Shown here piece after piece: positions 1-56,952 of a DNA stretch of 56,952 nt (positions within the stretch are counted from its first letter, which is position 1; each line of letters starts with the position of its first letter). This DNA is from a virus, in the IMG/VR virus record IMGVR_UViG_3300042392_001320, positions 1 through 56,952 of that record. One strand, written 5' to 3'. The notes beneath the pieces were generated by a model. The model ran no database searches and had not been told where the DNA came from. It saw only the letters and a program-made list of their open reading frames with translations. The position numbers were made by a program, and so were the translations under genes.

Positions 1-1
1 T

Positions 2-820
2 GTCCCCCCTGCCCCAGAACCTACCCCAACGCCAGAGCCTACCCCAGAACCTAGTCCAGAACCTAGTCCAGAACCTAGTCCAGAACCTAGTCCAGAACCA
101 ACTCCTGAGCCTAGCCCAACTCCAGTAGAGCCAGAACCAACTCCTACTCCTGAGCCATCCCCAGTCGTGCCCGTTGTACCAGAGCCACAGCCCTCCACAC
201 CAGTAACCCCAGAACCAGAACCGTCGCTGGAGCCAGAGCCAGAAGAACCGACCACACCACAGCCAGAGGAACCAGTGCAACCAGAAGAGCCAGCCGTAGA
301 ACCTGAAGAACCCGTTGAAGAACCATCTCCCATTGAACCCGAACCAATTGAACCTCCTATTATAGAACCTGAAGAAGAGTCTATCACATCTGCGGAAGAA
401 TTACCAGAGGAGCTTTCTACTGAAGAATTGATGCAAGTAGATCTAGAGCAGATCATAGCTACAGATCTCTCAGAGGCTCAGGTAGAGGCTCTTATAGAGG
501 CAGCACTTGAGACCTTTGAAACAGCTGAACAGGGCTCAGAGGAGTATGTGCAGGCTCTAGAAGCCCTTTTTGTAGCAGCTCAGGCAGACGACATTGTCTT
601 GGATGAGGCTCTAGCAGCAATTCCGCTTCTTGGAGATGTGCTTGGTGAAGCAGCAGAGCTTGTTAACTTCCTTGGAAATGCTGGGGCAGACATGAGTCCA
701 GAAGTTAGAGAAGACTCAGAAAAAGTAGTAGTTACAGCAATTGTTGCAGTGCAAGCAGCACTATCAGCAATTTCTATAAGCGGTATAGCAACAACAGTAA
801 ACATAAGGAGCGGAGCATAA
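2..820 (+). CDS. Proline-rich PEP-repeat protein, C-terminal part (5' end outside window)
   Basis: The frame is open from base 2, so the gene begins upstream of the window. The visible first ~115 residues are PEPTPEPS-like Pro/Glu repeats, an extended rigid linker; the last ~140 residues are acidic and then alanine-rich, with predicted helices, one moderately hydrophobic. There is no recognisable enzyme motif. Such linkers are common in phage tail or surface proteins, but the role here is inference. A thermonuclease gene follows after one base. Confidence 0.8.
50..97 (+). repeat. Four tandem 12-bp units encoding PEPS
   Basis: CCTAGTCCAGAA occurs four times head to tail without change. It lies inside the Pro-rich gene and keeps its frame, so slippage would lengthen or shorten the linker in 4-residue steps. 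Confidence 0.9.
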
Positions 821-821
821 C

Positions 822-1232
822 ATGTACGAATATCGAGTAAAGCAAGTGCTAAGAGTCGTTGATGGCGACACTATTGACGTTGATCTGGACTTAGGCTTCA
901 ACATCTCTTATACCCAGCGAGTTCGTCTAGCAGGTATTGACACCCCAGAATCACGCACAACTGACAAAACAGAAAAAGCTCTAGGGCTAGAGGTCAAAAA
1001 GCACTTGAGCGATCTTTTAAAATCCGCAACTCAGACTGTTATTCGCACTGAAAAGCCAGACTCTACTGAAAAGTATGGCCGCATTTTAGGTTGGATATTT
1101 TTAGACGGGTCAAGCGAATCAGTTAATTCTGCATTAGTTGCAGAGGGGTATGCGTGGGACTACATGGGAGAAACAAAAGTAAAAGACTTTGAGCTGCTAA
1201 AGCAAAGAAGGAAGAAGGAGCAAAATAAATGA
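822..1232 (+). CDS. Staphylococcal-type thermonuclease (SNase-like)
   Basis: 136 aa, about the size of the SNase OB-fold domain. VDGDTIDV lies at residues 13-20, RLAGIDTPE at 35-43 and YGR at 85-87, so D21, R35, D40, E43 and R87 fall at the same numbers as the catalytic and Ca-binding residues of staphylococcal nuclease. No signal peptide is visible, so it probably acts in the cytoplasm, for example on host DNA. The start has AAGGAG at 805-810. It overlaps the next gene by ATGA. Confidence 0.95.
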   Translation: MYEYRVKQVLRVVDGDTIDVDLDLGFNISYTQRVRLAGIDTPESRTTDKTEKALGLEVKKHLSDLLKSATQTVIRTEKPDSTEKYGRILGWIFLDGSSESVNSALVAEGYAWDYMGETKVKDFELLKQRRKKEQNK

Positions 1233-1414
1233 AATTTTTAATAGCATTAGTTAAGGACGTCATAGAACAGGCATGGACATTGCTTGGTATGGTCGTGGCT
1301 TGGCTTGTCTTGGAAGGTTCTGCAAAGGAACTTACAGGAAATCTAATACTAATTACCCTATTAGTATGGATAGTAACATTTCCGATTTTTCGTTATGAAA
1401 AAGAAGATAAATAG
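1229..1414 (+). CDS. Small membrane protein, two predicted TM helices
   Basis: 61 aa. Hydrophobic segments lie at about residues 14-31 and 38-54, with a charged C-terminal tail (YEKEDK). The start overlaps the thermonuclease stop by four bases, so translation is probably coupled. Size and topology fit a holin-like or accessory membrane protein, but no family is recognised. Confidence 0.75.
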   Translation: MKFLIALVKDVIEQAWTLLGMVVAWLVLEGSAKELTGNLILITLLVWIVTFPIFRYEKEDK

Positions 1415-1432
1415 TAGAGAGGAAACCCAAAA

Positions 1433-1702
1433 ATGGAACAAGAATATGGAGTAACTGGTGGCTGGGCCACAGTTAAGAATATCATCTTTAGGATTGTAGC
1501 AGTATTTGCAGCATCTGGACTTACGGTCCTAGGTGCAGGAGCAGTTGTAGGCATTGACCTAATTTCTGCTGTGCTAATGGCTGGAATTCTGGGGGTAGCT
1601 GCGGTAGTTGAGAAACTAGCACGTTCCTACCTAGATGATGGTAAGCTAACTATGGCCGAAATCAACGATGCATTTGCCACAGTTGACAAAAAGTCCAAGT
1701 AA
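1433..1702 (+). CDS. Holin-like small membrane protein
   Basis: 89 aa. Two hydrophobic segments (about 16-38 and 42-60) are followed by a polar C-terminus ending in KKSK. GAGAGG lies 5' of the start. Class-II holin-like topology and position after another small membrane gene make a lysis role possible; it is not proven, and further holin-like genes lie at 9580 and 39838. Confidence 0.65.
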   Translation: MEQEYGVTGGWATVKNIIFRIVAVFAASGLTVLGAGAVVGIDLISAVLMAGILGVAAVVEKLARSYLDDGKLTMAEINDAFATVDKKSK

Positions 1703-1709
1703 ATAGCCC

Positions 1710-1765
1710 TTGACAGTCCCCTCTGGGTAGTGTATAATAAACCTATACAAAACTTAGAGGGGACT
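1710..1765 (+). promoter_or_regulatory. Strong sigma-A-type promoter with overlapping inverted repeat
   Basis: TTGACA at 1710-1715 and TATAAT at 1733-1738 are separated by 17 bases, with TG just before the -10. A perfect 10-bp inverted repeat, AGTCCCCTCT at 1715-1724 and AGAGGGGACT at 1756-1765, brackets the -10 box, and its right arm covers the ribosome-binding site of the gene at 1771. This could be an operator. Confidence 0.8.
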
Positions 1766-1770
1766 TTCCT

Positions 1771-2301
1771 ATGACCTGTATAGCCGCTTTGAAGGCTAAC
1801 GGTAAGGTGTACATGGCTGGTGATCGTGGTGCATCCACTGAAGACAGCATCATGCATATATCTAAACCTAAGATTAAAATTGTTGGTCCATATCTAATTG
1901 GATATGCTGGAACCATGGAAGGGCAAAAGCTTCAGTATAGCTTTGATCCACCCAGACCACATCCAGAAGAAGACCTAGATATTTTTATGCACACAACTTT
2001 TCTTAAGTACCTTAAAGAGTTTTATGACGAATGGTGGATTGAAACCTCTAAAGATGCGGAACTAGAAATGCTAGTCTCAATTGGAGATAAGCTATATGAG
2101 CACAGCTCTTCAGATATGTCCATGAATGAATTTTCTTCACACTTCTTATCTATTGGATCTGGCTCACCATTTGCAATGGGGTATATGTCAGCAGTGTCTT
2201 CTACCAAAATACCACCAGAAAAAATGGTAGAGGGTGCAGTAAAGACTGCAATTAAATTTTCACCAACTTGCTCTGGCACAGTTGACATTCTTTCTACGTA
2301 G
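1771..2301 (+). CDS. HslV/proteasome-like Ntn-hydrolase
   Basis: 176 aa, about the length of HslV. The sequence begins MTCIAAL, so Met removal would expose Thr1. Counting from it, Asp17 (AGDRGAS) and Lys33 (KPK) fall at the positions of the proteasome/HslV catalytic residues. Later LSIGSGSPFA matches the HslV GSGG segment, and the end (GTVDILS) aligns with its C-terminal strand. Proteasome-family proteins are threonine peptidases that form rings. No HslU or Mpa-like ATPase is in the window, so it may act alone, in the virion, or with a host ATPase. It has its own strong promoter. Confidence 0.85.
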   Translation: MTCIAALKANGKVYMAGDRGASTEDSIMHISKPKIKIVGPYLIGYAGTMEGQKLQYSFDPPRPHPEEDLDIFMHTTFLKYLKEFYDEWWIETSKDAELEMLVSIGDKLYEHSSSDMSMNEFSSHFLSIGSGSPFAMGYMSAVSSTKIPPEKMVEGAVKTAIKFSPTCSGTVDILST

Positions 2302-2311
2302 GAGTATAATA

Positions 2312-2578
2312 TTGGGTATGAATAAAAAAACATTTGATGAATGGCTACAAGAAGGGCTAGACCTTAACTTTTGTGGCCCAGCAATTTGCTATCCACACGA
2401 TGGGCTGCCACTGACTCTTGAAGAAGAGCAGGAGTTTGATGACGGAAGCGATCCTTGCATTCACATCATAAGACTCTACGAAGATAAAGAAACAAAAGTT
2501 GCTGTAGAGGATAACCACTCTCCATCTATCTGGAGAGCAACCAATGCTGGATTTAATTTAGAAGTAAGGAAAGATTGA
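2312..2578 (+). CDS. Conserved small hypothetical protein
   Basis: About 88 aa if it starts at the TTG (2312), which has GGAG seven bases upstream; ATG at 2318 is the alternative (86 aa). It contains DEWLQEGLD, two Cys (FCGPAICYP) and a well-formed alpha/beta pattern, but no recognised domain. It lies directly after the Ntn-hydrolase. Confidence 0.7.
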   Translation: MGMNKKTFDEWLQEGLDLNFCGPAICYPHDGLPLTLEEEQEFDDGSDPCIHIIRLYEDKETKVAVEDNHSPSIWRATNAGFNLEVRKD

Positions 2579-2579
2579 A

Positions 2580-2690
2580 ATGGCAAAAACAAAGGGCAAT
2601 AGGAATGACGATCGTCCAAATGGAAAAGCTGCAAAAAAGCATCCAAAAATTTTTGATGCAATTAAGCGTAGACTAGTAGTTAAAAACTAA
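2580..2690 (+). CDS. Basic micropeptide, 36 aa
   Basis: Begins MAKTKGNRNDD and ends KRRLVVKN. It has a large excess of Lys/Arg, so nucleic-acid binding is plausible. It starts one base after the preceding stop. No family is recognised. Confidence 0.6.
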   Translation: MAKTKGNRNDDRPNGKAAKKHPKIFDAIKRRLVVKN

Positions 2691-2699
2691 ATACTGAAT

Positions 2700-2770
2700 T
2701 CCTTCTTAGCTCAGCGGCAGAGCAGAGAGCTGTTAACTCTAAGGTCCCTGGTTCGATCCCAGGAGAAGGA
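2700..2770 (+). tRNA. tRNA-Asn (GTT)
   Basis: Cloverleaf with a 7-bp acceptor stem (TCCTTCT/AGAAGGA), anticodon loop CTGTTAA and T arm CCTGG-TTCGATC-CCAGG. The anticodon stem has one G-A mismatch at its base. CCA is not encoded. First of four clustered tRNAs. Confidence 0.93.
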
Positions 2771-2825
2771 GCTATTGGTGTGGTCCATACCACTCCCACG
2801 GGTATAGGGATAAAAATGGACATCA

Positions 2826-2896
2826 GTGACTATTGCATAGTGGTAGTGCGTAACCTTGCCAAGGTTAATGTGCGAGTTCGATTCTCGCTAGTCGCT
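2826..2896 (+). tRNA. tRNA-Gly (GCC)
   Basis: Acceptor stem GTGACTA/TAGTCGC includes one T-G pair. Anticodon stem TAACC/GGTTA encloses loop TTGCCAA. T arm is GCGAG/CTCGC with TTCGATT loop. CCA is not encoded. Confidence 0.93.
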
Positions 2897-2898
2897 CT

Positions 2899-2945
2899 GA
2901 GAGTATCCTAGCATGACTCATAAGAACCATTCACTGGGTACTCTC
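2899..2945 (+). repeat. Hairpin in the tRNA-Gly/tRNA-Asp spacer
   Basis: GAGAGTATCC (2899-2908) and GGGTACTCTC (2936-2945) form a 10-bp stem with one wobble pair. It may guide processing of the tRNA precursor, or be a relic of another tRNA. Confidence 0.5.
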
Positions 2946-2949
2946 TTTA

Positions 2950-3023
2950 GGCTCTGTAGCTCAGTTGGTTAGAGCGCCTCCCTGTCACGGAGGAGGTCGC
3001 CAGTTCAAGTCTGGTCAGAGTCG
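2950..3023 (+). tRNA. tRNA-Asp (GTC)
   Basis: Acceptor GGCTCTG/CAGAGTC, anticodon stem CCTCC/GGAGG with loop CTGTCAC, T loop TTCAAGT. CCA is not encoded. Confidence 0.94.
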
Positions 3024-3027
3024 CAAT

Positions 3028-3103
3028 GCCTCTATAGCTCATCTGGTAGAGCGACGCACTTGTAATGCGTAGGTGACGGGTTCAAGTCCTGTTGGAGGCT
3101 CCA
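3028..3103 (+). tRNA. tRNA-Thr (TGT), CCA encoded
   Basis: Acceptor GCCTCTA/TGGAGGC, anticodon stem ACGCA/TGCGT with loop CTTGTAA, T arm ACGGG/CCTGT. The genomic 3' end reads TCCA, so unlike its neighbours this tRNA carries an encoded CCA. Only four bases separate it from tRNA-Asp. Confidence 0.95.
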
Positions 3104-3138
3104 ATATTTTACTGCTGTCTGTAGTGTATAATAAAAGT

Positions 3139-3699
3139 ATGATCCTTACCAGACCTTTTCCAAACACAGAAATCATTGTAATAAAAGAGTTTGCAAGTGA
3201 AGAGGAAAATTCTATTATCTATGAATATCTTTATTCTATGTATCTTGCACAAAAAGAAAAAGATGATTCTTTAAAAAGACTAGATCTTGTAGACAAAAGT
3301 TTTGAAACGATTAACAGGTTAGAAAAAAGATACACAGAATTTGCAAAAGAAAACCTGTTTTTTGTTGTAGAGCCCAGCTTTACTACTTTAAAAAATTATG
3401 TATATTGGGAAGCTGGAAAAGAAATGGCTCCTCATTATGATAATTTTCATGTAGAACATGCATTTCCAGTAATGTATGGTTGCATATACTATATAAATGA
3501 TAATTTTAATGGGGGAGAGCTCCACTACCCTGGCTTGGGGGTATCCTATAAGCCAGTAGCTAGGGACATGCTTATTCATCCAGGCACAAAAGAGTATAGC
3601 CACGGAGTAAGGGCGGTAGATGAGGGAGTAAGGATTACTGCTTCGTCTTTTATTACCAAAAAAGACATGAGTGATGAAAGATTTACATTTGAGGGCTAG
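3139..3699 (+). CDS. Fe(II)/2-oxoglutarate-dependent oxygenase (prolyl-4-hydroxylase-like)
   Basis: 186 aa. The metal-binding HxD is H99-Y-D101, the distal His is H155 (EYSHGV) and R165 is the likely 2OG carboxylate ligand; NGGELHYP between them is typical of P4Hc folds. It would hydroxylate a peptide or small molecule using O2 and 2OG; the substrate is unknown. It is read from its own leaderless promoter: TATAAT at 3127-3132, six bases before ATG, immediately after tRNA-Thr. Upstream in-frame starts lie in the tRNA and are unlikely. Confidence 0.9.
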   Translation: MILTRPFPNTEIIVIKEFASEEENSIIYEYLYSMYLAQKEKDDSLKRLDLVDKSFETINRLEKRYTEFAKENLFFVVEPSFTTLKNYVYWEAGKEMAPHYDNFHVEHAFPVMYGCIYYINDNFNGGELHYPGLGVSYKPVARDMLIHPGTKEYSHGVRAVDEGVRITASSFITKKDMSDERFTFEG

Positions 3700-3752
3700 A
3701 CCGCCCCAATACAAATGATGACAAGCCCTGCCAAAACTTTAAATCTTAATGA

Positions 3753-3798
3753 TATAATAAACCTATGTTCTAATTTGTTAGGACATATAATTAAGGAG
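3753..3798 (+). promoter_or_regulatory. Promoter, hairpin leader and SD of the first M23 gene
   Basis: TATAAT at 3753-3758, then a 10-bp hairpin (TATGTTCTAA at 3764-3773 and TTAGGACATA at 3778-3787, one wobble), then AAGGAG at 3793-3798. The hairpin sits at the 5' end of the mRNA and may stabilise it. Confidence 0.6.
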
Positions 3799-3802
3799 AT
3801 TT

Positions 3803-4462
3803 ATGGCAAAAACACAATACCCGATTGATGGGAAAAAAGGAAAGGCTTGGAAGATTACAAGTCCTTTTGGATGGAGGGTGCATCCTATTGAAAAAATCAA
3901 GAAGCATCATAATGGCACGGACCTTTGGGGCAGCAATCCAAAGATCTATTGCGAAGCTTGGCACGACGGCACAGTCGTTTATGCTGGCCCATCAAAGCTA
4001 AAGAACGCTGACGGCTCTCTAGGGGGCGTAGGATACTATGTAGACCTACGCTGCAAGGTTAATGGTGTTTGGTACGTTGCTCGCTATGGACACATGGAAG
4101 AGGGTTCATTAAAGGTCAAGACTGGTCAAAAGGTTGAGGCTGGAACTATTCTTGGAATCATGGGAAACACTGGCGCATCTGCTGGTCGTCACCTCCACTT
4201 CGAGATTGTTGAAGGCAAGGTCCACCGCTGGGATCTAAACGGCAAGGGCTTTGTTAGTCCAATCGAGTTTGTTGAAGCTGTAATGGCTTATGAAAAACTA
4301 AGAGACTCTGCTCCAGCTGCAACTCCAGAGGACGGTATTGTTGATGAGACCCCACCAAGCTTTGATGCATCTAGTCTAAAAGCAAAAAAGAAACCAACTG
4401 GAAAGCTAGTAAACCCAGTTCCAGGTTTTGGTGGCACAGCTAAGAAAAACCCAACAAAATAA
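3803..4462 (+). CDS. M23-family metallopeptidase (LytM-like endopeptidase)
   Basis: 219 aa. M23 core from about residue 15: H36-x3-D40 (HNGTD), YGHM near residue 97 and HLHFEI near 130 supply the zinc ligands and catalytic His. It would cut peptide cross-links of peptidoglycan. A Lys/Pro-rich tail of ~50 residues follows the catalytic domain. No signal peptide. First of three wall hydrolases in a row. Confidence 0.93.
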   Translation: MAKTQYPIDGKKGKAWKITSPFGWRVHPIEKIKKHHNGTDLWGSNPKIYCEAWHDGTVVYAGPSKLKNADGSLGGVGYYVDLRCKVNGVWYVARYGHMEEGSLKVKTGQKVEAGTILGIMGNTGASAGRHLHFEIVEGKVHRWDLNGKGFVSPIEFVEAVMAYEKLRDSAPAATPEDGIVDETPPSFDASSLKAKKKPTGKLVNPVPGFGGTAKKNPTK

Positions 4463-4474
4463 TTTATAGGAAAG

Positions 4475-4516
4475 TGTTCCTCACATAAATTTAATATTTG
4501 TGTGGGGGCATTTTTA
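4475..4516 (+). terminator. Rho-independent terminator after the first M23 gene
   Basis: Stem 4475-4490 / 4496-4510 of about 15 pairs including wobbles, followed by TTTTTA. It separates two hydrolase genes, each of which has its own promoter. Confidence 0.75.
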
Positions 4517-4633
4517 TATTCATAAACAAACATATAAAGCATTTTTTATCTATTAATGTTATAATAAGATGTACGCTGAAAAGCGGTAACAATACACATT
4601 CCAAATAATTATGGAAAACTAAGGAGATTTAAT

Positions 4634-5311
4634 ATGACAACTTGGATAAGGCCAGTAGATGGCGGTTCAATTTCAGACGGCTTTGAAGGTCACAAGAACA
4701 GAGCAAAGCCAGCCCTCAACCCAGGAATAGACTATGCGGTTGGTACTGGTACACCAGTAAAAGCAGTTGCCGATGGAACTGTGACTGGTATTGTTACAAC
4801 ATTCACTGGCTCTGGTGGCATGATGATATTCCTAAGCTTCCCTTCAGGTCACACAGCAGACTACTTACATCTTTCACGTATTGATGTTACGCCAGGACAG
4901 GCAGTAAAGCAAGGTCAAGTACTTGGTCTCTCTGGTGGCTCAGGACTGGGCTCAATGACTGGCTACGGAGCACACCTTCACTTCTCTTTCCGTGTTGGCG
5001 GTAAACCAACAATGGGTGCTGGAAACATTGACTACGAGGCTTTCCGTGGAGCACCTACAAGTGCTGCACCTGCTGCACCAGCAAAGGCACCAGCTGCACC
5101 TGCTAGTGGATCAAGACCTTATCCTGGCAAAGAGCTAAAGCAAGGAGCTCCAGAGGGGCCAGACGTTCTTCACTTACAAAACAAACTAGGCGTAAGCCCC
5201 ACTGGCCCATTTGGTCCAAAAACTCACGCTGCTGTTGTTGCTTTCCAAAAGAAGCACAAGTTGCTGGCTGACGGTATCGTCGGTCCTCTAACTTGGTCCA
5301 AATTAAAATAA
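4634..5311 (+). CDS. M23-like protein with peptidoglycan-binding domain; first zinc ligand replaced
   Basis: 225 aa. M23-like domain at ~1-140, Ala/Pro linker at ~142-160 and a PG_binding_1 domain at ~160-225 (FGPKTHAAVVAFQKKH, DGIVGPLTW). The HxGxD motif reads NPGID, so the first zinc His is Asn, while HLHFSF is kept. The protein may therefore bind rather than cleave the wall. TGTTATAAT at 4557-4565 is the likely promoter and AAGGAG at 4621-4626 the SD. Confidence 0.88.
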   Translation: MTTWIRPVDGGSISDGFEGHKNRAKPALNPGIDYAVGTGTPVKAVADGTVTGIVTTFTGSGGMMIFLSFPSGHTADYLHLSRIDVTPGQAVKQGQVLGLSGGSGLGSMTGYGAHLHFSFRVGGKPTMGAGNIDYEAFRGAPTSAAPAAPAKAPAAPASGSRPYPGKELKQGAPEGPDVLHLQNKLGVSPTGPFGPKTHAAVVAFQKKHKLLADGIVGPLTWSKLK

Positions 5312-5374
5312 CCGAGAACGGTACCTGTTGGCTTTAGTAAAATAAAGCAAACTCTAATAAAATAAGGAGAAAAA

Positions 5375-6121
5375 ATGACATGGTATCCAAAAGTATCAGG
5401 CATTAAAGACAACGGATTTGGAGGCAGTCGTAACGGACAGCCAATAAACGGTGTAGTGATTCACCACGTTGCAGGAACTAACGGATTGGGATATGTTGCG
5501 AATGCTAATACTCGCAACTCTCATCCAACTTATCACATTGCAAACAGCGGGGCTGTGACTGGAATTGTTAATCCAGATCGCAGACCATACTCAACAGGCG
5601 GAAGCCCTGACCCTAATGCTGTAACATTTGAGATTGATAACTCATCTGCTGGAGGGGATTGGCCAGTTTCAACTGCTGCATTAGAAGCACTTGTTGACGT
5701 AATTGTTTATCACGCCAGTCAGTCGCCTAGGGCTGGAAAAGGCTTTGCTAAGAACGAACCATCAGTTAAACAATCAGAGTTCTTTATAGCTTGGCACTCA
5801 CAATACAAGGCTACTGCTTGCCCTGGACCTTTCATAATGTCTCAGCTTGACTACATAGTGGATCAGTGCAACAAAAAAGCTTCTGGTGTTGCACCTGCTT
5901 CTACTCCAGCTCCAGCAGCAATTCCAACAAAACCAAGACTAACTAATTCTTTAAGAAGAGGGTCGACTGGTGCAAACGTCAGATACCTTCAGACAATTCT
6001 TGGAATTAAGTCCGACGGTCAGTTTGGCCCCATTACTGATAGATCGGTTAGGGCATTCCAGGCAGCACAGGGAATCAAAGTTGACGGAATTGTTGGTCCA
6101 ATTACTTGGTCAAGGTTGTAA
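5375..6121 (+). CDS. N-acetylmuramoyl-L-alanine amidase with peptidoglycan-binding domain (endolysin)
   Basis: 248 aa. Amidase_2/PGRP domain at ~20-165: H30 (VVIHHV), WHSQYKATACPGP with the second and third zinc ligands, and the expected central sheet. A Pro/Ala linker is followed by a PG_binding_1 repeat (~190-248) that closely resembles the one in the preceding gene. It would cleave the MurNAc-L-Ala bond during lysis. AAGGAG precedes the start. Confidence 0.94.
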   Translation: MTWYPKVSGIKDNGFGGSRNGQPINGVVIHHVAGTNGLGYVANANTRNSHPTYHIANSGAVTGIVNPDRRPYSTGGSPDPNAVTFEIDNSSAGGDWPVSTAALEALVDVIVYHASQSPRAGKGFAKNEPSVKQSEFFIAWHSQYKATACPGPFIMSQLDYIVDQCNKKASGVAPASTPAPAAIPTKPRLTNSLRRGSTGANVRYLQTILGIKSDGQFGPITDRSVRAFQAAQGIKVDGIVGPITWSRL

Positions 6122-6157
6122 ACTTTATAACTTTGTGCTAAAATGTAATAGATAAAT

Positions 6158-6343
6158 ATGCCTATATACGAGTATGAGTGTTCAGATTGCAAGCAACGCT
6201 ATACGTTTGATCGGGGAATCAATGATAAAGATCCTGGATATGAATGTAAGGCTTGCAGCCTGAGCCTCACTCGTGTATACTCGTTAGGTGCCGTTACATT
6301 TAATGGCAGTGGATTCTATAGAACGGATAGTCGGGCTAAGTAA
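6158..6343 (+). CDS. FmdB-type zinc-ribbon protein
   Basis: 61 aa. MPIYEYECSDCKQRYTF is the signature of the FmdB putative regulatory family; CxxC pairs at residues ~8-11 and ~30-33 would bind zinc. Function is unknown in bacteria and phages. No SD is seen; TGCTAAAAT at 6136-6144 is a possible -10. The next gene starts one base after the stop. Confidence 0.85.
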   Translation: MPIYEYECSDCKQRYTFDRGINDKDPGYECKACSLSLTRVYSLGAVTFNGSGFYRTDSRAK

Positions 6344-6344
6344 A

Positions 6345-7157
6345 ATGAAGACCCCAGAAATTATTAATTTTATAAGCATCCAGGACATCTCTGACAACAT
6401 CTCTTTATATAAGGATATTCTTATTCGGGATGGTGTTTTGGTTTTTAGGGATGCAAATCTTTCCCACGAAGATCACGGAATAGTTAGCAATAATATAAAT
6501 AACCATTTTGGTATATATGACGAGGGAGATTTTGATGGATATCTAGAAAATCATTCTAAAACCAGTAAAAATAGTTATAAAAAATTCGGTCCAGATGACA
6601 TAATGTTGCCTTGGCATATAGAGAATCCAACCTACAGTAACCCAATTGTTCTTGGAGCATGGAACATGCATAAATTTAAAACAAACGAAGAAAATGGCAA
6701 AACATATTTTGTAAATAGTAAATTACTATATAAAGAAATGCCAGACAGATTTAAAGACTTTATTGGTAAGTGTGTAATATACGATGACGTAGCCAGTCGA
6801 GGAGAAAAACAAACACATAAAGTGATTCACAGCCACTGGCTAACTAGCGAGCCAGTAATCAGAACAAGTTTTGTTTATTCAGAAAACAATCAAATCCTTT
6901 ATTCTGTAGATGGAGAGGTCCCTTCTGTAAATGACCTCATCATCTATGACGAGGCCATGACTTGGATACGTAATCAGCTTTATGATAATCTAGACATAAG
7001 AATTGTTCATAAGTGGAAGCAGGGAGATCTAGTTATTCCAGATATGTTTGTCATGTATCATGCCGTTACTGGAGGATTTACCCCAGACGAAAGAGAGTTT
7101 GTTGGCATTTGGAGTCGTAGAGACAAAAAAAATGTGGAGGTACAGAGTGATAGGTGA
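6345..7157 (+). CDS. TauD/TfdA-like Fe(II)/2OG dioxygenase
   Basis: 270 aa, the usual TauD length. LPWHIENP (~residues 86-93) matches the WHxD/E metal motif, and WKQGDLVIPDMFVMYHAVTG (~220-240) carries the distal His; the Arg near the C-terminus (GIWSRR) binds 2OG in this family. It is of a different subclass from the prolyl-hydroxylase-like enzymes elsewhere in the window. The substrate is unknown. Confidence 0.87.
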   Translation: MKTPEIINFISIQDISDNISLYKDILIRDGVLVFRDANLSHEDHGIVSNNINNHFGIYDEGDFDGYLENHSKTSKNSYKKFGPDDIMLPWHIENPTYSNPIVLGAWNMHKFKTNEENGKTYFVNSKLLYKEMPDRFKDFIGKCVIYDDVASRGEKQTHKVIHSHWLTSEPVIRTSFVYSENNQILYSVDGEVPSVNDLIIYDEAMTWIRNQLYDNLDIRIVHKWKQGDLVIPDMFVMYHAVTGGFTPDEREFVGIWSRRDKKNVEVQSDR

Positions 7158-7392
7158 AACCAAAGAGGCAAAAAAAGAATATCAACTTAATGCATCAGAC
7201 CGTTGCGACTCTTGTGGAGCACAAGCCTATATCTGGGCTAATGGTTTAAACGGAGACTTAATGTTTTGTGCACATCACTATGAAGGAATTATGGCAAATG
7301 CTGTGGGGTATGACGGGATGATGAAATTTGCAATAGAAGTTGTTGACGAGCGTGAAAAACTTATTGAAAATAGATTGAAAGTAGATGAGTAG
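7147..7392 (+). CDS. DUF7455-type Cys protein
   Basis: 81 aa from the GTG at 7147, which has GGAGG six bases upstream; ATG at 7132 is the alternative. ASDRCDSCGAQAYIW and LMFCAHHYEG match a small Cys/His family widespread in actinobacteria and their phages (DRCDxCGAQA...FCxHH). Zinc binding is likely, role unknown. It overlaps the TauD gene. Confidence 0.85.
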   Translation: MIGETKEAKKEYQLNASDRCDSCGAQAYIWANGLNGDLMFCAHHYEGIMANAVGYDGMMKFAIEVVDEREKLIENRLKVDE

Positions 7393-7394
7393 CC

Positions 7395-7823
7395 ATGGAC
7401 TATCTTTTGGGATTTTTAGTGGCAATTGGAATGCTTCTATTTTTTAGGTTTGTGGCTCCCAAAGTAATATCTAAAGACTTTGGCAACAAGGTACGTTATA
7501 GCCAAAGCCATATACACGAAATGATAAAATATAACATTCCAGAATCAATGTTTTATCCTATAAAAAGACCTAGCCAATCCTCCCGCCATGAAAAAAGCAT
7601 TAATCTTAGGGTTCTTTTTATAGAAAAAGAAGCTTATTGGATTAAAGAGAATGCCCTTTTTATTGCGGAACAAGAAGACGGCATCGTACAAGAGGGCACA
7701 GCTAGGAGAGTTGACACAATGGGTATGAATAGGGTACAATTAGAGAAGTTAATCTACATCGTAGATACTCTAAACGAAGGAACCGACAATGATCGTGGCT
7801 ATACAGGGAACAAAGGCTTTTGA
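7395..7823 (+). CDS. Membrane-anchored hypothetical protein
   Basis: 142 aa. One N-terminal TM helix (~3-21), then a soluble domain. No family recognised. Starts two bases after the DUF7455-like gene and its end overlaps the next gene by 35 bases. Confidence 0.7.
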   Translation: MDYLLGFLVAIGMLLFFRFVAPKVISKDFGNKVRYSQSHIHEMIKYNIPESMFYPIKRPSQSSRHEKSINLRVLFIEKEAYWIKENALFIAEQEDGIVQEGTARRVDTMGMNRVQLEKLIYIVDTLNEGTDNDRGYTGNKGF

Positions 7824-8139
7824 CCTATACCCTGTATTTTTGCGAGCCATGGGTGTAGCCCTTTCAAATCTACCAGATGAAGATAAAGAGTTTTACATTT
7901 ATTCTGCAGGGCCTTCACAAATAAATTCTATGTGTTCAGAATTTTCTAATATTTCTGAAAGAGGTCTCAGGGCACGTGGAATTAAGATAAAGATGATAAA
8001 GGTACCGCCAAGTTGGATAAAAGAAAACATACATAGCGTTAATTATTTTGCGTTCTTTAGTAAGCCTAAAGAGCCCGTATCAACAATAGTGTCATATGCA
8101 GAAAGCAAAGATGCTAAAGTTGGAATTTACCGCTATTAA
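7789..8139 (+). CDS. Hypothetical alpha/beta protein, possibly SLOG-like
   Basis: 116 aa. Begins with a hydrophobic strand, IVAIQGT, followed by a helix (YPVFLRAMGVALS) and a second strand ending FYIYSAGP. This resembles the nucleotide-binding start of SLOG/YspA-type Rossmann proteins, but the similarity is weak and no catalytic residue can be named. Confidence 0.6.
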   Translation: MIVAIQGTKAFDLYPVFLRAMGVALSNLPDEDKEFYIYSAGPSQINSMCSEFSNISERGLRARGIKIKMIKVPPSWIKENIHSVNYFAFFSKPKEPVSTIVSYAESKDAKVGIYRY

Positions 8140-8158
8140 ACAAAAGAGAGAAAAGATC

Positions 8159-8380
8159 ATGGTCATCAAAACAATTGAAGAAATGGAAAAGTTTGTTTCA
8201 TCAAACAAAAATTTTTCTTGGGACGGTTGGACTGTTTTAAAAACATATAAGTCTGATAAGGCTAGAACATCTTCTAGTGGCGTCTGCATTAGCGGAGACT
8301 GGTTTATCCAGGAAAGGTTCGCTCCTGGTATTGATGGCTGGGTTATTCCAGAAAGTATAGTTCCCAATGGGAAGGCATGA
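8159..8380 (+). CDS. Small hypothetical protein
   Basis: 73 aa from ATG at 8159. It contains SWDGWTVLKTYKSD and CISGDWFIQERF, a compact Trp-rich beta pattern. No family recognised. Its last 14 bases overlap the WhiB gene, suggesting co-expression. Confidence 0.65.
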   Translation: MVIKTIEEMEKFVSSNKNFSWDGWTVLKTYKSDKARTSSSGVCISGDWFIQERFAPGIDGWVIPESIVPNGKA

Positions 8381-8654
8381 GTGGAAAGATGAAGGCTCGT
8401 GCAAGGGCTACGACACAAATCTATTCTTTGATAAATATGAAGAAGATATTGCCCTTCGTCCTGCGATTGACAAACTTTGTGCTGGTTGTCCAGTATCAAG
8501 GCAGTGCTTTGCTGTCGGAGTTTCTCAAAAAGAATGGGGAGTCTGGGGAGGAATATTTCTTGAAAATGGAAAAATATCTAGAGAATTTGCCAAGCATAGA
8601 AGCAAAGAACAATGGGCCGAAACTTGGAAGAGCTTAACGATGGAGGATAACTAA
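8367..8654 (+). CDS. whiB: WhiB-like iron-sulphur transcription factor
   Basis: 95 aa. The four cluster-binding Cys are C12, C38, C41 and C47, and the family turn G58-V-W-G-G62 is intact; a basic tail follows. WhiB proteins bind a [4Fe-4S] cluster and the main sigma factor, changing promoter choice. Phage WhiB proteins are known from mycobacteriophages. It is the best candidate in the window for a regulator of the unusual minus-strand promoters at 28.7-38 kb; that link is speculation. Confidence 0.93.
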   Translation: MGRHEWKDEGSCKGYDTNLFFDKYEEDIALRPAIDKLCAGCPVSRQCFAVGVSQKEWGVWGGIFLENGKISREFAKHRSKEQWAETWKSLTMEDN

Positions 8655-8878
8655 TGGAGCTGTGGTCATGGATACTTGCTGCTATTGGTGTATCTGGAAT
8701 TTATTTTGTTGGCAGAAAAACTATTTGGGGCTGGCTTGTCCTATTATTTAATGAGGCTATTTGGATTGCCTATGCATTGGTTACCGAACAGTATGGCTTT
8801 ATTGTTTCTGCCGTCGCTTATGCAGCGGTATACATCAGATCTTATCTACACTGGAAAGAGGATTCACATGTACACTGA
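8654..8878 (+). CDS. Small membrane protein, two to three TM helices
   Basis: 74 aa, hydrophobic nearly throughout, ending in a charged tail (HWKEDSHVH). The pattern loosely recalls PnuC-like phage membrane proteins, but this is too short to assign. Overlaps both neighbours by one and eleven bases. Confidence 0.7.
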   Translation: MELWSWILAAIGVSGIYFVGRKTIWGWLVLLFNEAIWIAYALVTEQYGFIVSAVAYAAVYIRSYLHWKEDSHVH

Positions 8879-9107
8879 TGCGATGAAAAGGGCATTTCAT
8901 TCTTTGGCTCACTATGCACCAAAAGGATTTTACCTACAAGTAATTGATAATGAACACTTCATTAGCGTTAAAGCACAAGAAAAAATGTTTATGCTTTTAA
9001 CTGGAGAAGGAAAGAAGCAAGCTGTAGAGTATATGATCAGAGTTAAAAAGGCACTAGAAGACAACGGTGCAATCGTTTTACTTGTTAGAGAGGGTGGAGA
9101 AGAATGA
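8868..9107 (+). CDS. Small hypothetical protein
   Basis: 79 aa from ATG at 8868 with AAAGAGG upstream. Mixed alpha/beta with a long amphipathic helix (AVEYMIRVKKALEDNG). The next gene overlaps its stop by ATGA. Confidence 0.7.
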   Translation: MYTDAMKRAFHSLAHYAPKGFYLQVIDNEHFISVKAQEKMFMLLTGEGKKQAVEYMIRVKKALEDNGAIVLLVREGGEE

Positions 9108-9535
9108 TTCTAGATTTTATTGCTTTTCTATTTTTAGTGGTAGTAATCGTTGCTTTAATTATTATTGCAATAAATCTAAAAATAAAGAATAGAAGGCTGG
9201 CTGTTGAACTTCTTCAGTCAACCATAGATCACAACATAGCATTAACAATGTTTGCAGAAGAACTTAAAGAAAAACAAAATGTTTCAGTGGAAAAAACTGA
9301 TGGGTTCTTAAAGTTTATTTCTGAGTCAAGGGATCTTGCCTTTCAATATATAGAAAAGGTACAGGAGTCTGTTGCTAAATTTAAGACTAAGATGGACCCA
9401 GAAATAAAATATATGCTTTCCTATGGAGCAGCCGCTGGAGATAATCTTTACCTAAAATCATTTAGGAAAATTGAAAAAGCGTATGCAGAGCTACTTCATG
9501 AAGCTCTGCCACCAGAAGAAAATAAAAAGAATTAA
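9104..9535 (+). CDS. Membrane-anchored coiled-coil protein
   Basis: 143 aa. One N-terminal TM helix (~5-27) followed by long charged helices. Similar one-TM coiled-coil proteins are common in large actinophages near lysis genes, without a known role. Confidence 0.7.
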   Translation: MILDFIAFLFLVVVIVALIIIAINLKIKNRRLAVELLQSTIDHNIALTMFAEELKEKQNVSVEKTDGFLKFISESRDLAFQYIEKVQESVAKFKTKMDPEIKYMLSYGAAAGDNLYLKSFRKIEKAYAELLHEALPPEENKKN

Positions 9536-9579
9536 GGTTTCTATACAAAAGTATGGGAAAAGTAAAAACAAGGAGAAAA

Positions 9580-9879
9580 ATGAATACAAAAGAAATCAAG
9601 GCAATCGCAGACTCGTATCTACGTAACCTGCTAGGTGTAGCCCTAGCACTGATTACCACAACAATGGCAAACTCTGGATTGGCTTCGCCTCTAGACTTTG
9701 GCACTGGAGAATGGCTAACTGTAGCCAATGGTTTGTGGGCAGCAGCTGTACCAACAATTCTACGCTATGTAAACAAGCAAGATCCAGCTTTTGGACTAAT
9801 TGCTGAAGTAGCTACCAAAGAGGTCTCAAAGAAGCTCTCAGAGGCTGCTAAGAAGAAGACAGCAACAAAGAAGAAGTAA
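9580..9879 (+). CDS. Holin-like protein
   Basis: 99 aa from ATG 9580 (AAGGAGA upstream). LRNLLGVALALITTT and LWAAAVPTILRYVN give two amphipathic/hydrophobic segments, followed by KQDPAFG and a Lys-rich tail; this arrangement is shared by proteins called holins in many actinophages. A strong terminator follows at once. Confidence 0.7.
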   Translation: MNTKEIKAIADSYLRNLLGVALALITTTMANSGLASPLDFGTGEWLTVANGLWAAAVPTILRYVNKQDPAFGLIAEVATKEVSKKLSEAAKKKTATKKK

Positions 9880-9894
9880 TTAAACAAAACAAGG

Positions 9895-9925
9895 AACAGG
9901 TCATCTTTTTGGTGGCCTGTTTTTT
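9895..9925 (+). terminator. Strong Rho-independent terminator
   Basis: An 11-bp stem (9895-9905 / 9911-9921, some wobbles) with a T-only loop and a run of T after it. It closes the 7-10 kb plus-strand operon. Confidence 0.9.
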
Positions 9926-9946
9926 GTATGATAGAATTGGTTAAGT

Positions 9947-10657
9947 ATGTCTAATTTAAAGGTTGCAATAGTAATGCTGACTTGGCAAAGACTAGAAAGG
10001 TTGCCAGAGTCTTTAGAAATGCTGTCTAAGCAAACTAACAATAATTTTTCTTTATATATCTCTAATTCAAACCTTGAGGAGATTTCCAGGGTAGAGGAGT
10101 TGGTAACTCCATTTAAACAAAACCTAAGTATTAATCTTACACATGATAGCAATGAGCTATATTCCTTTAGACGGCTCTTCATAGGGAAAGATCTAGCAGA
10201 AAAAGGCTTTGAGGTAATCTTGTTTTTAGATGATGACGTAATAATCCCAGAAAACTATGTGGATCAATTGCTAAACCATTTTGAACCAAACTCCTACAAA
10301 TCAGCTTACGCTTGGAAATTTTTAGAGAATGGTAAAAACTATTACAGAAATCGTGTCAGAATAGATAATGCCAACTCGAAAGTTCATTATTGCGGTACAG
10401 CAGTATCTATAATAGATGCCAAAATATTTTTAGAAAATGGACTATTTGCTGTTGATTCAGAAGTACATAAAATAGAAGACCTCTGGATGTCTTACTATGC
10501 AGACCATGTTCTTGGATGGAAGCTAGAGTATATTCACATAAACAATCTGTCTATTGGTGGCAATGATAGCGTTGCCCTGAGTAAATTAGTAAAAAGAGAC
10601 AGAACCAATAAAGCTGTTCTTTTAAGAAAACTAGTTGGTACTGGCTGGAAGATTTAA
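9947..10657 (+). CDS. Family-2-like glycosyltransferase
   Basis: 236 aa. GT-A start (VAIVMLTWQRLERLPESLEML) and the FLDDDVI metal/nucleotide-sugar motif near residue 98. TGATAGAAT lies nine bases before the start, so the mRNA is almost leaderless. Its 3' end overlaps the convergent minus-strand cassette by 27 bases. It probably glycosylates virion proteins or builds a surface glycan. Confidence 0.9.
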   Translation: MSNLKVAIVMLTWQRLERLPESLEMLSKQTNNNFSLYISNSNLEEISRVEELVTPFKQNLSINLTHDSNELYSFRRLFIGKDLAEKGFEVILFLDDDVIIPENYVDQLLNHFEPNSYKSAYAWKFLENGKNYYRNRVRIDNANSKVHYCGTAVSIIDAKIFLENGLFAVDSEVHKIEDLWMSYYADHVLGWKLEYIHINNLSIGGNDSVALSKLVKRDRTNKAVLLRKLVGTGWKI

Positions 10658-11677
10658 AAGAATATCTAAGTATTTTTGCTTTAAAGATTCGCTAGAAAAC
10701 TTTGAATATCCAACATCAAAAGCTGCCTTTTTTGCTTCTGTTTGATCATTAGACATATAATGATCTATCTTGGCTGCAAGCAAAACTGGATCGGCAGAAT
10801 AGACATCTAGCATAGTCCTTGTCATTAGCTCACCTACCTTGTGAGACGCTACAAGCCAATCTGAGGGCAGAACTTGGTTGTTTGGTGATATATCAGTCAT
10901 AAAGACTGGCAGGCCGCTCAGGAGCGCCTCATTCATTGGCAGGCATAGTCCAGCATATCTTCTTGGCAAGATCATTGCGTCGTATCCAGAATATAAGTCC
11001 TTCTGGTCTTTAACGTTATCAGAAATAATCTTAATTCTATCGTCATTTATGTTGTATTCAAGCTTATCTTGGCATCTAATCTCTAGGGTAAAGTCTTCTT
11101 TTGAATATTTCATCATTTCAATTACTGTATCTGTACCGTTTCTATCCATCACAGCAACTTTTCCAGCAATATGCAAAAGCTTCCTTGTTGATCTTGAATT
11201 TATTTTCCTGACATCTTCGAATGTTCTATGGTCGGTTGGTGGTGGTAGGTGAATTACACTACAAGATTGACCAAATTTTCTTACAACGTCATCCAGATTC
11301 CACTTACTTGGAGATAACAAGATGTCTGGTAGTGCCAGCCTAGGGCTTTGCAAATTATCTAAAAACTCATAGTTATATTGTAATATAGTCTTAACACCAC
11401 TTTGCTTAGCTAACTTTGGAAAATTTTTATTATAGAAAATTTCACAACTAATGACTACGTCTAGATTTTTTAAGAACTCTAGGGCCACTGAGTCACCAAT
11501 AAAACCTAGATTAGTCTGGACATTGTAGTTGCTATACCAGTCTGGATTTTGTGTATTTTGATTAAAAGAGCTAGAGTCTATTAGCAATATTTTGCTAGGA
11601 TTTAGCATGTATGCTAATTCTCTAGTCTGATTCCCCAAGCCAGAATTATCTGATCTAGCAATAAGTCCTATTCTCAT
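10631..11677 (-). CDS. GT-B glycosyltransferase (family 4/1-like)
   Basis: 348 aa from ATG 11677, which overlaps the preceding gene's stop by ATGA. It begins MRIGLIARSDNSGLGNQ and carries a nucleotide-sugar binding segment near the C-terminus (LPRRYAGLCLPMNEALLSG), where the family has its Glu. Last gene of the minus-strand glycan cassette. Confidence 0.88.
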   Translation of the reverse strand: MRIGLIARSDNSGLGNQTRELAYMLNPSKILLIDSSSFNQNTQNPDWYSNYNVQTNLGFIGDSVALEFLKNLDVVISCEIFYNKNFPKLAKQSGVKTILQYNYEFLDNLQSPRLALPDILLSPSKWNLDDVVRKFGQSCSVIHLPPPTDHRTFEDVRKINSRSTRKLLHIAGKVAVMDRNGTDTVIEMMKYSKEDFTLEIRCQDKLEYNINDDRIKIISDNVKDQKDLYSGYDAMILPRRYAGLCLPMNEALLSGLPVFMTDISPNNQVLPSDWLVASHKVGELMTRTMLDVYSADPVLLAAKIDHYMSNDQTEAKKAAFDVGYSKFSSESLKQKYLDILLNLPASTN

Positions 11678-12339
11678 AGATCCATTTCTTTGTATAGCTG
11701 CTTCAATCCTTTTAGTGTTCCAATGTCCATATACTTGCCACCAGGCCTTACCGCTCTGATGTCGGCACTGTTGGATAACCATTCTTTTAGTTGTTTTCCA
11801 GGGTGGTCTAGCGTTGTGTCTAAGTGTTTAATCATGTTTTTACTAAACATCATGGTTCCCCACATGTCTAGGTAATCACAATTTTCTACCTTATCTTCAG
11901 ACTGGATTACTTTATTGCCAGACAATAATACCTGCCCAACACGACCCTTTAACTCATCTGTGCATTCCCAAACGCCCAAGACTAAGTCGGCATCTGTCTC
12001 TTTCATCATTTCTTTATAAATGTTTACTGGTGTATTTATTATGTAGGTATCTGGCATACCAACAAGTATAGTATCGTTATAGTCACCAACCATAAATTTA
12101 ATTGCATCAGACATTGTGGTAGGTTCACGAACAATTAGCTTAATGTTCATGTCCATATTTTGTACAATAGGAACCCACTCAGGCCTAGTTGATACACGAA
12201 CTTCATCGCATACTTCTAGCATTTGTTCTACATGCCACTGAAGCAAAGATCTTTCATCCGAAATAGGCAAACAAAATTTTGGTATACCACCAATTCGAGA
12301 TGCTTTTCCAGATGCTGGTAAGACTCCTATTGTATGCAT
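11674..12339 (-). CDS. Sugar nucleotidyltransferase
   Basis: 221 aa. GVLPASGKASRIGGIPK is the LxAxGxGTR...K signature of RmlA-type NTP transferases; GMPDTY supplies the metal-binding Asp and YMDIGT closes the domain. It would activate a sugar-1-phosphate as NDP-sugar for the neighbouring transferases. Stop and start overlap with both neighbours. Confidence 0.9.
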   Translation of the reverse strand: MHTIGVLPASGKASRIGGIPKFCLPISDERSLLQWHVEQMLEVCDEVRVSTRPEWVPIVQNMDMNIKLIVREPTTMSDAIKFMVGDYNDTILVGMPDTYIINTPVNIYKEMMKETDADLVLGVWECTDELKGRVGQVLLSGNKVIQSEDKVENCDYLDMWGTMMFSKNMIKHLDTTLDHPGKQLKEWLSNSADIRAVRPGGKYMDIGTLKGLKQLYKEMDL

Positions 12340-13127
12340 TAGCTTAAACCATAATTTTTCTTTAGAGTAGCTATATCATTGACTGGCCAGTAGTCTAAAG
12401 ATTTAGTAGGATCATTAAATGGATACTTATATTCTCCCCAGCCTTCTCTTGTTCTATCCCCACCCCATTTAGACTTAAAGTAATCATGAACACCGTCAAT
12501 ATTTATCTTTAGACCATCTATTGTTGCACCACCATCTACCTGACATGTAACATCAACCTCTGCCGTTGCAGCACTAATTCTCATAACATAACTTATTGGG
12601 GTATTAGAGTGTATAAACTGACTACGCCAGGATACTACAAGGTCTGATTCAGTATCTGGCATAGACTGTTCTTCAAGCAGTCTGCACCTATGATCCCAGT
12701 CACAATCATCAAAGTTATATGGATAAAAGTTTTCATCAAAATATCCAATTGCACTAACCAGCTTCTTGTTTATTCCACAAAGATGCCATCCGTGTTGTGT
12801 TCTAAACATTACACCATTAAATCCTTTAAGCATTTCAATAATGTGTGAAAAGGGCTGATTAAACAACATTGAAGAGGAGACAACAAAAGTCCAATCATGG
12901 TTCTTTTTTAATGCGATGTTCCATGCTCTTGCTAGCCCAATATTTTCCGACTGATACTCTACCTGGAACCCGTATTGTTTTTCAAATACTTCGCATTCTC
13001 TATTGCCACTATTATCTATAAGCAAAACATTTTTATCTTTTATGGACTCCATGCATTTGTAAATTCTCTCTGTTACTTTATAGATGGGAATACAAATTAA
13101 ATAATCAATTTTGGTATCTGTTTCCAT
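12339..13127 (-). CDS. GT2-like glycosyltransferase
   Basis: 262 aa. N-terminal GT-A pattern (DYLICIPIYKVTERIYKCMESI, then NVLLIDNSGN and ENIGLARAWNIAL). A FDDCDWDHR segment near residue 140 follows the strand where the acceptor site lies. Overlaps the FkbM gene by 23 bases. Confidence 0.85.
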   Translation of the reverse strand: METDTKIDYLICIPIYKVTERIYKCMESIKDKNVLLIDNSGNRECEVFEKQYGFQVEYQSENIGLARAWNIALKKNHDWTFVVSSSMLFNQPFSHIIEMLKGFNGVMFRTQHGWHLCGINKKLVSAIGYFDENFYPYNFDDCDWDHRCRLLEEQSMPDTESDLVVSWRSQFIHSNTPISYVMRISAATAEVDVTCQVDGGATIDGLKINIDGVHDYFKSKWGGDRTREGWGEYKYPFNDPTKSLDYWPVNDIATLKKNYGLS

Positions 13128-13803
13128 AAATATACCCCCCTCTTTCGGGGCTTCCTAAAATTTCTAAGCCAAACTGCTTAGCTAATTTCTCAACCATGAT
13201 TCCAAATTTGCCGTCAAAAGACTTATCAAACTCAAGCACTAAATAATTAATTTTTGCAAGTATTTTTTCGGGGGCATTAATTATAAGATCAAACTCTGCA
13301 CCCTCAATGTCAATCTTCATAACTTCAACACGCTTAATGTTATTCTCTTTAAACAGCTTTTCCAATGTGATTGCCTGGATCTTTGTTTGCTCAACACCTT
13401 CGATTTCAAAAATGCTGCTATTTCCACCACGATTAGTTATTAAAACTTCTTTATTCTCGTGCCAAATTGCTTTATTAATAACGGTAACATTCTCTACTGG
13501 ATTGTCTTCTATGTTTTTCTGCAAAAGAATTAGGTTATGTGGCTCAGGCTCAATAGCAAAGACCCTGATCTTTCTTTTTCTATCTTTATTAAAGTTGTCA
13601 ACAAAAAGACTTACGGAGCCAACGTTGGCACCAATATCAACAAAAACAGCATTTTTATTTTTAGCAAAGTGCCATTGATGAATTCTATAAACGTTTTCAT
13701 TCCAAGTTTCTTCAATAACCTTCCAGTCCAGGTCGTGATCATCGCTTGGATCATGCTCTTCATCTCGCAAATTAAAGACATAGCCGTTAGTTTCTAAAAT
13801 CAT
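13105..13803 (-). CDS. FkbM-family methyltransferase
   Basis: 232 aa from ATG 13803 (ATGA overlap with the upstream gene). VFVDIGANVGSVSLFV is the SAM-binding motif I, AIEPEP is motif II, and KIDIEGAEFD is the FkbM signature. It probably O-methylates a sugar made by this cassette. Confidence 0.92.
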   Translation of the reverse strand: MILETNGYVFNLRDEEHDPSDDHDLDWKVIEETWNENVYRIHQWHFAKNKNAVFVDIGANVGSVSLFVDNFNKDRKRKIRVFAIEPEPHNLILLQKNIEDNPVENVTVINKAIWHENKEVLITNRGGNSSIFEIEGVEQTKIQAITLEKLFKENNIKRVEVMKIDIEGAEFDLIINAPEKILAKINYLVLEFDKSFDGKFGIMVEKLAKQFGLEILGSPERGGYIYGNRYQN

Positions 13804-14741
13804 AGGTTTAATTCCTTTAAGATATGCTGCCATCTATTTTTATAGGTGTAGTTGTTTTTGACCATGTCGTGACCAGACCTTCTAATTTCTTCACGTTCTT
13901 CTTCGTGCTCTAAATAGTATTCAATTAATTGGTTTAGTTGATCTAAATTATTATACTCATAAAATACTACATGCTTCTTATCTTCAAATTCTTTTTCAAG
14001 ACCTGGGATATAGGGGTGAATCAAGAAGCCACCACGACCAAGGGTTTCGTAGATCCTGTCGGACCAATAGTCTGGGTAGTCAAAGTTTGGACATAGAGTA
14101 TCTCCAACTACAATCTTAGTAGAAGCATACAAGTTGTTTAGCTCTTGTCCTCTTACAACCCCAAGCCCTTCTTTTCCATATAAATTAAACCTTGCTCCAT
14201 ATGTCTGACTTAAAAAATTAATAAGCTTTGGTCTATAAGGCCACTCTGCATGATAAGTTTTACTTCCAACAAAAATAATTTCTTCTTTTGGAATAGCTGG
14301 TGTGTAAACACACTCTTTATCATATACCCCAGCTGGTAAGTAGTGACCTTTTACGGATGTTCGTGTATTAAACCAATCAGCCATTTTGTTATCTACGGTA
14401 AAAAAGTGATCTATAAATTGATACACTGGCTTACGCAACAAATCTCTTTGTCTGTTTAGCCCAAGCCAAAGGTCTAAGTGGTAGGTCATGCTCGGAACGT
14501 TATGTTTTTTTAACTCAATCAGCATGTCTTGCATCGTAAGTCTTCCTGGGGTATCCCAGCCATGAGTATGGACCCAAACAAAAAGATCGCTGTTTATTGC
14601 ATTGTTAAAAATATCTTCAGCGGTTGCTTCGCTTTCTTGCATCCTAACAACCTGATGTCCCATAGACTCTAAAGTTTTTGTGTGATGTGTTTCGGTACTA
14701 TAGTCTACTCTAAAATTTCCTAAGAATGTTATTTTTGCCAT
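13800..14741 (-). CDS. CgeB-like glycosyltransferase
   Basis: 313 aa from ATG 14741. WVHTHGW and MTYHLDLWLGLNRQ early on, FVGSKTYHAEW in the middle, and SDRIYETLGRGGFLIHPYIPGL near the end are typical of the Glyco_trans_1_2 (CgeB-like) GT-B proteins. First gene of the four-overlap cassette after the membrane protein. Confidence 0.88.
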   Translation of the reverse strand: MAKITFLGNFRVDYSTETHHTKTLESMGHQVVRMQESEATAEDIFNNAINSDLFVWVHTHGWDTPGRLTMQDMLIELKKHNVPSMTYHLDLWLGLNRQRDLLRKPVYQFIDHFFTVDNKMADWFNTRTSVKGHYLPAGVYDKECVYTPAIPKEEIIFVGSKTYHAEWPYRPKLINFLSQTYGARFNLYGKEGLGVVRGQELNNLYASTKIVVGDTLCPNFDYPDYWSDRIYETLGRGGFLIHPYIPGLEKEFEDKKHVVFYEYNNLDQLNQLIEYYLEHEEEREEIRRSGHDMVKNNYTYKNRWQHILKELNL

Positions 14742-14754
14742 ACTATTTCCTATA

Positions 14755-15345
14755 TTAGATGCGAATAGCCTTAGCAAAAACAACTCTAGATGCCATTTTA
14801 GATGCTGCAATAATTGCGATAGGAGCAGCAATGCTCAGAACTGTTCCTGCCCACATGCGTGGCTCCAAGTATTCCCATGCCCAAAAGTCGAGGGTATGGA
14901 AAGCATTTGCCAAAACAGCAATGCCACCAAACATTAGCATTCCAACAACAGCACCAAGCGTTTTTTCTGGCTTGCCGTCTTCATTCATTCTAGAAGCAAG
15001 AACTAGGTATGCAACCAAGAACAATAGGTACATAAGCTCAATAAAGAAAAAGAATAGTCCAGCCATCCAGCTCTGAGAAAGGCCAACAAATTCTGCAACA
15101 GCTGTAATACCATTAAAAGAGACAATAGCAGAAGAAATAAAGGCAATCCCAATTCCTATAAGCCATGTCCAAAGAATTATCTTTTGATCAATCTGAATTT
15201 TTGGAGCACGTTTTGATTCCTGTAGCTCATAGCGCTGTCTTTTGGTATCTTCTACACGTCTCACAGTAGCCTCTTGACTGTTTGGATTGTTGACTTTATC
15301 GGCAAGAACTTGTTGCCTTCTTCTAAATGACATAGGATTACTCAT
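14755..15345 (-). CDS. Membrane protein, four TM helices
   Basis: 196 aa. A basic, Gln/Arg-rich cytoplasmic segment (~1-52) is followed by four hydrophobic segments (~57-78, 91-115, 131-150, 163-185). No family is recognised with confidence. On the minus strand TATAAT lies nine bases before its start, so it probably opens the glycan operon. Confidence 0.8.
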   Translation of the reverse strand: MSNPMSFRRRQQVLADKVNNPNSQEATVRRVEDTKRQRYELQESKRAPKIQIDQKIILWTWLIGIGIAFISSAIVSFNGITAVAEFVGLSQSWMAGLFFFFIELMYLLFLVAYLVLASRMNEDGKPEKTLGAVVGMLMFGGIAVLANAFHTLDFWAWEYLEPRMWAGTVLSIAAPIAIIAASKMASRVVFAKAIRI

Positions 15346-15399
15346 AATGTATTAATTATACCACTAAAGTGTATTAAGGGCAAGGGTTGTTTTGTATGC

Positions 15400-15453
15400 T
15401 ATAATATTTATGCCTGCCCAATTGGGGGGCATTAACTCGCTTAACATAAGGAG
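15400..15453 (+). promoter_or_regulatory. Promoter, hairpin leader and SD of the Hsp20 gene
   Basis: TGCTATAAT at 15397-15405 is followed by an imperfect hairpin (ATGCCTGCCC at 15410-15419 with GGGGGGCAT at 15424-15432) and AAGGAG at 15448-15453. The leader could respond to temperature or a ligand; only the structure is visible. Confidence 0.55.
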
Positions 15454-15462
15454 ATGATATAA

Positions 15463-15852
15463 ATGGTTATTACAACACCATTCGGAGGACTTGGTCTAGA
15501 TATTGACAAGTTCTTTAGCACAACACCAGCAGCAAACACCTATCCACCATACAACGTTGTCAGGATTGACGATGATAAGATCGTGATGGAGTTTGCGGTA
15601 GCTGGATTCAAAAAGGACGAGATCAGTATTACTACTGAAAAAAATGTCCTATCTATAAAAGCAGAAAGACCAGACGCTGACGATAAGAAATACCTACACA
15701 AAGGTATTGCTGCTCGTAGGTTTGCTCGCTCATTCTCACTGCCAGAATACTATGAAGTTGATTCGGCTGGATTTGAGGACGGTATTCTGTATGTTCATTT
15801 GGTAAGAGACATCCCAGAAGAAAAGAAACCAAAATCAATTAAGATTGGTTAA
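15463..15852 (+). CDS. hsp20: Hsp20 / alpha-crystallin small heat-shock protein
   Basis: 129 aa. The crystallin domain spans ~25-125: YPPYNVVRIDDDKIVMEFAVAG, then KNVLSIKAER, YLHKGIAARRFARSFSLPE, GILYVHLVR and the C-terminal KSIKI (IxI-like) tail that joins oligomers. It holds unfolded proteins and is often carried by large phages. Confidence 0.95.
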   Translation: MVITTPFGGLGLDIDKFFSTTPAANTYPPYNVVRIDDDKIVMEFAVAGFKKDEISITTEKNVLSIKAERPDADDKKYLHKGIAARRFARSFSLPEYYEVDSAGFEDGILYVHLVRDIPEEKKPKSIKIG

Positions 15853-15950
15853 AAACGATGATATCCTTTAGGTAGCTTGATTTTCCTAGGACCGCTACCT
15901 TGGGATACAACCTGGGCATGTTGGCAAAAGGCCTACCATAATACCTGTGG
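15853..15950 (+). other. Intergenic hairpin region
   Basis: AGGTAGC ... GCTACCT form a 7-bp stem with a 17-base loop, without a T-run; it may end the Hsp20 mRNA. The promoter TATAAT of the next gene starts at 15951. Confidence 0.45.
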
Positions 15951-15962
15951 TATAATAACTAT

Positions 15963-17120
15963 ATGCCATATCATGTTGGAGAAAAGGGATCTTACGGTTG
16001 CTCAGGCTACCCTGCCCTTAAAGACGATGGAACCGTAATGGGTTGCCACACTACAGCCGAAGAAGCTGCTAATCAAATTTATGCCATCAACCAGTCTGAG
16101 GGAAATATTGAAGCTGGTGTTGGTATTAAAAATCCAGAAGAGTGGCCAGGAACTGCTATAAAGGCAGCAACAGATAAAGACGGCATGGGTTCTGCTATTG
16201 GACAGCCAGAGCCAGCATCTAAAAAACCTTCTGCACTAAAAGATCCTAAGAAAAAACCAAAGGCTAGAGTCGGTGGTGTTGGTGGAGATTCTGCTGGTGC
16301 AATTGCAACTACAAATGGTGGAACATCTATGGGAACTAAAGCCGATGAAAAGGTTGCTCCTTGCTGGGATGGATACACCCAAAGGGGGATGAAGCCAGGA
16401 GACAACGGACGCATGGTTCCTAACTGTATTCCAGTTTCTAAGGCAGAAGCTCGTATTACTGAGGGAGACTTTGTAAGTGCAAGGACCACAGAAGGCATGA
16501 TCGTTGGTCAAGTAGAGCACGTTATGCGTGAGGGTGGCAGATATGGTGAGCCAGGAAACCCTTACTCTGTTGAGTCTACTCCAGAAAATCCAGCGGTAGC
16601 TATTAGAATTTTAGAAGAAGACGATGAAGTCTATCACTACACACCATACTCAATTGGTGCGTTGATGTCAGATGTTGAAAGAATTAACATGCCAAACATT
16701 AGTATGGAAGATTATGAGGATGATGATTATGATGAATACATGGACAAAGCTGAAGGCTACTCTCCTCCTGCTGGGGCTAGGTCTGCTGCTCGTAGGGCTA
16801 TCAAGTTCAAAGAAGATGGCAAGGCCACAGGAGCAGGAACTGCAGTTGGATGGACTAGAGCTAGACAGCTGGCTAATGGAGAGACACTATCGCTAAGCAC
16901 TGTAAAGCGTATGTACTCTTACTTCTCCCGCCACGAGGTAGACAAAAAAGGCAAGGACTGGGCAAATCGGGCTAATCCTTCTAACGGATATATTATGTGG
17001 CTAGCGTGGGGCGGAGATGCAGGATACTCTTGGTCTCGCAGGATCGCTCAAAGAGAAGCAGACAAAGCTTTATTCTCTGACTTTGGAAAAAATTATACCT
17101 CAGTCACAAGATTGATTTAG
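15963..17120 (+). CDS. Head-associated protein with prohead-protease-linked C-terminal domain
   Basis: 385 aa. The first ~50 residues have Cys pairs; the middle is low-complexity; residues ~265-375 carry PPAGARSAARRAIKFKEDG, TVKRMYSYFSRHEVDKKG and SNGYIMWLAWGGDAGYSW, a module I know from phage head-maturation and portal-region proteins. It has a leaderless promoter: TATAAT at 15951-15956, six bases before ATG. No capsid genes are nearby, so the role remains open. Confidence 0.75.
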   Translation: MPYHVGEKGSYGCSGYPALKDDGTVMGCHTTAEEAANQIYAINQSEGNIEAGVGIKNPEEWPGTAIKAATDKDGMGSAIGQPEPASKKPSALKDPKKKPKARVGGVGGDSAGAIATTNGGTSMGTKADEKVAPCWDGYTQRGMKPGDNGRMVPNCIPVSKAEARITEGDFVSARTTEGMIVGQVEHVMREGGRYGEPGNPYSVESTPENPAVAIRILEEDDEVYHYTPYSIGALMSDVERINMPNISMEDYEDDDYDEYMDKAEGYSPPAGARSAARRAIKFKEDGKATGAGTAVGWTRARQLANGETLSLSTVKRMYSYFSRHEVDKKGKDWANRANPSNGYIMWLAWGGDAGYSWSRRIAQREADKALFSDFGKNYTSVTRLI

Positions 17121-17122
17121 TT

Positions 17123-17527
17123 TTAATTCATATCTATTAGATATCGAACATTGTCAATAAAACCAGCCCTGACTGCTGCTTTCAACATTTTATGAGAAGA
17201 CGATCCATACTTTGGTAAATCTGAAAAGTAAACAATGTATTGTGTGTCTGGATTTAAAGATTTAATTAAAGCAGCATTTGCTATAGCTTTTTTAACATTG
17301 TCAGTTCTCTTTGCTCCAGGACGCTTCTTCTCTCCCTGCAAGCCACCCTTAGCCTCAACATAAACTTGAGTGCCTCTTTGATCGTAAGCAAAGTCAACCT
17401 CACACCCAGTATCCTCAACCATCACATTCTTTTTTATATTGGTTGTTCCAAATCGGGATAAGTCAGCTAAGACTTTAGACTCAAATGCATCGCCAGAACG
17501 CTTAGACTCTGCCTGAAAGTTAATCAT
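17123..17527 (-). CDS. PD-(D/E)XK nuclease-like protein
   Basis: 134 aa. GDAFESKVLADL supplies the N-terminal Glu, GCEVDFAY the Asp and VYVEAKGG the ExK of the restriction-endonuclease fold. It may be a homing or DNA-processing nuclease. It overlaps its upstream neighbour by ATGA and converges on the gene ending at 17120. Confidence 0.8.
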   Translation of the reverse strand: MINFQAESKRSGDAFESKVLADLSRFGTTNIKKNVMVEDTGCEVDFAYDQRGTQVYVEAKGGLQGEKKRPGAKRTDNVKKAIANAALIKSLNPDTQYIVYFSDLPKYGSSSHKMLKAAVRAGFIDNVRYLIDMN

Positions 17528-17709
17528 TTTTCTTCAGACATCCTGTTAATTCCAGCAATGTATCCAGCTTGCCAAGCTTTTATCTCTGGCTCTGAAGGCA
17601 GTTCCTGAAGCGTCTCAATATACTCTTGCATATCTACCTTGGCTTTCTTAATGATAGATGCCGTCTGCCTGTCTAGCTTTCGCTTTTCTTGTCTTTCAAA
17701 TTTACTCAT
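17524..17709 (-). CDS. Small charged helical protein
   Basis: 61 aa, Lys/Glu-rich helices without a known motif. On the minus strand TATCAT (17716-17721) lies six bases before the ATG, so it heads a leaderless two-gene operon with the nuclease. Confidence 0.7.
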   Translation of the reverse strand: MSKFERQEKRKLDRQTASIIKKAKVDMQEYIETLQELPSEPEIKAWQAGYIAGINRMSEEK

Positions 17710-17740
17710 AAATAAATGATACCAAAAAAATAGCGGTATG

Positions 17741-17860
17741 TCAATCTTCTTGAGAAGCTTCTATAATGTCACAATAACAATACTCTTTATGCTTAATGAT
17801 ATCAAAATAAAGATCTAACTTTAGCACATGCACCTTGCCGCAAACACACTTATATAGCAT
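17741..17860 (-). CDS. Zinc-binding-like microprotein, 39 aa
   Basis: MLYKCVCGKVHVL followed by EYCYCDII: two CxC pairs suggest a metal site. TGGTAGAAT lies five bases before the ATG. It is divergent from the gene at 17904. Confidence 0.65.
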   Translation of the reverse strand: MLYKCVCGKVHVLKLDLYFDIIKHKEYCYCDIIEASQED

Positions 17861-17903
17861 ACTCAATTCTACCAATGTTTTATGAATCTGCTATACTTTT
17901 ACC
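17861..17903. promoter_or_regulatory. Divergent pair of leaderless promoters in 43 bp
   Basis: Plus strand: TGCTATACT ending at 17897, six bases before ATG 17904. Minus strand: TGGTAGAAT with its hexamer at 17866-17871, five bases before ATG 17860. No ribosome-binding site fits in either direction. Confidence 0.75.
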
Positions 17904-18062
17904 ATGGACCTAGAAGAAGAGATAAACAACATCTTATTTAATCTTGGCAAAGAGATTAAGATACATAGGGTAGACCAAGAAAATACGCTTATTGAGATTG
18001 AGTATGAAAAATACACTATTGAAATCTTGAGAGTATTCATGAAATACCTGTCAGAAGAATGA
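17904..18062 (+). CDS. Acidic small protein, 52 aa
   Basis: MDLEEEINNILFNLG ... EIEYEKYTIEILRVF: predicted helix-strand-strand-helix. Supported by its leaderless promoter and compact fold; no family recognised. Confidence 0.65.
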   Translation: MDLEEEINNILFNLGKEIKIHRVDQENTLIEIEYEKYTIEILRVFMKYLSEE

Positions 18063-18063
18063 C

Positions 18064-18092
18064 TTGACATCCCCAGACAAATGCCATATAAT
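18064..18092 (+). promoter_or_regulatory. Consensus promoter
   Basis: TTGACA (18064-18069), 17-base spacer, TATAAT (18087-18092). The gene at 18123 follows with TAGGAG as SD. Confidence 0.85.
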
Positions 18093-18122
18093 ATAACATA
18101 GCTAAAAAATAGGAGAATAAAA

Positions 18123-18377
18123 ATGAAAAACGTTTATAAGAGTATCGTAGTTGCTGTAGTGTTTGGAAACATTATTGCATTCCCAGTAGTAGCCTATAGC
18201 TTTCCATGGGAAACCTATTTAATTGATCCAACTCCCTACTACATTGTGCAGTCAGGCTCTCTTGGATTGCTTATCGCAGCCTGTATCTTTGTCTATGAAT
18301 GGGCTAGATATTCAGAGAAGCCTTGGCTAAAAAGAGCTACTACACGTAAGCCAAAAATAAGAAATAAAACTAATTAA
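18123..18377 (+). CDS. Small membrane protein, two TM helices
   Basis: 84 aa. TM segments at ~7-26 and ~43-62, then a strongly basic tail (RATTRKPKIRNKTN) on the cytoplasmic side. No family recognised. Confidence 0.75.
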   Translation: MKNVYKSIVVAVVFGNIIAFPVVAYSFPWETYLIDPTPYYIVQSGSLGLLIAACIFVYEWARYSEKPWLKRATTRKPKIRNKTN

Positions 18378-18398
18378 TGTTTATTTTGTATTAATTTG

Positions 18399-18523
18399 TG
18401 GTAAAATAGTAGTACCCCTTTGAGATGGATGTGTCTATCTCAAGGGTTTATAACTTAATAGGGAAACCACCCGCTAACGCTCAACGACCGAGTACTAACT
18501 ACCAAGGAAAGGTAGGTCGCCAA
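18399..18523 (+). ncRNA. Structured 5' leader of the NlpC/P60 gene (possible riboswitch)
   Basis: TGGTAAAAT (18399-18407) starts a leader of ~115 nt. It contains a 12-pair hairpin (18416-18446, loop ATGTGT), a CGACC...GGTCG stem (around 18484-18518) with TACC/GGTA stacked inside, and the SD AAGGA exposed in that loop. Leaders of NlpC/P60 genes in actinobacteria often hold c-di-AMP (ydaO-type) riboswitches, but this one is shorter and the consensus could not be matched by eye. Confidence 0.45.
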
Positions 18524-19282
18524 ATGAAAAGAAAAAGGTTCATAGCAATTGGTATGATTGCACTAGTAATGACAACTGGTACTGGAGTAGCTTTTGCAGC
18601 TATGCTAGACGCAAGTGAGTCATCGAACAAAGAACTACCAGTAACACAAGTAACAAAGCCAACACCATTAATTGATTCTCCAGTAACAACAGAAGTGGTT
18701 CTTTCGGGACCAGTTCGTTCAATTGAAGTTTCATCAGGCCCAGTGCTTAGGTCAGACGCTCCAAAGGTTGGCTCGCATGATTGGATGGCTCAGGTAAAAG
18801 CTGCAAAAGATAAGCTCAAGGCTCAGGCTGAGAAAAAGCAAAATGAGCTAGAGTCAAAGATTGCTAGGCTAGAGAAAATTGCTGCCGACACCAAAGCCCT
18901 GAATGAGACTCTTGTCTTAGTTAAAAAACAAATTGGCATCACCCCTTGGGTTTTTCAGGGATCTGACACACGCTCCTGGGATTGCTCTGGTCTGGTCAAA
19001 TGGACTTACGCTCAGCTTGGAATAGACCTGTATCACAGTGCCACATGGCAAAGATATTGGGGTGCAATTGTGACTGAGCCTAAAATTGGAGACCTAGTGT
19101 CATTCAATTACCAAAACCATTCAAGTGCCTACCACATTGGAATCTATATAGGCCCTGACGAGATGATTCATGCTGGTGGTAAGCCAGGGGACAGGACTGA
19201 GATAATTTCTATAAGCGACTGGGCAAAAGATAACTCTAATAGTGATGTTATTTATACAAGAATAATTGAAACAAATAATTAA
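18524..19282 (+). CDS. Secreted NlpC/P60 endopeptidase with coiled coil
   Basis: 252 aa from ATG 18524. Signal peptide at ~1-26 (KRKRF ... VAFAAM), a Thr/Pro-rich linker, coiled coil at ~88-135 and the NlpC/P60 domain at ~138-252 with C154 (WDCSGLVK), H204 (YHIGIYIG) and H216 nearby. It cleaves D-Glu to diaminoacid bonds in peptidoglycan. The architecture resembles host RipA-like enzymes, so it may remodel the wall from outside rather than cause lysis. A longer in-frame start at 18425 would cover the structured leader and is unlikely. Confidence 0.9.
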   Translation: MKRKRFIAIGMIALVMTTGTGVAFAAMLDASESSNKELPVTQVTKPTPLIDSPVTTEVVLSGPVRSIEVSSGPVLRSDAPKVGSHDWMAQVKAAKDKLKAQAEKKQNELESKIARLEKIAADTKALNETLVLVKKQIGITPWVFQGSDTRSWDCSGLVKWTYAQLGIDLYHSATWQRYWGAIVTEPKIGDLVSFNYQNHSSAYHIGIYIGPDEMIHAGGKPGDRTEIISISDWAKDNSNSDVIYTRIIETNN

Positions 19283-19301
19283 ATAATGCTATAATAAAAT
19301 C

Positions 19302-19583
19302 ATGACTACTCACTCTCTAATCACTCTTAGCAGTTCTGCTGCTACCCTTTTAACTCCTAATGGAGTTCACTCTGGAATGGACGTTACCATTCAGAATATT
19401 CACGCCTCTGCCTATGTTTATATTGGTGGAGAAGGTGTAACAAGTTCTTCTTATGGATACCGCTTAAGTCCTGGATCAGCTATTTCTTTTGAGCTTCCAG
19501 GAACAGATGCCTTATATGCAATCACTAACACAAACAGCTCTCAGGTTGCAGTTATAAAGACTAACCTAGAGGCTGGTCACTAA
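19302..19583 (+). CDS. Small virion-like beta protein
   Basis: 93 aa, Ser/Thr/Gly-rich beta pattern (DVTIQNIHASAYVYIGG), like phage decoration or tail accessory proteins. Leaderless: TGCTATAAT ends six bases before ATG. Its stop overlaps the next start (TAATG). Confidence 0.7.
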   Translation: MTTHSLITLSSSAATLLTPNGVHSGMDVTIQNIHASAYVYIGGEGVTSSSYGYRLSPGSAISFELPGTDALYAITNTNSSQVAVIKTNLEAGH

Positions 19584-20029
19584 TGGCTAGACTTAGTGGT
19601 GGTTCTGGCAATGCTGTTGAGTCAAACGGATCTTGGAACCCTAACTTTACAGATGCTTCAGGAACGCTTGCAGGAATCACTGCTACTGGAAACTACAATC
19701 GCATCGGCAACATGGTATTTTTCTGTGTGAGCGTAATATTCAATGGTTATACAAACCTAGGTACTGGCCAGTATCAGTTTGATTTACCATTCCAGCCAAG
19801 ACAGACCTTTACTTCTCGTGGAGGAACTCTACACAACCCCAATACTGATTCTAGGTATCACATTGCTTCTATCGTAGACATTGTGGCTGAGGGGCCAAAT
19901 GCAAAAGCAAAGCTTTACTACTCAGGCAGCACTACTGATCTTGCTTGGAAGTACAACACTCCTGTCAGCTGGGCACATAATACCGCCCACTTTGACATGT
20001 CTGGTTTCTACGAAATACTGCCTTCTTAA
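19583..20029 (+). CDS. Putative receptor-binding / tail-tip protein
   Basis: 148 aa. GSWNPNFTDASGTLAGITATGNYNRIGNMVFF is a pattern typical of fibre-tip and receptor-binding proteins, followed by beta strands to the end. Lies two genes away from no other tail genes, so it may be an exchangeable host-range module. Confidence 0.65.
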   Translation: MARLSGGSGNAVESNGSWNPNFTDASGTLAGITATGNYNRIGNMVFFCVSVIFNGYTNLGTGQYQFDLPFQPRQTFTSRGGTLHNPNTDSRYHIASIVDIVAEGPNAKAKLYYSGSTTDLAWKYNTPVSWAHNTAHFDMSGFYEILPS

Positions 20030-20063
20030 AGGATATTTTATTCTAAGGTATCTTAACCTTTAC

Positions 20064-20092
20064 TTGACATCCATCCCCATATCCTGTACAAT
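20064..20092 (+). promoter_or_regulatory. Consensus leaderless promoter
   Basis: TTGACA (20064-20069), 17-base spacer ending in TG, TACAAT (20087-20092), then six bases to ATG 20099. Heads the cobalamin block. Confidence 0.88.
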
Positions 20093-20098
20093 ATAGGT

Positions 20099-20314
20099 AT
20101 GACAAATACTGATGATGGAATCGACGATTATTTTAACAATCATTGGCTTAACAACCAATCCATTAACCCACAAGATCGGGTTTCTATGCATATCCAGAAT
20201 ATTGCCAAGGTAAAGCAAGAAGAGCAAGAACGCATCATTCAATTGCTTGAAGATAATCTTGGTAACATGGACCTAAACGATTTACTAAAACTAATTAAGG
20301 AAGAAACAAAATGA
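20099..20314 (+). CDS. Small acidic helical protein
   Basis: 71 aa with a long C-terminal helix (EEQERIIQLLEDNLG). First gene of an operon leading to cobalamin adenosyltransferase; overlaps the next gene by ATGA. No domain recognised. Confidence 0.7.
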   Translation: MTNTDDGIDDYFNNHWLNNQSINPQDRVSMHIQNIAKVKQEEQERIIQLLEDNLGNMDLNDLLKLIKEETK

Positions 20315-20772
20315 ATAAGGCAACTATAGCAATTGGAGCAGTTCTGGGTATTCTGACAACTGGAATTGTATTTCATAATGTCAATGCGGACTGTGTTAAT
20401 GTCTATGTAGACTATGGGACACTTAAAAATAATGAAAAGATTGAAGAGTGTATTGCGGTAAATGGAAAAACTAATGCCTTGGATCTATTGTCTACCGCTG
20501 GGTTTACCACAGAAGGAACTGTAGAATACGGCGAAGCAATCCTTTGTAGGTTAAACAATCTTCCAGATGCCACAGCAGAGACTTGCGAGAGTATGCCGCC
20601 AGCCGAGTCTTACTGGGGTGTCCTTGTAAAAGAACATCAGGTTGTTCCAGTTCCCCTTGGAATCACTGGGGCATGGGGATGGGCCCAAACAGGCATTGAT
20701 GGTGTATACTTGAATCCTGGAGATTCGCTAGGGCTAGTCTTTGCAGATAACGGAGAAGTAAGATTTCCATGA
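20311..20772 (+). CDS. Secreted transcobalamin-like (DUF4430-type) protein
   Basis: 153 aa. Signal peptide at ~1-26 (cleaved near NVNA). VNVYVDYGTL, ALDLLSTAGF, a C..C pair spaced by ~15 residues (LCRLNNLP ... CESMPP) and ESYWGVLVKE ... GWAQTGIDGVYLNPGDS match the actinobacterial DUF4430-like proteins often encoded next to cobalamin ECF transporters. Being followed two genes later by a cobalamin adenosyltransferase supports a role in cobalamin capture at the cell surface. Confidence 0.7.
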   Translation: MNKATIAIGAVLGILTTGIVFHNVNADCVNVYVDYGTLKNNEKIEECIAVNGKTNALDLLSTAGFTTEGTVEYGEAILCRLNNLPDATAETCESMPPAESYWGVLVKEHQVVPVPLGITGAWGWAQTGIDGVYLNPGDSLGLVFADNGEVRFP

Positions 20773-20939
20773 AAACAATAACAGATAAGTTTGATGCAAT
20801 TATTGAATATCAAGACTTTAAGAAGCAAAGCTGGATAGAGGCTACCACGCCCTACCTCCAGGTTGCTTTTAGCCTTCTTGCACTATTTGCATCTAACGAT
20901 CTGTTGGTTACAATCTGGCGTTCGATGACGGGACACTAA
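20769..20939 (+). CDS. Small membrane protein, one TM helix
   Basis: 56 aa. Soluble first half, one hydrophobic stretch (~30-50). It overlaps both neighbours (ATGA and TAATG), so it is co-translated between the DUF4430-type and PduO genes. Confidence 0.75.
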   Translation: MKTITDKFDAIIEYQDFKKQSWIEATTPYLQVAFSLLALFASNDLLVTIWRSMTGH

Positions 20940-21526
20940 TGGTAAACCTAACTCGAATTTATACTAAGACTGGTGATGATGGCACTACCTCTTTGGGGGA
21001 CATGAGTCGTACATCAAAGAATGATCCAAGACTTGAGGCTTTTGCCACGGTAGACGAAGCCAACTCTGTCATCGGAGTAGCCATTCTACATGTAGTTAAC
21101 CAAGACGTTAGGAATATCCTTAATCAGATACAGAATGACCTGTTTGATGTAGGAGCAGACTTATGTACACCAGTGATAGATAATCCTCCTGTAGAGCCTC
21201 TGAGAGTTACTGAGGGCCAAGTTAGCAACCTTGAGTCCCAGATAGACAGATTCAATGCAGAGCTGGATTCTCTCAGGTCTTTTGTTATTCCTGGAGGAAC
21301 TGCCTCATCTGCCAACCTGCATGTTGCTAGGACTGTAGCTCGTCGTGCAGAAAGACTTACCTGGAATGCTATTCACCAATTTGGCGAGGGTGTAAGTAAA
21401 CTAACCGCAAAATATTTAAACAGACTATCAGACCTACTATTTGTATTAGCTAGGTATGAGAATAAGTCCGTAGGAGACGTCTTATGGGTTCCAGGAAAAA
21501 ATACATTAGGAGAAACAAATGGCTAA
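20939..21526 (+). CDS. pduO: PduO-type ATP:cob(I)alamin adenosyltransferase
   Basis: 195 aa, full length. RIYTKTGDDGTTSL at the N-terminus binds ATP; FVIPGGTASSANLHVARTVARRAER and NRLSDLLFVLARYEN are family signatures. It makes adenosylcobalamin, the cofactor of class II ribonucleotide reductase and methylmalonyl-CoA mutase. A phage copy would keep a B12-dependent reductase supplied during DNA synthesis. Confidence 0.96.
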   Translation: MVNLTRIYTKTGDDGTTSLGDMSRTSKNDPRLEAFATVDEANSVIGVAILHVVNQDVRNILNQIQNDLFDVGADLCTPVIDNPPVEPLRVTEGQVSNLESQIDRFNAELDSLRSFVIPGGTASSANLHVARTVARRAERLTWNAIHQFGEGVSKLTAKYLNRLSDLLFVLARYENKSVGDVLWVPGKNTLGETNG

Positions 21527-21617
21527 AATGGCAAGCCTTCATGCCGAAGGACTAACAGACGAAGATCTAGAATCTGCAGAAATTGCTGAAATTCTAGAAG
21601 AGATATTTGTAGACTAA
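21519..21617 (+). CDS. Acidic micropeptide, 32 aa
   Basis: MAKMASLHAEGLTDEDLES ... EEIFVD, an acidic helix. TAGGAG lies upstream and the start overlaps the PduO stop. Confidence 0.6.
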   Translation: MAKMASLHAEGLTDEDLESAEIAEILEEIFVD

Positions 21618-21618
21618 T

Positions 21619-21783
21619 ATGGATAAGCAAATCATTAAAGACAGTATAAAGATTGGACTATTGATTGTAGCTATCCTATTTATATTTGTAGTAGCCTTAC
21701 CTTTTATTGTAAGTGATGAGGCAGATAGGCTAATAATTGAGTATGGCTTAGATCAGTGGGTTCGAGACCTACTTGGAAGATAG
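21619..21783 (+). CDS. One-TM small membrane protein
   Basis: 54 aa; TM helix at ~12-31, amphipathic tail. Its last 15 bases overlap the convergent GPx-like gene. Confidence 0.65.
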   Translation: MDKQIIKDSIKIGLLIVAILFIFVVALPFIVSDEADRLIIEYGLDQWVRDLLGR

Positions 21784-22569
21784 AGCTGGATTTACGATAG
21801 ATCTCTTACCAGCTATTAGCTCTTCGATATCCTGGCAAATGATAGCCCACTCTTCTTCAAAGATTTTTTTAGAACGACCAGGCCCAATGCCAACCTTGCC
21901 ACCAGAATCAGCTGTTGCCTCTTTAACAGTTTTTTCAACATCAATATTTAAAGTTGTGCACTGATAATGCTTGTGAACATATCCGTCTTTGTCAATTAGG
22001 TACTTCTCAAAGTTGCCACCCATCTGGTCTCCATTATAGAACCCCATGTTTAGCCAGTAAGAATAATACTTATCCTTAAACATTGTTTCTGGGTCAAGGC
22101 CGCTTTCTTCTATCTTACTTTTTGCAGTCATTTGATGATCTTTGATTGTCAGGTAAAGTTCGTGTGGATCACCATTAGGTTGGTTTAGACCATTGTGTCC
22201 TGGCTCTACGTTGAGCTGCTTGCTGACACCGCCACTAGGGATAGAAGAAACCATTTCAGAAAATTGGAAAGTAGTTCCATAAACATCTTTGCCATAGTTT
22301 GCGGAATCTAGTCCACAGGTAATTCCTTGAGACCACTTGCCATAGGTGATACCTGGCCCACAGTAATCATTTGTTGGAATAGCAATAATTTGAAAGTATT
22401 GGCCACCGTACTTTTCCTGTAGCCATTGCAAAACTTCCATTTGGTTGGCATTTCCGCATCCGACAGTAGTGTTGACCACAATAGCGGCCTTGCCCTTAAA
22501 CTGCTGTAAAAAGCCTGACTCTCCGTCTGCAGAATTTAGCTCAATATCATAGATAGATTTTAATGTCAT
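21769..22569 (-). CDS. Glutathione-peroxidase-like thioredoxin-fold protein
   Basis: 266 aa, longer than a typical GPx (~160). KAAIVVNTTVGCGNANQMEVLQ holds the peroxidatic Cys (C38), IIAIPTNDYCGPG the second conserved block and GGNFEKYLIDKDGYV the third. A ~60-residue insertion lies in the middle and a ~45-residue C-terminal extension follows. It may protect the infected cell from peroxide. Strong SD (GCAGGAGGTC) and TGCTATAAT (hexamer 22592-22597) lie upstream. Confidence 0.88.
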   Translation of the reverse strand: MTLKSIYDIELNSADGESGFLQQFKGKAAIVVNTTVGCGNANQMEVLQWLQEKYGGQYFQIIAIPTNDYCGPGITYGKWSQGITCGLDSANYGKDVYGTTFQFSEMVSSIPSGGVSKQLNVEPGHNGLNQPNGDPHELYLTIKDHQMTAKSKIEESGLDPETMFKDKYYSYWLNMGFYNGDQMGGNFEKYLIDKDGYVHKHYQCTTLNIDVEKTVKEATADSGGKVGIGPGRSKKIFEEEWAIICQDIEELIAGKRSIVNPALSSK

Positions 22570-22626
22570 TTTGAATGACCTCCTGCTTTAAATTATAGCA
22601 GTATTTTCAGGGTATAAGTTAGGCAA

Positions 22627-22655
22627 TTGACAATGGCTCTGAAGTATAGTATAAT
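22627..22655 (+). promoter_or_regulatory. Consensus promoter of the DUF2061 pair
   Basis: TTGACA (22627-22632), 17 bases, TATAAT (22650-22655). Divergent to the GPx promoter. Confidence 0.85.
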
Positions 22656-22677
22656 TGACATAAGAGAAAGATAAAAC

Positions 22678-22875
22678 ATGGAAAGCACTAAAAGAAGTTT
22701 AGTCAAGACCCTTAGCTGGGAGTTTGTTCACCTTGTTATTATAGCAGGAGTAATCTACATAATCACAGGAGAATGGGAGTATGCCACTCTGGGAGCACTT
22801 GTATACATTGCCTGGGAAGCTGTAGCATACTTCATCCACGAGCGTATCTGGTCTAAGTTCGTAAAGATCAAGTAA
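22678..22875 (+). CDS. DUF2061 membrane protein
   Basis: 65 aa. KRSLVKTLSWEFVHLVI ... ITGEWEYATLGAL ... YFIHERIW is the DUF2061 pattern with two TM helices and a conserved HERxW. Function unknown. A paralogue follows directly. Confidence 0.9.
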   Translation: MESTKRSLVKTLSWEFVHLVIIAGVIYIITGEWEYATLGALVYIAWEAVAYFIHERIWSKFVKIK

Positions 22876-22877
22876 TA

Positions 22878-23087
22878 GTGGCCAGCAAAAAACGTTCGTT
22901 AGCTAAGTCCATAACCTGGAGACTCATAGCTATATTTGTGACATTTGCAGTTGGGTTTGTCATGACTAACAGCTGGGAGTTTGCGGCTTCCCTATCTCTA
23001 GTATCAAATCTTATTAACTTTGTACTGTATTACATCCATGAAAGATTTTGGCTTAAGGTTGAGTGGGGAAAATCAAGGGTATCTTAA
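22878..23087 (+). CDS. DUF2061 membrane protein, second copy
   Basis: 69 aa from GTG 22878, two bases after the first copy. KKRSLAKSITWRLIAI ... YYIHERFWLKV aligns with its neighbour along the whole length, so this is an old tandem duplication that has diverged. Confidence 0.88.
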   Translation: MASKKRSLAKSITWRLIAIFVTFAVGFVMTNSWEFAASLSLVSNLINFVLYYIHERFWLKVEWGKSRVS

Positions 23088-23108
23088 AAGACCCACTATA
23101 ATTAGTGT

Positions 23109-23318
23109 ATGGTTTTAACTCAAGAATGTCCTACCTGCCAAAAGACTATGGTACCAATAGTTTATGCACATAGGACGCCAGATCTCCAGAAGATGGAGAA
23201 TGATGGTGTAATTAAGGTAGCTGGGTGCCAAGCTTATATTGGCTACACCAATGGTCCAACCCTTTTTTGTAATTCATGCAGAGACACTGTTTGGCCAGGC
23301 CCCGAGGATGTTGCTTAA
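23109..23318 (+). CDS. Small zinc-ribbon protein
   Basis: 69 aa. CPTC near the start and CNSC near the end form a zinc-ribbon pair. Leaderless: TATAAT (23097-23102) lies six bases before ATG. Confidence 0.72.
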   Translation: MVLTQECPTCQKTMVPIVYAHRTPDLQKMENDGVIKVAGCQAYIGYTNGPTLFCNSCRDTVWPGPEDVA

Positions 23319-23321
23319 ATT

Positions 23322-23873
23322 ATGAAAAATGTCTATGAAATTTCAAACTTTCTTTTGCCAGAAGAACTTGAGATGATAGAGCGTGATGCAAATAATAAAG
23401 AAATTGATAAGGAAGATGTTGTATTAGGAAGAATTCTTTACATGGTCCCAAACCTTTATGAAATGAATAATGCCATACAAAAAAGAGTGGCCCATCTAGT
23501 CGGTAAAGAACTAAACTCAATATTTGGGGTATTTGCAGAATATAACAGTAAATACGGACAGCCGAACCTTCCCCCACATTTTGATGGGGACAATAACAGC
23601 CTAATAATTGATTATCAGTATAAATCAAATACTTCGTGGGGGCTTGGCGTAGACACAACAGTATTTGAAATGGAAGATAATAAGGCTATTATATTTAACC
23701 CTAATGAATACCCACACTGGAGACCTCATAAAGTTTTTAAAGATGGGGAGTTTATAACAATGATCTTCTTTAGGTTTCCAGACGGAAGCGGAGAGACAGA
23801 CTACTCTCACAAGAGGCAGTGGCCTAGCGACGAGATCTTCGCAGATATCCGTGAAATAAGAGACAACAGCTAA
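23322..23873 (+). CDS. Fe(II)/2OG oxygenase-like protein
   Basis: 183 aa. NFLLPEELEMIERD is the usual N-terminal helix; PPHFDGD gives the HxD; HWRPHKV supplies the distal His; FITMIFFRF is the closing strand. The Gly-Gly-Glu-Leu loop of other members is replaced by VFEMEDNKAI, so it is a divergent member. Follows the zinc-ribbon gene by three bases. Confidence 0.75.
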   Translation: MKNVYEISNFLLPEELEMIERDANNKEIDKEDVVLGRILYMVPNLYEMNNAIQKRVAHLVGKELNSIFGVFAEYNSKYGQPNLPPHFDGDNNSLIIDYQYKSNTSWGLGVDTTVFEMEDNKAIIFNPNEYPHWRPHKVFKDGEFITMIFFRFPDGSGETDYSHKRQWPSDEIFADIREIRDNS

Positions 23874-23893
23874 AGAAATGATACAATATCCTT

Positions 23894-24571
23894 ATGGAAA
23901 TTAAACGTACCGTACTACCTCCCTATGGAGGGCCAAGAGAAGACTCTGGGGCCAACGGCAGTCTCTGGTCAATGGGTGGCAAAATTATTGGTAGCTCAGG
24001 AGCTGAAGATAACAGAGTCGCTGTTCCGATGCTGATTGGCCTTACTGCCTCACAAGCACTAGAAGCACTTGAGAGTGTTGGTTTGATTCCTGGCCCAAGC
24101 ACAACAACTTTCGGGGCAACTGAGGGTAATGATGGCACGGTAGCTGCACAGGCCGAACTAGCTAATACTTTGGTAAATGTTGGGACCATAGTTTCGTATG
24201 CTATTTTTGAGTATACGGCACCACCCGCCGCACTTGTTGGTCCAACTACTAACTGGCTAACTGCTTTTGGAGGTAAATTTATTTTACCTTCCACGATCTA
24301 CCCTGAGCCAGAAACAGAGTGGGCTGACATTGTTGCTAACCCAATTGCATATAGCTTAGTTATTGAAGGCGGGCCACTGGCTGGCACTTACCCCATTAGC
24401 GAAGCACTTCAGTTTGGCCCAACAGCACCTGGGATAGTTGCTCTTTCGGTTGATACTCTAGAATTTGACTTTCCAGATCGATTGATAGGTCTTGAGGGAG
24501 CTGAAATGTCTTACTGGGTTGGCAACGGGTGGGCACCTACGGCTGGTACTGCATCTATAGTTTTATCCTAA
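23894..24571 (+). CDS. PASTA-domain protein, probably virion-associated
   Basis: 225 aa. PASTA domain at ~42-108 (VPMLIGLTASQALEALESVGL ... DGTVAAQ), then a beta-rich region with Pro and Trp. PASTA domains bind peptidoglycan or muropeptides. No TM helix, so it is more likely on the particle than on the cell. Leaderless: TGATACAAT ends six bases before ATG. Confidence 0.8.
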   Translation: MEIKRTVLPPYGGPREDSGANGSLWSMGGKIIGSSGAEDNRVAVPMLIGLTASQALEALESVGLIPGPSTTTFGATEGNDGTVAAQAELANTLVNVGTIVSYAIFEYTAPPAALVGPTTNWLTAFGGKFILPSTIYPEPETEWADIVANPIAYSLVIEGGPLAGTYPISEALQFGPTAPGIVALSVDTLEFDFPDRLIGLEGAEMSYWVGNGWAPTAGTASIVLS

Positions 24572-24642
24572 TTATTTAATTAATATAAAGTTCGGGCGAA
24601 AAGTTCGGCGGTAAATAAGAGAACAATACAAGCACAAGGTGC

Positions 24643-24671
24643 TTGACATCCTCTAGTATCCCCTGTATAAT
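24643..24671 (+). promoter_or_regulatory. Consensus leaderless promoter
   Basis: TTGACA (24643-24648), 17 bases, TGTATAAT with its hexamer at 24666-24671, six bases to ATG 24678. Confidence 0.88.
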
Positions 24672-24677
24672 TTATAT

Positions 24678-24899
24678 ATGAGTCAATTTGCTACAGCTAA
24701 GAAAGATACATACATTAACCGAATGAGCAATTCTGACATAGAATATCTTATCCCAGAGGGTAAGTGGCTATTCCACATTACATCCCCAACTCAGGTCAAA
24801 TACCTACAGCTAGGAGAGATCGCTGTCTGGGATATGACCACTGGTGGGGTCTGCTATGGGTATGCCAAAGATTGGGAAGTATCTAACAACCCGCAGTAG
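24678..24899 (+). CDS. Small hypothetical protein
   Basis: 73 aa, beta-rich (GKWLFHITSPTQVKYLQLGE, GGVCYGYAKDWEV). Strong leaderless promoter, no family recognised. Converges on the gene at 24901. Confidence 0.7.
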   Translation: MSQFATAKKDTYINRMSNSDIEYLIPEGKWLFHITSPTQVKYLQLGEIAVWDMTTGGVCYGYAKDWEVSNNPQ

Positions 24900-24900
24900 G

Positions 24901-25578
24901 CTATTTAATCTCGAACAAATCTTTATATAAAAACCAGTTCTTATCAAAAAATACCCAAAGATCTGGCTCATATTCAAATATTTGTCCAGTCGGACAATGC
25001 CTAACAACCTGGTCTATAAAGTTAAACCCTATACTATTTTCATATTTTAGTATGCAGTCACTTATAATACTCCAGCCTATAAATAGCTTTTCCTCATCGT
25101 CTTTAAAGACCCACCCCTCTAAAAGGGCTCTCTCATCTTTGGCTAAACAGATATCTTTAATAATATTATTACATGTATTCGATTTTTTAGGTGCGGCATG
25201 TGTTCCAGTCACTACTCTCTTTTTGCCATCAATATAAAATTCTGGCATACAAAAAAACTCTTTGCTCTCGTCAAATTCAGAGACAACTTCGTTCAACCTT
25301 CCACAAGCATGGGTATCCATATCAACATAAACCCCACCATGAAGGTATAGGGCTACATATCTCCAGATATCTGACTGGGTTATTCCATCACAGCTATTGT
25401 AAAATTTTAAAAGACTTTTATCGTATTCTTTTATATCTTTTTCTCTGTCTTTTTTGCTCACATACCTATAGTCCCAGTCTTTGTTTAGATTTCTCCAGGT
25501 CAAAGAAGCCATCTTGTAATCATAAGGTAGGTCCTCATAGTCCCACTCGTGAGTTTGCCAGATTATCTTGGGGATCAT
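24901..25578 (-). CDS. GT32-like glycosyltransferase (DXD sugar-binding)
   Basis: 225 aa. IPKIIWQTHEW at the start and SDIWRYVALYLHGGVYVDMD (~88-107) with its DxD are hallmarks of the OCH1/capsular-polysaccharide transferase family. On the minus strand TGTATAAT (hexamer 25585-25590) lies six bases before ATG. A lone sugar transferase away from the 10-14 kb cassette. Confidence 0.9.
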   Translation of the reverse strand: MIPKIIWQTHEWDYEDLPYDYKMASLTWRNLNKDWDYRYVSKKDREKDIKEYDKSLLKFYNSCDGITQSDIWRYVALYLHGGVYVDMDTHACGRLNEVVSEFDESKEFFCMPEFYIDGKKRVVTGTHAAPKKSNTCNNIIKDICLAKDERALLEGWVFKDDEEKLFIGWSIISDCILKYENSIGFNFIDQVVRHCPTGQIFEYEPDLWVFFDKNWFLYKDLFEIK

Positions 25579-25611
25579 AGTATTATTATACAGGGTGTTA
25601 AATAGCTAGTA

Positions 25612-26079
25612 TTAAAAAGAATGGACATAATCCAATCTGTTGTGCTTTTTGATATTACACTGACCATGAGAGGGCCTTACGTTTTCTAGGATATCATGAC
25701 CGCCTCTTGACAATGGAATGACATGGTCAATATGAAGACCTCTTTCCCATCCAGGCTGACCCACACCTCTGGGGGCATCTAAATCAACCTCATAATTACA
25801 CAAATGACAGACAGTTCCATAAGTCATTATAACCGTAGATGCAGAGAAGAAGTCTCTTTGGATATCAAATCCTTGCTTGATTAGCTTCTTAAACCTAGTG
25901 CCACTTCTAATGTTTCTATTGGTACGGTTATACTTTTTGATACGTTCTTTCTTTTCAGGACGCTTCCTATACTCTATCCAATAGGCTCTCATAGCCTCTA
26001 CACAGGGTTGACAGAACTCATCTAGATATTTACGCCTATGGTCGTCATGACCAGCTTTAGTTCCACATTTAGGATGCAT
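25612..26079 (-). CDS. HNH endonuclease
   Basis: 155 aa. A basic N-terminal half with Cys pairs (CGT, CQPC) is followed by CHLCNYEVDLDAP, LHIDHVIPLSRGG and ILENVRPSHGQCNIKK, the complete HNH motif with its zinc-ribbon Cys. Free-standing homing-type nuclease or phage DNA-processing enzyme. Leaderless: TGATACAAT lies six bases upstream on the minus strand. Confidence 0.92.
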   Translation of the reverse strand: MHPKCGTKAGHDDHRRKYLDEFCQPCVEAMRAYWIEYRKRPEKKERIKKYNRTNRNIRSGTRFKKLIKQGFDIQRDFFSASTVIMTYGTVCHLCNYEVDLDAPRGVGQPGWERGLHIDHVIPLSRGGHDILENVRPSHGQCNIKKHNRLDYVHSF

Positions 26080-26267
26080 CTATCAATTGTATCAAACTTT
26101 CGGGGTATGTCAAGAGATCTTCTTAATCCCTAGTATAACAATAACCCCTAGTAAGAATACATAAGCTTGCTAGGGGTTTTGCTATGTCCAAATAGCCAAA
26201 TACCGATATCCCCATATCCCCAATAACCCCATATGCCTGATCTAAATACCCCAAATTTTACACAGAG

Positions 26268-26298
26268 TTATACACAAGTTATACACATCTGTGGATAA
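26268..26298. promoter_or_regulatory. Cluster of three DnaA boxes
   Basis: TTATACACA at 26268-26276 and 26279-26287, and TGTGGATAA (reverse of TTATCCACA) at 26290-26298: three 9-mers in 31 bases, two and then three bases apart. A near-match (TGTGGATAT) follows at about 26333. Confidence 0.75.
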
Positions 26299-26578
26299 TA
26301 TATCTTACTAATCCTATTTGTATATCTTAGTATGTGGATATTGGAATTTGTATATGGGTAATTGGCCCCATTTAAGAAGGCGTTCGTAATCAAATTTTTT
26401 AGCGGAAGGCCCCCTATACCATACTTTGACCAAATTGTCAAATCCTGATATCCAAATATGTTATCAAATTGTTATAATCTTTGTAGGTTTCCACATATAA
26501 AAACATAGGATAATATGCCTATTTTATTAACAAATATCAAATAATGTTTATCTTATTTGTATAAACATATCCACTTTC

Positions 26579-26606
26579 TGGGAAAATATATCAAGCGATC
26601 GTAATG
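26579..26606. repeat. Iteron-like 28-bp repeat, copy 1
   Basis: Pattern TGGGAAA-N14-GATCGTAATG, like copies 2 and 3, with identical length. It ends just upstream of a possible TATACT box. Confidence 0.7.
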
Positions 26607-26613
26607 TATTATA

Positions 26614-26835
26614 CTAGGAGGAATGGTGTATGTCTTTTAGATACCCTGCTTTTAAAAGGGCCCAAATATACAATCGCTTTGCGATTTGTCCAGGGTATTT
26701 AACAAGACTAGCAAATGTCCTATCTATTTTATACATAGTCTCTGCATCAACCTTAGCTCTATCTGATGTCAAATACTCAGATGAAGTGAAGTGTGGAGTT
26801 ATTAACTCTTTACTATAGAAACCTCTAGGACTCAT
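26614..26835 (-). CDS. Small hypothetical protein
   Basis: 73 aa, with a helical middle (AETMYKIDRTFASLVKYPGQ). Supported by a leaderless promoter on the minus strand, TATAAT at 26842-26847, six bases before ATG. An overlapping plus-strand frame is discounted. Flanked by iteron-like repeats. Confidence 0.65.
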   Translation of the reverse strand: MSPRGFYSKELITPHFTSSEYLTSDRAKVDAETMYKIDRTFASLVKYPGQIAKRLYIWALLKAGYLKDIHHSS

Positions 26836-26858
26836 AGTTTAATTATACCCCTACATTT

Positions 26859-26886
26859 TGGGAAAAATTTTTTAGGGATCGTAATG
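26859..26886. repeat. Iteron-like 28-bp repeat, copy 2
   Basis: TGGGAAA at its left end and GATCGTAATG at its right end, at the same spacing as copies 1 and 3. Confidence 0.72.
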
Positions 26887-26996
26887 GGTATATAGTAATA
26901 GGATAAATACTATTTGGTTATTCGCCCTATAAAATTCGGGGTATATAAAAGATACACAAATACCCATAGTACACATATAAGAATATATACCTGATT

Positions 26997-27024
26997 TGGG
27001 AAATAATATTTGGAGATCGTAATG
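26997..27024. repeat. Iteron-like 28-bp repeat, copy 3
   Basis: TGGGAAA ... GATCGTAATG, 28 bases. A fourth, diverged copy at 27035-27062 ends in TTCTTAATA, which links these repeats to the TTCTTAA elements of the minus-strand region. Confidence 0.72.
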
Positions 27025-27094
27025 ATCTAGAATCTGGGAAAAATATTAAGGTGTTCTTAATACTATTATTTGATATGGTATTTGATAAAGGATG

Positions 27095-27140
27095 TCCCAG
27101 GGCTACTTTTGCCCCCAGCCAGATCCTTCTGGCGTGAGGG
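27095..27140. other. Intergenic hairpin region at the end of the small-gene block
   Basis: CCCAGGGCTACTTTTGCCCCC, the leftmost and most diverged relative of the CCCAGGG-type hairpins further right, followed by AGATCCTTCTGGCG. Confidence 0.4.
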
Positions 27141-27153
27141 CTAAGCAATTATT

Positions 27154-27450
27154 TTATTCGGGAAATGTTCCTGTATCTCTAGCGTATTCTAGCATTTGGT
27201 TTAGACTTGTCCATTCATAGTCTGACTCTACGCCCAATGCCTGAGTAAACAAATCAAAAGTTTCATCTACATACTGAGTTGCTATTTCTGTTGCCTGAAC
27301 AATCTCTGAGTCAATCGCATAAGCAAGTGGCAAACCTAAATCATTATAATCTATAAAGTCCTTGAACTGTTCGTCTTCACGATAGTCAAGCCATAGCTCA
27401 CCAAGAATCTCACATCTACTAGAAAAGGTGTGGGATGTGTTCTCTGTCAT
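27154..27450 (-). CDS. Acidic hypothetical protein
   Basis: 98 aa, helical and strongly acidic (LGELWLDYREDEQFKDFIDY). Overlaps the upstream gene by 32 bases. No family recognised. It resembles the many small phage early proteins of this block in size and charge. Confidence 0.7.
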   Translation of the reverse strand: MTENTSHTFSSRCEILGELWLDYREDEQFKDFIDYNDLGLPLAYAIDSEIVQATEIATQYVDETFDLFTQALGVESDYEWTSLNQMLEYARDTGTFPE

Positions 27451-27625
27451 ACTTACTCTCTTTCTCGTATTCCGCTGAATCTACAATTTCCGATAATCTT
27501 CTGTAAGCAACATTTGGAAGATTGGCTAAATGACCGCCAATTTCATCTAAATCTAATCTTACATCTGAAACTATTGTTGCTAACTTCTTTGCCGCTTTTT
27601 CTTCTTCTGTCTGGATTCTTCTCAT
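27419..27625 (-). CDS. Small helical protein
   Basis: 68 aa from ATG 27625. TGGTATAAT lies ten bases upstream, so the leader is only a few bases; an ATG inside the -10 box is ignored. Charged helices, no motif. Confidence 0.65.
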   Translation of the reverse strand: MRRIQTEEEKAAKKLATIVSDVRLDLDEIGGHLANLPNVAYRRLSEIVDSAEYEKESKYDREHIPHLF

Positions 27626-27696
27626 AAGTCCTCTCATTATACCAGAAACGGAAGGGGGATACAAGACCCGCCTGTATCCCCCACCTGTTACTTACA

Positions 27697-27864
27697 CTAG
27701 CGAGAGGAAACCCTAACCCCTTGCTTCAGTGCGGTAAGAGAGGTGTTATCAATAAACTTACCTCCCTTACGAAGGACGACTCGCTGACTCATGCCATAAC
27801 GGGTGTCCCAAGTTTCAAGGTATGGGTATGTCTTTAGTGCTGGGGTTTTCTTCCTTGATGCCAT
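27697..27864 (-). CDS. Basic small protein, 55 aa
   Basis: MASRKKTPALKTYPYLE ... VVLRKGGKF: basic, beta-rich, ends VRVSSR. AAGGAG lies upstream. The promoter is TTGACA at 27936-27941 (minus) and TAAAAT at 27913-27918 with a 17-base spacer; it lacks the ATGTCGG element of genes to the right. Confidence 0.75.
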   Translation of the reverse strand: MASRKKTPALKTYPYLETWDTRYGMSQRVVLRKGGKFIDNTSLTALKQGVRVSSR

Positions 27865-27944
27865 ATTGTATTTCTCCTTTGAGGGTTGTTGTTTTATTGT
27901 TATTGCCATTCCATTTTACAGGAAATCTATTTGATTGTCAAGCG

Positions 27945-28289
27945 CTAGAACAAAACTTCTTCTTTGTACTTGGGCAGGCTTTCGAATATCATTTTGAGAC
28001 GATCGCTGAGCAGGCCCCACTTCTCAAATGCAAAGCCCTGTAGGCCATACCAGACGTCTACCTCATCATAGTATGAGTCATCCCTAAGAAGACTATCATA
28101 CTCCTCTTGAGTGAGCTCTATGGGTGCCGTTACCTCTTCAGTAGTTTTACCATCGTATTCATAGACATGTATGTACCATGGGCCCATATGACGATACTCA
28201 CCATCAGCGTCTAGCTCCTCCAGCTGGTAGATATTTAGGTCATAGATAATCTCAGTCTTATCTTTGTTCTTGCTTCTACTCGCCAACAT
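27945..28289 (-). CDS. Acidic hypothetical protein
   Basis: 114 aa with a beta-rich first half (WYIHVYEYDG) and helical second half (ELTQEEYDSLL). Overlaps its upstream neighbour by 14 bases. No family recognised. Confidence 0.72.
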   Translation of the reverse strand: MLASRSKNKDKTEIIYDLNIYQLEELDADGEYRHMGPWYIHVYEYDGKTTEEVTAPIELTQEEYDSLLRDDSYYDEVDVWYGLQGFAFEKWGLLSDRLKMIFESLPKYKEEVLF

Positions 28290-28668
28290 ACTTAGTCACC
28301 AATCCGTATCCTTCGCATTCTGGACAATCAGCCTTGCCCATCTCTCCGTCTTCATAGCCTTCTTCGTTGTAGCATTCACACTCTGTCTCCACTGATAGCA
28401 AGACATAGTCATCCTCGTTTTGCCAAGGTATCTCTGTGATGTAGTATTGTAATCTATTCACAAAAGCAAATCCAGCAACAATCAGGTCTGACATATCCCC
28501 TTGGATATTAGTCCAAACATACTTAGGGTCTTGGGACTTTACAAACTCCCACTCTTCACCATAGGTTTCAAAAGCAATCTCTTCGTGCTGTGGGTCTCTA
28601 AAGTGATTCTTGATAGGTTTGAATTTCTTTTCCCATTCAGTCCAGCCTTGGTATTCTGTGTATGTCAT
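28276..28668 (-). CDS. Acidic protein with C-terminal DnaJ-like Cys motif
   Basis: 130 aa. Trp/Tyr-rich start, then CECYNEEG ... CPECEGYG near the C-terminus, a CxC/CxxC zinc site like one half of a DnaJ zinc finger. SD AGGAG; ATGTCGG-type promoter at 28696-28718. Confidence 0.75.
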   Translation of the reverse strand: MTYTEYQGWTEWEKKFKPIKNHFRDPQHEEIAFETYGEEWEFVKSQDPKYVWTNIQGDMSDLIVAGFAFVNRLQYYITEIPWQNEDDYVLLSVETECECYNEEGYEDGEMGKADCPECEGYGLVTKYVGE

Positions 28669-28832
28669 TCGGGTTTCTCCTGCTCTTGGGTTTTCATTCT
28701 ATCATTACCTACCGACATTATAAACTGAACCTGTGCCTTGAACATATCAGCATCCTCAATACTAAGATTATCTTTTAGGAACTGTACATCTTTGGCTAGG
28801 TTACCTGTTACGTATCTTGTATCTATATTCAT
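28665..28832 (-). CDS. Small hypothetical protein, 55 aa
   Basis: MNIDTRYVTGNLAKDVQFL ... Overlaps the next gene by ATGA. Its last third carries the ATGTCGG promoter element in frame (FIMSVGNDR), so the element lies inside coding DNA here. Confidence 0.65.
   Translation of the reverse strand: MNIDTRYVTGNLAKDVQFLKDNLSIEDADMFKAQVQFIMSVGNDRMKTQEQEKPE
28696..28718 (-). promoter_or_regulatory. ATGTCGG-type promoter, copy 1
   Basis: Minus strand: ATGTCGG, ten bases, TAGAAT with TGA before it (extended -10). 27 bases before the gene starting at 28668. Confidence 0.75.
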
Positions 28833-28836
28833 CTTA

Positions 28837-28977
28837 TTAGTCTAGCTCTACTAGATTACTGCCAGCTTCAGCTTCAACAAGGCCTGTTGCAATTAGGATT
28901 TCTCCATTGTCTTCTTCGCCAAATACAGCGTTTGGTAGGATTGCCAAGATTTGTGTCATAAGTTCATTCATTGTCAT
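28837..28977 (-). CDS. Acidic small protein, 46 aa
   Basis: MTMNELMTQILAILPNAVFGE ... EILIATGL, with GGAGAG upstream. Clear helix-then-beta pattern, no family name known to me. Confidence 0.7.
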   Translation of the reverse strand: MTMNELMTQILAILPNAVFGEEDNGEILIATGLVEAEAGSNLVELD

Positions 28978-28990
28978 TATTCTCTCCTTC

Positions 28991-29515
28991 CTAAAAGTGA
29001 AAGTCCACAGGTATAAGATACCAGTTTTTGTTGCCTAAGTCAATGTTTTTATGCATATGGTCAGGATTGGTGCTTGCGCTATTCATGTCATAAAAGTATG
29101 AGTTCATGTCCCACTCACCTTGAATCATGTCAATCATTTTCTTTAGGGGGTATAACTCAAAGTCATAGTTCATAACACCTCTATAGTTATCTAATTTAGC
29201 TTCAAGGTCAATCCCGTTGCTTTGAAGCTGTTCACGGTAGCTAAGAAACTCATCCATGCGATTACTAATCATCCTATCAACCGTAGCCAGATAACCAGCT
29301 GGGTCTTCGTCGTATGAAATAATCATAGCTTGGTCTTCTTCATAAGGGCTTTCAGCAGTAGGATTGAATCTGCCTCCACCAGCTACAAACCAATCAAACC
29401 AAGAATTTGTTGCAAACTGGTCATTGCCCAATTCCGATTCAAGTCCTTCTTTGACTGTGCGGAATGCTTCATCGCTAGTGTCTGCCACCACTGCTATATA
29501 TTGCAATACATGCAT
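28991..29515 (-). CDS. Conserved phage protein with SWFDWFVAGGG motif
   Basis: 174 aa. YIAVVADTSDEAF begins a ferredoxin-like pattern, and NSWFDWFVAGGGRF near residue 42 is a Trp/Gly signature found in uncharacterised phage proteins. Function unknown. 13 bases separate it from the next small gene. Confidence 0.7.
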   Translation of the reverse strand: MHVLQYIAVVADTSDEAFRTVKEGLESELGNDQFATNSWFDWFVAGGGRFNPTAESPYEEDQAMIISYDEDPAGYLATVDRMISNRMDEFLSYREQLQSNGIDLEAKLDNYRGVMNYDFELYPLKKMIDMIQGEWDMNSYFYDMNSASTNPDHMHKNIDLGNKNWYLIPVDFHF

Positions 29516-29583
29516 TTAGGGTTTCTTTCTTTTAGGGTTATAATAAATGGTATCGTAAATCTGGGGTTTTGTCAAGAGGGTTC

Positions 29584-29691
29584 TTAAACTTTTTTCCCCT
29601 GGTATAGATCCACACCAAGACCTTTGTTGACTGCCTTACCGCAATGAATGCAGGCTCCATACATAAAATAATGACTATGCTTTTTACTCAT
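29584..29691 (-). CDS. Cys/His microprotein, 35 aa
   Basis: MSKKHSHYFMYGACIHCGK ... One CxxC plus several His could bind a metal. The start overlaps the stop of its upstream gene. Confidence 0.6.
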   Translation of the reverse strand: MSKKHSHYFMYGACIHCGKAVNKGLGVDLYQGKKV

Positions 29692-29869
29692 TTACTACCT
29701 CCACACTTACGGCCTCAAAGACCTCATTGTACTTTACAAAGCTGTAGATGTCATCAACCATCATCTCACGACAATAGGTAATCTGTTCTTCCTCAGTCAT
29801 CTCAGACATAAGCTCATCTTCTTCAGGGTAATAGTCAAAACTAATACTAGTTCTAATAACTTTACTCAT
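29684..29869 (-). CDS. Acidic small protein
   Basis: 61 aa from ATG 29869, preceded by AGGAAA. SKVIRTSISFDYYPEEDELM; coupled to the upstream gene by TGATG. Confidence 0.65.
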   Translation of the reverse strand: MSKVIRTSISFDYYPEEDELMSEMTEEEQITYCREMMVDDIYSFVKYNEVFEAVSVEVVNE

Positions 29870-30042
29870 CAGTATTTTCCTACCCATGTCTCACCAGTAT
29901 AGTTATATGAGTTTACGTCTACAGCGTAGTCCCAAAGACTTTCGTCATCTTCTGTTTGAGACAGTGCTTCCTCTTCTGATTCAGCTTCAACTGTAATCTC
30001 TTCCCAGTTAGTATATTCTCGTTGCACCTTATACAATGACAT
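29869..30042 (-). CDS. Small protein with EEEAL motif, 57 aa
   Basis: MSLYKVQREYTNWEEITVEAESEEEALSQ: strand-strand-helix pattern like the 52-aa protein ending at 32438 (VEYSATYWVEATSEEEAIDLA). The two are probably distant paralogues. Confidence 0.68.
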   Translation of the reverse strand: MSLYKVQREYTNWEEITVEAESEEEALSQTEDDESLWDYAVDVNSYNYTGETWVGKY

Positions 30043-30421
30043 CTGCCACCTCTCTCTTGATTACATTATAGTCTGACCCTACGACATTTTGTGGGGTATC
30101 CTTGATTTGATTCTCCCAAATCCATAGATTAGATCTAGTCCGATCATTATGTGGATCAATCATTTTGTGAAGAGTGGTCTCCTCATTAGAGATAATGGTG
30201 AACAGCTCTTTCTTAGTGATAGACTTTGTCCAGTCATTGTATTCATCTCCAACAAGGATCTTATACATACCCTCGTCTTCGAACCAGCCTACGCCTTCAT
30301 AGCATACGACTGCTAATCCTTTGGGGGTATTGACAACAGCAGAAGGAGCAACCCAATGCTCTTCCTTAGTCATACCTAGAAGGATCTGTGCTTTTTCTGT
30401 ATCAATCATTTTTACGTTCAT
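30029..30421 (-). CDS. Hypothetical protein
   Basis: 130 aa, mixed alpha/beta with GVGWFEDEGMYKILVGDEY. Leaderless: the TATAAT of promoter copy 2 lies six bases before ATG. Overlaps the following gene by 14 bases. Confidence 0.75.
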   Translation of the reverse strand: MNVKMIDTEKAQILLGMTKEEHWVAPSAVVNTPKGLAVVCYEGVGWFEDEGMYKILVGDEYNDWTKSITKKELFTIISNEETTLHKMIDPHNDRTRSNLWIWENQIKDTPQNVVGSDYNVIKREVADVIV

Positions 30422-30427
30422 AGGTAT

Positions 30428-30450
30428 ATTATACTGATACCCTCCGACAT
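30428..30450 (-). promoter_or_regulatory. ATGTCGG-type promoter, copy 2
   Basis: TTGATA directly followed by ATGTCGG, ten bases, TATAAT, six bases, ATG 30421. The -35-like hexamer is 17 bases from the -10, so the element fills the start of the spacer. Confidence 0.85.
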
Positions 30451-30532
30451 TATCAAGGATTTCGGGGAAAATAAATCAGTGTTCTTAAAGGTAAAAAAGT
30501 ATTGTTAAATAAATAATGATTATGTCAAGCTA

Positions 30533-30580
30533 GCCCAGGGCCCAAAAGGGGAGCAGTTTTCACACTTGCTCAGGTGTTTT
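30533..30580. terminator. Hairpin pair downstream of the DUF932 gene
   Basis: GCCCAGGGCCCAAAAGGGG at 30533-30551, then ACACTTGCTCAGGTGT at 30562-30577 followed on the plus strand by TTTATTTTT. GAGCA at 30551-30555 can alternatively pair with TGCTC at 30567-30571. A related pair lies at 33345-33372. Confidence 0.5.
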
Positions 30581-30584
30581 ATTT

Positions 30585-31598
30585 TTAGGCTGTTGCCAAC
30601 TGAACCGCCTTGAAGATTCTATTCTTCTCTGCGTTTGTGATTGGGTCAAAGCCAGAAGCAGAAGCAAGGATAGATTCTGTCTTACCCTTGCGACCTGTTC
30701 TGTGCCAGTCCAATCTTTCAGTTAGGGCATTGGCAACACCCCACGCTGTTCCAGTAATTGTGTTATTGAAATCACCAACATAGATGTCGTTGATGAGGTC
30801 AATCTTGTTAGCATACTTAGTTGCTGACACTTTCTTGCTGTCATCTTTTGGCTCTGGATACAATGCCAAAACAATTTCATCAAACTTCTTCTTGCTGACC
30901 TCAGTCTGAATCATCTTGTTTGCCATTAGGCTAAACTCGTCAATGTATGCGTTAGCAAGTCCGAGAGCCTCACGAGCAATCTGAACTTTACCACTTGCTG
31001 TCTGTGTGTGTCTAATCTTGAATGACTGCTTGACAGAACCATTTCTGCCACGATTGCCAAGAGCAAGGTTTAGAGTGTTAGCGCATACAACACGAACTGG
31101 AGTGATAGAAGCCTGAATTGCCACAGACCCGTCGTGAGATGTGTTCACTAGAAGATAAGTGTTTACCTTATCGCCAACGCCATTAGGGTCAATGACAGTT
31201 TCTCTCTCTAATGCCAAAGCACCAAAGACAACACGACCGCCCTTGATTGAGCCTGCTGTTTCCCAACGACCACCATTATCTAGCAAGTTGTCGGCGAAGT
31301 CAAACAGGTCTTCATTCTGAAGAGGGACATAACGCTCACCAACGACACCAAGAATGTCCTTGTTGCCTAATGTAAATGGGTTATCTCTAACTACAAAAGA
31401 ATAGCTCTTGTCTGAACTAAACTGATTAGGAATCTCGATGTCTTCTAGGCGAACATCCCAACTGTTTAGCTTAGCCAACTTTAGCATTTCAGCAGTTGAA
31501 ACTTCCTCGTCAAAGACTGTTCCCAATCCGTGCCAAGCTGGCTCACGAAGAGAAGCAAAAGCTGTTTCTCCGTTTACTGATTCTAGCAAATGTGCCAT
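30585..31598 (-). CDS. DUF932 phage/plasmid-like protein
   Basis: 337 aa, full length for the DUF932 / phage-plasmid TIGR03299 family. AWHGLGTVFDEEVSTAEMLKLA, VVGERYVPLQNEDLFDFAD, GRVVFGALALER and TPVRVVCANTLNLAL are all conserved blocks. Function is unknown; family members are often highly expressed early in infection. It is the largest gene of the minus-strand block and has promoter copy 3. Confidence 0.95.
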   Translation of the reverse strand: MAHLLESVNGETAFASLREPAWHGLGTVFDEEVSTAEMLKLAKLNSWDVRLEDIEIPNQFSSDKSYSFVVRDNPFTLGNKDILGVVGERYVPLQNEDLFDFADNLLDNGGRWETAGSIKGGRVVFGALALERETVIDPNGVGDKVNTYLLVNTSHDGSVAIQASITPVRVVCANTLNLALGNRGRNGSVKQSFKIRHTQTASGKVQIAREALGLANAYIDEFSLMANKMIQTEVSKKKFDEIVLALYPEPKDDSKKVSATKYANKIDLINDIYVGDFNNTITGTAWGVANALTERLDWHRTGRKGKTESILASASGFDPITNAEKNRIFKAVQLATA

Positions 31599-31636
31599 TT
31601 GTATTGCCTTTCATTAGTGTTTGATTTGATAAGACC

Positions 31637-31659
31637 ATTATCTCACTAACCACTGACAT
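31637..31659 (-). promoter_or_regulatory. ATGTCGG-type promoter, copy 3
   Basis: ATGTCAG, ten bases, GATAAT with TG before it; TTGACA lies just upstream. 38 bases before the DUF932 start. Confidence 0.78.
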
Positions 31660-31679
31660 TTGTCAAGCTTATTTTTAGG

Positions 31680-31813
31680 TGATTTTTTGGGGGATTCTTA
31701 AAGGCCTTCGTAAACTTGACATTAGGATCAAGATCTGCCCAGGGCGTTTTTGTAGACAGTTTCACGTCATGTCCAGGACGGTTGACCTAACAGAAAGGAA
31801 GTAAGGTTAGGCC
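31680..31813. other. Intergenic block: TTCTTAA repeat, CCCAGGG element, hairpin
   Basis: GGGGGATTCTTAAAGG (31689-31704) and CTTCGTAAA nearly match 33231-33258. GCCCAGGGCG follows at 31737. GTTGACCTAAC (from about 31772) pairs with GTTAGGCCAAC (to about 31813); it lies just after the gene ending at 31822 on the minus strand. Confidence 0.55.
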
Positions 31814-31821
31814 AACATGCT

Positions 31822-32337
31822 TTAGGCTACAGCTGTTTCATTTTTTTGGTATGCATGTACTGGGCACCTTGTCTGCTCCAGATACATTTCATCACTAACC
31901 GCTCTTAGCGAATCAAGTGGCAATGTCGTTATGCCTTCATCAGTCTTTGTGATGAATCTTTTCTTGTCTAAGTCTACTGTAAAGACGCCTTCACAAAATA
32001 GCTCATCCTTTTCGAAATCACTATCCAGGAAAACTGGAAGGGCACCTTTAGCATTAGCTATCATCTCAAGAATTTCTGCACCAGTATCTCTAATAAGACT
32101 TGGATAAGCTGTTTCAAAGTTTTCCTCGCCACTACGCTCAACAAGTTTTGAAACGTCGTCGCTGTCTACCTCATAGAGCCAGTAAAGACCTTTATCTAGT
32201 TTGTCTACGTTAGCTTCATCCCGCAGGAATCTTAGCGCTGTTAGGCCTTGTCCGCTTGGATAGTGGTCCCATTGGCCATACTGCGCTACTACAATCTTGT
32301 CGTTCTTGATTACTTTAGTTAGTCCTCTGGTTCCCAT
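31822..32337 (-). CDS. Conserved phage protein (MGTRGLT family)
   Basis: 171 aa. MGTRGLTKVIKNDKIVVAQYGQWDHYPSG is a well-conserved opening found in many unrelated phages and plasmids; the rest is alpha/beta with SLIRDTGAEIL. Function unknown. Overlaps the 39-aa gene upstream by 19 bases. Confidence 0.8.
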   Translation of the reverse strand: MGTRGLTKVIKNDKIVVAQYGQWDHYPSGQGLTALRFLRDEANVDKLDKGLYWLYEVDSDDVSKLVERSGEENFETAYPSLIRDTGAEILEMIANAKGALPVFLDSDFEKDELFCEGVFTVDLDKKRFITKTDEGITTLPLDSLRAVSDEMYLEQTRCPVHAYQKNETAVA

Positions 32338-32438
32338 TTATATTCCTGTTCTCCTTCGCAAATATTACAGAATGGTGTACAATCGAAATTGCCTTCGTGT
32401 CTAGGACACTCAATAATTATAACGCTACCTACTGACAT
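32319..32438 (-). CDS. Zinc-ribbon microprotein, 39 aa
   Basis: It contains ECPRHEGNFDCTPFCNICEGE, four Cys and a His in a compact zinc-ribbon order. The only ATG (32438) belongs to the ATGTCAG of promoter copy 4, and the upstream stop overlaps it as TAATG. Confidence 0.6.
   Translation of the reverse strand: MSVGSVIIIECPRHEGNFDCTPFCNICEGEQEYKWEPED
32416..32438 (-). promoter_or_regulatory. ATGTCGG-type promoter, copy 4
   Basis: ATGTCAG, ten bases, TATAAT. It overlaps the start of the 39-aa gene and lies 78 bases before the gene at 32337. Confidence 0.7.
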
Positions 32439-32596
32439 TATCGTTTGCCCCATTGTTGTTCAATAAAGGCAGACCAATCACCATTAGGCAAATCAGAATG
32501 TTGCTCAATCGCTAGGTCAATAGCTTCTTCTTCACTTGTTGCTTCTACCCAATAAGTAGCTGAATACTCTACTTGCCAAGTTTTTGTTTCGCTCAT
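32438..32596 (-). CDS. Small protein with EEEAI motif, 52 aa
   Basis: MSETKTWQVEYSATYWVEA: two strands then a helix with SEEEAIDLA, like the 57-aa protein at 29869. SD GAGAGG before ATG 32596. An in-frame ATG inside promoter copy 5 (32638) would add 14 residues. Confidence 0.7.
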   Translation of the reverse strand: MSETKTWQVEYSATYWVEATSEEEAIDLAIEQHSDLPNGDWSAFIEQQWGKR

Positions 32597-32615
32597 TGTT
32601 TCCTCTCTTTCTTCC

Positions 32616-32638
32616 ATTTTATCAGCACCCACCGACAT
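32616..32638 (-). promoter_or_regulatory. ATGTCGG-type promoter, copy 5
   Basis: ATGTCGG, ten bases ending in TGA, TAAAAT; 19 bases before ATG 32596. Overlaps the stop codon of the upstream gene. Confidence 0.8.
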
Positions 32639-32958
32639 TATTCGTCGTCGTCCTCAGAATCCTCACCCTGACCAATAATGGTGACCCAACCATCGTCACC
32701 AAAACTTTTATCACTTGAAACGGCATTGATAAACCTAAGTCCACAAGACTCGTGATACCAATCCATGACCTGCTGTCTTAGCTCATCACCGTTCATCTCA
32801 TCGCTTGTAATTAGTTTCTCATAGCCATACTCACGCATAAGGGTAACCTGCTCATCATCCATCAAGACGTAGATTTTATGGCAGGTATCAAAAGCAATAC
32901 CCTTAGCCTCATTGGTATACTCCTCAATCCTGTAATCCATTTCTATTAGGTCTAACAT
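32638..32958 (-). CDS. Acidic hypothetical protein
   Basis: 106 aa from ATG 32958 (GGGAGG upstream, TAATG overlap). Helices and strands in the middle (CHKIYVLMDDEQVTLMREYG), ending in a run of Asp/Glu. No family recognised. Confidence 0.75.
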   Translation of the reverse strand: MLDLIEMDYRIEEYTNEAKGIAFDTCHKIYVLMDDEQVTLMREYGYEKLITSDEMNGDELRQQVMDWYHESCGLRFINAVSSDKSFGDDGWVTIIGQGEDSEDDDE

Positions 32959-33158
32959 TAGCCCTCCCACTGAGATAAGTCTTTGCCAGCAAAGATAGCC
33001 TGAACATACTCATACCTATCGTTGTCGCTTACCTCACCAAGAGTTTCCCATTGCTGCAAGGTCAGGACATCGCTATCAAACACAAGCAAGTCTGCCTCTG
33101 CTCCATAGTTTCCATCAAATGATACATAGCCTATGTTTCTGATTTCGTCGTATGACAT
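32958..33158 (-). CDS. Acidic small protein
   Basis: 66 aa, contains LTLQQWETLGEVSDNDRYEYVQA. AAAGGAA precedes ATG. Driven by promoter copy 6. Confidence 0.72.
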   Translation of the reverse strand: MSYDEIRNIGYVSFDGNYGAEADLLVFDSDVLTLQQWETLGEVSDNDRYEYVQAIFAGKDLSQWEG

Positions 33159-33182
33159 TAGTTTCCTTTCATTGATAGCTCT

Positions 33183-33205
33183 ATTTTACTACTAACCACC
33201 GACAT
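33183..33205 (-). promoter_or_regulatory. ATGTCGG-type promoter, copy 6
   Basis: TTGATA, ATGTCGG, ten bases, TAAAAT; 24 bases before ATG 33158. Confidence 0.85.
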
Positions 33206-33218
33206 TATCAATAGTATT

Positions 33219-33372
33219 TGGGAAAAAATTCGGGAGATTCTTAAAGGACTTCGTAAACAGGAGGGCAGGGGCAAGAATGCCCTGGCCCCTTTTATCCCCC
33301 GCAGTATTTGTGATCTTGCGATCTTCAGCTTTGAGGGGGAAGGGAAGCAGTTTTACAACTTGCTCAGGTTGT
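33219..33372. other. Intergenic block: TTCTTAA repeat, CCCTGG element and hairpin
   Basis: GGGAGATTCTTAAAGG at about 33234-33249 and CTTCGTAAA after it; GCCCTGGCCCC at 33279-33289; hairpin ACAACTT-GCTC-AGGTTGT at 33355-33372. This hairpin and the one at 30562 have the same loop but different stem bases that still pair. Confidence 0.6.
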
Positions 33373-33412
33373 TATTCCTGTATGCCTCACCAATAGAGGC
33401 GTGTAGGAAACT

Positions 33413-33859
33413 TTAGATTAGTTCCATTACAGACGAGTATGAACTAGCAGAAACTTCTTCCTGTGTAGTCATACGCAACACCTTTAGATTACGCTCTAGG
33501 ATTTGCTTGCGTGTCTGGTGTTCTCTTCCAAACCACTCTTTCTGATTTGGCTTGACTGGCTCTTCTGGTTTGCTTGGGAAACCAAGTGCCTCTGGGTCAA
33601 ACTCAACAGAAACATCATTACGATAAGAGTTTCTCTGAATACGAATTGGAGAGTTGTGTTCTGTTCCAATGTTGTTTGGGTTTGATAGTGCCTCAATCGC
33701 TTTTGCGATAAGAGCCTTGTCATACGCAACCATTTCATCTCTGTAAGCATTTGCCTCTGCCGCATAGTTTGCGACTGCCTCGTCTATTTTAGCGATACTT
33801 GCCTCAATGTCTGAGATTAGACTTGCTACTGGGATTTTTACGGACATTGTTCTTGCCAT
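33413..33859 (-). CDS. Helical hypothetical protein
   Basis: 148 aa. N-terminal ~60 residues form long Ala/Glu-rich helices (SLISDIEASIAKIDEAVANY), then a Pro-rich segment (PSKPEEPVKPNQKEW) and a basic helix. No family recognised. AAGGAAG is the SD. Confidence 0.75.
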   Translation of the reverse strand: MARTMSVKIPVASLISDIEASIAKIDEAVANYAAEANAYRDEMVAYDKALIAKAIEALSNPNNIGTEHNSPIRIQRNSYRNDVSVEFDPEALGFPSKPEEPVKPNQKEWFGREHQTRKQILERNLKVLRMTTQEEVSASSYSSVMELI

Positions 33860-33899
33860 AGTTTATTGCTTCCTTTTCTTTTGGGTTATTGGTGTTTCT

Positions 33900-33922
33900 A
33901 TTGTATCGGATACTACCGACAT
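33900..33922 (-). promoter_or_regulatory. ATGTCGG-type promoter, copy 7
   Basis: ATGTCGG, ten bases, TACAAT; 40 bases before ATG 33859. Confidence 0.8.
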
Positions 33923-34001
33923 TTGTGAAAGTGGCAGGGGTTCTCAAATAGACTCTGATTCACCCTTTTATGTAGTCTAACGCCACTAACGAATAACTAG
34001 A

Positions 34002-34154
34002 TTACTTCTTTACAGTAGTCCAGCGTGGCTGTCCAGCAACATCAAGGCGAACACGAAAAGTGCCGTTCTTGTTTGCTACGACTTCCTGAATTGTGCCTGA
34101 TACGCCAGACTTAGCGGTTGTAAACTGTGAGCCAACAGTTAGAGTGTTTTCCAT
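34002..34154 (-). CDS. Small beta protein (KOW/SH3-like), 50 aa
   Basis: From ATG 34154: LTVGSQFTTAKSGVSGTIQEVV then TFRVRLDVAGQPRWTTV. The strand order and Gly turns resemble a small SH3/KOW barrel. No family name known to me. Confidence 0.68.
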   Translation of the reverse strand: MENTLTVGSQFTTAKSGVSGTIQEVVANKNGTFRVRLDVAGQPRWTTVKK

Positions 34155-34203
34155 TTTTTGCTTCTTTCTACTTGTTTGATTACCAACTTTTGTTGATACC
34201 CCC

Positions 34204-34226
34204 ATTGTAGCGGATACCACCGACAT
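34204..34226 (-). promoter_or_regulatory. ATGTCGG-type promoter, copy 8
   Basis: TTGATA, ATGTCGG, ten bases, TACAAT; 49 bases before ATG 34154. Confidence 0.82.
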
Positions 34227-34311
34227 TATCAAGTGTTTATGACAAAAAGTTTTATAACGATTCGGGGGCAAAATTGTTATCTTCTTAAGCTTGACTTTTG
34301 ACCTAGGATCT

Positions 34312-34332
34312 GCCCTGGGCCCCTTTCGGGGT
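34312..34332. terminator. GGGCCCCTTTCGGGG hairpin, copy 1
   Basis: GCCCTGGGCCCCTTTCGGGG. On the minus strand the RNA folds as CCCC-GAAA-GGGG with a GNRA tetraloop, without a T-run. Near-identical copies at 35735 and 36478. Confidence 0.6.
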
Positions 34333-34335
34333 AAC

Positions 34336-34401
34336 CTACTCTCTCACAAACAACATTGCGATAAAGAAAGCTATCATCAGAACATGGATGCCCTGTATCA
34401 A
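34336..34401 (-). CDS. Membrane micropeptide, 21 aa
   Basis: TTG start overlapping the preceding stop; IHVLMIAFFIAMLFVRE is a single TM helix. Resembles the 22-aa peptide at 35768-35836 (EHVMLIALVWILVLYF), in the same position before a GGGCCCC hairpin. Confidence 0.45.
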   Translation of the reverse strand: MIQGIHVLMIAFFIAMLFVRE

Positions 34402-34712
34402 TCTTCATCCTCATAGTCATCTACACACCAAGCGTCAAGTCTTAGCGACTGAATTGCTTGTGAGGCAGACACACTTGTTGAGCCATCACGCCAACGAACT
34501 TGGAACGGATTACCATTACGGTCTACTCCATCAAACGGTAATTCGATTAGACGGTTGTAGTCATCTTCCCAATAAGCGTCAATAGCTGCTACTGCTACAG
34601 GTATCATTATCTTCGGAATTGGCGGATAACAATTGCTACTAAAGTGAATACTAATTTGGTCTGATAGTGTTAGGTCTGTATCTGTAAGTCCAACTGCTGT
34701 TGCGTATCCCAT
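34398..34712 (-). CDS. Hypothetical protein
   Basis: 104 aa. IPKIMIPVAVAAIDAYWEDDYNRLIELPFDGV, then a Trp/Arg beta stretch and an acidic tail. No family recognised. Confidence 0.72.
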   Translation of the reverse strand: MGYATAVGLTDTDLTLSDQISIHFSSNCYPPIPKIMIPVAVAAIDAYWEDDYNRLIELPFDGVDRNGNPFQVRWRDGSTSVSASQAIQSLRLDAWCVDDYEDED

Positions 34713-34714
34713 TA

Positions 34715-34840
34715 CTATTCTCCTTCTACGGTTTCTACTTCACAATCACAATACTGAACCATTAGCTTACCATCTACTACCGACACCATACCAAACTCAT
34801 TACAGGTATCGCAAAAGTGTATGCTTAGTTGTCCTAACAT
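34715..34840 (-). CDS. Zinc-binding-like microprotein, 41 aa
   Basis: It contains IHFCDTCNEFG and VQYCDCE: CxxC plus CxC. Start overlaps the upstream stop. A degenerate ATGTCGG-like element (34764-34786) lies inside it. Confidence 0.7.
   Translation of the reverse strand: MLGQLSIHFCDTCNEFGMVSVVDGKLMVQYCDCEVETVEGE
34764..34786 (-). promoter_or_regulatory. Degenerate ATGTCGG-type element, copy 9
   Basis: GTGTCGG, ten bases, TAAGCT, inside the 41-aa gene. It may be an internal promoter for the gene at 34712, or a chance match. Confidence 0.4.
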
Positions 34841-35034
34841 TAGGCTACCTCTACCCATTCCATTGCTACTCGCAATAGGTTGTCATAGTCGCCAGACATT
34901 GAGTCTGCTAGATACTGGTCAAGCTCATCTTTACTTGCTCCAGCTTTTTTGAGGGCAGATTTGACTGCTCCCATTACGGCAAACGCATTACCGTCATTAC
35001 CTGATAATTGAACTGCTACATTATACTTTGGCAT
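34840..35034 (-). CDS. Small hypothetical protein
   Basis: 64 aa. PKYNVAVQLSGNDGNAFAVMGAVKSALKKAGA: strand, Gly loop and helix, like a short alpha/beta plait. Promoter copy 10 lies 24 bases upstream. Confidence 0.74.
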   Translation of the reverse strand: MPKYNVAVQLSGNDGNAFAVMGAVKSALKKAGASKDELDQYLADSMSGDYDNLLRVAMEWVEVA

Positions 35035-35058
35035 TGTTTTACCTTTCTTGTTGATTTT

Positions 35059-35081
35059 ATTTTAGCATTACCGTCCGACAT
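35059..35081 (-). promoter_or_regulatory. ATGTCGG-type promoter, copy 10
   Basis: ATGTCGG, ten bases ending in TGC, TAAAAT (extended -10); 24 bases before ATG 35034. Confidence 0.82.
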
Positions 35082-35083
35082 TT

Positions 35084-35350
35084 TTAGAATAGCTGTAGCT
35101 CTTTCAGTAGCTTATCAGCCTTGCTTCTGGTGATAGTTGAACCCTTTACTATCTTTCCGCTATCTACCAGCTGTCTATAAAGTTTTGAACTCCTATGTAT
35201 TGGGCTATTCTTTATTCTGAATTCTTCAGCTACTTTCCTCATTCTCATTGTTTTGGCATAAGCTCTAGCATCTTTCAGGGTATCAAAATAACCAACTGCA
35301 CTATAAACATCACCATTCTCATAAGTAATCTCTATGCGTGTTTTAGCCAT
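35084..35350 (-). CDS. Small basic protein
   Basis: 88 aa from ATG 35350. RIEITYENGDVYSAVGYFDTLKDARAYAKTM: strand-strand-helix start, then Lys/Arg/Ser-rich helices. Overlaps the upstream zinc-ribbon gene. Confidence 0.73.
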   Translation of the reverse strand: MAKTRIEITYENGDVYSAVGYFDTLKDARAYAKTMRMRKVAEEFRIKNSPIHRSSKLYRQLVDSGKIVKGSTITRSKADKLLKELQLF

Positions 35351-35501
35351 TGCTTGACACCTTTCTTGTTGTTGGGTGATTAGCATAAATAGCATAACAT
35401 CTACCACAGACATTCTTGAGTAGATAACCATAGACTGTATTAGAGTGAACAGCCTTGTTACAGTCTTCGCATACATAGTGAATCATGCCTGGAAAAATCA
35501 T
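35343..35501 (-). CDS. Zinc-ribbon microprotein, 52 aa
   Basis: CEDCNKA and CGRCYA, spaced by ~20 residues, form a two-knuckle zinc ribbon. Overlaps neighbours on both sides by a few bases. Confidence 0.75.
   Translation of the reverse strand: MIFPGMIHYVCEDCNKAVHSNTVYGYLLKNVCGRCYAIYANHPTTRKVSSNG
35391..35413 (-). promoter_or_regulatory. Degenerate ATGTCGG-type element, copy 11
   Basis: ATGTCTG, ten bases, TATGCT, inside the zinc-ribbon gene and 40 bases before ATG 35350. Phased like the others but partly explained by coding. Confidence 0.45.
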
Positions 35502-35653
35502 TCGCTCTCCTTTATTGCCTTAGCCTTAGTAGACTGACGGCTGCCTTTGTATTTCTTTGGGGTTGCTACCAAGTGAGGGGCCTTTAGCATAAGCTGAAAC
35601 AACGCTTGGCTTTCTGCCTTGCGTCTGGCTTCGTTAGTTCTATCTAATTTCAT
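35498..35653 (-). CDS. Basic small protein, 51 aa
   Basis: MKLDRTNEARRKAESQALF ... KKYKGSRQSTKAK: Lys/Arg-rich helix and tail, possible nucleic-acid binder. Leaderless from promoter copy 12. Confidence 0.7.
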   Translation of the reverse strand: MKLDRTNEARRKAESQALFQLMLKAPHLVATPKKYKGSRQSTKAKAIKESE

Positions 35654-35659
35654 AACTTT

Positions 35660-35682
35660 ATCTTATCATTACCCTCCGACAT
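35660..35682 (-). promoter_or_regulatory. ATGTCGG-type promoter, copy 12
   Basis: ATGTCGG, ten bases ending in TGA, TAAGAT, then six bases to ATG 35653. Confidence 0.82.
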
Positions 35683-35734
35683 TTTGGGGATAAAAAACAC
35701 TCTTTCTTAAAATAGTTTATAACGATCCGATAAC

Positions 35735-35757
35735 GGGCCCTGGGCCCCTTTCGGGGG
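35735..35757. terminator. GGGCCCCTTTCGGGG hairpin, copy 2
   Basis: GGGCCCTGGGCCCCTTTC followed by GGGGG. Same CCCC-GAAA-GGGG fold on the minus strand as copies 1 and 3. Confidence 0.6.
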
Positions 35758-35767
35758 ACTTGTCAAG

Positions 35768-35836
35768 TCACTGGCCTGCGAAATATAACACAAGAATCCA
35801 AACAAGCGCTATAAGCATAACGTGTTCGCTACTCAC
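35768..35836 (-). CDS. Membrane micropeptide, 22 aa
   Basis: GTG start overlapping the upstream stop; EHVMLIALVWILVLYF is one TM helix. Like the peptide at 34336-34401, it is the last frame before a GGGCCCC hairpin. Confidence 0.45.
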   Translation of the reverse strand: MSSEHVMLIALVWILVLYFAGQ

Positions 35837-36347
35837 CGCTACCTCTAATCATTATCCAAATCAAAGCCTGCATTGCTCTAGGTGTCATGCCAAAATCAAA
35901 TGCAACTTTTTTTACTGCACTTGCTAGCTCATTGTATTGTGACTGGTTAGGTGTTTTCTTTTCAATTCCAACAGCTCTCAACATCCAAACATCAATCACA
36001 ACAGCCTGCTCATCACCTGCAATAGCTTTAGCGAATGAATTAGTCTTGAGACCTTTCAATGCACCAAAGCCAAGTGTCAAAGAATTGTTAGCCATGACCA
36101 TGTTGTTCTTGAATCCTGCAACATCATTGCCAAGTGAGAATGCAATAGCCTTAGCAACATTGGTAGTCCAACGCTCTCTAGGTGAGAATGCAGATACAAC
36201 ACTTGCACCAACTTCAAGATAAGTGTCTAAGTTTCTAGCTACCTCATGGGCAACCTTCTCGGCGTCCACATACCACTTGCTTGCTTGCTCTACCTGACCA
36301 AAGGTAGCCTTTTTTGCTAGGTCTGAATAAATTGCGTAGTAGTCCAT
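35829..36347 (-). CDS. Hypothetical helical protein
   Basis: 172 aa from ATG 36347. It contains VVSAFSPRERWTTNVAKAIAFS, GALKGLKTNSFAKAI and AVVIDVWMLRAVGIE. This order (substrate pocket helices then an Asp-containing strand) is seen in uncharacterised phage proteins with a helix-hairpin-like DNA-glycosylase flavour, but I cannot assign a reaction. Promoter copy 13 upstream. Confidence 0.75.
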   Translation of the reverse strand: MDYYAIYSDLAKKATFGQVEQASKWYVDAEKVAHEVARNLDTYLEVGASVVSAFSPRERWTTNVAKAIAFSLGNDVAGFKNNMVMANNSLTLGFGALKGLKTNSFAKAIAGDEQAVVIDVWMLRAVGIEKKTPNQSQYNELASAVKKVAFDFGMTPRAMQALIWIMIRGSGE

Positions 36348-36375
36348 TGGTTTCCTTTTCTGTTTGATAAAAACA

Positions 36376-36398
36376 AGATTATCATTAGCCACCGACAT
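36376..36398 (-). promoter_or_regulatory. ATGTCGG-type promoter, copy 13
   Basis: ATGTCGG, ten bases ending in TGA, TAATCT; 28 bases before ATG 36347. Confidence 0.78.
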
Positions 36399-36477
36399 TT
36401 GTGATACCGACACGCCAGGAAATTTTGGGGGGATCTTAACCCACCTCTTAATTAGACTTGACAAGATCAAGAAAAAG

Positions 36478-36497
36478 CCCCAGGGCCCCTTTCGGGG
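36478..36497. terminator. GGGCCCCTTTCGGGG hairpin, copy 3
   Basis: GCCCCAGGGCCCCTTTCGGGG-type element (here shortened by one base at the left edge). It directly follows, on the minus strand, the small membrane gene ending at 36509. Confidence 0.6.
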
Positions 36498-36508
36498 CGT
36501 TTGTCAAA

Positions 36509-36649
36509 TCAAAACGGCGGTGAGTTTTTTTCTAGCTCTTCGCTAATTCTTCTGTTTTCATCTAACAAAAATAAAATTCCTATTAGTTGAATAACAACAA
36601 ACACAACAATCAAAAACGCAACAATCGCAATTCCAATTATCCATTCCAT
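36509..36649 (-). CDS. One-TM small membrane protein, 46 aa
   Basis: MEWIIGIAIVAFLIVVFVV: strong TM helix, then a charged tail (DENRRISEELEK). GGAGGAG is an excellent SD, lying inside the end of the upstream gene. Confidence 0.8.
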   Translation of the reverse strand: MEWIIGIAIVAFLIVVFVVIQLIGILFLLDENRRISEELEKNSPPF

Positions 36650-36766
36650 TTATTTCTCCTCCGCATAAGGGCAAAGTATTTTAGCCCTGTCTGATAAAAT
36701 GTTCACGCCACAATCTTCGCAACGCATAACTTCGTCATCCATTCCATAAGAAAAGATGTGTCCCAT
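36650..36766 (-). CDS. Zinc-ribbon-like microprotein, 38 aa
   Basis: CEDCG and a later CPY give three Cys; GGAG-type SD upstream. Stop and next start form TAAATG. Confidence 0.7.
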   Translation of the reverse strand: MGHIFSYGMDDEVMRCEDCGVNILSDRAKILCPYAEEK

Positions 36767-36931
36767 TTATTTCTCCTCTGGTGTTGTAAACAATTCGCCA
36801 ACATCTTCGGTTAGCATTAGGTCAATTTGGTAAATCAACATTTCCAATTCACTTGTTGTCAAGGTAGTCTTTCCATTCTTCTTCTCTATCTTCCCATTCT
36901 GATAACGCAATTCTGTAAGCGATAGGGTCAC
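36767..36931 (-). CDS. Small protein overlapping another gene, 54 aa
   Basis: From GTG 36931: LSLTELRYQNGKIEKKNGK, then LTTSELEMLIYQIDLML. Its first 83 bases overlap the 59-aa gene in a different frame; both frames look protein-like. A shorter start at ATG 36841 is possible. No clear SD for the GTG. Confidence 0.5.
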   Translation of the reverse strand: MTLSLTELRYQNGKIEKKNGKTTLTTSELEMLIYQIDLMLTEDVGELFTTPEEK

Positions 36932-37028
36932 AATTTTTTAGTATTTGCGAGGGACGCAAGGTTATCGCCTCAATGTGATAAGGCAGGTAAACTTCATCTA
37001 GCCAATCATCAAACATTTCCTCAGTCAT
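36849..37028 (-). CDS. Acidic small protein, 59 aa
   Basis: It contains FDDWLDEVYLPYHIEAITLRP and DPIAYRIALSEWEDREEEW. Start coupled to upstream stop (TAATG) with GGAGAG before it. Overlaps the 54-aa frame. Confidence 0.72.
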   Translation of the reverse strand: MTEEMFDDWLDEVYLPYHIEAITLRPSQILKNCDPIAYRIALSEWEDREEEWKDYLDNK

Positions 37029-37216
37029 TAGTTGCTCTCCTCATCTATCATCTTTACAATCTTACTCTTTAGCTTGTTGTCTGACAAGTGCCAGAATAAA
37101 GATAAAGCATAAGCATAAGACCCAAGTCTATCAAATCCTGTCTTGATACCAACAAGCTCTATTAGCTCTGCTGTTTCCATTTCCTCAATAGCTTCTAGCA
37201 ATTCATTTTTGTTCAT
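37028..37216 (-). CDS. Small helical protein, 62 aa
   Basis: NELLEAIEEMETAELIELVG then SKIVKMIDEES. All-helical, acidic. Promoter copy 14 upstream. Confidence 0.72.
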   Translation of the reverse strand: MNKNELLEAIEEMETAELIELVGIKTGFDRLGSYAYALSLFWHLSDNKLKSKIVKMIDEESN

Positions 37217-37237
37217 TTTTTTCCTTTCATAGAATCC

Positions 37238-37260
37238 AACTTAGCATACCCCACCGACAT
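37238..37260 (-). promoter_or_regulatory. ATGTCGG-type promoter, copy 14
   Basis: ATGTCGG, ten bases ending in TGC, TAAGTT; 21 bases before ATG 37216. Confidence 0.75.
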
Positions 37261-37401
37261 TTATAGATAGTCGTTAGGGTCAAGGTTTAGGTAGTCAATC
37301 GCTTGCTCTAACGGCATCATTCCGTCATACTCATTACAGTTGTGGCAAACAATCGTGTCGCTAGTGAAAACACTCTCGCAGTAAACACACATCTTGTCCA
37401 T
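37261..37401 (-). CDS. Zinc-ribbon microprotein, 46 aa
   Basis: It begins MDKMCVYCESVF and continues to VCHNCNEYDG: two CxxC knuckles 14 residues apart, then an acidic helix. Promoter copy 15 upstream. Confidence 0.78.
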   Translation of the reverse strand: MDKMCVYCESVFTSDTIVCHNCNEYDGMMPLEQAIDYLNLDPNDYL

Positions 37402-37431
37402 TTGCTATTTCCTTTCTTTTGGCTTACTAAA

Positions 37432-37454
37432 ACCCTATCACAAACCACCGACAT
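37432..37454 (-). promoter_or_regulatory. ATGTCGG-type promoter, copy 15
   Basis: ATGTCGG, ten bases ending in TGA, TAGGGT (weak -10); 30 bases before ATG 37401. Confidence 0.7.
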
Positions 37455-37706
37455 TTACAACAGAAACGCCGTATTTTCCTATTGTAGATTATCACAAAAT
37501 TTAGGGGGATTCTTTGTCGTGTCTTAACTTGACATCTCCAAGAAAAAAGGCCCAGGGTAATTTCTGGGAAATAAATTCGGGGGTTTTTAATAGATCTTCA
37601 TAAAGGGAATATAGGGTGTAACGGGGTGGGGGTGGGGAGGGGAGGGCTGGGGGTGGGAAATTTTTTGTCGGGTTTGTCAAGCCGACACGCCGTTAGGCGT
37701 AAACTA
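37455..37706. other. Intergenic block with G-quadruplex-prone tract
   Basis: Holds GGGGGATTCTTTGTCGT and a second GGGAAATAAATTCGGGGG copy (around 37567), GGCCCAGGG at 37549-37557, and the G-rich tract 37623-37657: seven runs of 3-5 G separated by 1-2 bases. It is followed by TTGTCAAGCCGACACGCCG, which recurs near 38117, and the hairpin ACGCC-GTTA-GGCGT. Confidence 0.65.
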
Positions 37707-37943
37707 CTAACCCTTTGGGCAGTAGTCTACTGACTTTATTTCTTTACCAGTAGTTCCGATAAGTCTAACAACTACTGAGTGAGTCCAACCAGACTCTGAG
37801 CTAAACCTGCTAGAGCTAACCATTTCATTACAGTTAGAGCAAGTTCCGAACCAGACGGTGTTGTCCTTGCGGTAGCCGTCCTGCGGGTTGATTACAGTGA
37901 AACCGTTTCCGATTCCACCCTTTCTGATTTCTACTAAGTTCAT
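37707..37943 (-). CDS. Small zinc-site beta protein
   Basis: 78 aa. GTCSNCNEMV gives a CxxC, and a third Cys lies near the end (YCPKG). AAAGGAG upstream. The rightmost gene of the minus-strand block, bracketed by G-rich tracts of opposite strand polarity. Confidence 0.75.
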   Translation of the reverse strand: MNLVEIRKGGIGNGFTVINPQDGYRKDNTVWFGTCSNCNEMVSSSRFSSESGWTHSVVVRLIGTTGKEIKSVDYCPKG

Positions 37944-37967
37944 CTGAACTCCTTTCTTTACACCATT

Positions 37968-37990
37968 AGCCTAACACGACCCTAAGACAT
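37968..37990 (-). promoter_or_regulatory. Degenerate ATGTCGG-type element, copy 16
   Basis: ATGTCTT, ten bases, TAGGCT; 24 bases before ATG 37943. Spacing is kept although the bases have drifted. Confidence 0.5.
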
Positions 37991-38245
37991 TTCTGGCACA
38001 TTTCAGGGGTTTACTTAGTGAACATTAGGTAAACAGTTATCCACAGAGTTATCCACAGGTCGCCCAGCCTCCCTCCCCCGCCTCCCCTCCCTATCCTATC
38101 GGGTGGCAGGGACATTTGTCAAGCCGACACGCCGATAGAATTATAACAATTTTGTTATAAAAGAATTGCCCAAAATACCCTAAAAATGGTCAAAAATGTC
38201 GGGGGTATGTGATAGGTTTAGAGTATAGAAAGAAAGGTTATAAAA
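37991..38245. other. Divergent intergenic region, candidate replication origin
   Basis: Transcription diverges here: minus genes to the left, plus genes to the right. Two perfect DnaA boxes TTATCCACA at 38037-38045 and 38049-38057 are followed by a C-rich tract (38063-38091, G-quadruplex-prone on the minus strand), the TTGTCAAGCCGACACGCCG repeat, and the 20-bp palindrome at 38141. Confidence 0.68.
38141..38160. promoter_or_regulatory. Perfect palindrome, likely operator
   Basis: TTATAACAA-TT-TTGTTATAA: 9-bp arms, 2-base centre, AT-only apart from the C/G pair. It lies between the two divergent gene blocks. TTATAACAATTT recurs at 39211 and, reversed, at 26466. Confidence 0.65.
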
Positions 38246-38392
38246 ATGAACAAGATGAAAATACAAGAACAAAGATTAGCAATTTGCGAGATTTGCGATA
38301 ACTACACCACTCAAGTTTGGGTAGAAGAAGCCAAAGAATTTGGCTGTGAGATTTGCTTTGACGCTTACGGCGTAGAGCTAATGGAATTCTAG
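38246..38392 (+). CDS. Zinc-ribbon microprotein, 48 aa
   Basis: CEICDNY and CEICFDA, 20 residues apart, form the two knuckles. AAAGG precedes the start. First gene of a short plus-strand operon. Confidence 0.75.
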   Translation: MNKMKIQEQRLAICEICDNYTTQVWVEEAKEFGCEICFDAYGVELMEF

Positions 38393-38406
38393 AAAGGAAT
38401 TAGAAA

Positions 38407-38556
38407 ATGAATAAATTACAATTACAAAAACAATACGACGCTATGGCAAAAGTTGCCAAAAGCTCAATAGCTCTTGGCGTAGAACTTACGCCACAATTCC
38501 AAAGTGAGTTGCTATCACTAACTAAGTTAGTCAAAAGTATCGGGGGTAGAGTGTGA
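38407..38556 (+). CDS. Small helical protein, 49 aa
   Basis: MNKLQLQKQYDAMAKVAKS, then LTPQFQSELLSLTKLV. Follows a repeated AGAAAGGAATTAGAAA leader. Overlaps the next start. Confidence 0.68.
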   Translation: MNKLQLQKQYDAMAKVAKSSIALGVELTPQFQSELLSLTKLVKSIGGRV

Positions 38557-38654
38557 TAACTCTCACCTTTGACACTTGGGAAGAATACGACAATGCTATT
38601 TCTTCTATCACCTCACTAACAATCGCAATAGCAGAAAAGGAAAAAAATAAATGA
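38553..38654 (+). CDS. Small protein, 33 aa (GTG start)
   Basis: ITLTFDTWEEYDNAISSIT; GGGGG lies seven bases upstream of the GTG. Overlaps neighbours by 4 bases on both sides, as expected in a coupled operon. Confidence 0.55.
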   Translation: MITLTFDTWEEYDNAISSITSLTIAIAEKEKNK

Positions 38655-38851
38655 CAGTAGCAATGAGAATTTGGACTTGTAAGGGTTGCGAGTATTCCGA
38701 CAAGCAGGTTGGAACTTATTACAAGATGAAAAAAAGTTGGGACACAATTCACACTTTAGAATTTTGTAAAAACAAAAAAGCTGAAAATGCTTTTGTGAAA
38801 ATGTTTGACAATGCGGAAGATGCTTTGGCAAGTCTAAGCATTATCAAATAA
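38651..38851 (+). CDS. Small protein with Cys pair
   Basis: 66 aa. MRIWTCKGCEYSDKQVG carries CxxC; a helical C-terminus follows. Last gene before a strong terminator. Confidence 0.7.
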   Translation: MTVAMRIWTCKGCEYSDKQVGTYYKMKKSWDTIHTLEFCKNKKAENAFVKMFDNAEDALASLSIIK

Positions 38852-38862
38852 AAAATAAAAAG

Positions 38863-38908
38863 GTGGCGCCAGTCAAAAATAAAATGCTGGCACCACTCAT
38901 TATTTTTT
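38863..38908 (+). terminator. Strong Rho-independent terminator
   Basis: GTGGCGCCAG (38863-38872) pairs with CTGGCACCAC (38887-38896), one mismatch, then TCATTATTTTTTT. Ends the 38.2-38.9 kb operon. Confidence 0.9.
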
Positions 38909-39034
38909 TGGTTGGCGTGTGTGCGCTATAAGAAAAGCAAATTTTTTTATTCAATTTCTGCATCATACATAACTAACAAATATTCAGATTTTCCCTAATT
39001 TGAAATATTTTTCAGATTTCCAGGGTATTCAAAG

Positions 39035-39043
39035 TTATCCACA
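39035..39043 (+). promoter_or_regulatory. Single DnaA box
   Basis: TTATCCACA, perfect match, in an AT-rich non-coding stretch just upstream of the micro-genes at 39084. Confidence 0.6.
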
Positions 39044-39083
39044 GGTCCTTCTCCTGATCCATCAAAAGGAGTATAATAGATAC

Positions 39084-39164
39084 ATGGATATAGCAACGAT
39101 GTTATTTTTGGGGGTATGCTCAATCTGCATCTATGTCCTGATCATTAATAAAGATAGGGATTAA
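39084..39164 (+). CDS. Membrane micropeptide, 26 aa
   Basis: MDIATMLFLGVCSICIYVLII and a charged tail NKDRD: one TM helix with two Cys. Leaderless: TATAAT (39072-39077) lies six bases before ATG. Confidence 0.62.
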   Translation: MDIATMLFLGVCSICIYVLIINKDRD

Positions 39165-39166
39165 TC

Positions 39167-39208
39167 ATGGATTGCAATTGCGATAACTGCAAATGTGGTA
39201 AGAACTAA
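39167..39208 (+). CDS. Cys-rich micropeptide, 13 aa
   Basis: MDCNCDNCKCGKN: four Cys in 8 residues (CxCxxCxC), metallothionein-like. It starts two bases after the TM micropeptide, with which it would be co-transcribed. Confidence 0.45.
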   Translation: MDCNCDNCKCGKN

Positions 39209-39213
39209 TATTA

Positions 39214-39270
39214 TAACAATTTGGTAACGAAATAGTTACAATTTGGTAACATAATAGGCCTTGGGCCTAT
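39214..39270. promoter_or_regulatory. Paired 15-bp repeats followed by a palindromic terminator
   Basis: TAACAATTTGGTAAC at 39214-39228 and TTACAATTTGGTAAC at 39236-39250 are 22 bases apart, two helical turns. ATAGGCC-TTG-GGCCTAT follows at 39254-39270 with a T-rich tail. Probable operator pair plus terminator; 39271-39473 holds nothing else recognisable. Confidence 0.6.
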
Positions 39271-39473
39271 CTTCTTTCATGCTATAAGCATATAAATTTT
39301 TCGGGTACAAATCAGGACATTTCTCCTGATAGTCAAAAACCCTCATTATCAATTACACACATATAACTCTATAAAGCCATACAAGCCTTCTCTGAGGACT
39401 TTTGACACATCTGGCATACTGGAAGACGTATTTGATATTTGAAGCCCGTATAGAGGCGTACAGCGATTTTATA

Positions 39474-39674
39474 TTACCATTTGCCGATAGGACATTTTGC
39501 TTCTAAGAGCGTACTCTTTAATTCCATAAAGCATCCACACTTACTACATCTTTTTGTTCTAGGTCTGAATGCTGGACATACCTTGCAAATTTCTAGTCTT
39601 TGCTCAATAAGCGCTTGGTCACTTCTAGGCTGGCTAGGATCAAATAGATCAAAAAAGGTTACGTCATCAGCCAT
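39474..39674 (-). CDS. Small zinc-binding protein (DUF6171-like)
   Basis: 66 aa. RLEICKVCPAF, RCSKCGCFMELKSTL and CPIGKW make a five-to-six-Cys site. A paralogue in the tail module (44386) shares the layout. Leaderless: TGCTATAAT (hexamer 39681-39686) on the minus strand. Confidence 0.82.
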   Translation of the reverse strand: MADDVTFFDLFDPSQPRSDQALIEQRLEICKVCPAFRPRTKRCSKCGCFMELKSTLLEAKCPIGKW

Positions 39675-39837
39675 ATATTAATTATAGCACCTGTTCCTAC
39701 ATAGTGCATTTGTAATGCATATTTTGTAGGTATGTGTTTTGTATCTCTATTATCGCCGTGCTTAAAATCGTCGAAACTTAAATACTTTTTTACGCCGAGC
39801 TTTTATGTTTCATAAACGCTATTATAATTAAACCATT

Positions 39838-40089
39838 ATGAATATGCTCGAATCCTTAGTGGCTGTTATTGTAGGTATTATATCTATTCTGGGTTCCCTG
39901 GCTTTTGGAATCAAGTGGCTAGTAAAGCACTATTTTGCTGAATTAAGACCTAATGGAGGATCTTCTTTAAAAGATCAGGTTAACAGACTAGAAAACCAAC
40001 ATTCAAAACTGGAATCAAAAGTTGATAAAATTTATGATATTTTGCTAGAACAGACAAAACCAGTCACAGTTGTTAAAACGAAAAAGTGA
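39838..40089 (+). CDS. Holin- or spanin-like membrane protein
   Basis: 83 aa. TM helix at ~5-28, then a coiled coil (LKDQVNRLENQHSKLESKVDKIYDIL): one-TM plus coiled-coil layout of XhlA-type lysis proteins. TATAAT nine bases before the start. Confidence 0.7.
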   Translation: MNMLESLVAVIVGIISILGSLAFGIKWLVKHYFAELRPNGGSSLKDQVNRLENQHSKLESKVDKIYDILLEQTKPVTVVKTKK

Positions 40090-40237
40090 TTATTATATAT
40101 AATATATAAACTATACTATATACTTTATATTCTTATACACTTTATATCATATATATCTTAAAACCTAATTATAACAATATACCACACTTTTTATTTTTAA
40201 GTGCAAATACTTTATAACGATATTATAACGTTTGATA

Positions 40238-40310
40238 TGTTATAATCTATAAGGCTAATACTCGGGTTTGTCTCTCATACCCACCAACCTGAGTATTAGT
40301 CTTTTTAACG
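40238..40310 (+). ncRNA. Candidate short terminated RNA (~55 nt)
   Basis: TGTTATAAT (40238-40246) would start RNA near 40253. CTAATACTCGGGTT (40255-40268) pairs with AACCTGAGTATTAG (40286-40299), one mismatch, followed by TCTTTTT. A promoter directly attached to a terminator leaves only a hairpin RNA: a small RNA, decoy or attenuator ahead of the tail genes. Confidence 0.6.
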
Positions 40311-40333
40311 TTTTCTGTGATATAATCAATATT

Positions 40334-40714
40334 ATGACTATGTCTATACCTGAATCATTTGGCAATACCCCAGCAATAGTTAAATGGAACATTGTTCGTG
40401 GGGATACAGCTAGGCTGCGTGTAGATTTTCTTCAAAATGATGAAACAACTATTTTTAACATAAGTACTTGGAACTTTGCATCTACAACATATGATAATTT
40501 TGGAGATATTCTAGACTCTTTGACAGTTGAAAAGGGGTCAGGATATGTTAATATTATTGCCCCGCCAGAAATTACTTCTGCTTGGGGAGCTGGCTATAAC
40601 AAGACAGTAGCCGAGATTGCTTTTGATCTAGAAGTACAGATTGGTGATATAATCTGGACTCCAGTTCTTGGAACAATCAAGGTAGCTGCTGATGTCACGG
40701 CGGGAACTCTATAA
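40334..40714 (+). CDS. BppU-like baseplate/tail protein, copy A
   Basis: 126 aa. IVKWNIVRGDTARLRVDF begins an immunoglobulin-like domain as in BppU N-termini; copies B (40803) and C (44671) share the RGDT strand. Leaderless: TGATATAAT, seven bases before ATG 40334; a longer upstream frame is in the hairpin RNA region and unlikely. Confidence 0.75.
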   Translation: MTMSIPESFGNTPAIVKWNIVRGDTARLRVDFLQNDETTIFNISTWNFASTTYDNFGDILDSLTVEKGSGYVNIIAPPEITSAWGAGYNKTVAEIAFDLEVQIGDIIWTPVLGTIKVAADVTAGTL

Positions 40715-40794
40715 TGGCAACCGTAAAGATTTCAACAGTAAAAACTAACTTACCACCAGTAATCAAAGTACAAGGCAAGGTCTACAAGGTTTAA
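40714..40794 (+). CDS. Basic micropeptide, 26 aa
   Basis: MATVKISTVKTNLPPVIKVQ. Start overlaps the previous stop, AAGGAG of the next gene follows its stop. It resembles the N-terminus of the 74-aa gene at 45081, in the same relative position. Confidence 0.6.
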   Translation: MATVKISTVKTNLPPVIKVQGKVYKV

Positions 40795-40802
40795 GGAGAA
40801 TC

Positions 40803-41192
40803 ATGGCATTTCCAGCAGTTTTTAATATTTCATATTACAGGGGTGACACCTATGAATTTAGGATATACCCGAAAGATGCTAGCGGTAATCAATTCCCTTT
40901 GACTGGCTATAACCCAATTTCTGGTGCAAAGTTTACAATGTCAACAGAGCGTGGACAGTCTGGAATTAGCGATCAGCTACAGGGCTATGCCAGAATATCT
41001 TCAGATGCAACCTACATTGATTGCGCCATACTTCCAGAAAATGGAATAGACATGGACTTTAGCCTAAACTACGTTTATGACGTACAAATTTTTAAATCTG
41101 GATCACCATATGACAGCGTGATAACACTTCTTACTGGAACAATATCTGTTACAGAACAAATTACTGGCGCTTCGGAGGCGTTCTTAAGCTAA
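40803..41192 (+). CDS. BppU-like baseplate/tail protein, copy B
   Basis: 129 aa. FNISYYRGDTYEFRIY and a YDVQIF strand near residue 100 match copy A. AAGGAG upstream; its stop overlaps the next start. Confidence 0.78.
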   Translation: MAFPAVFNISYYRGDTYEFRIYPKDASGNQFPLTGYNPISGAKFTMSTERGQSGISDQLQGYARISSDATYIDCAILPENGIDMDFSLNYVYDVQIFKSGSPYDSVITLLTGTISVTEQITGASEAFLS

Positions 41193-42046
41193 TGGTAGAC
41201 ATATTATTATCGAATGAAACTCTATCTATTTTTGGTGGCCCAGCATCAGTAGACGTTAACGTTGACTATGGAGCTCCAGGAGTTCGTGGTAGTCTTATTT
41301 TTACTGGCCCAGGAAAACCAACAGATGTAGCTGTAACTTTTTCAACTGCACCGCTACCACAAGATCTTTATATAAACCTACTGCCATCCGACTTTGAGTT
41401 TTTGTTTTTATACCAGTATGGCAGTGTAAATGGAACTCTTGGTTGGTCAAAACTATTAAGACTTATTCCAAGCACAGCTCTTGCCAATATACCAGTTGTG
41501 TTTATTGATGGAATTGCTAGGACAGTTGTTCCTACAGAATATGCTTTAACATATATAGCAGCAATTCCCCCAACTGTTCCAGCAACTCCAACTTCAGAAA
41601 TTATAGATGGTATTCTTGCTGTAACTACTATAAGTTCTACGGCGCCATCCACACCAACAGCTGGAATGTTTTGGCTAGATATTAGCCAATCCCCATCACC
41701 AATACTAAAAGCTTACTCTGGAACTGCTTGGATAAATTTTGCAACAATACAAACTGGTTTATTTTTTCCAATTGCTTCTTACTTTAGCGCAGAGGAGATT
41801 GCGCTTGGAGCAACTTCTGGTTTTAACGTTCAGTATATAATTAGAAACGAAACCCCAATATCCTCTGGTATAACAATATCTCCTTTAACAACAATTGGCT
41901 CTACACTTTATCTTCCAGTTAATATAACAGCAACAGAGACCATTCCCTTTAGTCCTGGATCGTTGTTAACTTGGCAAAAAGTAAATGGTGTAAGAGACTT
42001 AAACTTTGTTCTTGTTGCAGGTATTGGAAATCTGCCACTAATTTAG
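41192..42046 (+). CDS. Tail/fibre protein
   Basis: 284 aa, Ser/Thr/Pro/Gly-rich beta protein. VDYGAPGVRGSLIFTGPGKP is a collagen-like start; TPTAGMFWLDISQSPSPILKAYSG in the middle resembles carbohydrate- or tip-binding modules of phage fibres. No signal peptide. Part of the continuous tail operon. Confidence 0.75.
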   Translation: MVDILLSNETLSIFGGPASVDVNVDYGAPGVRGSLIFTGPGKPTDVAVTFSTAPLPQDLYINLLPSDFEFLFLYQYGSVNGTLGWSKLLRLIPSTALANIPVVFIDGIARTVVPTEYALTYIAAIPPTVPATPTSEIIDGILAVTTISSTAPSTPTAGMFWLDISQSPSPILKAYSGTAWINFATIQTGLFFPIASYFSAEEIALGATSGFNVQYIIRNETPISSGITISPLTTIGSTLYLPVNITATETIPFSPGSLLTWQKVNGVRDLNFVLVAGIGNLPLI

Positions 42047-42080
42047 TATATTGTGATAAAATTTAAGAAGGTGATTGATT

Positions 42081-42569
42081 ATGGCAGAAAATATTGATAA
42101 CGCTGGCGGTAGTGGGCCATATAACACCAGCATTCCAGAATTATCAGAAAATGCAAACATTCAAGATGCCTTAAGAATTTACCATTATGGTACAAAAATT
42201 CCACCAATAAACATGGCTGCAGTTCTAGAAAACTCTATAGCTGGACACTTAAAAGCTGTATCTAATCGTGTGGTTAGTCTAGAAACTACTGGTATTGGTT
42301 CTGTTTATTCTTCTTCAATTCCTACCCCACAAAATCTAGCACAAACAGCCATCCCAGATGGATTTGTTTGGGTTGACGCAACTTCATCTGCACCAACTTT
42401 TAATATTAATGGCCTGACACCAGTTGCAGTTGCAAGATATCAGACAACTACTCCAACTGGAACTATTGCAGAGGGTTCTCTCTGGGTAGACAAGGGCTCT
42501 GACCCACTAACCATGTACGTTTATGACGGAACCGTTGGATGGAAAGAAATAGGCGGTGACATGAGCTAA
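42081..42569 (+). CDS. Tail/fibre protein
   Basis: 162 aa. Low-complexity first half, then PTGTIAEGSLWVDKGSDPLTMYVYDGTVGWKEIGG, a beta module like that in the preceding gene. TGATAAAAT precedes it with an 18-base leader. Overlaps the next start (TAATG). Confidence 0.75.
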   Translation: MAENIDNAGGSGPYNTSIPELSENANIQDALRIYHYGTKIPPINMAAVLENSIAGHLKAVSNRVVSLETTGIGSVYSSSIPTPQNLAQTAIPDGFVWVDATSSAPTFNINGLTPVAVARYQTTTPTGTIAEGSLWVDKGSDPLTMYVYDGTVGWKEIGGDMS

Positions 42570-43198
42570 TGGCTACAATTGATTCCGTTGGAAAAGTTGC
42601 TTATGTATACGATCTGTCAGACGACAAATGGTATCCAGTTGCTGGATATGCAAGCACAACCGTGCCGTATTCTTGGTCTGGAGTCCATGATTTTACAAAT
42701 ACTGTAAACTTTGCTTCTGTATTGAATGCAAAAGCTGGGGTAAATAATTTTTTAAACCCAAACTCTAGAGATACCGTTATTACTTCACCAACAAATGGTC
42801 TTGTTGCATTTGTTAGACAGACAGATGATGGGGCAGTCTTAAATCAAATTCAGTATTACTTTAATGGATCTTGGAGAGTTTATGGAGACAATGCCCAGTT
42901 GTTTACAAAGTCATCAAACTTTACATTATCGTTATCAGATTCTGGAAGAACTTTAGACGTTGACTCTGCAACAGCAGTAACTGTTACAATACCAACCAAT
43001 GCTTCTGTGCCATTTCTAACAGGAACTCAGATTGCCTTTATTCAAACTGGTGCTGGACAATTAATTTTTACCGCAGCAAGCGGGGTCACACTTCTAAGTA
43101 AAAACTCTAATAAAAAAGTTGCTGCAAGGTATTCTCCAGCAACTCTGATAAAAAGAGATACAGATACCTGGATTTTAATCGGTGATTTGACGGCATAG
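42569..43198 (+). CDS. Tail fibre with C-terminal tip domain
   Basis: 209 aa. The last ~75 residues (VTVTIPTNASVPFLTGTQIAF ... ATLIKRDTDTWILIGDL) recur at the end of the 694-aa fibre (49879), so this is a mobile tip domain, possibly receptor binding. Confidence 0.8.
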   Translation: MATIDSVGKVAYVYDLSDDKWYPVAGYASTTVPYSWSGVHDFTNTVNFASVLNAKAGVNNFLNPNSRDTVITSPTNGLVAFVRQTDDGAVLNQIQYYFNGSWRVYGDNAQLFTKSSNFTLSLSDSGRTLDVDSATAVTVTIPTNASVPFLTGTQIAFIQTGAGQLIFTAASGVTLLSKNSNKKVAARYSPATLIKRDTDTWILIGDLTA

Positions 43199-43205
43199 GA
43201 TAGCC

Positions 43206-44099
43206 ATGTTAGGTTTTGTTGCTAGGTATGGCTCATCTAAAGGAATGGTTGCTGTTCCTGATTTTTCAGGACTTACTAGTGGCACGGTAACAACCCAACT
43301 GGCATCTTCAGGGCTAACTCTCGATAGTCTTTCTGGACTAATTGCTACAAACAATTCTTTACAAGGTGGCAAAGCCCTATCTCAGCAACCAGCTGCAGGA
43401 ACTTTGGTAGACTACGAAACACCAATTCTTGTAAACTTTGGAAACTTTATTGCAGATACAATAACGACAGGGCCATGTGAAACTTATGGAGAAGAATCTG
43501 CAGCCACAGCTTCATGCGAGGGTAAGCTGACTGTTTATGCAAACAAAATAACCAAACGTAGAAAAACAATAACTGTAACAAACAACATTACTGGGGTAAC
43601 AACAACGTCTTATGATAATAATTGTACTGATAGAGTTATTAGTACTCCTAGTGCCTATGTAGACGGTAGTTGTGGTTATGTTACTCCACCAACTACATGC
43701 ACAGCAACAACAAATTATGGAGCATACAGCGTTTGCAATGCAGCCTTTGCACTTAGCTCATCTGGAACAAAAGAGAGGACAGTATCAGGAACTAACAAAG
43801 ATTGCAGTACATTTTCTTATACACAGTATACGGCTTGCTGCCAAGCGGTATGCGGTTCCTGGTCACCATGGAGCACTGTTCCAAGCGATACCAATAAAGA
43901 GCAAAGAGCAAGAACTTGTCAAAACACAGATTGTACTACGTATTTAGATAGAGATTCAAGGTGTAAGACAAATACTGTTATTACTTACGGTGGGTGTGGG
44001 TCTAAAAAAACAAGAATTAGAACAACAAAAGTATATGACGCATGTACTGGTAACCTAATATCCAGCAGCTCAACAACAATATCCTGCAACGCAGTCTGA
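43206..44099 (+). CDS. PASTA plus Cys-rich protein with thrombospondin-like segment
   Basis: 297 aa. PASTA domain at ~15-80 (VPDFSGLTSGTVTTQLASSGL); the last ~200 residues are very Cys-rich and include CGSWSPWSTVPS ... EQRARTC, which has the W..WS and RxRxC layout of thrombospondin type 1 repeats. Such Cys need an oxidising outside environment, so it is probably displayed on the virion and binds the host surface. Confidence 0.78.
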   Translation: MLGFVARYGSSKGMVAVPDFSGLTSGTVTTQLASSGLTLDSLSGLIATNNSLQGGKALSQQPAAGTLVDYETPILVNFGNFIADTITTGPCETYGEESAATASCEGKLTVYANKITKRRKTITVTNNITGVTTTSYDNNCTDRVISTPSAYVDGSCGYVTPPTTCTATTNYGAYSVCNAAFALSSSGTKERTVSGTNKDCSTFSYTQYTACCQAVCGSWSPWSTVPSDTNKEQRARTCQNTDCTTYLDRDSRCKTNTVITYGGCGSKKTRIRTTKVYDACTGNLISSSSTTISCNAV

Positions 44100-44116
44100 T
44101 ATGATATAATTTTCTA

Positions 44117-44386
44117 ATGGATGAGATGACACAAAAAGAAAATTTTGAAACAGAACAGACCCAAAGACCTCAAAGAGTCTTTGCTTTAGTTACAGATAAT
44201 GAAGTCTTTCACAAATGGTATGTAGAAGAAAATTATTCTGATCCAATCATGGCATCGTTAATTTATGGGCTTCAATCTCAACCAGTAGTTATTGACATTA
44301 CTGATAAAAATTATGATGAAATTGGTTTTGGATGGACTGTAGATGGGGATAACTTTCTTCCCCCAGAAAATCCAGGGGACAACTAA
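44117..44386 (+). CDS. Phage tail-associated small protein
   Basis: 89 aa. FGWTVDGDNFLPPENP near the C-terminus is typical of small tail-linked phage proteins. Leaderless: TGATATAAT ends six bases before ATG. Stop overlaps the next start. Confidence 0.7.
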   Translation: MDEMTQKENFETEQTQRPQRVFALVTDNEVFHKWYVEENYSDPIMASLIYGLQSQPVVIDITDKNYDEIGFGWTVDGDNFLPPENPGDN

Positions 44387-44625
44387 TGGAAGAAAAACTT
44401 ACGCCATACCAGCAATGGAAAAAGAACCTTGGTACAACTAGACCGTGGGACTTGCTAAATCCTAAAACTGAATATGTTGAAGACGAAGAAGCTTCTAGAA
44501 GAATGGATATTTGCAAGGCATGCCCATTCTTAATTAAAGCAACTGGTCAGTGCAAAAAGTGTGGCTGCATAATGCATCTTAAGACAACGCTAAAGGGTGC
44601 AGAGTGTCCAGTGGGTAACTGGTAG
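44386..44625 (+). CDS. Small zinc-binding protein (DUF6171-like)
   Basis: 79 aa. RMDICKACPFL, QCKKCGCIMHLKTTL and CPVGNW match the protein at 39474 almost block for block. Function unknown; its tail-gene context is shared by phages that carry this family. Confidence 0.85.
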   Translation: MEEKLTPYQQWKKNLGTTRPWDLLNPKTEYVEDEEASRRMDICKACPFLIKATGQCKKCGCIMHLKTTLKGAECPVGNW

Positions 44626-44670
44626 CTTTTATAATCATTTTAAAGCTATATACTATGATATAATTTTATT

Positions 44671-45081
44671 ATGGCTACGCTCAGAGGATCTTCTAGTTCT
44701 TATAATGTGGGCAATACTCCTCCAAGGGTAACTTGGACTATTGTTCGTGGTGATACCGCTGCATTTAAGGTATACGTTACAGATGACGCAAAAGCCCCCT
44801 TGAATCTTGATGACTGGTCTATCTCAATGAAGATAAAGAGACCAACAAGTGGTGCAACCTCTGGAGTAATTACAGATGCCGCAACTTTAATTTTAACCCT
44901 AACTCCAGAACAGGACCCAGATGACCTGGCTGGAGAATTCACCGTATCTCTTACAGCGACCCAGTCACAAATTTTGCAAACTGGAGACATTTTTGATATA
45001 GAGCTATCTACAGCTCAAGATCAGATTGTTTGGACAGTAGCTCAGGGTAGCGTAATTATCCTAGAAGACGTTACTGACTAA
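44671..45081 (+). CDS. BppU-like baseplate/tail protein, copy C
   Basis: 136 aa. VTWTIVRGDTAAFKVYVTD and a DIFDIELSTAQDQIVWTVAQG strand pair match copies A and B. Leaderless: TGATATAAT, six bases before ATG. Confidence 0.78.
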   Translation: MATLRGSSSSYNVGNTPPRVTWTIVRGDTAAFKVYVTDDAKAPLNLDDWSISMKIKRPTSGATSGVITDAATLILTLTPEQDPDDLAGEFTVSLTATQSQILQTGDIFDIELSTAQDQIVWTVAQGSVIILEDVTD

Positions 45082-45305
45082 TGGCCTCTGCGGTTATATC
45101 CACTAAACAAAAACAAAAAGTCAGATCTTTAGGTACAAAAAACTACCCAATTGTTAAAATTTCCGAGGGTAAAAGAACCGCAAAAATTAGTGAAGTTCTT
45201 CCTTTTAGAATTAGATTTACTAACATAATGGTTCCAGGATACTCTGCAAGCAATCCAGCCCCAATTGGCATTGCCGTTATTGGCTTAAATAATTATATCC
45301 TTTAA
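45081..45305 (+). CDS. Small basic tail-linked protein
   Basis: 74 aa. Starts with Lys/Arg-rich strands (KQKQKVRSLG). Occupies the slot after a BppU-like gene, as the 26-aa gene does after copy A. No domain recognised. Confidence 0.7.
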   Translation: MASAVISTKQKQKVRSLGTKNYPIVKISEGKRTAKISEVLPFRIRFTNIMVPGYSASNPAPIGIAVIGLNNYIL

Positions 45306-45332
45306 AATTACAAACAATGATATAATACTAGT

Positions 45333-45779
45333 ATGGCCAAGATTAACTTAAACACGCTAAAATCAAAATTTGAGACAGGGGATAAGCCTACTGGGCAAGA
45401 CTACGTAGACCTTATTGATACATTAGCTGCTCAAGCAACGGATCTTGGCTCAGATGGAAACAATGAGAATATTGTTTCTGGTATTGAAAACACGACAGTT
45501 TTAGAAAGTATTCCAGTAGCAAGCTGGAGACTCGTAAAGTATATGGTTTCTTTGTCAAAAACGACAGGCGGAGCTAATAAATTTTACGCAACAGAATTTA
45601 CCATATTGATTGATGGAACAAACATTAACATTAGTCAGTATGGAATTATAGACAATGATGGGGATATAGGAACCGTTGATGTCTCAAGGGTAGGATCAAA
45701 CTTAGTATTAAGTATTATTCCAAACCCTGCAGTTAAGCCAGTCACAGCACGATTCGCTCGTGTTGGACTTAAGGCATAA
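45333..45779 (+). CDS. Tail fibre tip-like protein
   Basis: 148 aa. N-terminal helix (LNTLKSKFETGDKPTGQDYVDLID) then a beta domain (SWRLVKYMVSLSKTTGG) whose pattern resembles the last ~110 residues of the following 629-aa fibre. Leaderless: TGATATAAT, six bases before ATG. Confidence 0.75.
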   Translation: MAKINLNTLKSKFETGDKPTGQDYVDLIDTLAAQATDLGSDGNNENIVSGIENTTVLESIPVASWRLVKYMVSLSKTTGGANKFYATEFTILIDGTNINISQYGIIDNDGDIGTVDVSRVGSNLVLSIIPNPAVKPVTARFARVGLKA

Positions 45780-45796
45780 AATAAGGAGATAAACCC

Positions 45797-47686
45797 ATGG
45801 CAACAGTAACTAAAGACTTTAGAATTAAGTCAGGTTTGGTTGTTGAAGGTACAAACGGTACCATCAACGCCTCAGATATTATTACAGAGGACGCCATTAC
45901 TGGCGGTACTCAGACAAACATTTCAGTAACATACAACCCAACTACAAAACTAGTAAGCTTTGTAGCTGAAAATGGTGTTGCTGATTCAAACACAGACGCC
46001 CTAGCTGAAGGTTCTACAAACAAGTACTTTACAGATGAAAGAGCTCAGGATGCAGTAGGAAATGCTGTTGGAACTGGTCTTACATATACAGATTCAACTG
46101 GTGCAATCTCTGTAACCGCAAACACATATGATGCATACGGTTCAGCATCAACAGTTGCAGGCAACCTGACAACTCACACAAGTGCAACAGAGGCCCATGG
46201 TGCAACTGGTGCAGTAGTTGGAACAACTAATACTCAGACTCTAACCAACAAGACACTTACCTCACCAAAGATTAATGAGGATGTTGTTCTTACTGCTACA
46301 GCTACAGAGTTAAATATTTTAGATGGTGCAACTCTAACTACTACAGAGCTAAACTACGTTGACGGAGTTACAAGTTCAATTCAGACTCAGCTAGGTGCAA
46401 AACTACCATTAGCTGGCGGTACCATGACTGGTGCCATTGCAATGGGTACTAGTAAGATTACAGGTCTTGGAGCTCCAACTGAATCTACAGACGCAGCAAC
46501 AAAGGCTTATGTAGATGCTGCTGTTGAAGGACTGCACGTTCACGAGGCAGCTAGAGTTGCAGTAAACGGAAACATCGCAATTGCCACTGCACTTGAAAAT
46601 GGAGATACTGCTGGTGGAGTAACACTTGTTACAGGAGACCGTGTTCTTCTTAAAGATCAGACAAACACTGCTGAAAACGGTATATATGTTGTCCAGGCTT
46701 CTGGCCAGGCTCTTCGTGCAACAGACTTTGACACTGCAACAGAAATAGACAGCGGAGACTTTGTTTTCGTAAGTGCTGGAACCTATGCAAACACTGGTTG
46801 GGTTCAAACCCTTAAGCCAGCTACAATTGGAACAGATCCACTTCAGTTTACTCAGTTCTCTGGTGCTGGAACATTTACCGCTGGAACTGGTCTAGACCTA
46901 AACGGAACAGAGTTTGTTCTTGACCTTTCTGAGGTAAGCACAACAACTCTTCCAGAAGGAACAAACGAGTACTTCACAGTTGAAAGAGCACAAGATGCAG
47001 TAGGTAACGCAGTTGGAACTGGTTTGTCGTACAACGACACAACAGGTGCAATCTCTCCAGATCTTACCTACCTAGTAGACAAGACAACCGCTCAGACTCT
47101 TACTAACAAGACTTTAACCTCACCTAAAATTAATGAAGATGTTGTTCTTACAGCAACTGCAACAGAGCTTAACTATGTGGATGGTGTTACATCAGCAATT
47201 CAGACACAGCTAAATGCTAAGGCTACCCCTGCAGACATTACCACAGCAGTAGACGCAATTACAACAGCTGTTATTGAAGAAAACACAAACCTTTACTTTA
47301 CAAATGCTCGTGCAGTAACAGCTCTAGAGGCAGTTGTTCCAGACTTTACAGCGGTAGAGGTAAACAATATAGCAAGACAGGTTGCGGCTACAGTTTCTGC
47401 TCCAACAGCAGCTACTGCTGTAACAGCTTTTGCTTTTGCTAAGGCATCTTATCGTTCAGCAAAATTCTTGGTTAAGGTTGCTTACAGCACCCACACTGAG
47501 ATTTCGGAGGTACTTCTAACTCTAGACACAAGCGATAACATTGCAATAACTGAGTATGCAGTTGTAGGAACCAACGGTTCTTCTTCTGCAATTTCTGCTG
47601 ATATTGACGGAACTAACGTAAGACTACGTGTAACTCCAGTTAATGCCAGCTCTACAGTTACAGTAATGGGAACACTGCTAGTTTAA
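45797..47686 (+). CDS. Long tail fibre, repeat-containing
   Basis: 629 aa. Duplicated blocks of the LTNKTLTSPKINEDVVL / ATELNYVDGVTS kind, two copies of YFTDERAQDAVGNAVGTGL, a trimerisation-like segment (GAPTESTDAATKAYVDAA) and a final beta domain (~515-629). This is a classical phage fibre. AAGGAG upstream. Possible chaperone or receptor-binding partners lie on either side. Confidence 0.92.
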   Translation: MATVTKDFRIKSGLVVEGTNGTINASDIITEDAITGGTQTNISVTYNPTTKLVSFVAENGVADSNTDALAEGSTNKYFTDERAQDAVGNAVGTGLTYTDSTGAISVTANTYDAYGSASTVAGNLTTHTSATEAHGATGAVVGTTNTQTLTNKTLTSPKINEDVVLTATATELNILDGATLTTTELNYVDGVTSSIQTQLGAKLPLAGGTMTGAIAMGTSKITGLGAPTESTDAATKAYVDAAVEGLHVHEAARVAVNGNIAIATALENGDTAGGVTLVTGDRVLLKDQTNTAENGIYVVQASGQALRATDFDTATEIDSGDFVFVSAGTYANTGWVQTLKPATIGTDPLQFTQFSGAGTFTAGTGLDLNGTEFVLDLSEVSTTTLPEGTNEYFTVERAQDAVGNAVGTGLSYNDTTGAISPDLTYLVDKTTAQTLTNKTLTSPKINEDVVLTATATELNYVDGVTSAIQTQLNAKATPADITTAVDAITTAVIEENTNLYFTNARAVTALEAVVPDFTAVEVNNIARQVAATVSAPTAATAVTAFAFAKASYRSAKFLVKVAYSTHTEISEVLLTLDTSDNIAITEYAVVGTNGSSSAISADIDGTNVRLRVTPVNASSTVTVMGTLLV

Positions 47687-47700
47687 TATATTAAAGGTTA

Positions 47701-47723
47701 GGGGGATCCTTTCAAAATCCCCC
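47701..47723 (+). terminator. GGGGGAT / ATCCCCC hairpin
   Basis: A perfect 7-bp stem just after the 629-aa fibre, without a clear T-run. A TGTTATAAT promoter for the next fibre lies near 47770. Confidence 0.6.
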
Positions 47724-47794
47724 AAAAGCGGTATTCGTCTATTTTAATGCCATAATTCACTATAATCTGTTATAATTAATCGAGGTGAATATAT

Positions 47795-49879
47795 TTGGCA
47801 ACTTCAAACAAAAACTTTAAAGTCAAAAATGGACTTGACGTTAATGGTGAGATAACTGCTGCCGCTGTCGGGGGAGACGAGGGTGGCCAGCTAAACCTAG
47901 CTAAACCACAAACAAATACAACCCTATCTGGTGACATAGCTATCGATATTCATCAAAACAAACTTCGTATTTTTGATAAAGGCGGATCAAATCGTGGTGC
48001 ATATATTGATTTATCTGCAGCTTCAATAGGAGTCGGAAGTAATCTGTTAGCTGGCGGTGGAGGTGACTTTGTAGCTAGAGCTGGAGACTCTATGACTGGT
48101 GCCCTGACACTTTCTGGAGCCCCGACAACAAACTTACACGCAGCAACAAAAAGCTACGTAGATACGTCCATATTGAACCTTGACACTGCTCTTCAATTAG
48201 CTGATGGCGTGATCGAGGGAGACATTAGTACAATAAATACTTCTATTAGTACAATAAATAATTCTATTACTTCAATAAATAATTCTAAACAGGACAAGGT
48301 TGCTGACGTATCGGATACTGAAATCGGATATCTAAATGGAGTAACTTCTGCAATTCAGACCCAGTTTGGAAACAAGCAAGACAAGGTTACTGACGTATCA
48401 GATATTGAAATTGGATATCTTAATGGGGTTACTTCAGCTATCCAAACTCAGTTTACAAATTTAGACACAGCAAAGGCAAACCTTGCCGCCCCAACTTTTA
48501 CAGGAAACGTGGTGCTTCCACTAACAACAACAATCGGGGACGTATCTGCTGATGAACTTGGCCATCTGAATGGGGTAACCTCAGCACTCCAAACTCAAAT
48601 TGATGCCAAGTTAAGCTCAGCAACGGCAACTGGAATCTATGCACCACTTAATAGCCCTACTTTTGGTGGCACTGTATCCCTTCCAGGCACCACTTCTATT
48701 GGAGATGTTTCTGCAACAGAAATTGGTTATCTGAATGGTGCAACTTCTTCTGTTCAGACTCAACTTACAAATCTGGAGACAACAAAAGCAAATCTTGCAG
48801 CCCCAACTTTTACGGGCACTGTTTCTGGTATTACTTCTTCTATGGTTGGTCTTGGAAATGTCGACAACACTTCAGATGCCAACAAGCCCATCTCCACAGC
48901 TCAGCAGACTGCTTTAGATGCTAAGCTAAATCTTTCTGGCGGCACTATGACTGGAAAAATTATTCTTGATGGAGATCCAACACAAGCCTTACATGCAGCT
49001 ACAAAGGCATATGTAGATAATGTTTCAGCAGGACTGCATATTCATGAAGCCGCACATATCGCTACACCTGATACTTTGGCAGTTTTATCTGGAGGAACAG
49101 TCACCTATGATAATGGAACTGACGGAGTTGGAGCAACTCTAGTTCTTGGAACTGCCTTAACTGTTATTGATGGCCATACCCTAACAAACGGAGACCGCAT
49201 TCTTGTTAAGAATCAAGCAAACGCAGCCCATAATGGTATTTATGTGAGAACCTCTTCAACTGTTCTTACTAGGGCAGATGACTTTAACTCAGCAGCCGAA
49301 ATAGCTGGAGGTGACCTAGCATTCATAGAAAATGGAACACTTTACAACACTACTTCGTGGGTCGTTGAAAATGAAGTAAATACTATTGGAACCGATAACA
49401 TTCTGTGGGCACAATTTTCTGGAGCTGGAACAGTTACTGCTGGAACTAACGTTAGCGTTTCGGGTCTTCAGGTGTCTGTTGTCAATGCCCCAACATTTTC
49501 TGGTGTAGTTACGGCTAGCTCTGGAGTAGCTTTTTCTGACGGCACCCAGACTAAGGCTGGTGTCCCATCACTAACTACATTTGTAGAAAAGACTGCAAGT
49601 TATACTTTAGATACTCTTGTACATCAAGATAGCGTTATTGAGATGAACTCTACCAGCCCGATGACTTTTACAATTCCAACTAATGCAACATTAGCTTGGC
49701 CAATTGGAGCATCTATGGACATTTTCCAAACAAACACTGGAGAGGTAACTATTGATGCCGTTGTGGGTGTGACTTTAAACAGAACTCCAGGAAATAAGCT
49801 ACGAACACAGTGGTCATCTGCTACAATATTAAAGCGTGGAACAGATAGCTGGATTCTCTATGGAGATCTTAAGGCTTAA
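47795..49879 (+). CDS. Long tail fibre, second copy (TTG start)
   Basis: 694 aa, begins MATSNKNFKVKNGL, like its neighbour's MATVTKDFRIKSGL, so the TTG with GAGGTGA upstream is the right start. DVSDTEIGYLNGVTSAIQTQF-type repeats recur five times; GAPTTNLHAATKSYVD and GDPTQALHAATKAYVD are trimerisation-like blocks. The last ~75 residues are the tip domain shared with 42569-43198. Confidence 0.92.
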   Translation: MATSNKNFKVKNGLDVNGEITAAAVGGDEGGQLNLAKPQTNTTLSGDIAIDIHQNKLRIFDKGGSNRGAYIDLSAASIGVGSNLLAGGGGDFVARAGDSMTGALTLSGAPTTNLHAATKSYVDTSILNLDTALQLADGVIEGDISTINTSISTINNSITSINNSKQDKVADVSDTEIGYLNGVTSAIQTQFGNKQDKVTDVSDIEIGYLNGVTSAIQTQFTNLDTAKANLAAPTFTGNVVLPLTTTIGDVSADELGHLNGVTSALQTQIDAKLSSATATGIYAPLNSPTFGGTVSLPGTTSIGDVSATEIGYLNGATSSVQTQLTNLETTKANLAAPTFTGTVSGITSSMVGLGNVDNTSDANKPISTAQQTALDAKLNLSGGTMTGKIILDGDPTQALHAATKAYVDNVSAGLHIHEAAHIATPDTLAVLSGGTVTYDNGTDGVGATLVLGTALTVIDGHTLTNGDRILVKNQANAAHNGIYVRTSSTVLTRADDFNSAAEIAGGDLAFIENGTLYNTTSWVVENEVNTIGTDNILWAQFSGAGTVTAGTNVSVSGLQVSVVNAPTFSGVVTASSGVAFSDGTQTKAGVPSLTTFVEKTASYTLDTLVHQDSVIEMNSTSPMTFTIPTNATLAWPIGASMDIFQTNTGEVTIDAVVGVTLNRTPGNKLRTQWSSATILKRGTDSWILYGDLKA

Positions 49880-49891
49880 GGGGCAGAATAA

Positions 49892-51169
49892 ATGGCAAAG
49901 AAAGAATCGGGAGGAAGGTCATCACAACAAAATGACTTTTTAAGTTCCCCCGCCCCCATAAACGTAGTTGCCACAAATGTTGGAACAAGCAGGGCATTTG
50001 ATGATGGAGCGGCTTCAGTATCTTTTGAATTACCAGCAGGTTCTCCTGCAGCAATTTCATTTACAGTAACTGCCGTTGCAGCTGGGGAGACAACCAGAAC
50101 AGCTACAGGAGCCACCTCCCCAATCATAGTAGAAACCCTTAGATCTTCAACAACCTATACTGTAAGTGTAACTGTAACAGACGCTGCAGGAACATCTCCA
50201 GAATCTTTAACAACTACAGTAGCAGTAACAACTGTGCCTGCAACACCAGCTGCACCAACTGCCTCTTCTCCAAATGCACTTCAAGATATAGTTAGTTGGG
50301 TTGCTCCCGCTAGTGGTGGGAGTGCAATTACTCTATACAGATGGGAAAGTCTCGAACTAGATGGTGCAACTCCTAAAACCAATACCACTACTGGAACATC
50401 TGTTACTGTTACTCAAGAAGGATCAACTGTTCAAAAGTATCGTGTCCGTGCAGAAAACGTAAATGGCCCAGGAGCATGGTCTCCATATTCTGGAGAAATT
50501 ACGACTACTCCGCCATTTTTCCCACCGTTCTTTCCGTTCTTCCCACCGTTCTTTCCATTTTTCCCACCGTTTTTTCCGTTCTTTCCTCCATTCTTTCCAT
50601 TCTTTCCACCCAGGTTCCCGTTCTTCCCACCGTTCTTTCCGTTCTTTCCATTTTTTCCACCAAGGTTTCCTAGGTTCCACGCTTGGTGTATACATGAAGA
50701 CACCTTGGTTAGAACAGCTAGAGGCGAGATTCCAGCAAAAGATGTTGTTCTTAGAGACAAGATTCTTGTTCCTTTACTAGCAGAAAACACAGATACTTCT
50801 CCTGGAGATGATAAGCCATCTATGTTTGCTTGGTCATCAGAAACTCTTACATTCGGAGAAGTTGTTGAGACTGAAATTACAGACTTAGCTCCAAAGATGT
50901 CTCCGTGTAGATACTTTAACAATAACGAGTCTGCAAAGTTTTCAATAACTCAAACCATATACGTTAAGAGAGATGGACTATACAAGATATTGCCAACCCT
51001 AGAGCTGGTTGTTGGAGACATTTTGATAAAGGTCTTAGAAAACGGAACTTATGGAGAAGAAGTTATTGAAACACTTCACGAAGTAGAGATACCAGAAATG
51101 ACCTATCTAATTGCCTGCGAGCCACAAGACTGGTTCGTAGCTGGTGGATACCTAGTTCATAATAAATAG
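49892..51169 (+). CDS. FN3 - (FFPPFFPFF)n - Hint (intein-like) tail protein
   Basis: 425 aa. Two fibronectin-III-like domains (~25-115, ~120-205), a Phe/Pro-only stretch (~207-262), then a Hint domain from Cys266 (CIHEDTLVRTARGE) to the terminal VHNK, where HN is the splicing/cleavage site. The second Hint block (SITQTIYV) lacks the usual TxxH His, so it may only cleave slowly or link its N-part to another molecule, as in bacterial intein-like domains. It follows the two fibres and probably ends the tail operon. Confidence 0.9.
   Translation: MAKKESGGRSSQQNDFLSSPAPINVVATNVGTSRAFDDGAASVSFELPAGSPAAISFTVTAVAAGETTRTATGATSPIIVETLRSSTTYTVSVTVTDAAGTSPESLTTTVAVTTVPATPAAPTASSPNALQDIVSWVAPASGGSAITLYRWESLELDGATPKTNTTTGTSVTVTQEGSTVQKYRVRAENVNGPGAWSPYSGEITTTPPFFPPFFPFFPPFFPFFPPFFPFFPPFFPFFPPRFPFFPPFFPFFPFFPPRFPRFHAWCIHEDTLVRTARGEIPAKDVVLRDKILVPLLAENTDTSPGDDKPSMFAWSSETLTFGEVVETEITDLAPKMSPCRYFNNNESAKFSITQTIYVKRDGLYKILPTLELVVGDILIKVLENGTYGEEVIETLHEVEIPEMTYLIACEPQDWFVAGGYLVHNK
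50510..50677 (+). repeat. FFPPFFPFF-coding repeat
   Basis: About 168 bases of TTCCCACCGTTCTTTCC-like units coding only Phe, Pro and a few Arg. Codon third positions vary between units, so the repeat is kept by selection at protein level rather than by recent slippage. Confidence 0.9.
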
Positions 51170-51217
51170 TTTTTCTCAAAGCCAGGGGCGGGGCTTGATC
51201 CTTGTGGGCAGGTGTGC

Positions 51218-51223
51218 TATAAT
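51218..51223 (+). promoter_or_regulatory. -10 box of the oxygenase run
   Basis: TGCTATAAT, hexamer at 51218-51223, six bases before ATG 51230. The only clear promoter until TGGTATAAT near 54824-54832. Confidence 0.75.
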
Positions 51224-51229
51224 TTGTTT

Positions 51230-51973
51230 ATGAATAATGAATGGTTAACAAAAGATAGATCAGAAACAGATAAAAATAGAATGCCAGACAGGACTACTGT
51301 CGAAGGCGTAGTTGTTTCGAATCCAGCAATGGGTATAAATCTATACAACAATGCAATCTCCCCAGAAAACTCTGAAAAAATTATAAAAACCTTAGAATCA
51401 AGGCTAACAAATAGTTCTAGCCAGATGTACAGGTGGCAGGGAGCAATGGTTACTGAATCAGACTCTGTAAGCACTGACGCCAGAGACTGCGTTGACTTTA
51501 AGATTAGTAGCAACAGCTATGGCCCTAGAAATGAAGAAAACTCAGATTTCTACGATATCCATCAAATTACATTTGATGCAATTCATCCAAATGTTCAAGA
51601 CTATGGAAAATACTGGGGTGTTGGCATCTCTTATTATGAAGCTTTTAATTTTGTAAAGTACGAGGGTGCTGGAAAACATTTTAATATCCATGCTGACCAC
51701 GGTCCCGCATACGTAACTACAGTATCCGTGGTAGCATACCTAAATGATGACTATGAGGGCGGAGAAATATATTTCCCAAGATTTGACCTAACCATTAAAC
51801 CAAAGCAGGGGGATATTGTTGTTTTCCCATCGACTTATGTCTATGAACATGCTTCCTTGCCAATGAAGAGCGGTACAAAATATTCCGTAGTTGTAATGAC
51901 AGACTACAATAGCCGTGGTGGACTTCGGTACTTCCCGTATAGAGAAGAAGATCAAAATAAACTAACATACTGA
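51230..51973 (+). CDS. Fe(II)/2OG oxygenase (P4Hc-like), oxygenase run 1
   Basis: 247 aa. H154-A-D156 metal motif, DDYEGGEIYFP loop, distal H207 and K218 (SGTKYSV) where collagen-type prolyl hydroxylases also use Lys for 2OG. ATG 51230 fits the leaderless promoter; a frame start at 51212 would precede the transcript. Twelve bases separate it from run 2. Confidence 0.92.
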   Translation: MNNEWLTKDRSETDKNRMPDRTTVEGVVVSNPAMGINLYNNAISPENSEKIIKTLESRLTNSSSQMYRWQGAMVTESDSVSTDARDCVDFKISSNSYGPRNEENSDFYDIHQITFDAIHPNVQDYGKYWGVGISYYEAFNFVKYEGAGKHFNIHADHGPAYVTTVSVVAYLNDDYEGGEIYFPRFDLTIKPKQGDIVVFPSTYVYEHASLPMKSGTKYSVVVMTDYNSRGGLRYFPYREEDQNKLTY

Positions 51974-51984
51974 TTGGTAAAAAA

Positions 51985-52707
51985 ATGAACGATAACAGCA
52001 TAAAAGAAGACATCTTAGAAACACACAATAGAATTCAAGAATACTACAACATTGGGCAAGAGTCCTGGTCGTCAGTAGAGCAGCTAGCTCCTGGAATTTT
52101 CGTATATCACGACGTATTGCCAAAAGATATGAATATTGTAGAAAGGCTTGAAGAGGTTCTTAATGACCCGTCAAACTACTATAACTACATGGAAGCCATG
52201 GTTGGCTATGGAATGAAAATGCCAGAGTATAGGGATTGCTATGATTTCAAGTTTAAGAAAACAGATATTATGAATGATCCATCCCCAAGCTCACAAAAAC
52301 TTCAACAGTTATGGCAAGACCTTTATGATAGAAAGCTTTCAGCAGTAAAGCATTACTCAAGAAATTTTAATGTTGGAGAGTTAAGATACTGGGAGGCAAT
52401 GAACTTTGTCAAATATGGTCCAGGACAACACTTTCAAGAGCACACAGACCACGGGTATTCTTATAACTGCGTAGTGTCCTTGGTTGCATATCCTAACGAT
52501 GACTATGTTGGTGGAGAGTTGGAGTTTAGGTTGCAGGGCATAAAGGCAAAGCCTAGGGCTGGAGACTTGTTTATTTTTCCATCTAACTTTATGTATCCCC
52601 ACAAGTCTTTGCCAGTTGAGTCTGGGATAAAGCATTCGATTGTTACAATGATTGACTATTCGGATAAATATCACAATCCAAAGTTTTATGAAGAAACTGG
52701 AAGCTAG
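51985..52707 (+). CDS. Fe(II)/2OG oxygenase (P4Hc-like), oxygenase run 2
   Basis: 240 aa. EHTDHG metal motif, NDDYVGGELEF loop and SGIKHSIV near the C-terminus. It is the closest relative of run 1 (both have FNFVKY/MNFVKY), so the pair is a tandem duplication. Confidence 0.92.
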   Translation: MNDNSIKEDILETHNRIQEYYNIGQESWSSVEQLAPGIFVYHDVLPKDMNIVERLEEVLNDPSNYYNYMEAMVGYGMKMPEYRDCYDFKFKKTDIMNDPSPSSQKLQQLWQDLYDRKLSAVKHYSRNFNVGELRYWEAMNFVKYGPGQHFQEHTDHGYSYNCVVSLVAYPNDDYVGGELEFRLQGIKAKPRAGDLFIFPSNFMYPHKSLPVESGIKHSIVTMIDYSDKYHNPKFYEETGS

Positions 52708-53426
52708 TGAAAAAAGTTTTTGCCTATACTCAGGGTAAGTTAGCACGTGTTGATCAGCTACCTATGCACCGTGACTGGATGGACATAACGTTTGATAGAC
52801 ATGCCTATCAATGCTTTCCAATGTCATTATCAAATAGACTGGGTTGGGGAATATCCTATCCAGAAGACATAGTTTTTATATGGGATGGTATAAACGATTC
52901 AACCGCAGATCATGTAAAAATATTATCGGGAGAAAAGTATGCGATGTCACTTCGTGGAAACAGGACGGTTAGTTTTCATACTGACATTGTTTTTGTTGGT
53001 GAAAATGAAGAAAACCTGACGCTACTGACAATGCCAGTGCCAAATCAGTTTATTAGAGGGGCACAGTGCATAACTACCCTAATCAGCACATCAGTGTTGG
53101 CAAATGATTTTCCGATTGCTTGGATGATTACTGAGCCAAACATTGAGATAACTATTCCAGCCAATACTCCGATTGCAGCTATCTTGCCAATATCCCTATC
53201 GGATATCCAGGAAAATGAGCTAGAGATTAAAAGCGGTAGGCCAGAATATGAAACACAAGAGTGGCAACAAAACATGATTAAAAGAGGAGAGGCTAGCCAG
53301 GTAATGAACTCTAAGGGAGAGTGGACACACTTTTATAGAGACGCAGTTGATCATAATGGATGCCCAGCTGGATATCACGAAGCTAAGAAAATTTTGATGA
53401 AAGTAAAAGATAATGCCAAAGATTAA
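52707..53426 (+). CDS. DUF6065-like protein (GTG start)
   Basis: 239 aa; GTG overlaps the preceding stop (TAGTG). AYQCFPMSLSNRLGWGISYP, then IVFIWDGIND, matches a family of unknown function (DUF6065) that accompanies 2OG oxygenases in phages. No catalytic residues can be assigned. Confidence 0.8.
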   Translation: MKKVFAYTQGKLARVDQLPMHRDWMDITFDRHAYQCFPMSLSNRLGWGISYPEDIVFIWDGINDSTADHVKILSGEKYAMSLRGNRTVSFHTDIVFVGENEENLTLLTMPVPNQFIRGAQCITTLISTSVLANDFPIAWMITEPNIEITIPANTPIAAILPISLSDIQENELEIKSGRPEYETQEWQQNMIKRGEASQVMNSKGEWTHFYRDAVDHNGCPAGYHEAKKILMKVKDNAKD

Positions 53427-54138
53427 GTTTGTAACAAATAAGGGATGGCTTTCTGAAGATGATGCCTCTGCCCCAAAGCCCACATCAAAAAGTTTGCCAG
53501 AGTGGTATATTTCTGCAGATAGGTTTTACAAAAACCCACATGGAGAAAATTATGTTGGTCCAGATGGTGGAAAGGTTCCAACCTGGAAAGCTTGCCCAGC
53601 AATGTATGACATCCTGACTACTGGATACGTTTATAAAACCCCTTGCGATATTGAGTTCTTCCTTGACTCAAATCAAAAAATTTCTGCTAAAGTTTTAGAT
53701 CCAAAATATGCAGATTTTATTCAAAATAGAGAAAAGATGCCTCAGTTTGATGGCCCTCTGGGTTATCACGAAAAACATTTTGCTTGGTATCCAGACTGGG
53801 CGGTAGAGGTGCCAGAAGGATACAGCGTTTTATACTCTCAGCCTTATGACAGGTACGACCTACCATTTTTAACAACTAGCGGTATAATTGACAATGATAA
53901 GGTAAATCTTCCAGGGACTATGCCATTCTTTGTTGTAAAAGATTGGGTAGGGATTCTTCCAGCAGGAACTCCTTATATGCAAATGATGCCATTCAAGAGA
54001 GAAGATTGGACATCTGAGTATCTTAAAGAATCTGGAATATCTATCATGAAAAAGAATATGAAAAACTCTGAAAAGTATAGGGTTCCAGATGGTGGCGTAT
54101 ACTTAAAAGATGTTTGGGAAAAACGAAAGTACGAATAG
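53413..54138 (+). CDS. DUF6065-associated conserved protein
   Basis: 241 aa. Contains KACPAMYDILTTGYVYKTPC, PLGYHEKHFAWYPDWAVEVP and GTPYMQMMPFKREDW, conserved in marine and freshwater phages next to DUF6065 and oxygenase genes. Related in layout to its neighbour (both have a WP/YP...LP.GTP order). Overlaps it by 14 bases. Confidence 0.75.
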   Translation: MPKIKFVTNKGWLSEDDASAPKPTSKSLPEWYISADRFYKNPHGENYVGPDGGKVPTWKACPAMYDILTTGYVYKTPCDIEFFLDSNQKISAKVLDPKYADFIQNREKMPQFDGPLGYHEKHFAWYPDWAVEVPEGYSVLYSQPYDRYDLPFLTTSGIIDNDKVNLPGTMPFFVVKDWVGILPAGTPYMQMMPFKREDWTSEYLKESGISIMKKNMKNSEKYRVPDGGVYLKDVWEKRKYE

Positions 54139-54150
54139 GAGAATGTTTTT

Positions 54151-54831
54151 ATGGAAGATTTAAGAAATAATCACTTTGTAGAGAGAGTGTCAATAACACC
54201 ATCTGGGTTTTTTGGAGATTCTCCAGATAACATCGTAGCACTTGAAAACTTTATGACTGAAGAAGAATTGTCAAAGCTAAATGATTTTATTAGAAGTAAT
54301 ACTAACTGGGATGTTACAGAAACTCATCACAACGAAAACGGCACAGTGACTTACGATGCAGACTACTGGGCAAATCGTGTTGCGACTTATCCAACAATTC
54401 AAAAAGGTAGCCTTGAAGTCCCAGTTATTATAGAAAAAATGGTTCGAAGACTAAAGATTGAGGTGGACAAGTTCTTTGGCGTTGATGCCGATCCTACTAG
54501 CCCAGCTATGGTCAGATGGCTTCCTGGACAGCTACAAATGCCACATGCAGATAAAGAGTTGCATACTGGTCCAGATGCTGGCAAGCCTAATGATTTTCCA
54601 TACTACGATCTAGCTGGACTTTTCTATATAAATGATGACTATGAGGGCGGAGAGTTATACTTTCCAAACCAGGGCATTCAGTTCAAACCAAAAGCTGGGG
54701 CAGCCTATTTCTTCCCTGGAGATAAAAACTATATTCACGGGGTAACAGAGATAAAGTCTGGAATTAGGTATACCGTTCCATTCTTCTGGACAATCTTGCG
54801 TCACCAGGAAAAGCCCCAAGTCGTGGTATAA
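54151..54831 (+). CDS. Fe(II)/2OG oxygenase (P4Hc-like), oxygenase run 3
   Basis: 226 aa. PHADKE metal motif, DDYEGGELYFP loop, IHGV distal His and SGIRYTV with Arg. AGGAG precedes the start. Confidence 0.93.
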   Translation: MEDLRNNHFVERVSITPSGFFGDSPDNIVALENFMTEEELSKLNDFIRSNTNWDVTETHHNENGTVTYDADYWANRVATYPTIQKGSLEVPVIIEKMVRRLKIEVDKFFGVDADPTSPAMVRWLPGQLQMPHADKELHTGPDAGKPNDFPYYDLAGLFYINDDYEGGELYFPNQGIQFKPKAGAAYFFPGDKNYIHGVTEIKSGIRYTVPFFWTILRHQEKPQVVV

Positions 54832-54851
54832 TTTTAAGGGAGAATCTTTAT

Positions 54852-55610
54852 ATGGTAAACTTAAATAACAAAAACAGGCTAACAAAAGATCTTGTGGTCT
54901 ACGAAAACTTTTTAAGCTCAGAAGATTCTTCAAAGATTATTTCAGTGCTAGACTCAGTTGCCGACAATGGCACAATTACCTGGATGCCAATTTCTTTTTA
55001 TGAATCCTACTCTTCGGTTTTGCCACAAAAAGGAGATCCAGAAATAGAAAAAGCTGGATTGCCATCAGACATTTTTGAACAAATTAAAGCTAAAATAGTT
55101 GAAGCAGTAGCCTCTGTCCATGACCTAGATCCAGCCACAATAGTAGAGATAGGCTATCACACTCAGAAGTGGGAGCCAGGAGCATATGCTAGAGTACACT
55201 CTGACAACACAGACGAACACGGAAACTCTGGACCATTTGCAAGAAGTAGATATGCAGCATTTCTTTATTTAAATGATGATTTTTCTGGTGGAACTTTAAA
55301 GTTTCCTAAACAAGACTTAGAGATATCTCCAAAGGTTGGAATGCTGGCGGCATTCGATGGTGGATTTAATAATATGCACGAAGTAACTCTAATAGAGTCT
55401 GGCGTTAGATATACCATAGGTTCTTTTTGGGACGATCGCACTGAAGACGCTTACCCACAAGAAGTCCGAGATGCCTGGGTAGAAGAAATGAAAAAAATTA
55501 GAGAGTCTCAAGAAGTAGAAAAAAAAGAATGGCAAGATTTGCTTAAAGATGGATATAAGCTAGATCTAGACGGCAATCCTTATAAGATGAATGGCGATTT
55601 AGATGATTGA
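54852..55610 (+). CDS. Fe(II)/2OG oxygenase (P4Hc-like), oxygenase run 4
   Basis: 252 aa. VHSDNT metal motif, DDFSGGTLKFP loop, MHEVTLIESGVRYTIG. A TGGTATAAT box inside the end of run 3 and a weak SD give it an additional promoter. Confidence 0.92.
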   Translation: MVNLNNKNRLTKDLVVYENFLSSEDSSKIISVLDSVADNGTITWMPISFYESYSSVLPQKGDPEIEKAGLPSDIFEQIKAKIVEAVASVHDLDPATIVEIGYHTQKWEPGAYARVHSDNTDEHGNSGPFARSRYAAFLYLNDDFSGGTLKFPKQDLEISPKVGMLAAFDGGFNNMHEVTLIESGVRYTIGSFWDDRTEDAYPQEVRDAWVEEMKKIRESQEVEKKEWQDLLKDGYKLDLDGNPYKMNGDLDD

Positions 55611-56262
55611 AAAGCTAAAAGAAATATTTAAAGAAAATGATATTCTGTTTACAGAAATTACAGACGAGCTTATTTCTATTGAAAACTTTCTTACAGATGA
55701 AGAGCTAGACTTTATTTGGAATAGAATAGGTTCAGCAACACAAGAAGATTGGGAAGTAGAGTATACCTCAAATTTAAAACGTTTCTGTCTTCAAAAGTTT
55801 GGCAGGGAAGACGTTGATAATCTGGTTTCTGAAGGAAAGTTTGAGATTACTCAAAACTGGAATGATAAAAACTTAAACGTTAGTGATTCTCAAGAGTATC
55901 GTGTTTTTTATGAAAGGCTAAATAGCCTAACTCTAAAAACTGAGTCTAATTTAGAGCTTAGTGGACTAGCTACAATACAAAGAATGCAACCAGGGGTAGA
56001 CCTAAAGTCTCATACAGATAATCGTACAGATCCCTCAATATCTTATGCAGCTATTCTATACATAAATGATGACTATGTTAATGGAGAGCTATTTTTTAAA
56101 AATCTAGACATAAAGCTAAGGCCTAAACCAAAAACTTTGTTAATTTTTCCAGGTAACGAAAAGTACGAACATGGCGTAGAGGCTGTATCAGAAGGTCCAA
56201 TTCGCTATGTTTTGGTTGGCTTTATAAAAGAAATTGACCATTATGAAAAGAATAGGTATTAA
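55603..56262 (+). CDS. Fe(II)/2OG oxygenase (P4Hc-like), oxygenase run 5
   Basis: 219 aa. SHTDNR metal motif, DDYVNGELFF loop, YEHGVEAVSEGPIRYVLV. Overlaps run 4 by eight bases. Confidence 0.9.
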   Translation: MIEKLKEIFKENDILFTEITDELISIENFLTDEELDFIWNRIGSATQEDWEVEYTSNLKRFCLQKFGREDVDNLVSEGKFEITQNWNDKNLNVSDSQEYRVFYERLNSLTLKTESNLELSGLATIQRMQPGVDLKSHTDNRTDPSISYAAILYINDDYVNGELFFKNLDIKLRPKPKTLLIFPGNEKYEHGVEAVSEGPIRYVLVGFIKEIDHYEKNRY

Positions 56263-56263
56263 C

Positions 56264-56952
56264 ATGAAAAAAAATATATTGCACGAAAAGGTCTACTACT
56301 ACGAGGACGCTATTGAAAATTTTGAAGAAGTAATGAAAACTATTTCTGAACTTGCTGAAATAAATAGTGCAGAAAATGGTAGGCTTTGGGATACTTGGAC
56401 AGCTTCAGACGATAAAGATTTTATTTATGGAGAGACACAAACATTTGACCTTGCTCAAATTAATCAAATGTCAGAGCCATACAGAAGTAAGATGGAGTAT
56501 GTTTATATTAACATTATGAAGGCACTTTATGCTGTTTCCAAAGACTATGCTGAGTCGGTTGGGGATCATGATGAGCCAAGGCTATTCCCAGTCTTTAATA
56601 TTAAAAGATATAATACTGGGGCATCCATGGGGGCCCACTATGACCAGCTAGACGGAGACAAGACATTGAGGTATTCTCTTGTCATGTATCTCAATGAGGT
56701 TCCAGAAGGGGGAGAAATCTCCTTTAAGCTGTCTGATTATGAAGACCACAATCAGGTGGTTAGCCCAGACCTAGACTATGGGGTTGCCGTAGCAAATAAC
56801 CAAATAGACTTTGGGGTAAAGCCTAGTGCTGGAAGTGTTATTATATTTCCATCCTCAGCACCATACTATCACATTGCACACACAGTAAAATCTGGGGTAA
56901 AGTATATGGTTCCTAGCCACTGGATTCACAATGATATGGATATGAAAAAGGG
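56264..56952 (+). CDS. Fe(II)/2OG oxygenase (P4Hc-like), oxygenase run 6, 3' end outside window
   Basis: At least 229 aa; the frame stays open to the edge. GAHYDQL metal motif, EVPEGGEISFK loop, YYHIAHTVKSGVKYMV with Lys as in runs 1 and 2. One base after the stop of run 5. Confidence 0.88.
   Translation, partial: MKKNILHEKVYYYEDAIENFEEVMKTISELAEINSAENGRLWDTWTASDDKDFIYGETQTFDLAQINQMSEPYRSKMEYVYINIMKALYAVSKDYAESVGDHDEPRLFPVFNIKRYNTGASMGAHYDQLDGDKTLRYSLVMYLNEVPEGGEISFKLSDYEDHNQVVSPDLDYGVAVANNQIDFGVKPSAGSVIIFPSSAPYYHIAHTVKSGVKYMVPSHWIHNDMDMKK

Follow-up and report, generated by a model that had tools for sequence, protein, structure and literature searches.

A viral contig of 56,952 nucleotides (IMG/VR record IMGVR_UViG_3300042392_001320; the whole stretch is called the window below) carries three DnaA boxes followed by copies of a 28-bp repeat at the left edge of a block of minus-strand genes. 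This arrangement raises two questions. First, what is the function of a cluster of DnaA boxes in a virus genome? Second, why do the boxes and the repeats stand at this particular place? An earlier note had proposed a candidate replication origin here. We find that a host-DnaA-dependent origin beside a packaging cut is indeed the likeliest function, with a probability of about one half as judged from sequence and comparison; the proposal had missed that the array lies at the predicted left end of a terminal repeat and that copies of the 28-bp repeat also occur next to promoters.

Results

A predicted left end of a long direct terminal repeat

The window is a virus fragment with one copy of the minus-strand block, a set of small genes including a DUF932 gene, as found in Stanwilliamsviridae-type phages. 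The DUF932 protein shares 50–55% identity with proteins that Streptomyces cluster-BE phages encode in their terminal repeats, and 73 loci related to the window were collected from environmental viral contigs. No phage record matched the window directly at the DNA level, and an Rfam search returned tRNAs alone. The contig represents an environmental relative of the cluster-BE phages (Stanwilliamsviridae). Elsewhere it contains an HSP20 small heat-shock protein gene (15463–15852) and tandem repeats of 87 and 21 bp (48293–48454 and 50519–50650) inside large predicted structural ORFs.

The direct terminal repeats of the BE1 phages measure about 11 kb, and their ends were determined from read starts and doubled depth (PMC5764925). 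In the BE phage records the repeats are 10.7–12.6 kb long. The terminus of the window was placed by comparison with the records of eight cultured BE phages, in which the left repeat boundary is preceded by TGTGTAAT(G/T/A) and DnaA boxes are located at about -93 and -71 from it; in Bmoc and Mildred21 one box of the pair has a single mismatch, and the Bmoc boxes are at -114 and -90. In the window, the boxes at -96 and -74, the sequence ATGGGTAATT/GGCC (the slash marks the cut), GAAGGCG at +12 and TCGTAA at +20 together put the cut at 26363/26364 (Table 1). Karimac likewise has GAAGGCG at +12, with TCGTAA at +21. By this homology, position 26364 is very probably the left end of the terminal repeat, and the predicted repeat of ~11 kb is coding almost entirely on the minus strand. 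The DnaA boxes are then predicted to lie just outside the terminal repeat and the 28-bp repeats just inside it.

The same layout is common to 17 environmental loci besides the window, with a conserved left terminus and DnaA boxes about 70–95 bp outside it, as in Stanwilliamsviridae-type phages. The AAT at -4 to -2 is invariant across 26 sequences, and the TCGTAA near +20 is missing in Bmoc, Jay2Jay, Warpy and Samisti12. No similar module was found at the terminal-repeat start of Rhodococcus phage Francesca. The terminal overlap of contig 3300043438_002264 (L005/L006) was rejected as proof of a terminal repeat, since it runs beyond the block and looks like a circular overlap. For Jay2Jay (KM652554), the record implies a terminal repeat of 11,438 bp, whereas the published table gives 10,778 bp, which is the value listed for Paradiddles. 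An HNH endonuclease gene (25612–26079) adjoins the predicted left terminus of the window on its outer side; the HNH gene of the BE phages is at the opposite repeat edge.

Table 1. Sequence features at and around the predicted left terminus of the window (distances are from the predicted cut; a slash within a sequence marks the cut)
Feature	Position	Strand	Remarks
DnaA box TTATACACA	26268-26276	+	exact; -96
DnaA box TTATACACA	26279-26287	+	exact; -85
DnaA box TTATCCACA	26290-26298	-	exact; -74
Conserved element ATCTTACT	26302-26309	+	immediately 3' of the DnaA boxes
One-mismatch DnaA box ATATCCACA	26333-26341	-	L002 and L003 have an exact box here
Predicted left terminus ATGGGTAATT/GGCCCC	26354-26369	+	cut 26363/26364; homology to BE phage record termini
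Predicted long direct terminal repeat	26364-38000		right end uncertain by about 1 kb; inferred from BE phages
TCGTAA	26384-26389	+	+20; at +19 to +21 in most relatives
AT-rich, least stable DNA	26411-26620		candidate unwinding region beside the boxes
28-bp repeat copy 1	26579-26606	+	+215
Small conserved gene, 73 aa	26614-26835	-	between repeat copies 1 and 2
28-bp repeat copy 2	26859-26886	+	+495
28-bp repeat copy 3	26997-27024	+	+633
28-bp repeat copy 4, diverged	27035-27062	+	+671
Weak repeat copy	30464-30490	+	7 nt upstream of minus-strand promoter TTGATA-17-TATAAT (30456-30428)
Weak repeat copy	33219-33246	+	7 nt upstream of minus-strand promoter TTGATA-17-TAAAAT (33211-33183)
Weak repeat copy	37565-37592	+	near right edge of the minus-strand block
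Tandem DnaA boxes TTATCCACA x2	38037-38057	+	11.67 kb from the cut, at the block's right edge

DnaA boxes of the array

The three DnaA 9-mers in 31 bases that had been claimed for this locus are all perfect boxes (26268–26298). None of 300 Markov shuffles of the window contained three exact TTATNCACA within 31 bp, and one contained a pair of TTATNCACA within 21 bp. The inverted pair 26268/26290 has an offset of 22 bp, the corresponding value being 22–24 bp in the cultured BE phages, and a further one-mismatch site is present at 26256. The array is kept in 18 environmental loci (the window included) and in the eight cultured BE phages, as well as in 71 further environmental contexts among the matches listed; exact boxes in these matches number 101, whereas permuted words averaged 0.08. 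When the anchor box is excluded, 30 of the 40 single mismatches among the matches listed fall on position 5, 27 of them being A. Variation at position 5, the TTATNCACA degeneracy, is a known property of DnaA boxes. The cluster is thus beyond chance, and its pattern of variation is of the DnaA type.

A search for the DnaA C-terminal domain found none in the records of 14 related phages; in bacteria, as a control, it was positive in 10 of 14. A phage-encoded DnaA was therefore rejected, which leaves the host DnaA as the candidate binder; we consider it likely that this protein binds the array. Inspection by eye for DnaA-trios revealed ATCTTACT after the boxes and no clean run of trios.

Fixed distance between the boxes and the cut

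A pattern scan of viral contigs for a DnaA box followed by ATCTTACTG gave at least 120 stretches. Taking 71 distinct contexts, we measured the distance from the box to the first YCGTAA beyond +80. Among the matches listed, this distance is 94–100 bp in 64 of the 71 contexts, that is, in all 64 where it is measurable; the other seven are without YCGTAA, and three of these stop short of that point. Median pairwise identity over the 40 bp in between is 38% in the same matches, and the 30 contexts with a strict terminus match have a box-to-cut distance of 75, 76 or 77. GTGGA half-sites between box and cut (L098–L177) follow a 10-bp pitch in 73 of 76 gaps among the matches listed; the window has one such half-site.

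Such strict spacing suggests a role in packaging or cutting, one that a plain origin would not need. The array could accordingly be a cosB- or pac-like packaging signal, at which the terminase responsible for the left end of every packaged genome would recognise the boxes, the conserved cut TAAT/G, the repeats and the TCGTAA at +20. Besides the constant distance across poorly conserved DNA, the invariant AAT and the half-sites that adjoin the cut in many relatives are in agreement with this explanation, as is the satellite phage MulchRoom, which encodes its own terminase and has a similar terminus with TCGTAA at +20 and no boxes. Positions 1–30 of MulchRoom (L097) resemble the helper terminus (ATGGGGTATCTCG...TTCGTAAG versus GTGGGGTATATATCG...TTCGTAAG) despite that terminase. 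From its boxless terminus, TCGTAA at +20 probably belongs to the terminus itself, and the DnaA boxes may be held in position by a joint complex. MulchRoom and MiniFlayer are satellites poor in replication genes, and neither has a DnaA cluster or a repeat cluster; the possibility that satellites carry the helper origin was rejected on this ground.

Two observations weigh against a packaging signal. One is that the boxes vary at position 5, just as DnaA boxes do. The other comes from the Loccivirinae (Faust, Karp and Beuffert), where a non-coding gap contains both DnaA boxes and ATCGTAA repeats: Faust keeps them about 6 kb away from the 772-bp terminal repeat, whereas its similar cut sequence is without exact DnaA boxes or repeats nearby. 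The pair can therefore stand apart from the packaging end, and the Loccivirinae arrangement favours an origin-type module that is separable from the terminus. Some of these ATCGTAA repeats are located just upstream of plus-strand genes, and a regulatory use of them is possible too. Taken as the function of the array, packaging is an unlikely explanation.

28-bp repeats in two settings

The element TGGGAAA-N11-GATCGTAATG is present at 26579, 26859 and 26997 (three found, 0.16 expected in shuffles), and the diverged copy at 27035 is real as well. The description of these copies as phased does not hold, because the intervals of 280, 138 and 38 bp between copies do not correspond to whole helical turns. 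Copies of this cluster recur in relatives at similar distances from the cut, and in BE phages they take the form of TCGTAA elements. Across the loci, the relaxed element was found 101 times in the orientation of the window and never in the other, the sites being asymmetric and intergenic like stoperators and start-associated sequences (SAS).

Inside the block, 8 of 13 copies are situated just upstream of a sigma-70 promoter, usually one with a 17-bp spacer, in comparison with 2.25% of random positions; the window copies at 30464 and 33219 adjoin promoters in this way. Among copies within 800 bp of the cut, 3 of 29 have a promoter, none with its -35 at the 6–8 nt offset. Promoter-proximal copies in the block together with a promoterless cluster at the terminus indicate one directional element used in two settings, the terminal cluster being unexplained by promoters.

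It might be imagined that the element is a directional site for a phage regulator of the minus-strand terminal-repeat genes, with the terminal cluster as a silencer, a sink or a distal control region. The single orientation and the promoter-proximal copies are what such a site should show; the terminal copies, which lack a promoter at the characteristic offset, fit poorly, and the DnaA boxes are left unexplained. Transcription control is an improbable account of the array.

Right-edge DnaA boxes

The tandem DnaA pair at the right edge is conserved in L003, L014, L015, L020 and L037, at 10.4–11.2 kb from the cut. The right-edge boxes of the window (38037–38057 and 39035) lie close to where the terminal repeat is expected to end on the right.

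A T5-like injection stop, in which repeats and DnaA boxes would halt DNA entry after the first-entering segment, is very improbable: the T5 signal has been described with repeats, palindromes and DnaA boxes (PMC13250531), its annotated iss contains one exact box, and the right-edge pair is conserved, but that iss lies inside the terminal repeat near the right edge (9140–10149 of 10219 bp) whereas the boxes studied here are outside the predicted left edge, near the last-entering end if entry is left-first, and no boxes are present at the start of the T5 right repeat, nor exact ones in the first 20 kb of Bmoc.

AT-rich DNA and the small gene beside the boxes

The 150-bp windows starting at 26411–26471 belong to the least stable DNA of the contig (best rank 13, counted from 0, of 5681), so that easily unwound AT-rich DNA adjoins the boxes. 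The surroundings had been described as AT-rich non-coding DNA, of which the first half is correct; they are not wholly non-coding, as the minus-strand ORF 26614–26835 is conserved with 41–55% identity in seven relatives. Its TATAAT is between its ATG and repeat copy 2. A plus-strand ORF of 62 aa at 26630, with weaker conservation, was read as the antisense shadow of this gene. The neighbouring genes of 73 and 98 aa matched no Pfam or PHROG family. GC skew, suggested as a check, turned out to be uninformative: it tracks the coding strand both in the window and in the complete cultured relative Bmoc, and it was set aside as origin evidence.

Discussion

Why is an origin the likeliest function of the array? 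Clustered true DnaA boxes lie next to easily melted DNA, and boxes and repeats co-occur in two phage subfamilies, amid different genes. Several observations speak against an origin: the strict spacing to the cut, the lack of the module in satellites poor in replication genes, the presence of the 28-bp element at promoters elsewhere, the failure to discern a clear DnaA-trio by eye, and a GC skew that merely reflects the coding strand. We propose that the host DnaA would bind the boxes just outside the terminal repeat, forming a complex whose distance from the packaging cut (26363/26364) is fixed. The directional 28-bp repeats in the AT-rich DNA just inside would be a likely target of a phage DNA-binding protein, and may serve an initiator. 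Melting of the AT-rich DNA by DnaA would lead to initiation of replication at the terminal-repeat junction, after which the phage helicase, primase and DnaE-type polymerase would take over; Bmoc encodes these three and SSB, with no annotated initiator.

Throughout the family, the DnaA complex at its fixed distance might couple origin firing physically to terminus processing, a tentative idea that we hold to be rather doubtful. With such coupling, replication from this point would copy the 11-kb repeat in concatemers and so supply the second copy for packaging. This model of terminal-repeat duplication is speculation. To our knowledge, how phages copy and duplicate long terminal repeats is poorly understood. 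The conserved, measurable geometry ties host DnaA boxes to the physical end of the genome, in cultured Streptomyces phages as well; it suggests that the host supplies the initiator for these phages, and it offers a concrete and easily tested candidate for the origin of replication as well as for a coupling to packaging.

Comparison with known systems

The published BE-phage paper does not describe a module of boxes and repeats, and a search of the open-licence literature found no earlier description of boxes, terminus and repeats as one module, though an earlier account may exist elsewhere. The window shares with the BE phages (Bmoc, Karimac and Warpy; Boydwoodruffvirinae) the cut consensus, a DnaA-box pair at a nearly equal distance, TCGTAA elements equally oriented in the left non-coding end and a minus-strand block bearing DUF932. 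It differs from them in that it is environmental, has about 40% G+C and a different gene order in the block; many relatives have three to five boxes, often in tandem, in place of an inverted pair.

In the literature searched, the nearest parallel to the module is the T5 injection stop region, which likewise combines a DnaA box and repeats with a terminal repeat of ~10 kb; it is on the opposite side of the repeat, however, has a single exact box and belongs to a different phage family. Plasmid origins with DnaA boxes and iterons also have a DnaA-box cluster next to directional repeats and an AT-rich segment. In contrast to these, the window has few repeats, with irregular spacing; no Rep protein was identified, and the distance between the module and a packaging cut is fixed. 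Finally, the stoperators and start-associated sequences of mycobacteriophages are, like the 28-bp element, asymmetric intergenic elements of one orientation in actinobacteriophages, whereas the element of the window is longer and bipartite, has its promoter-proximal copies upstream of the -35, and forms a promoterless cluster adjoining DnaA boxes.
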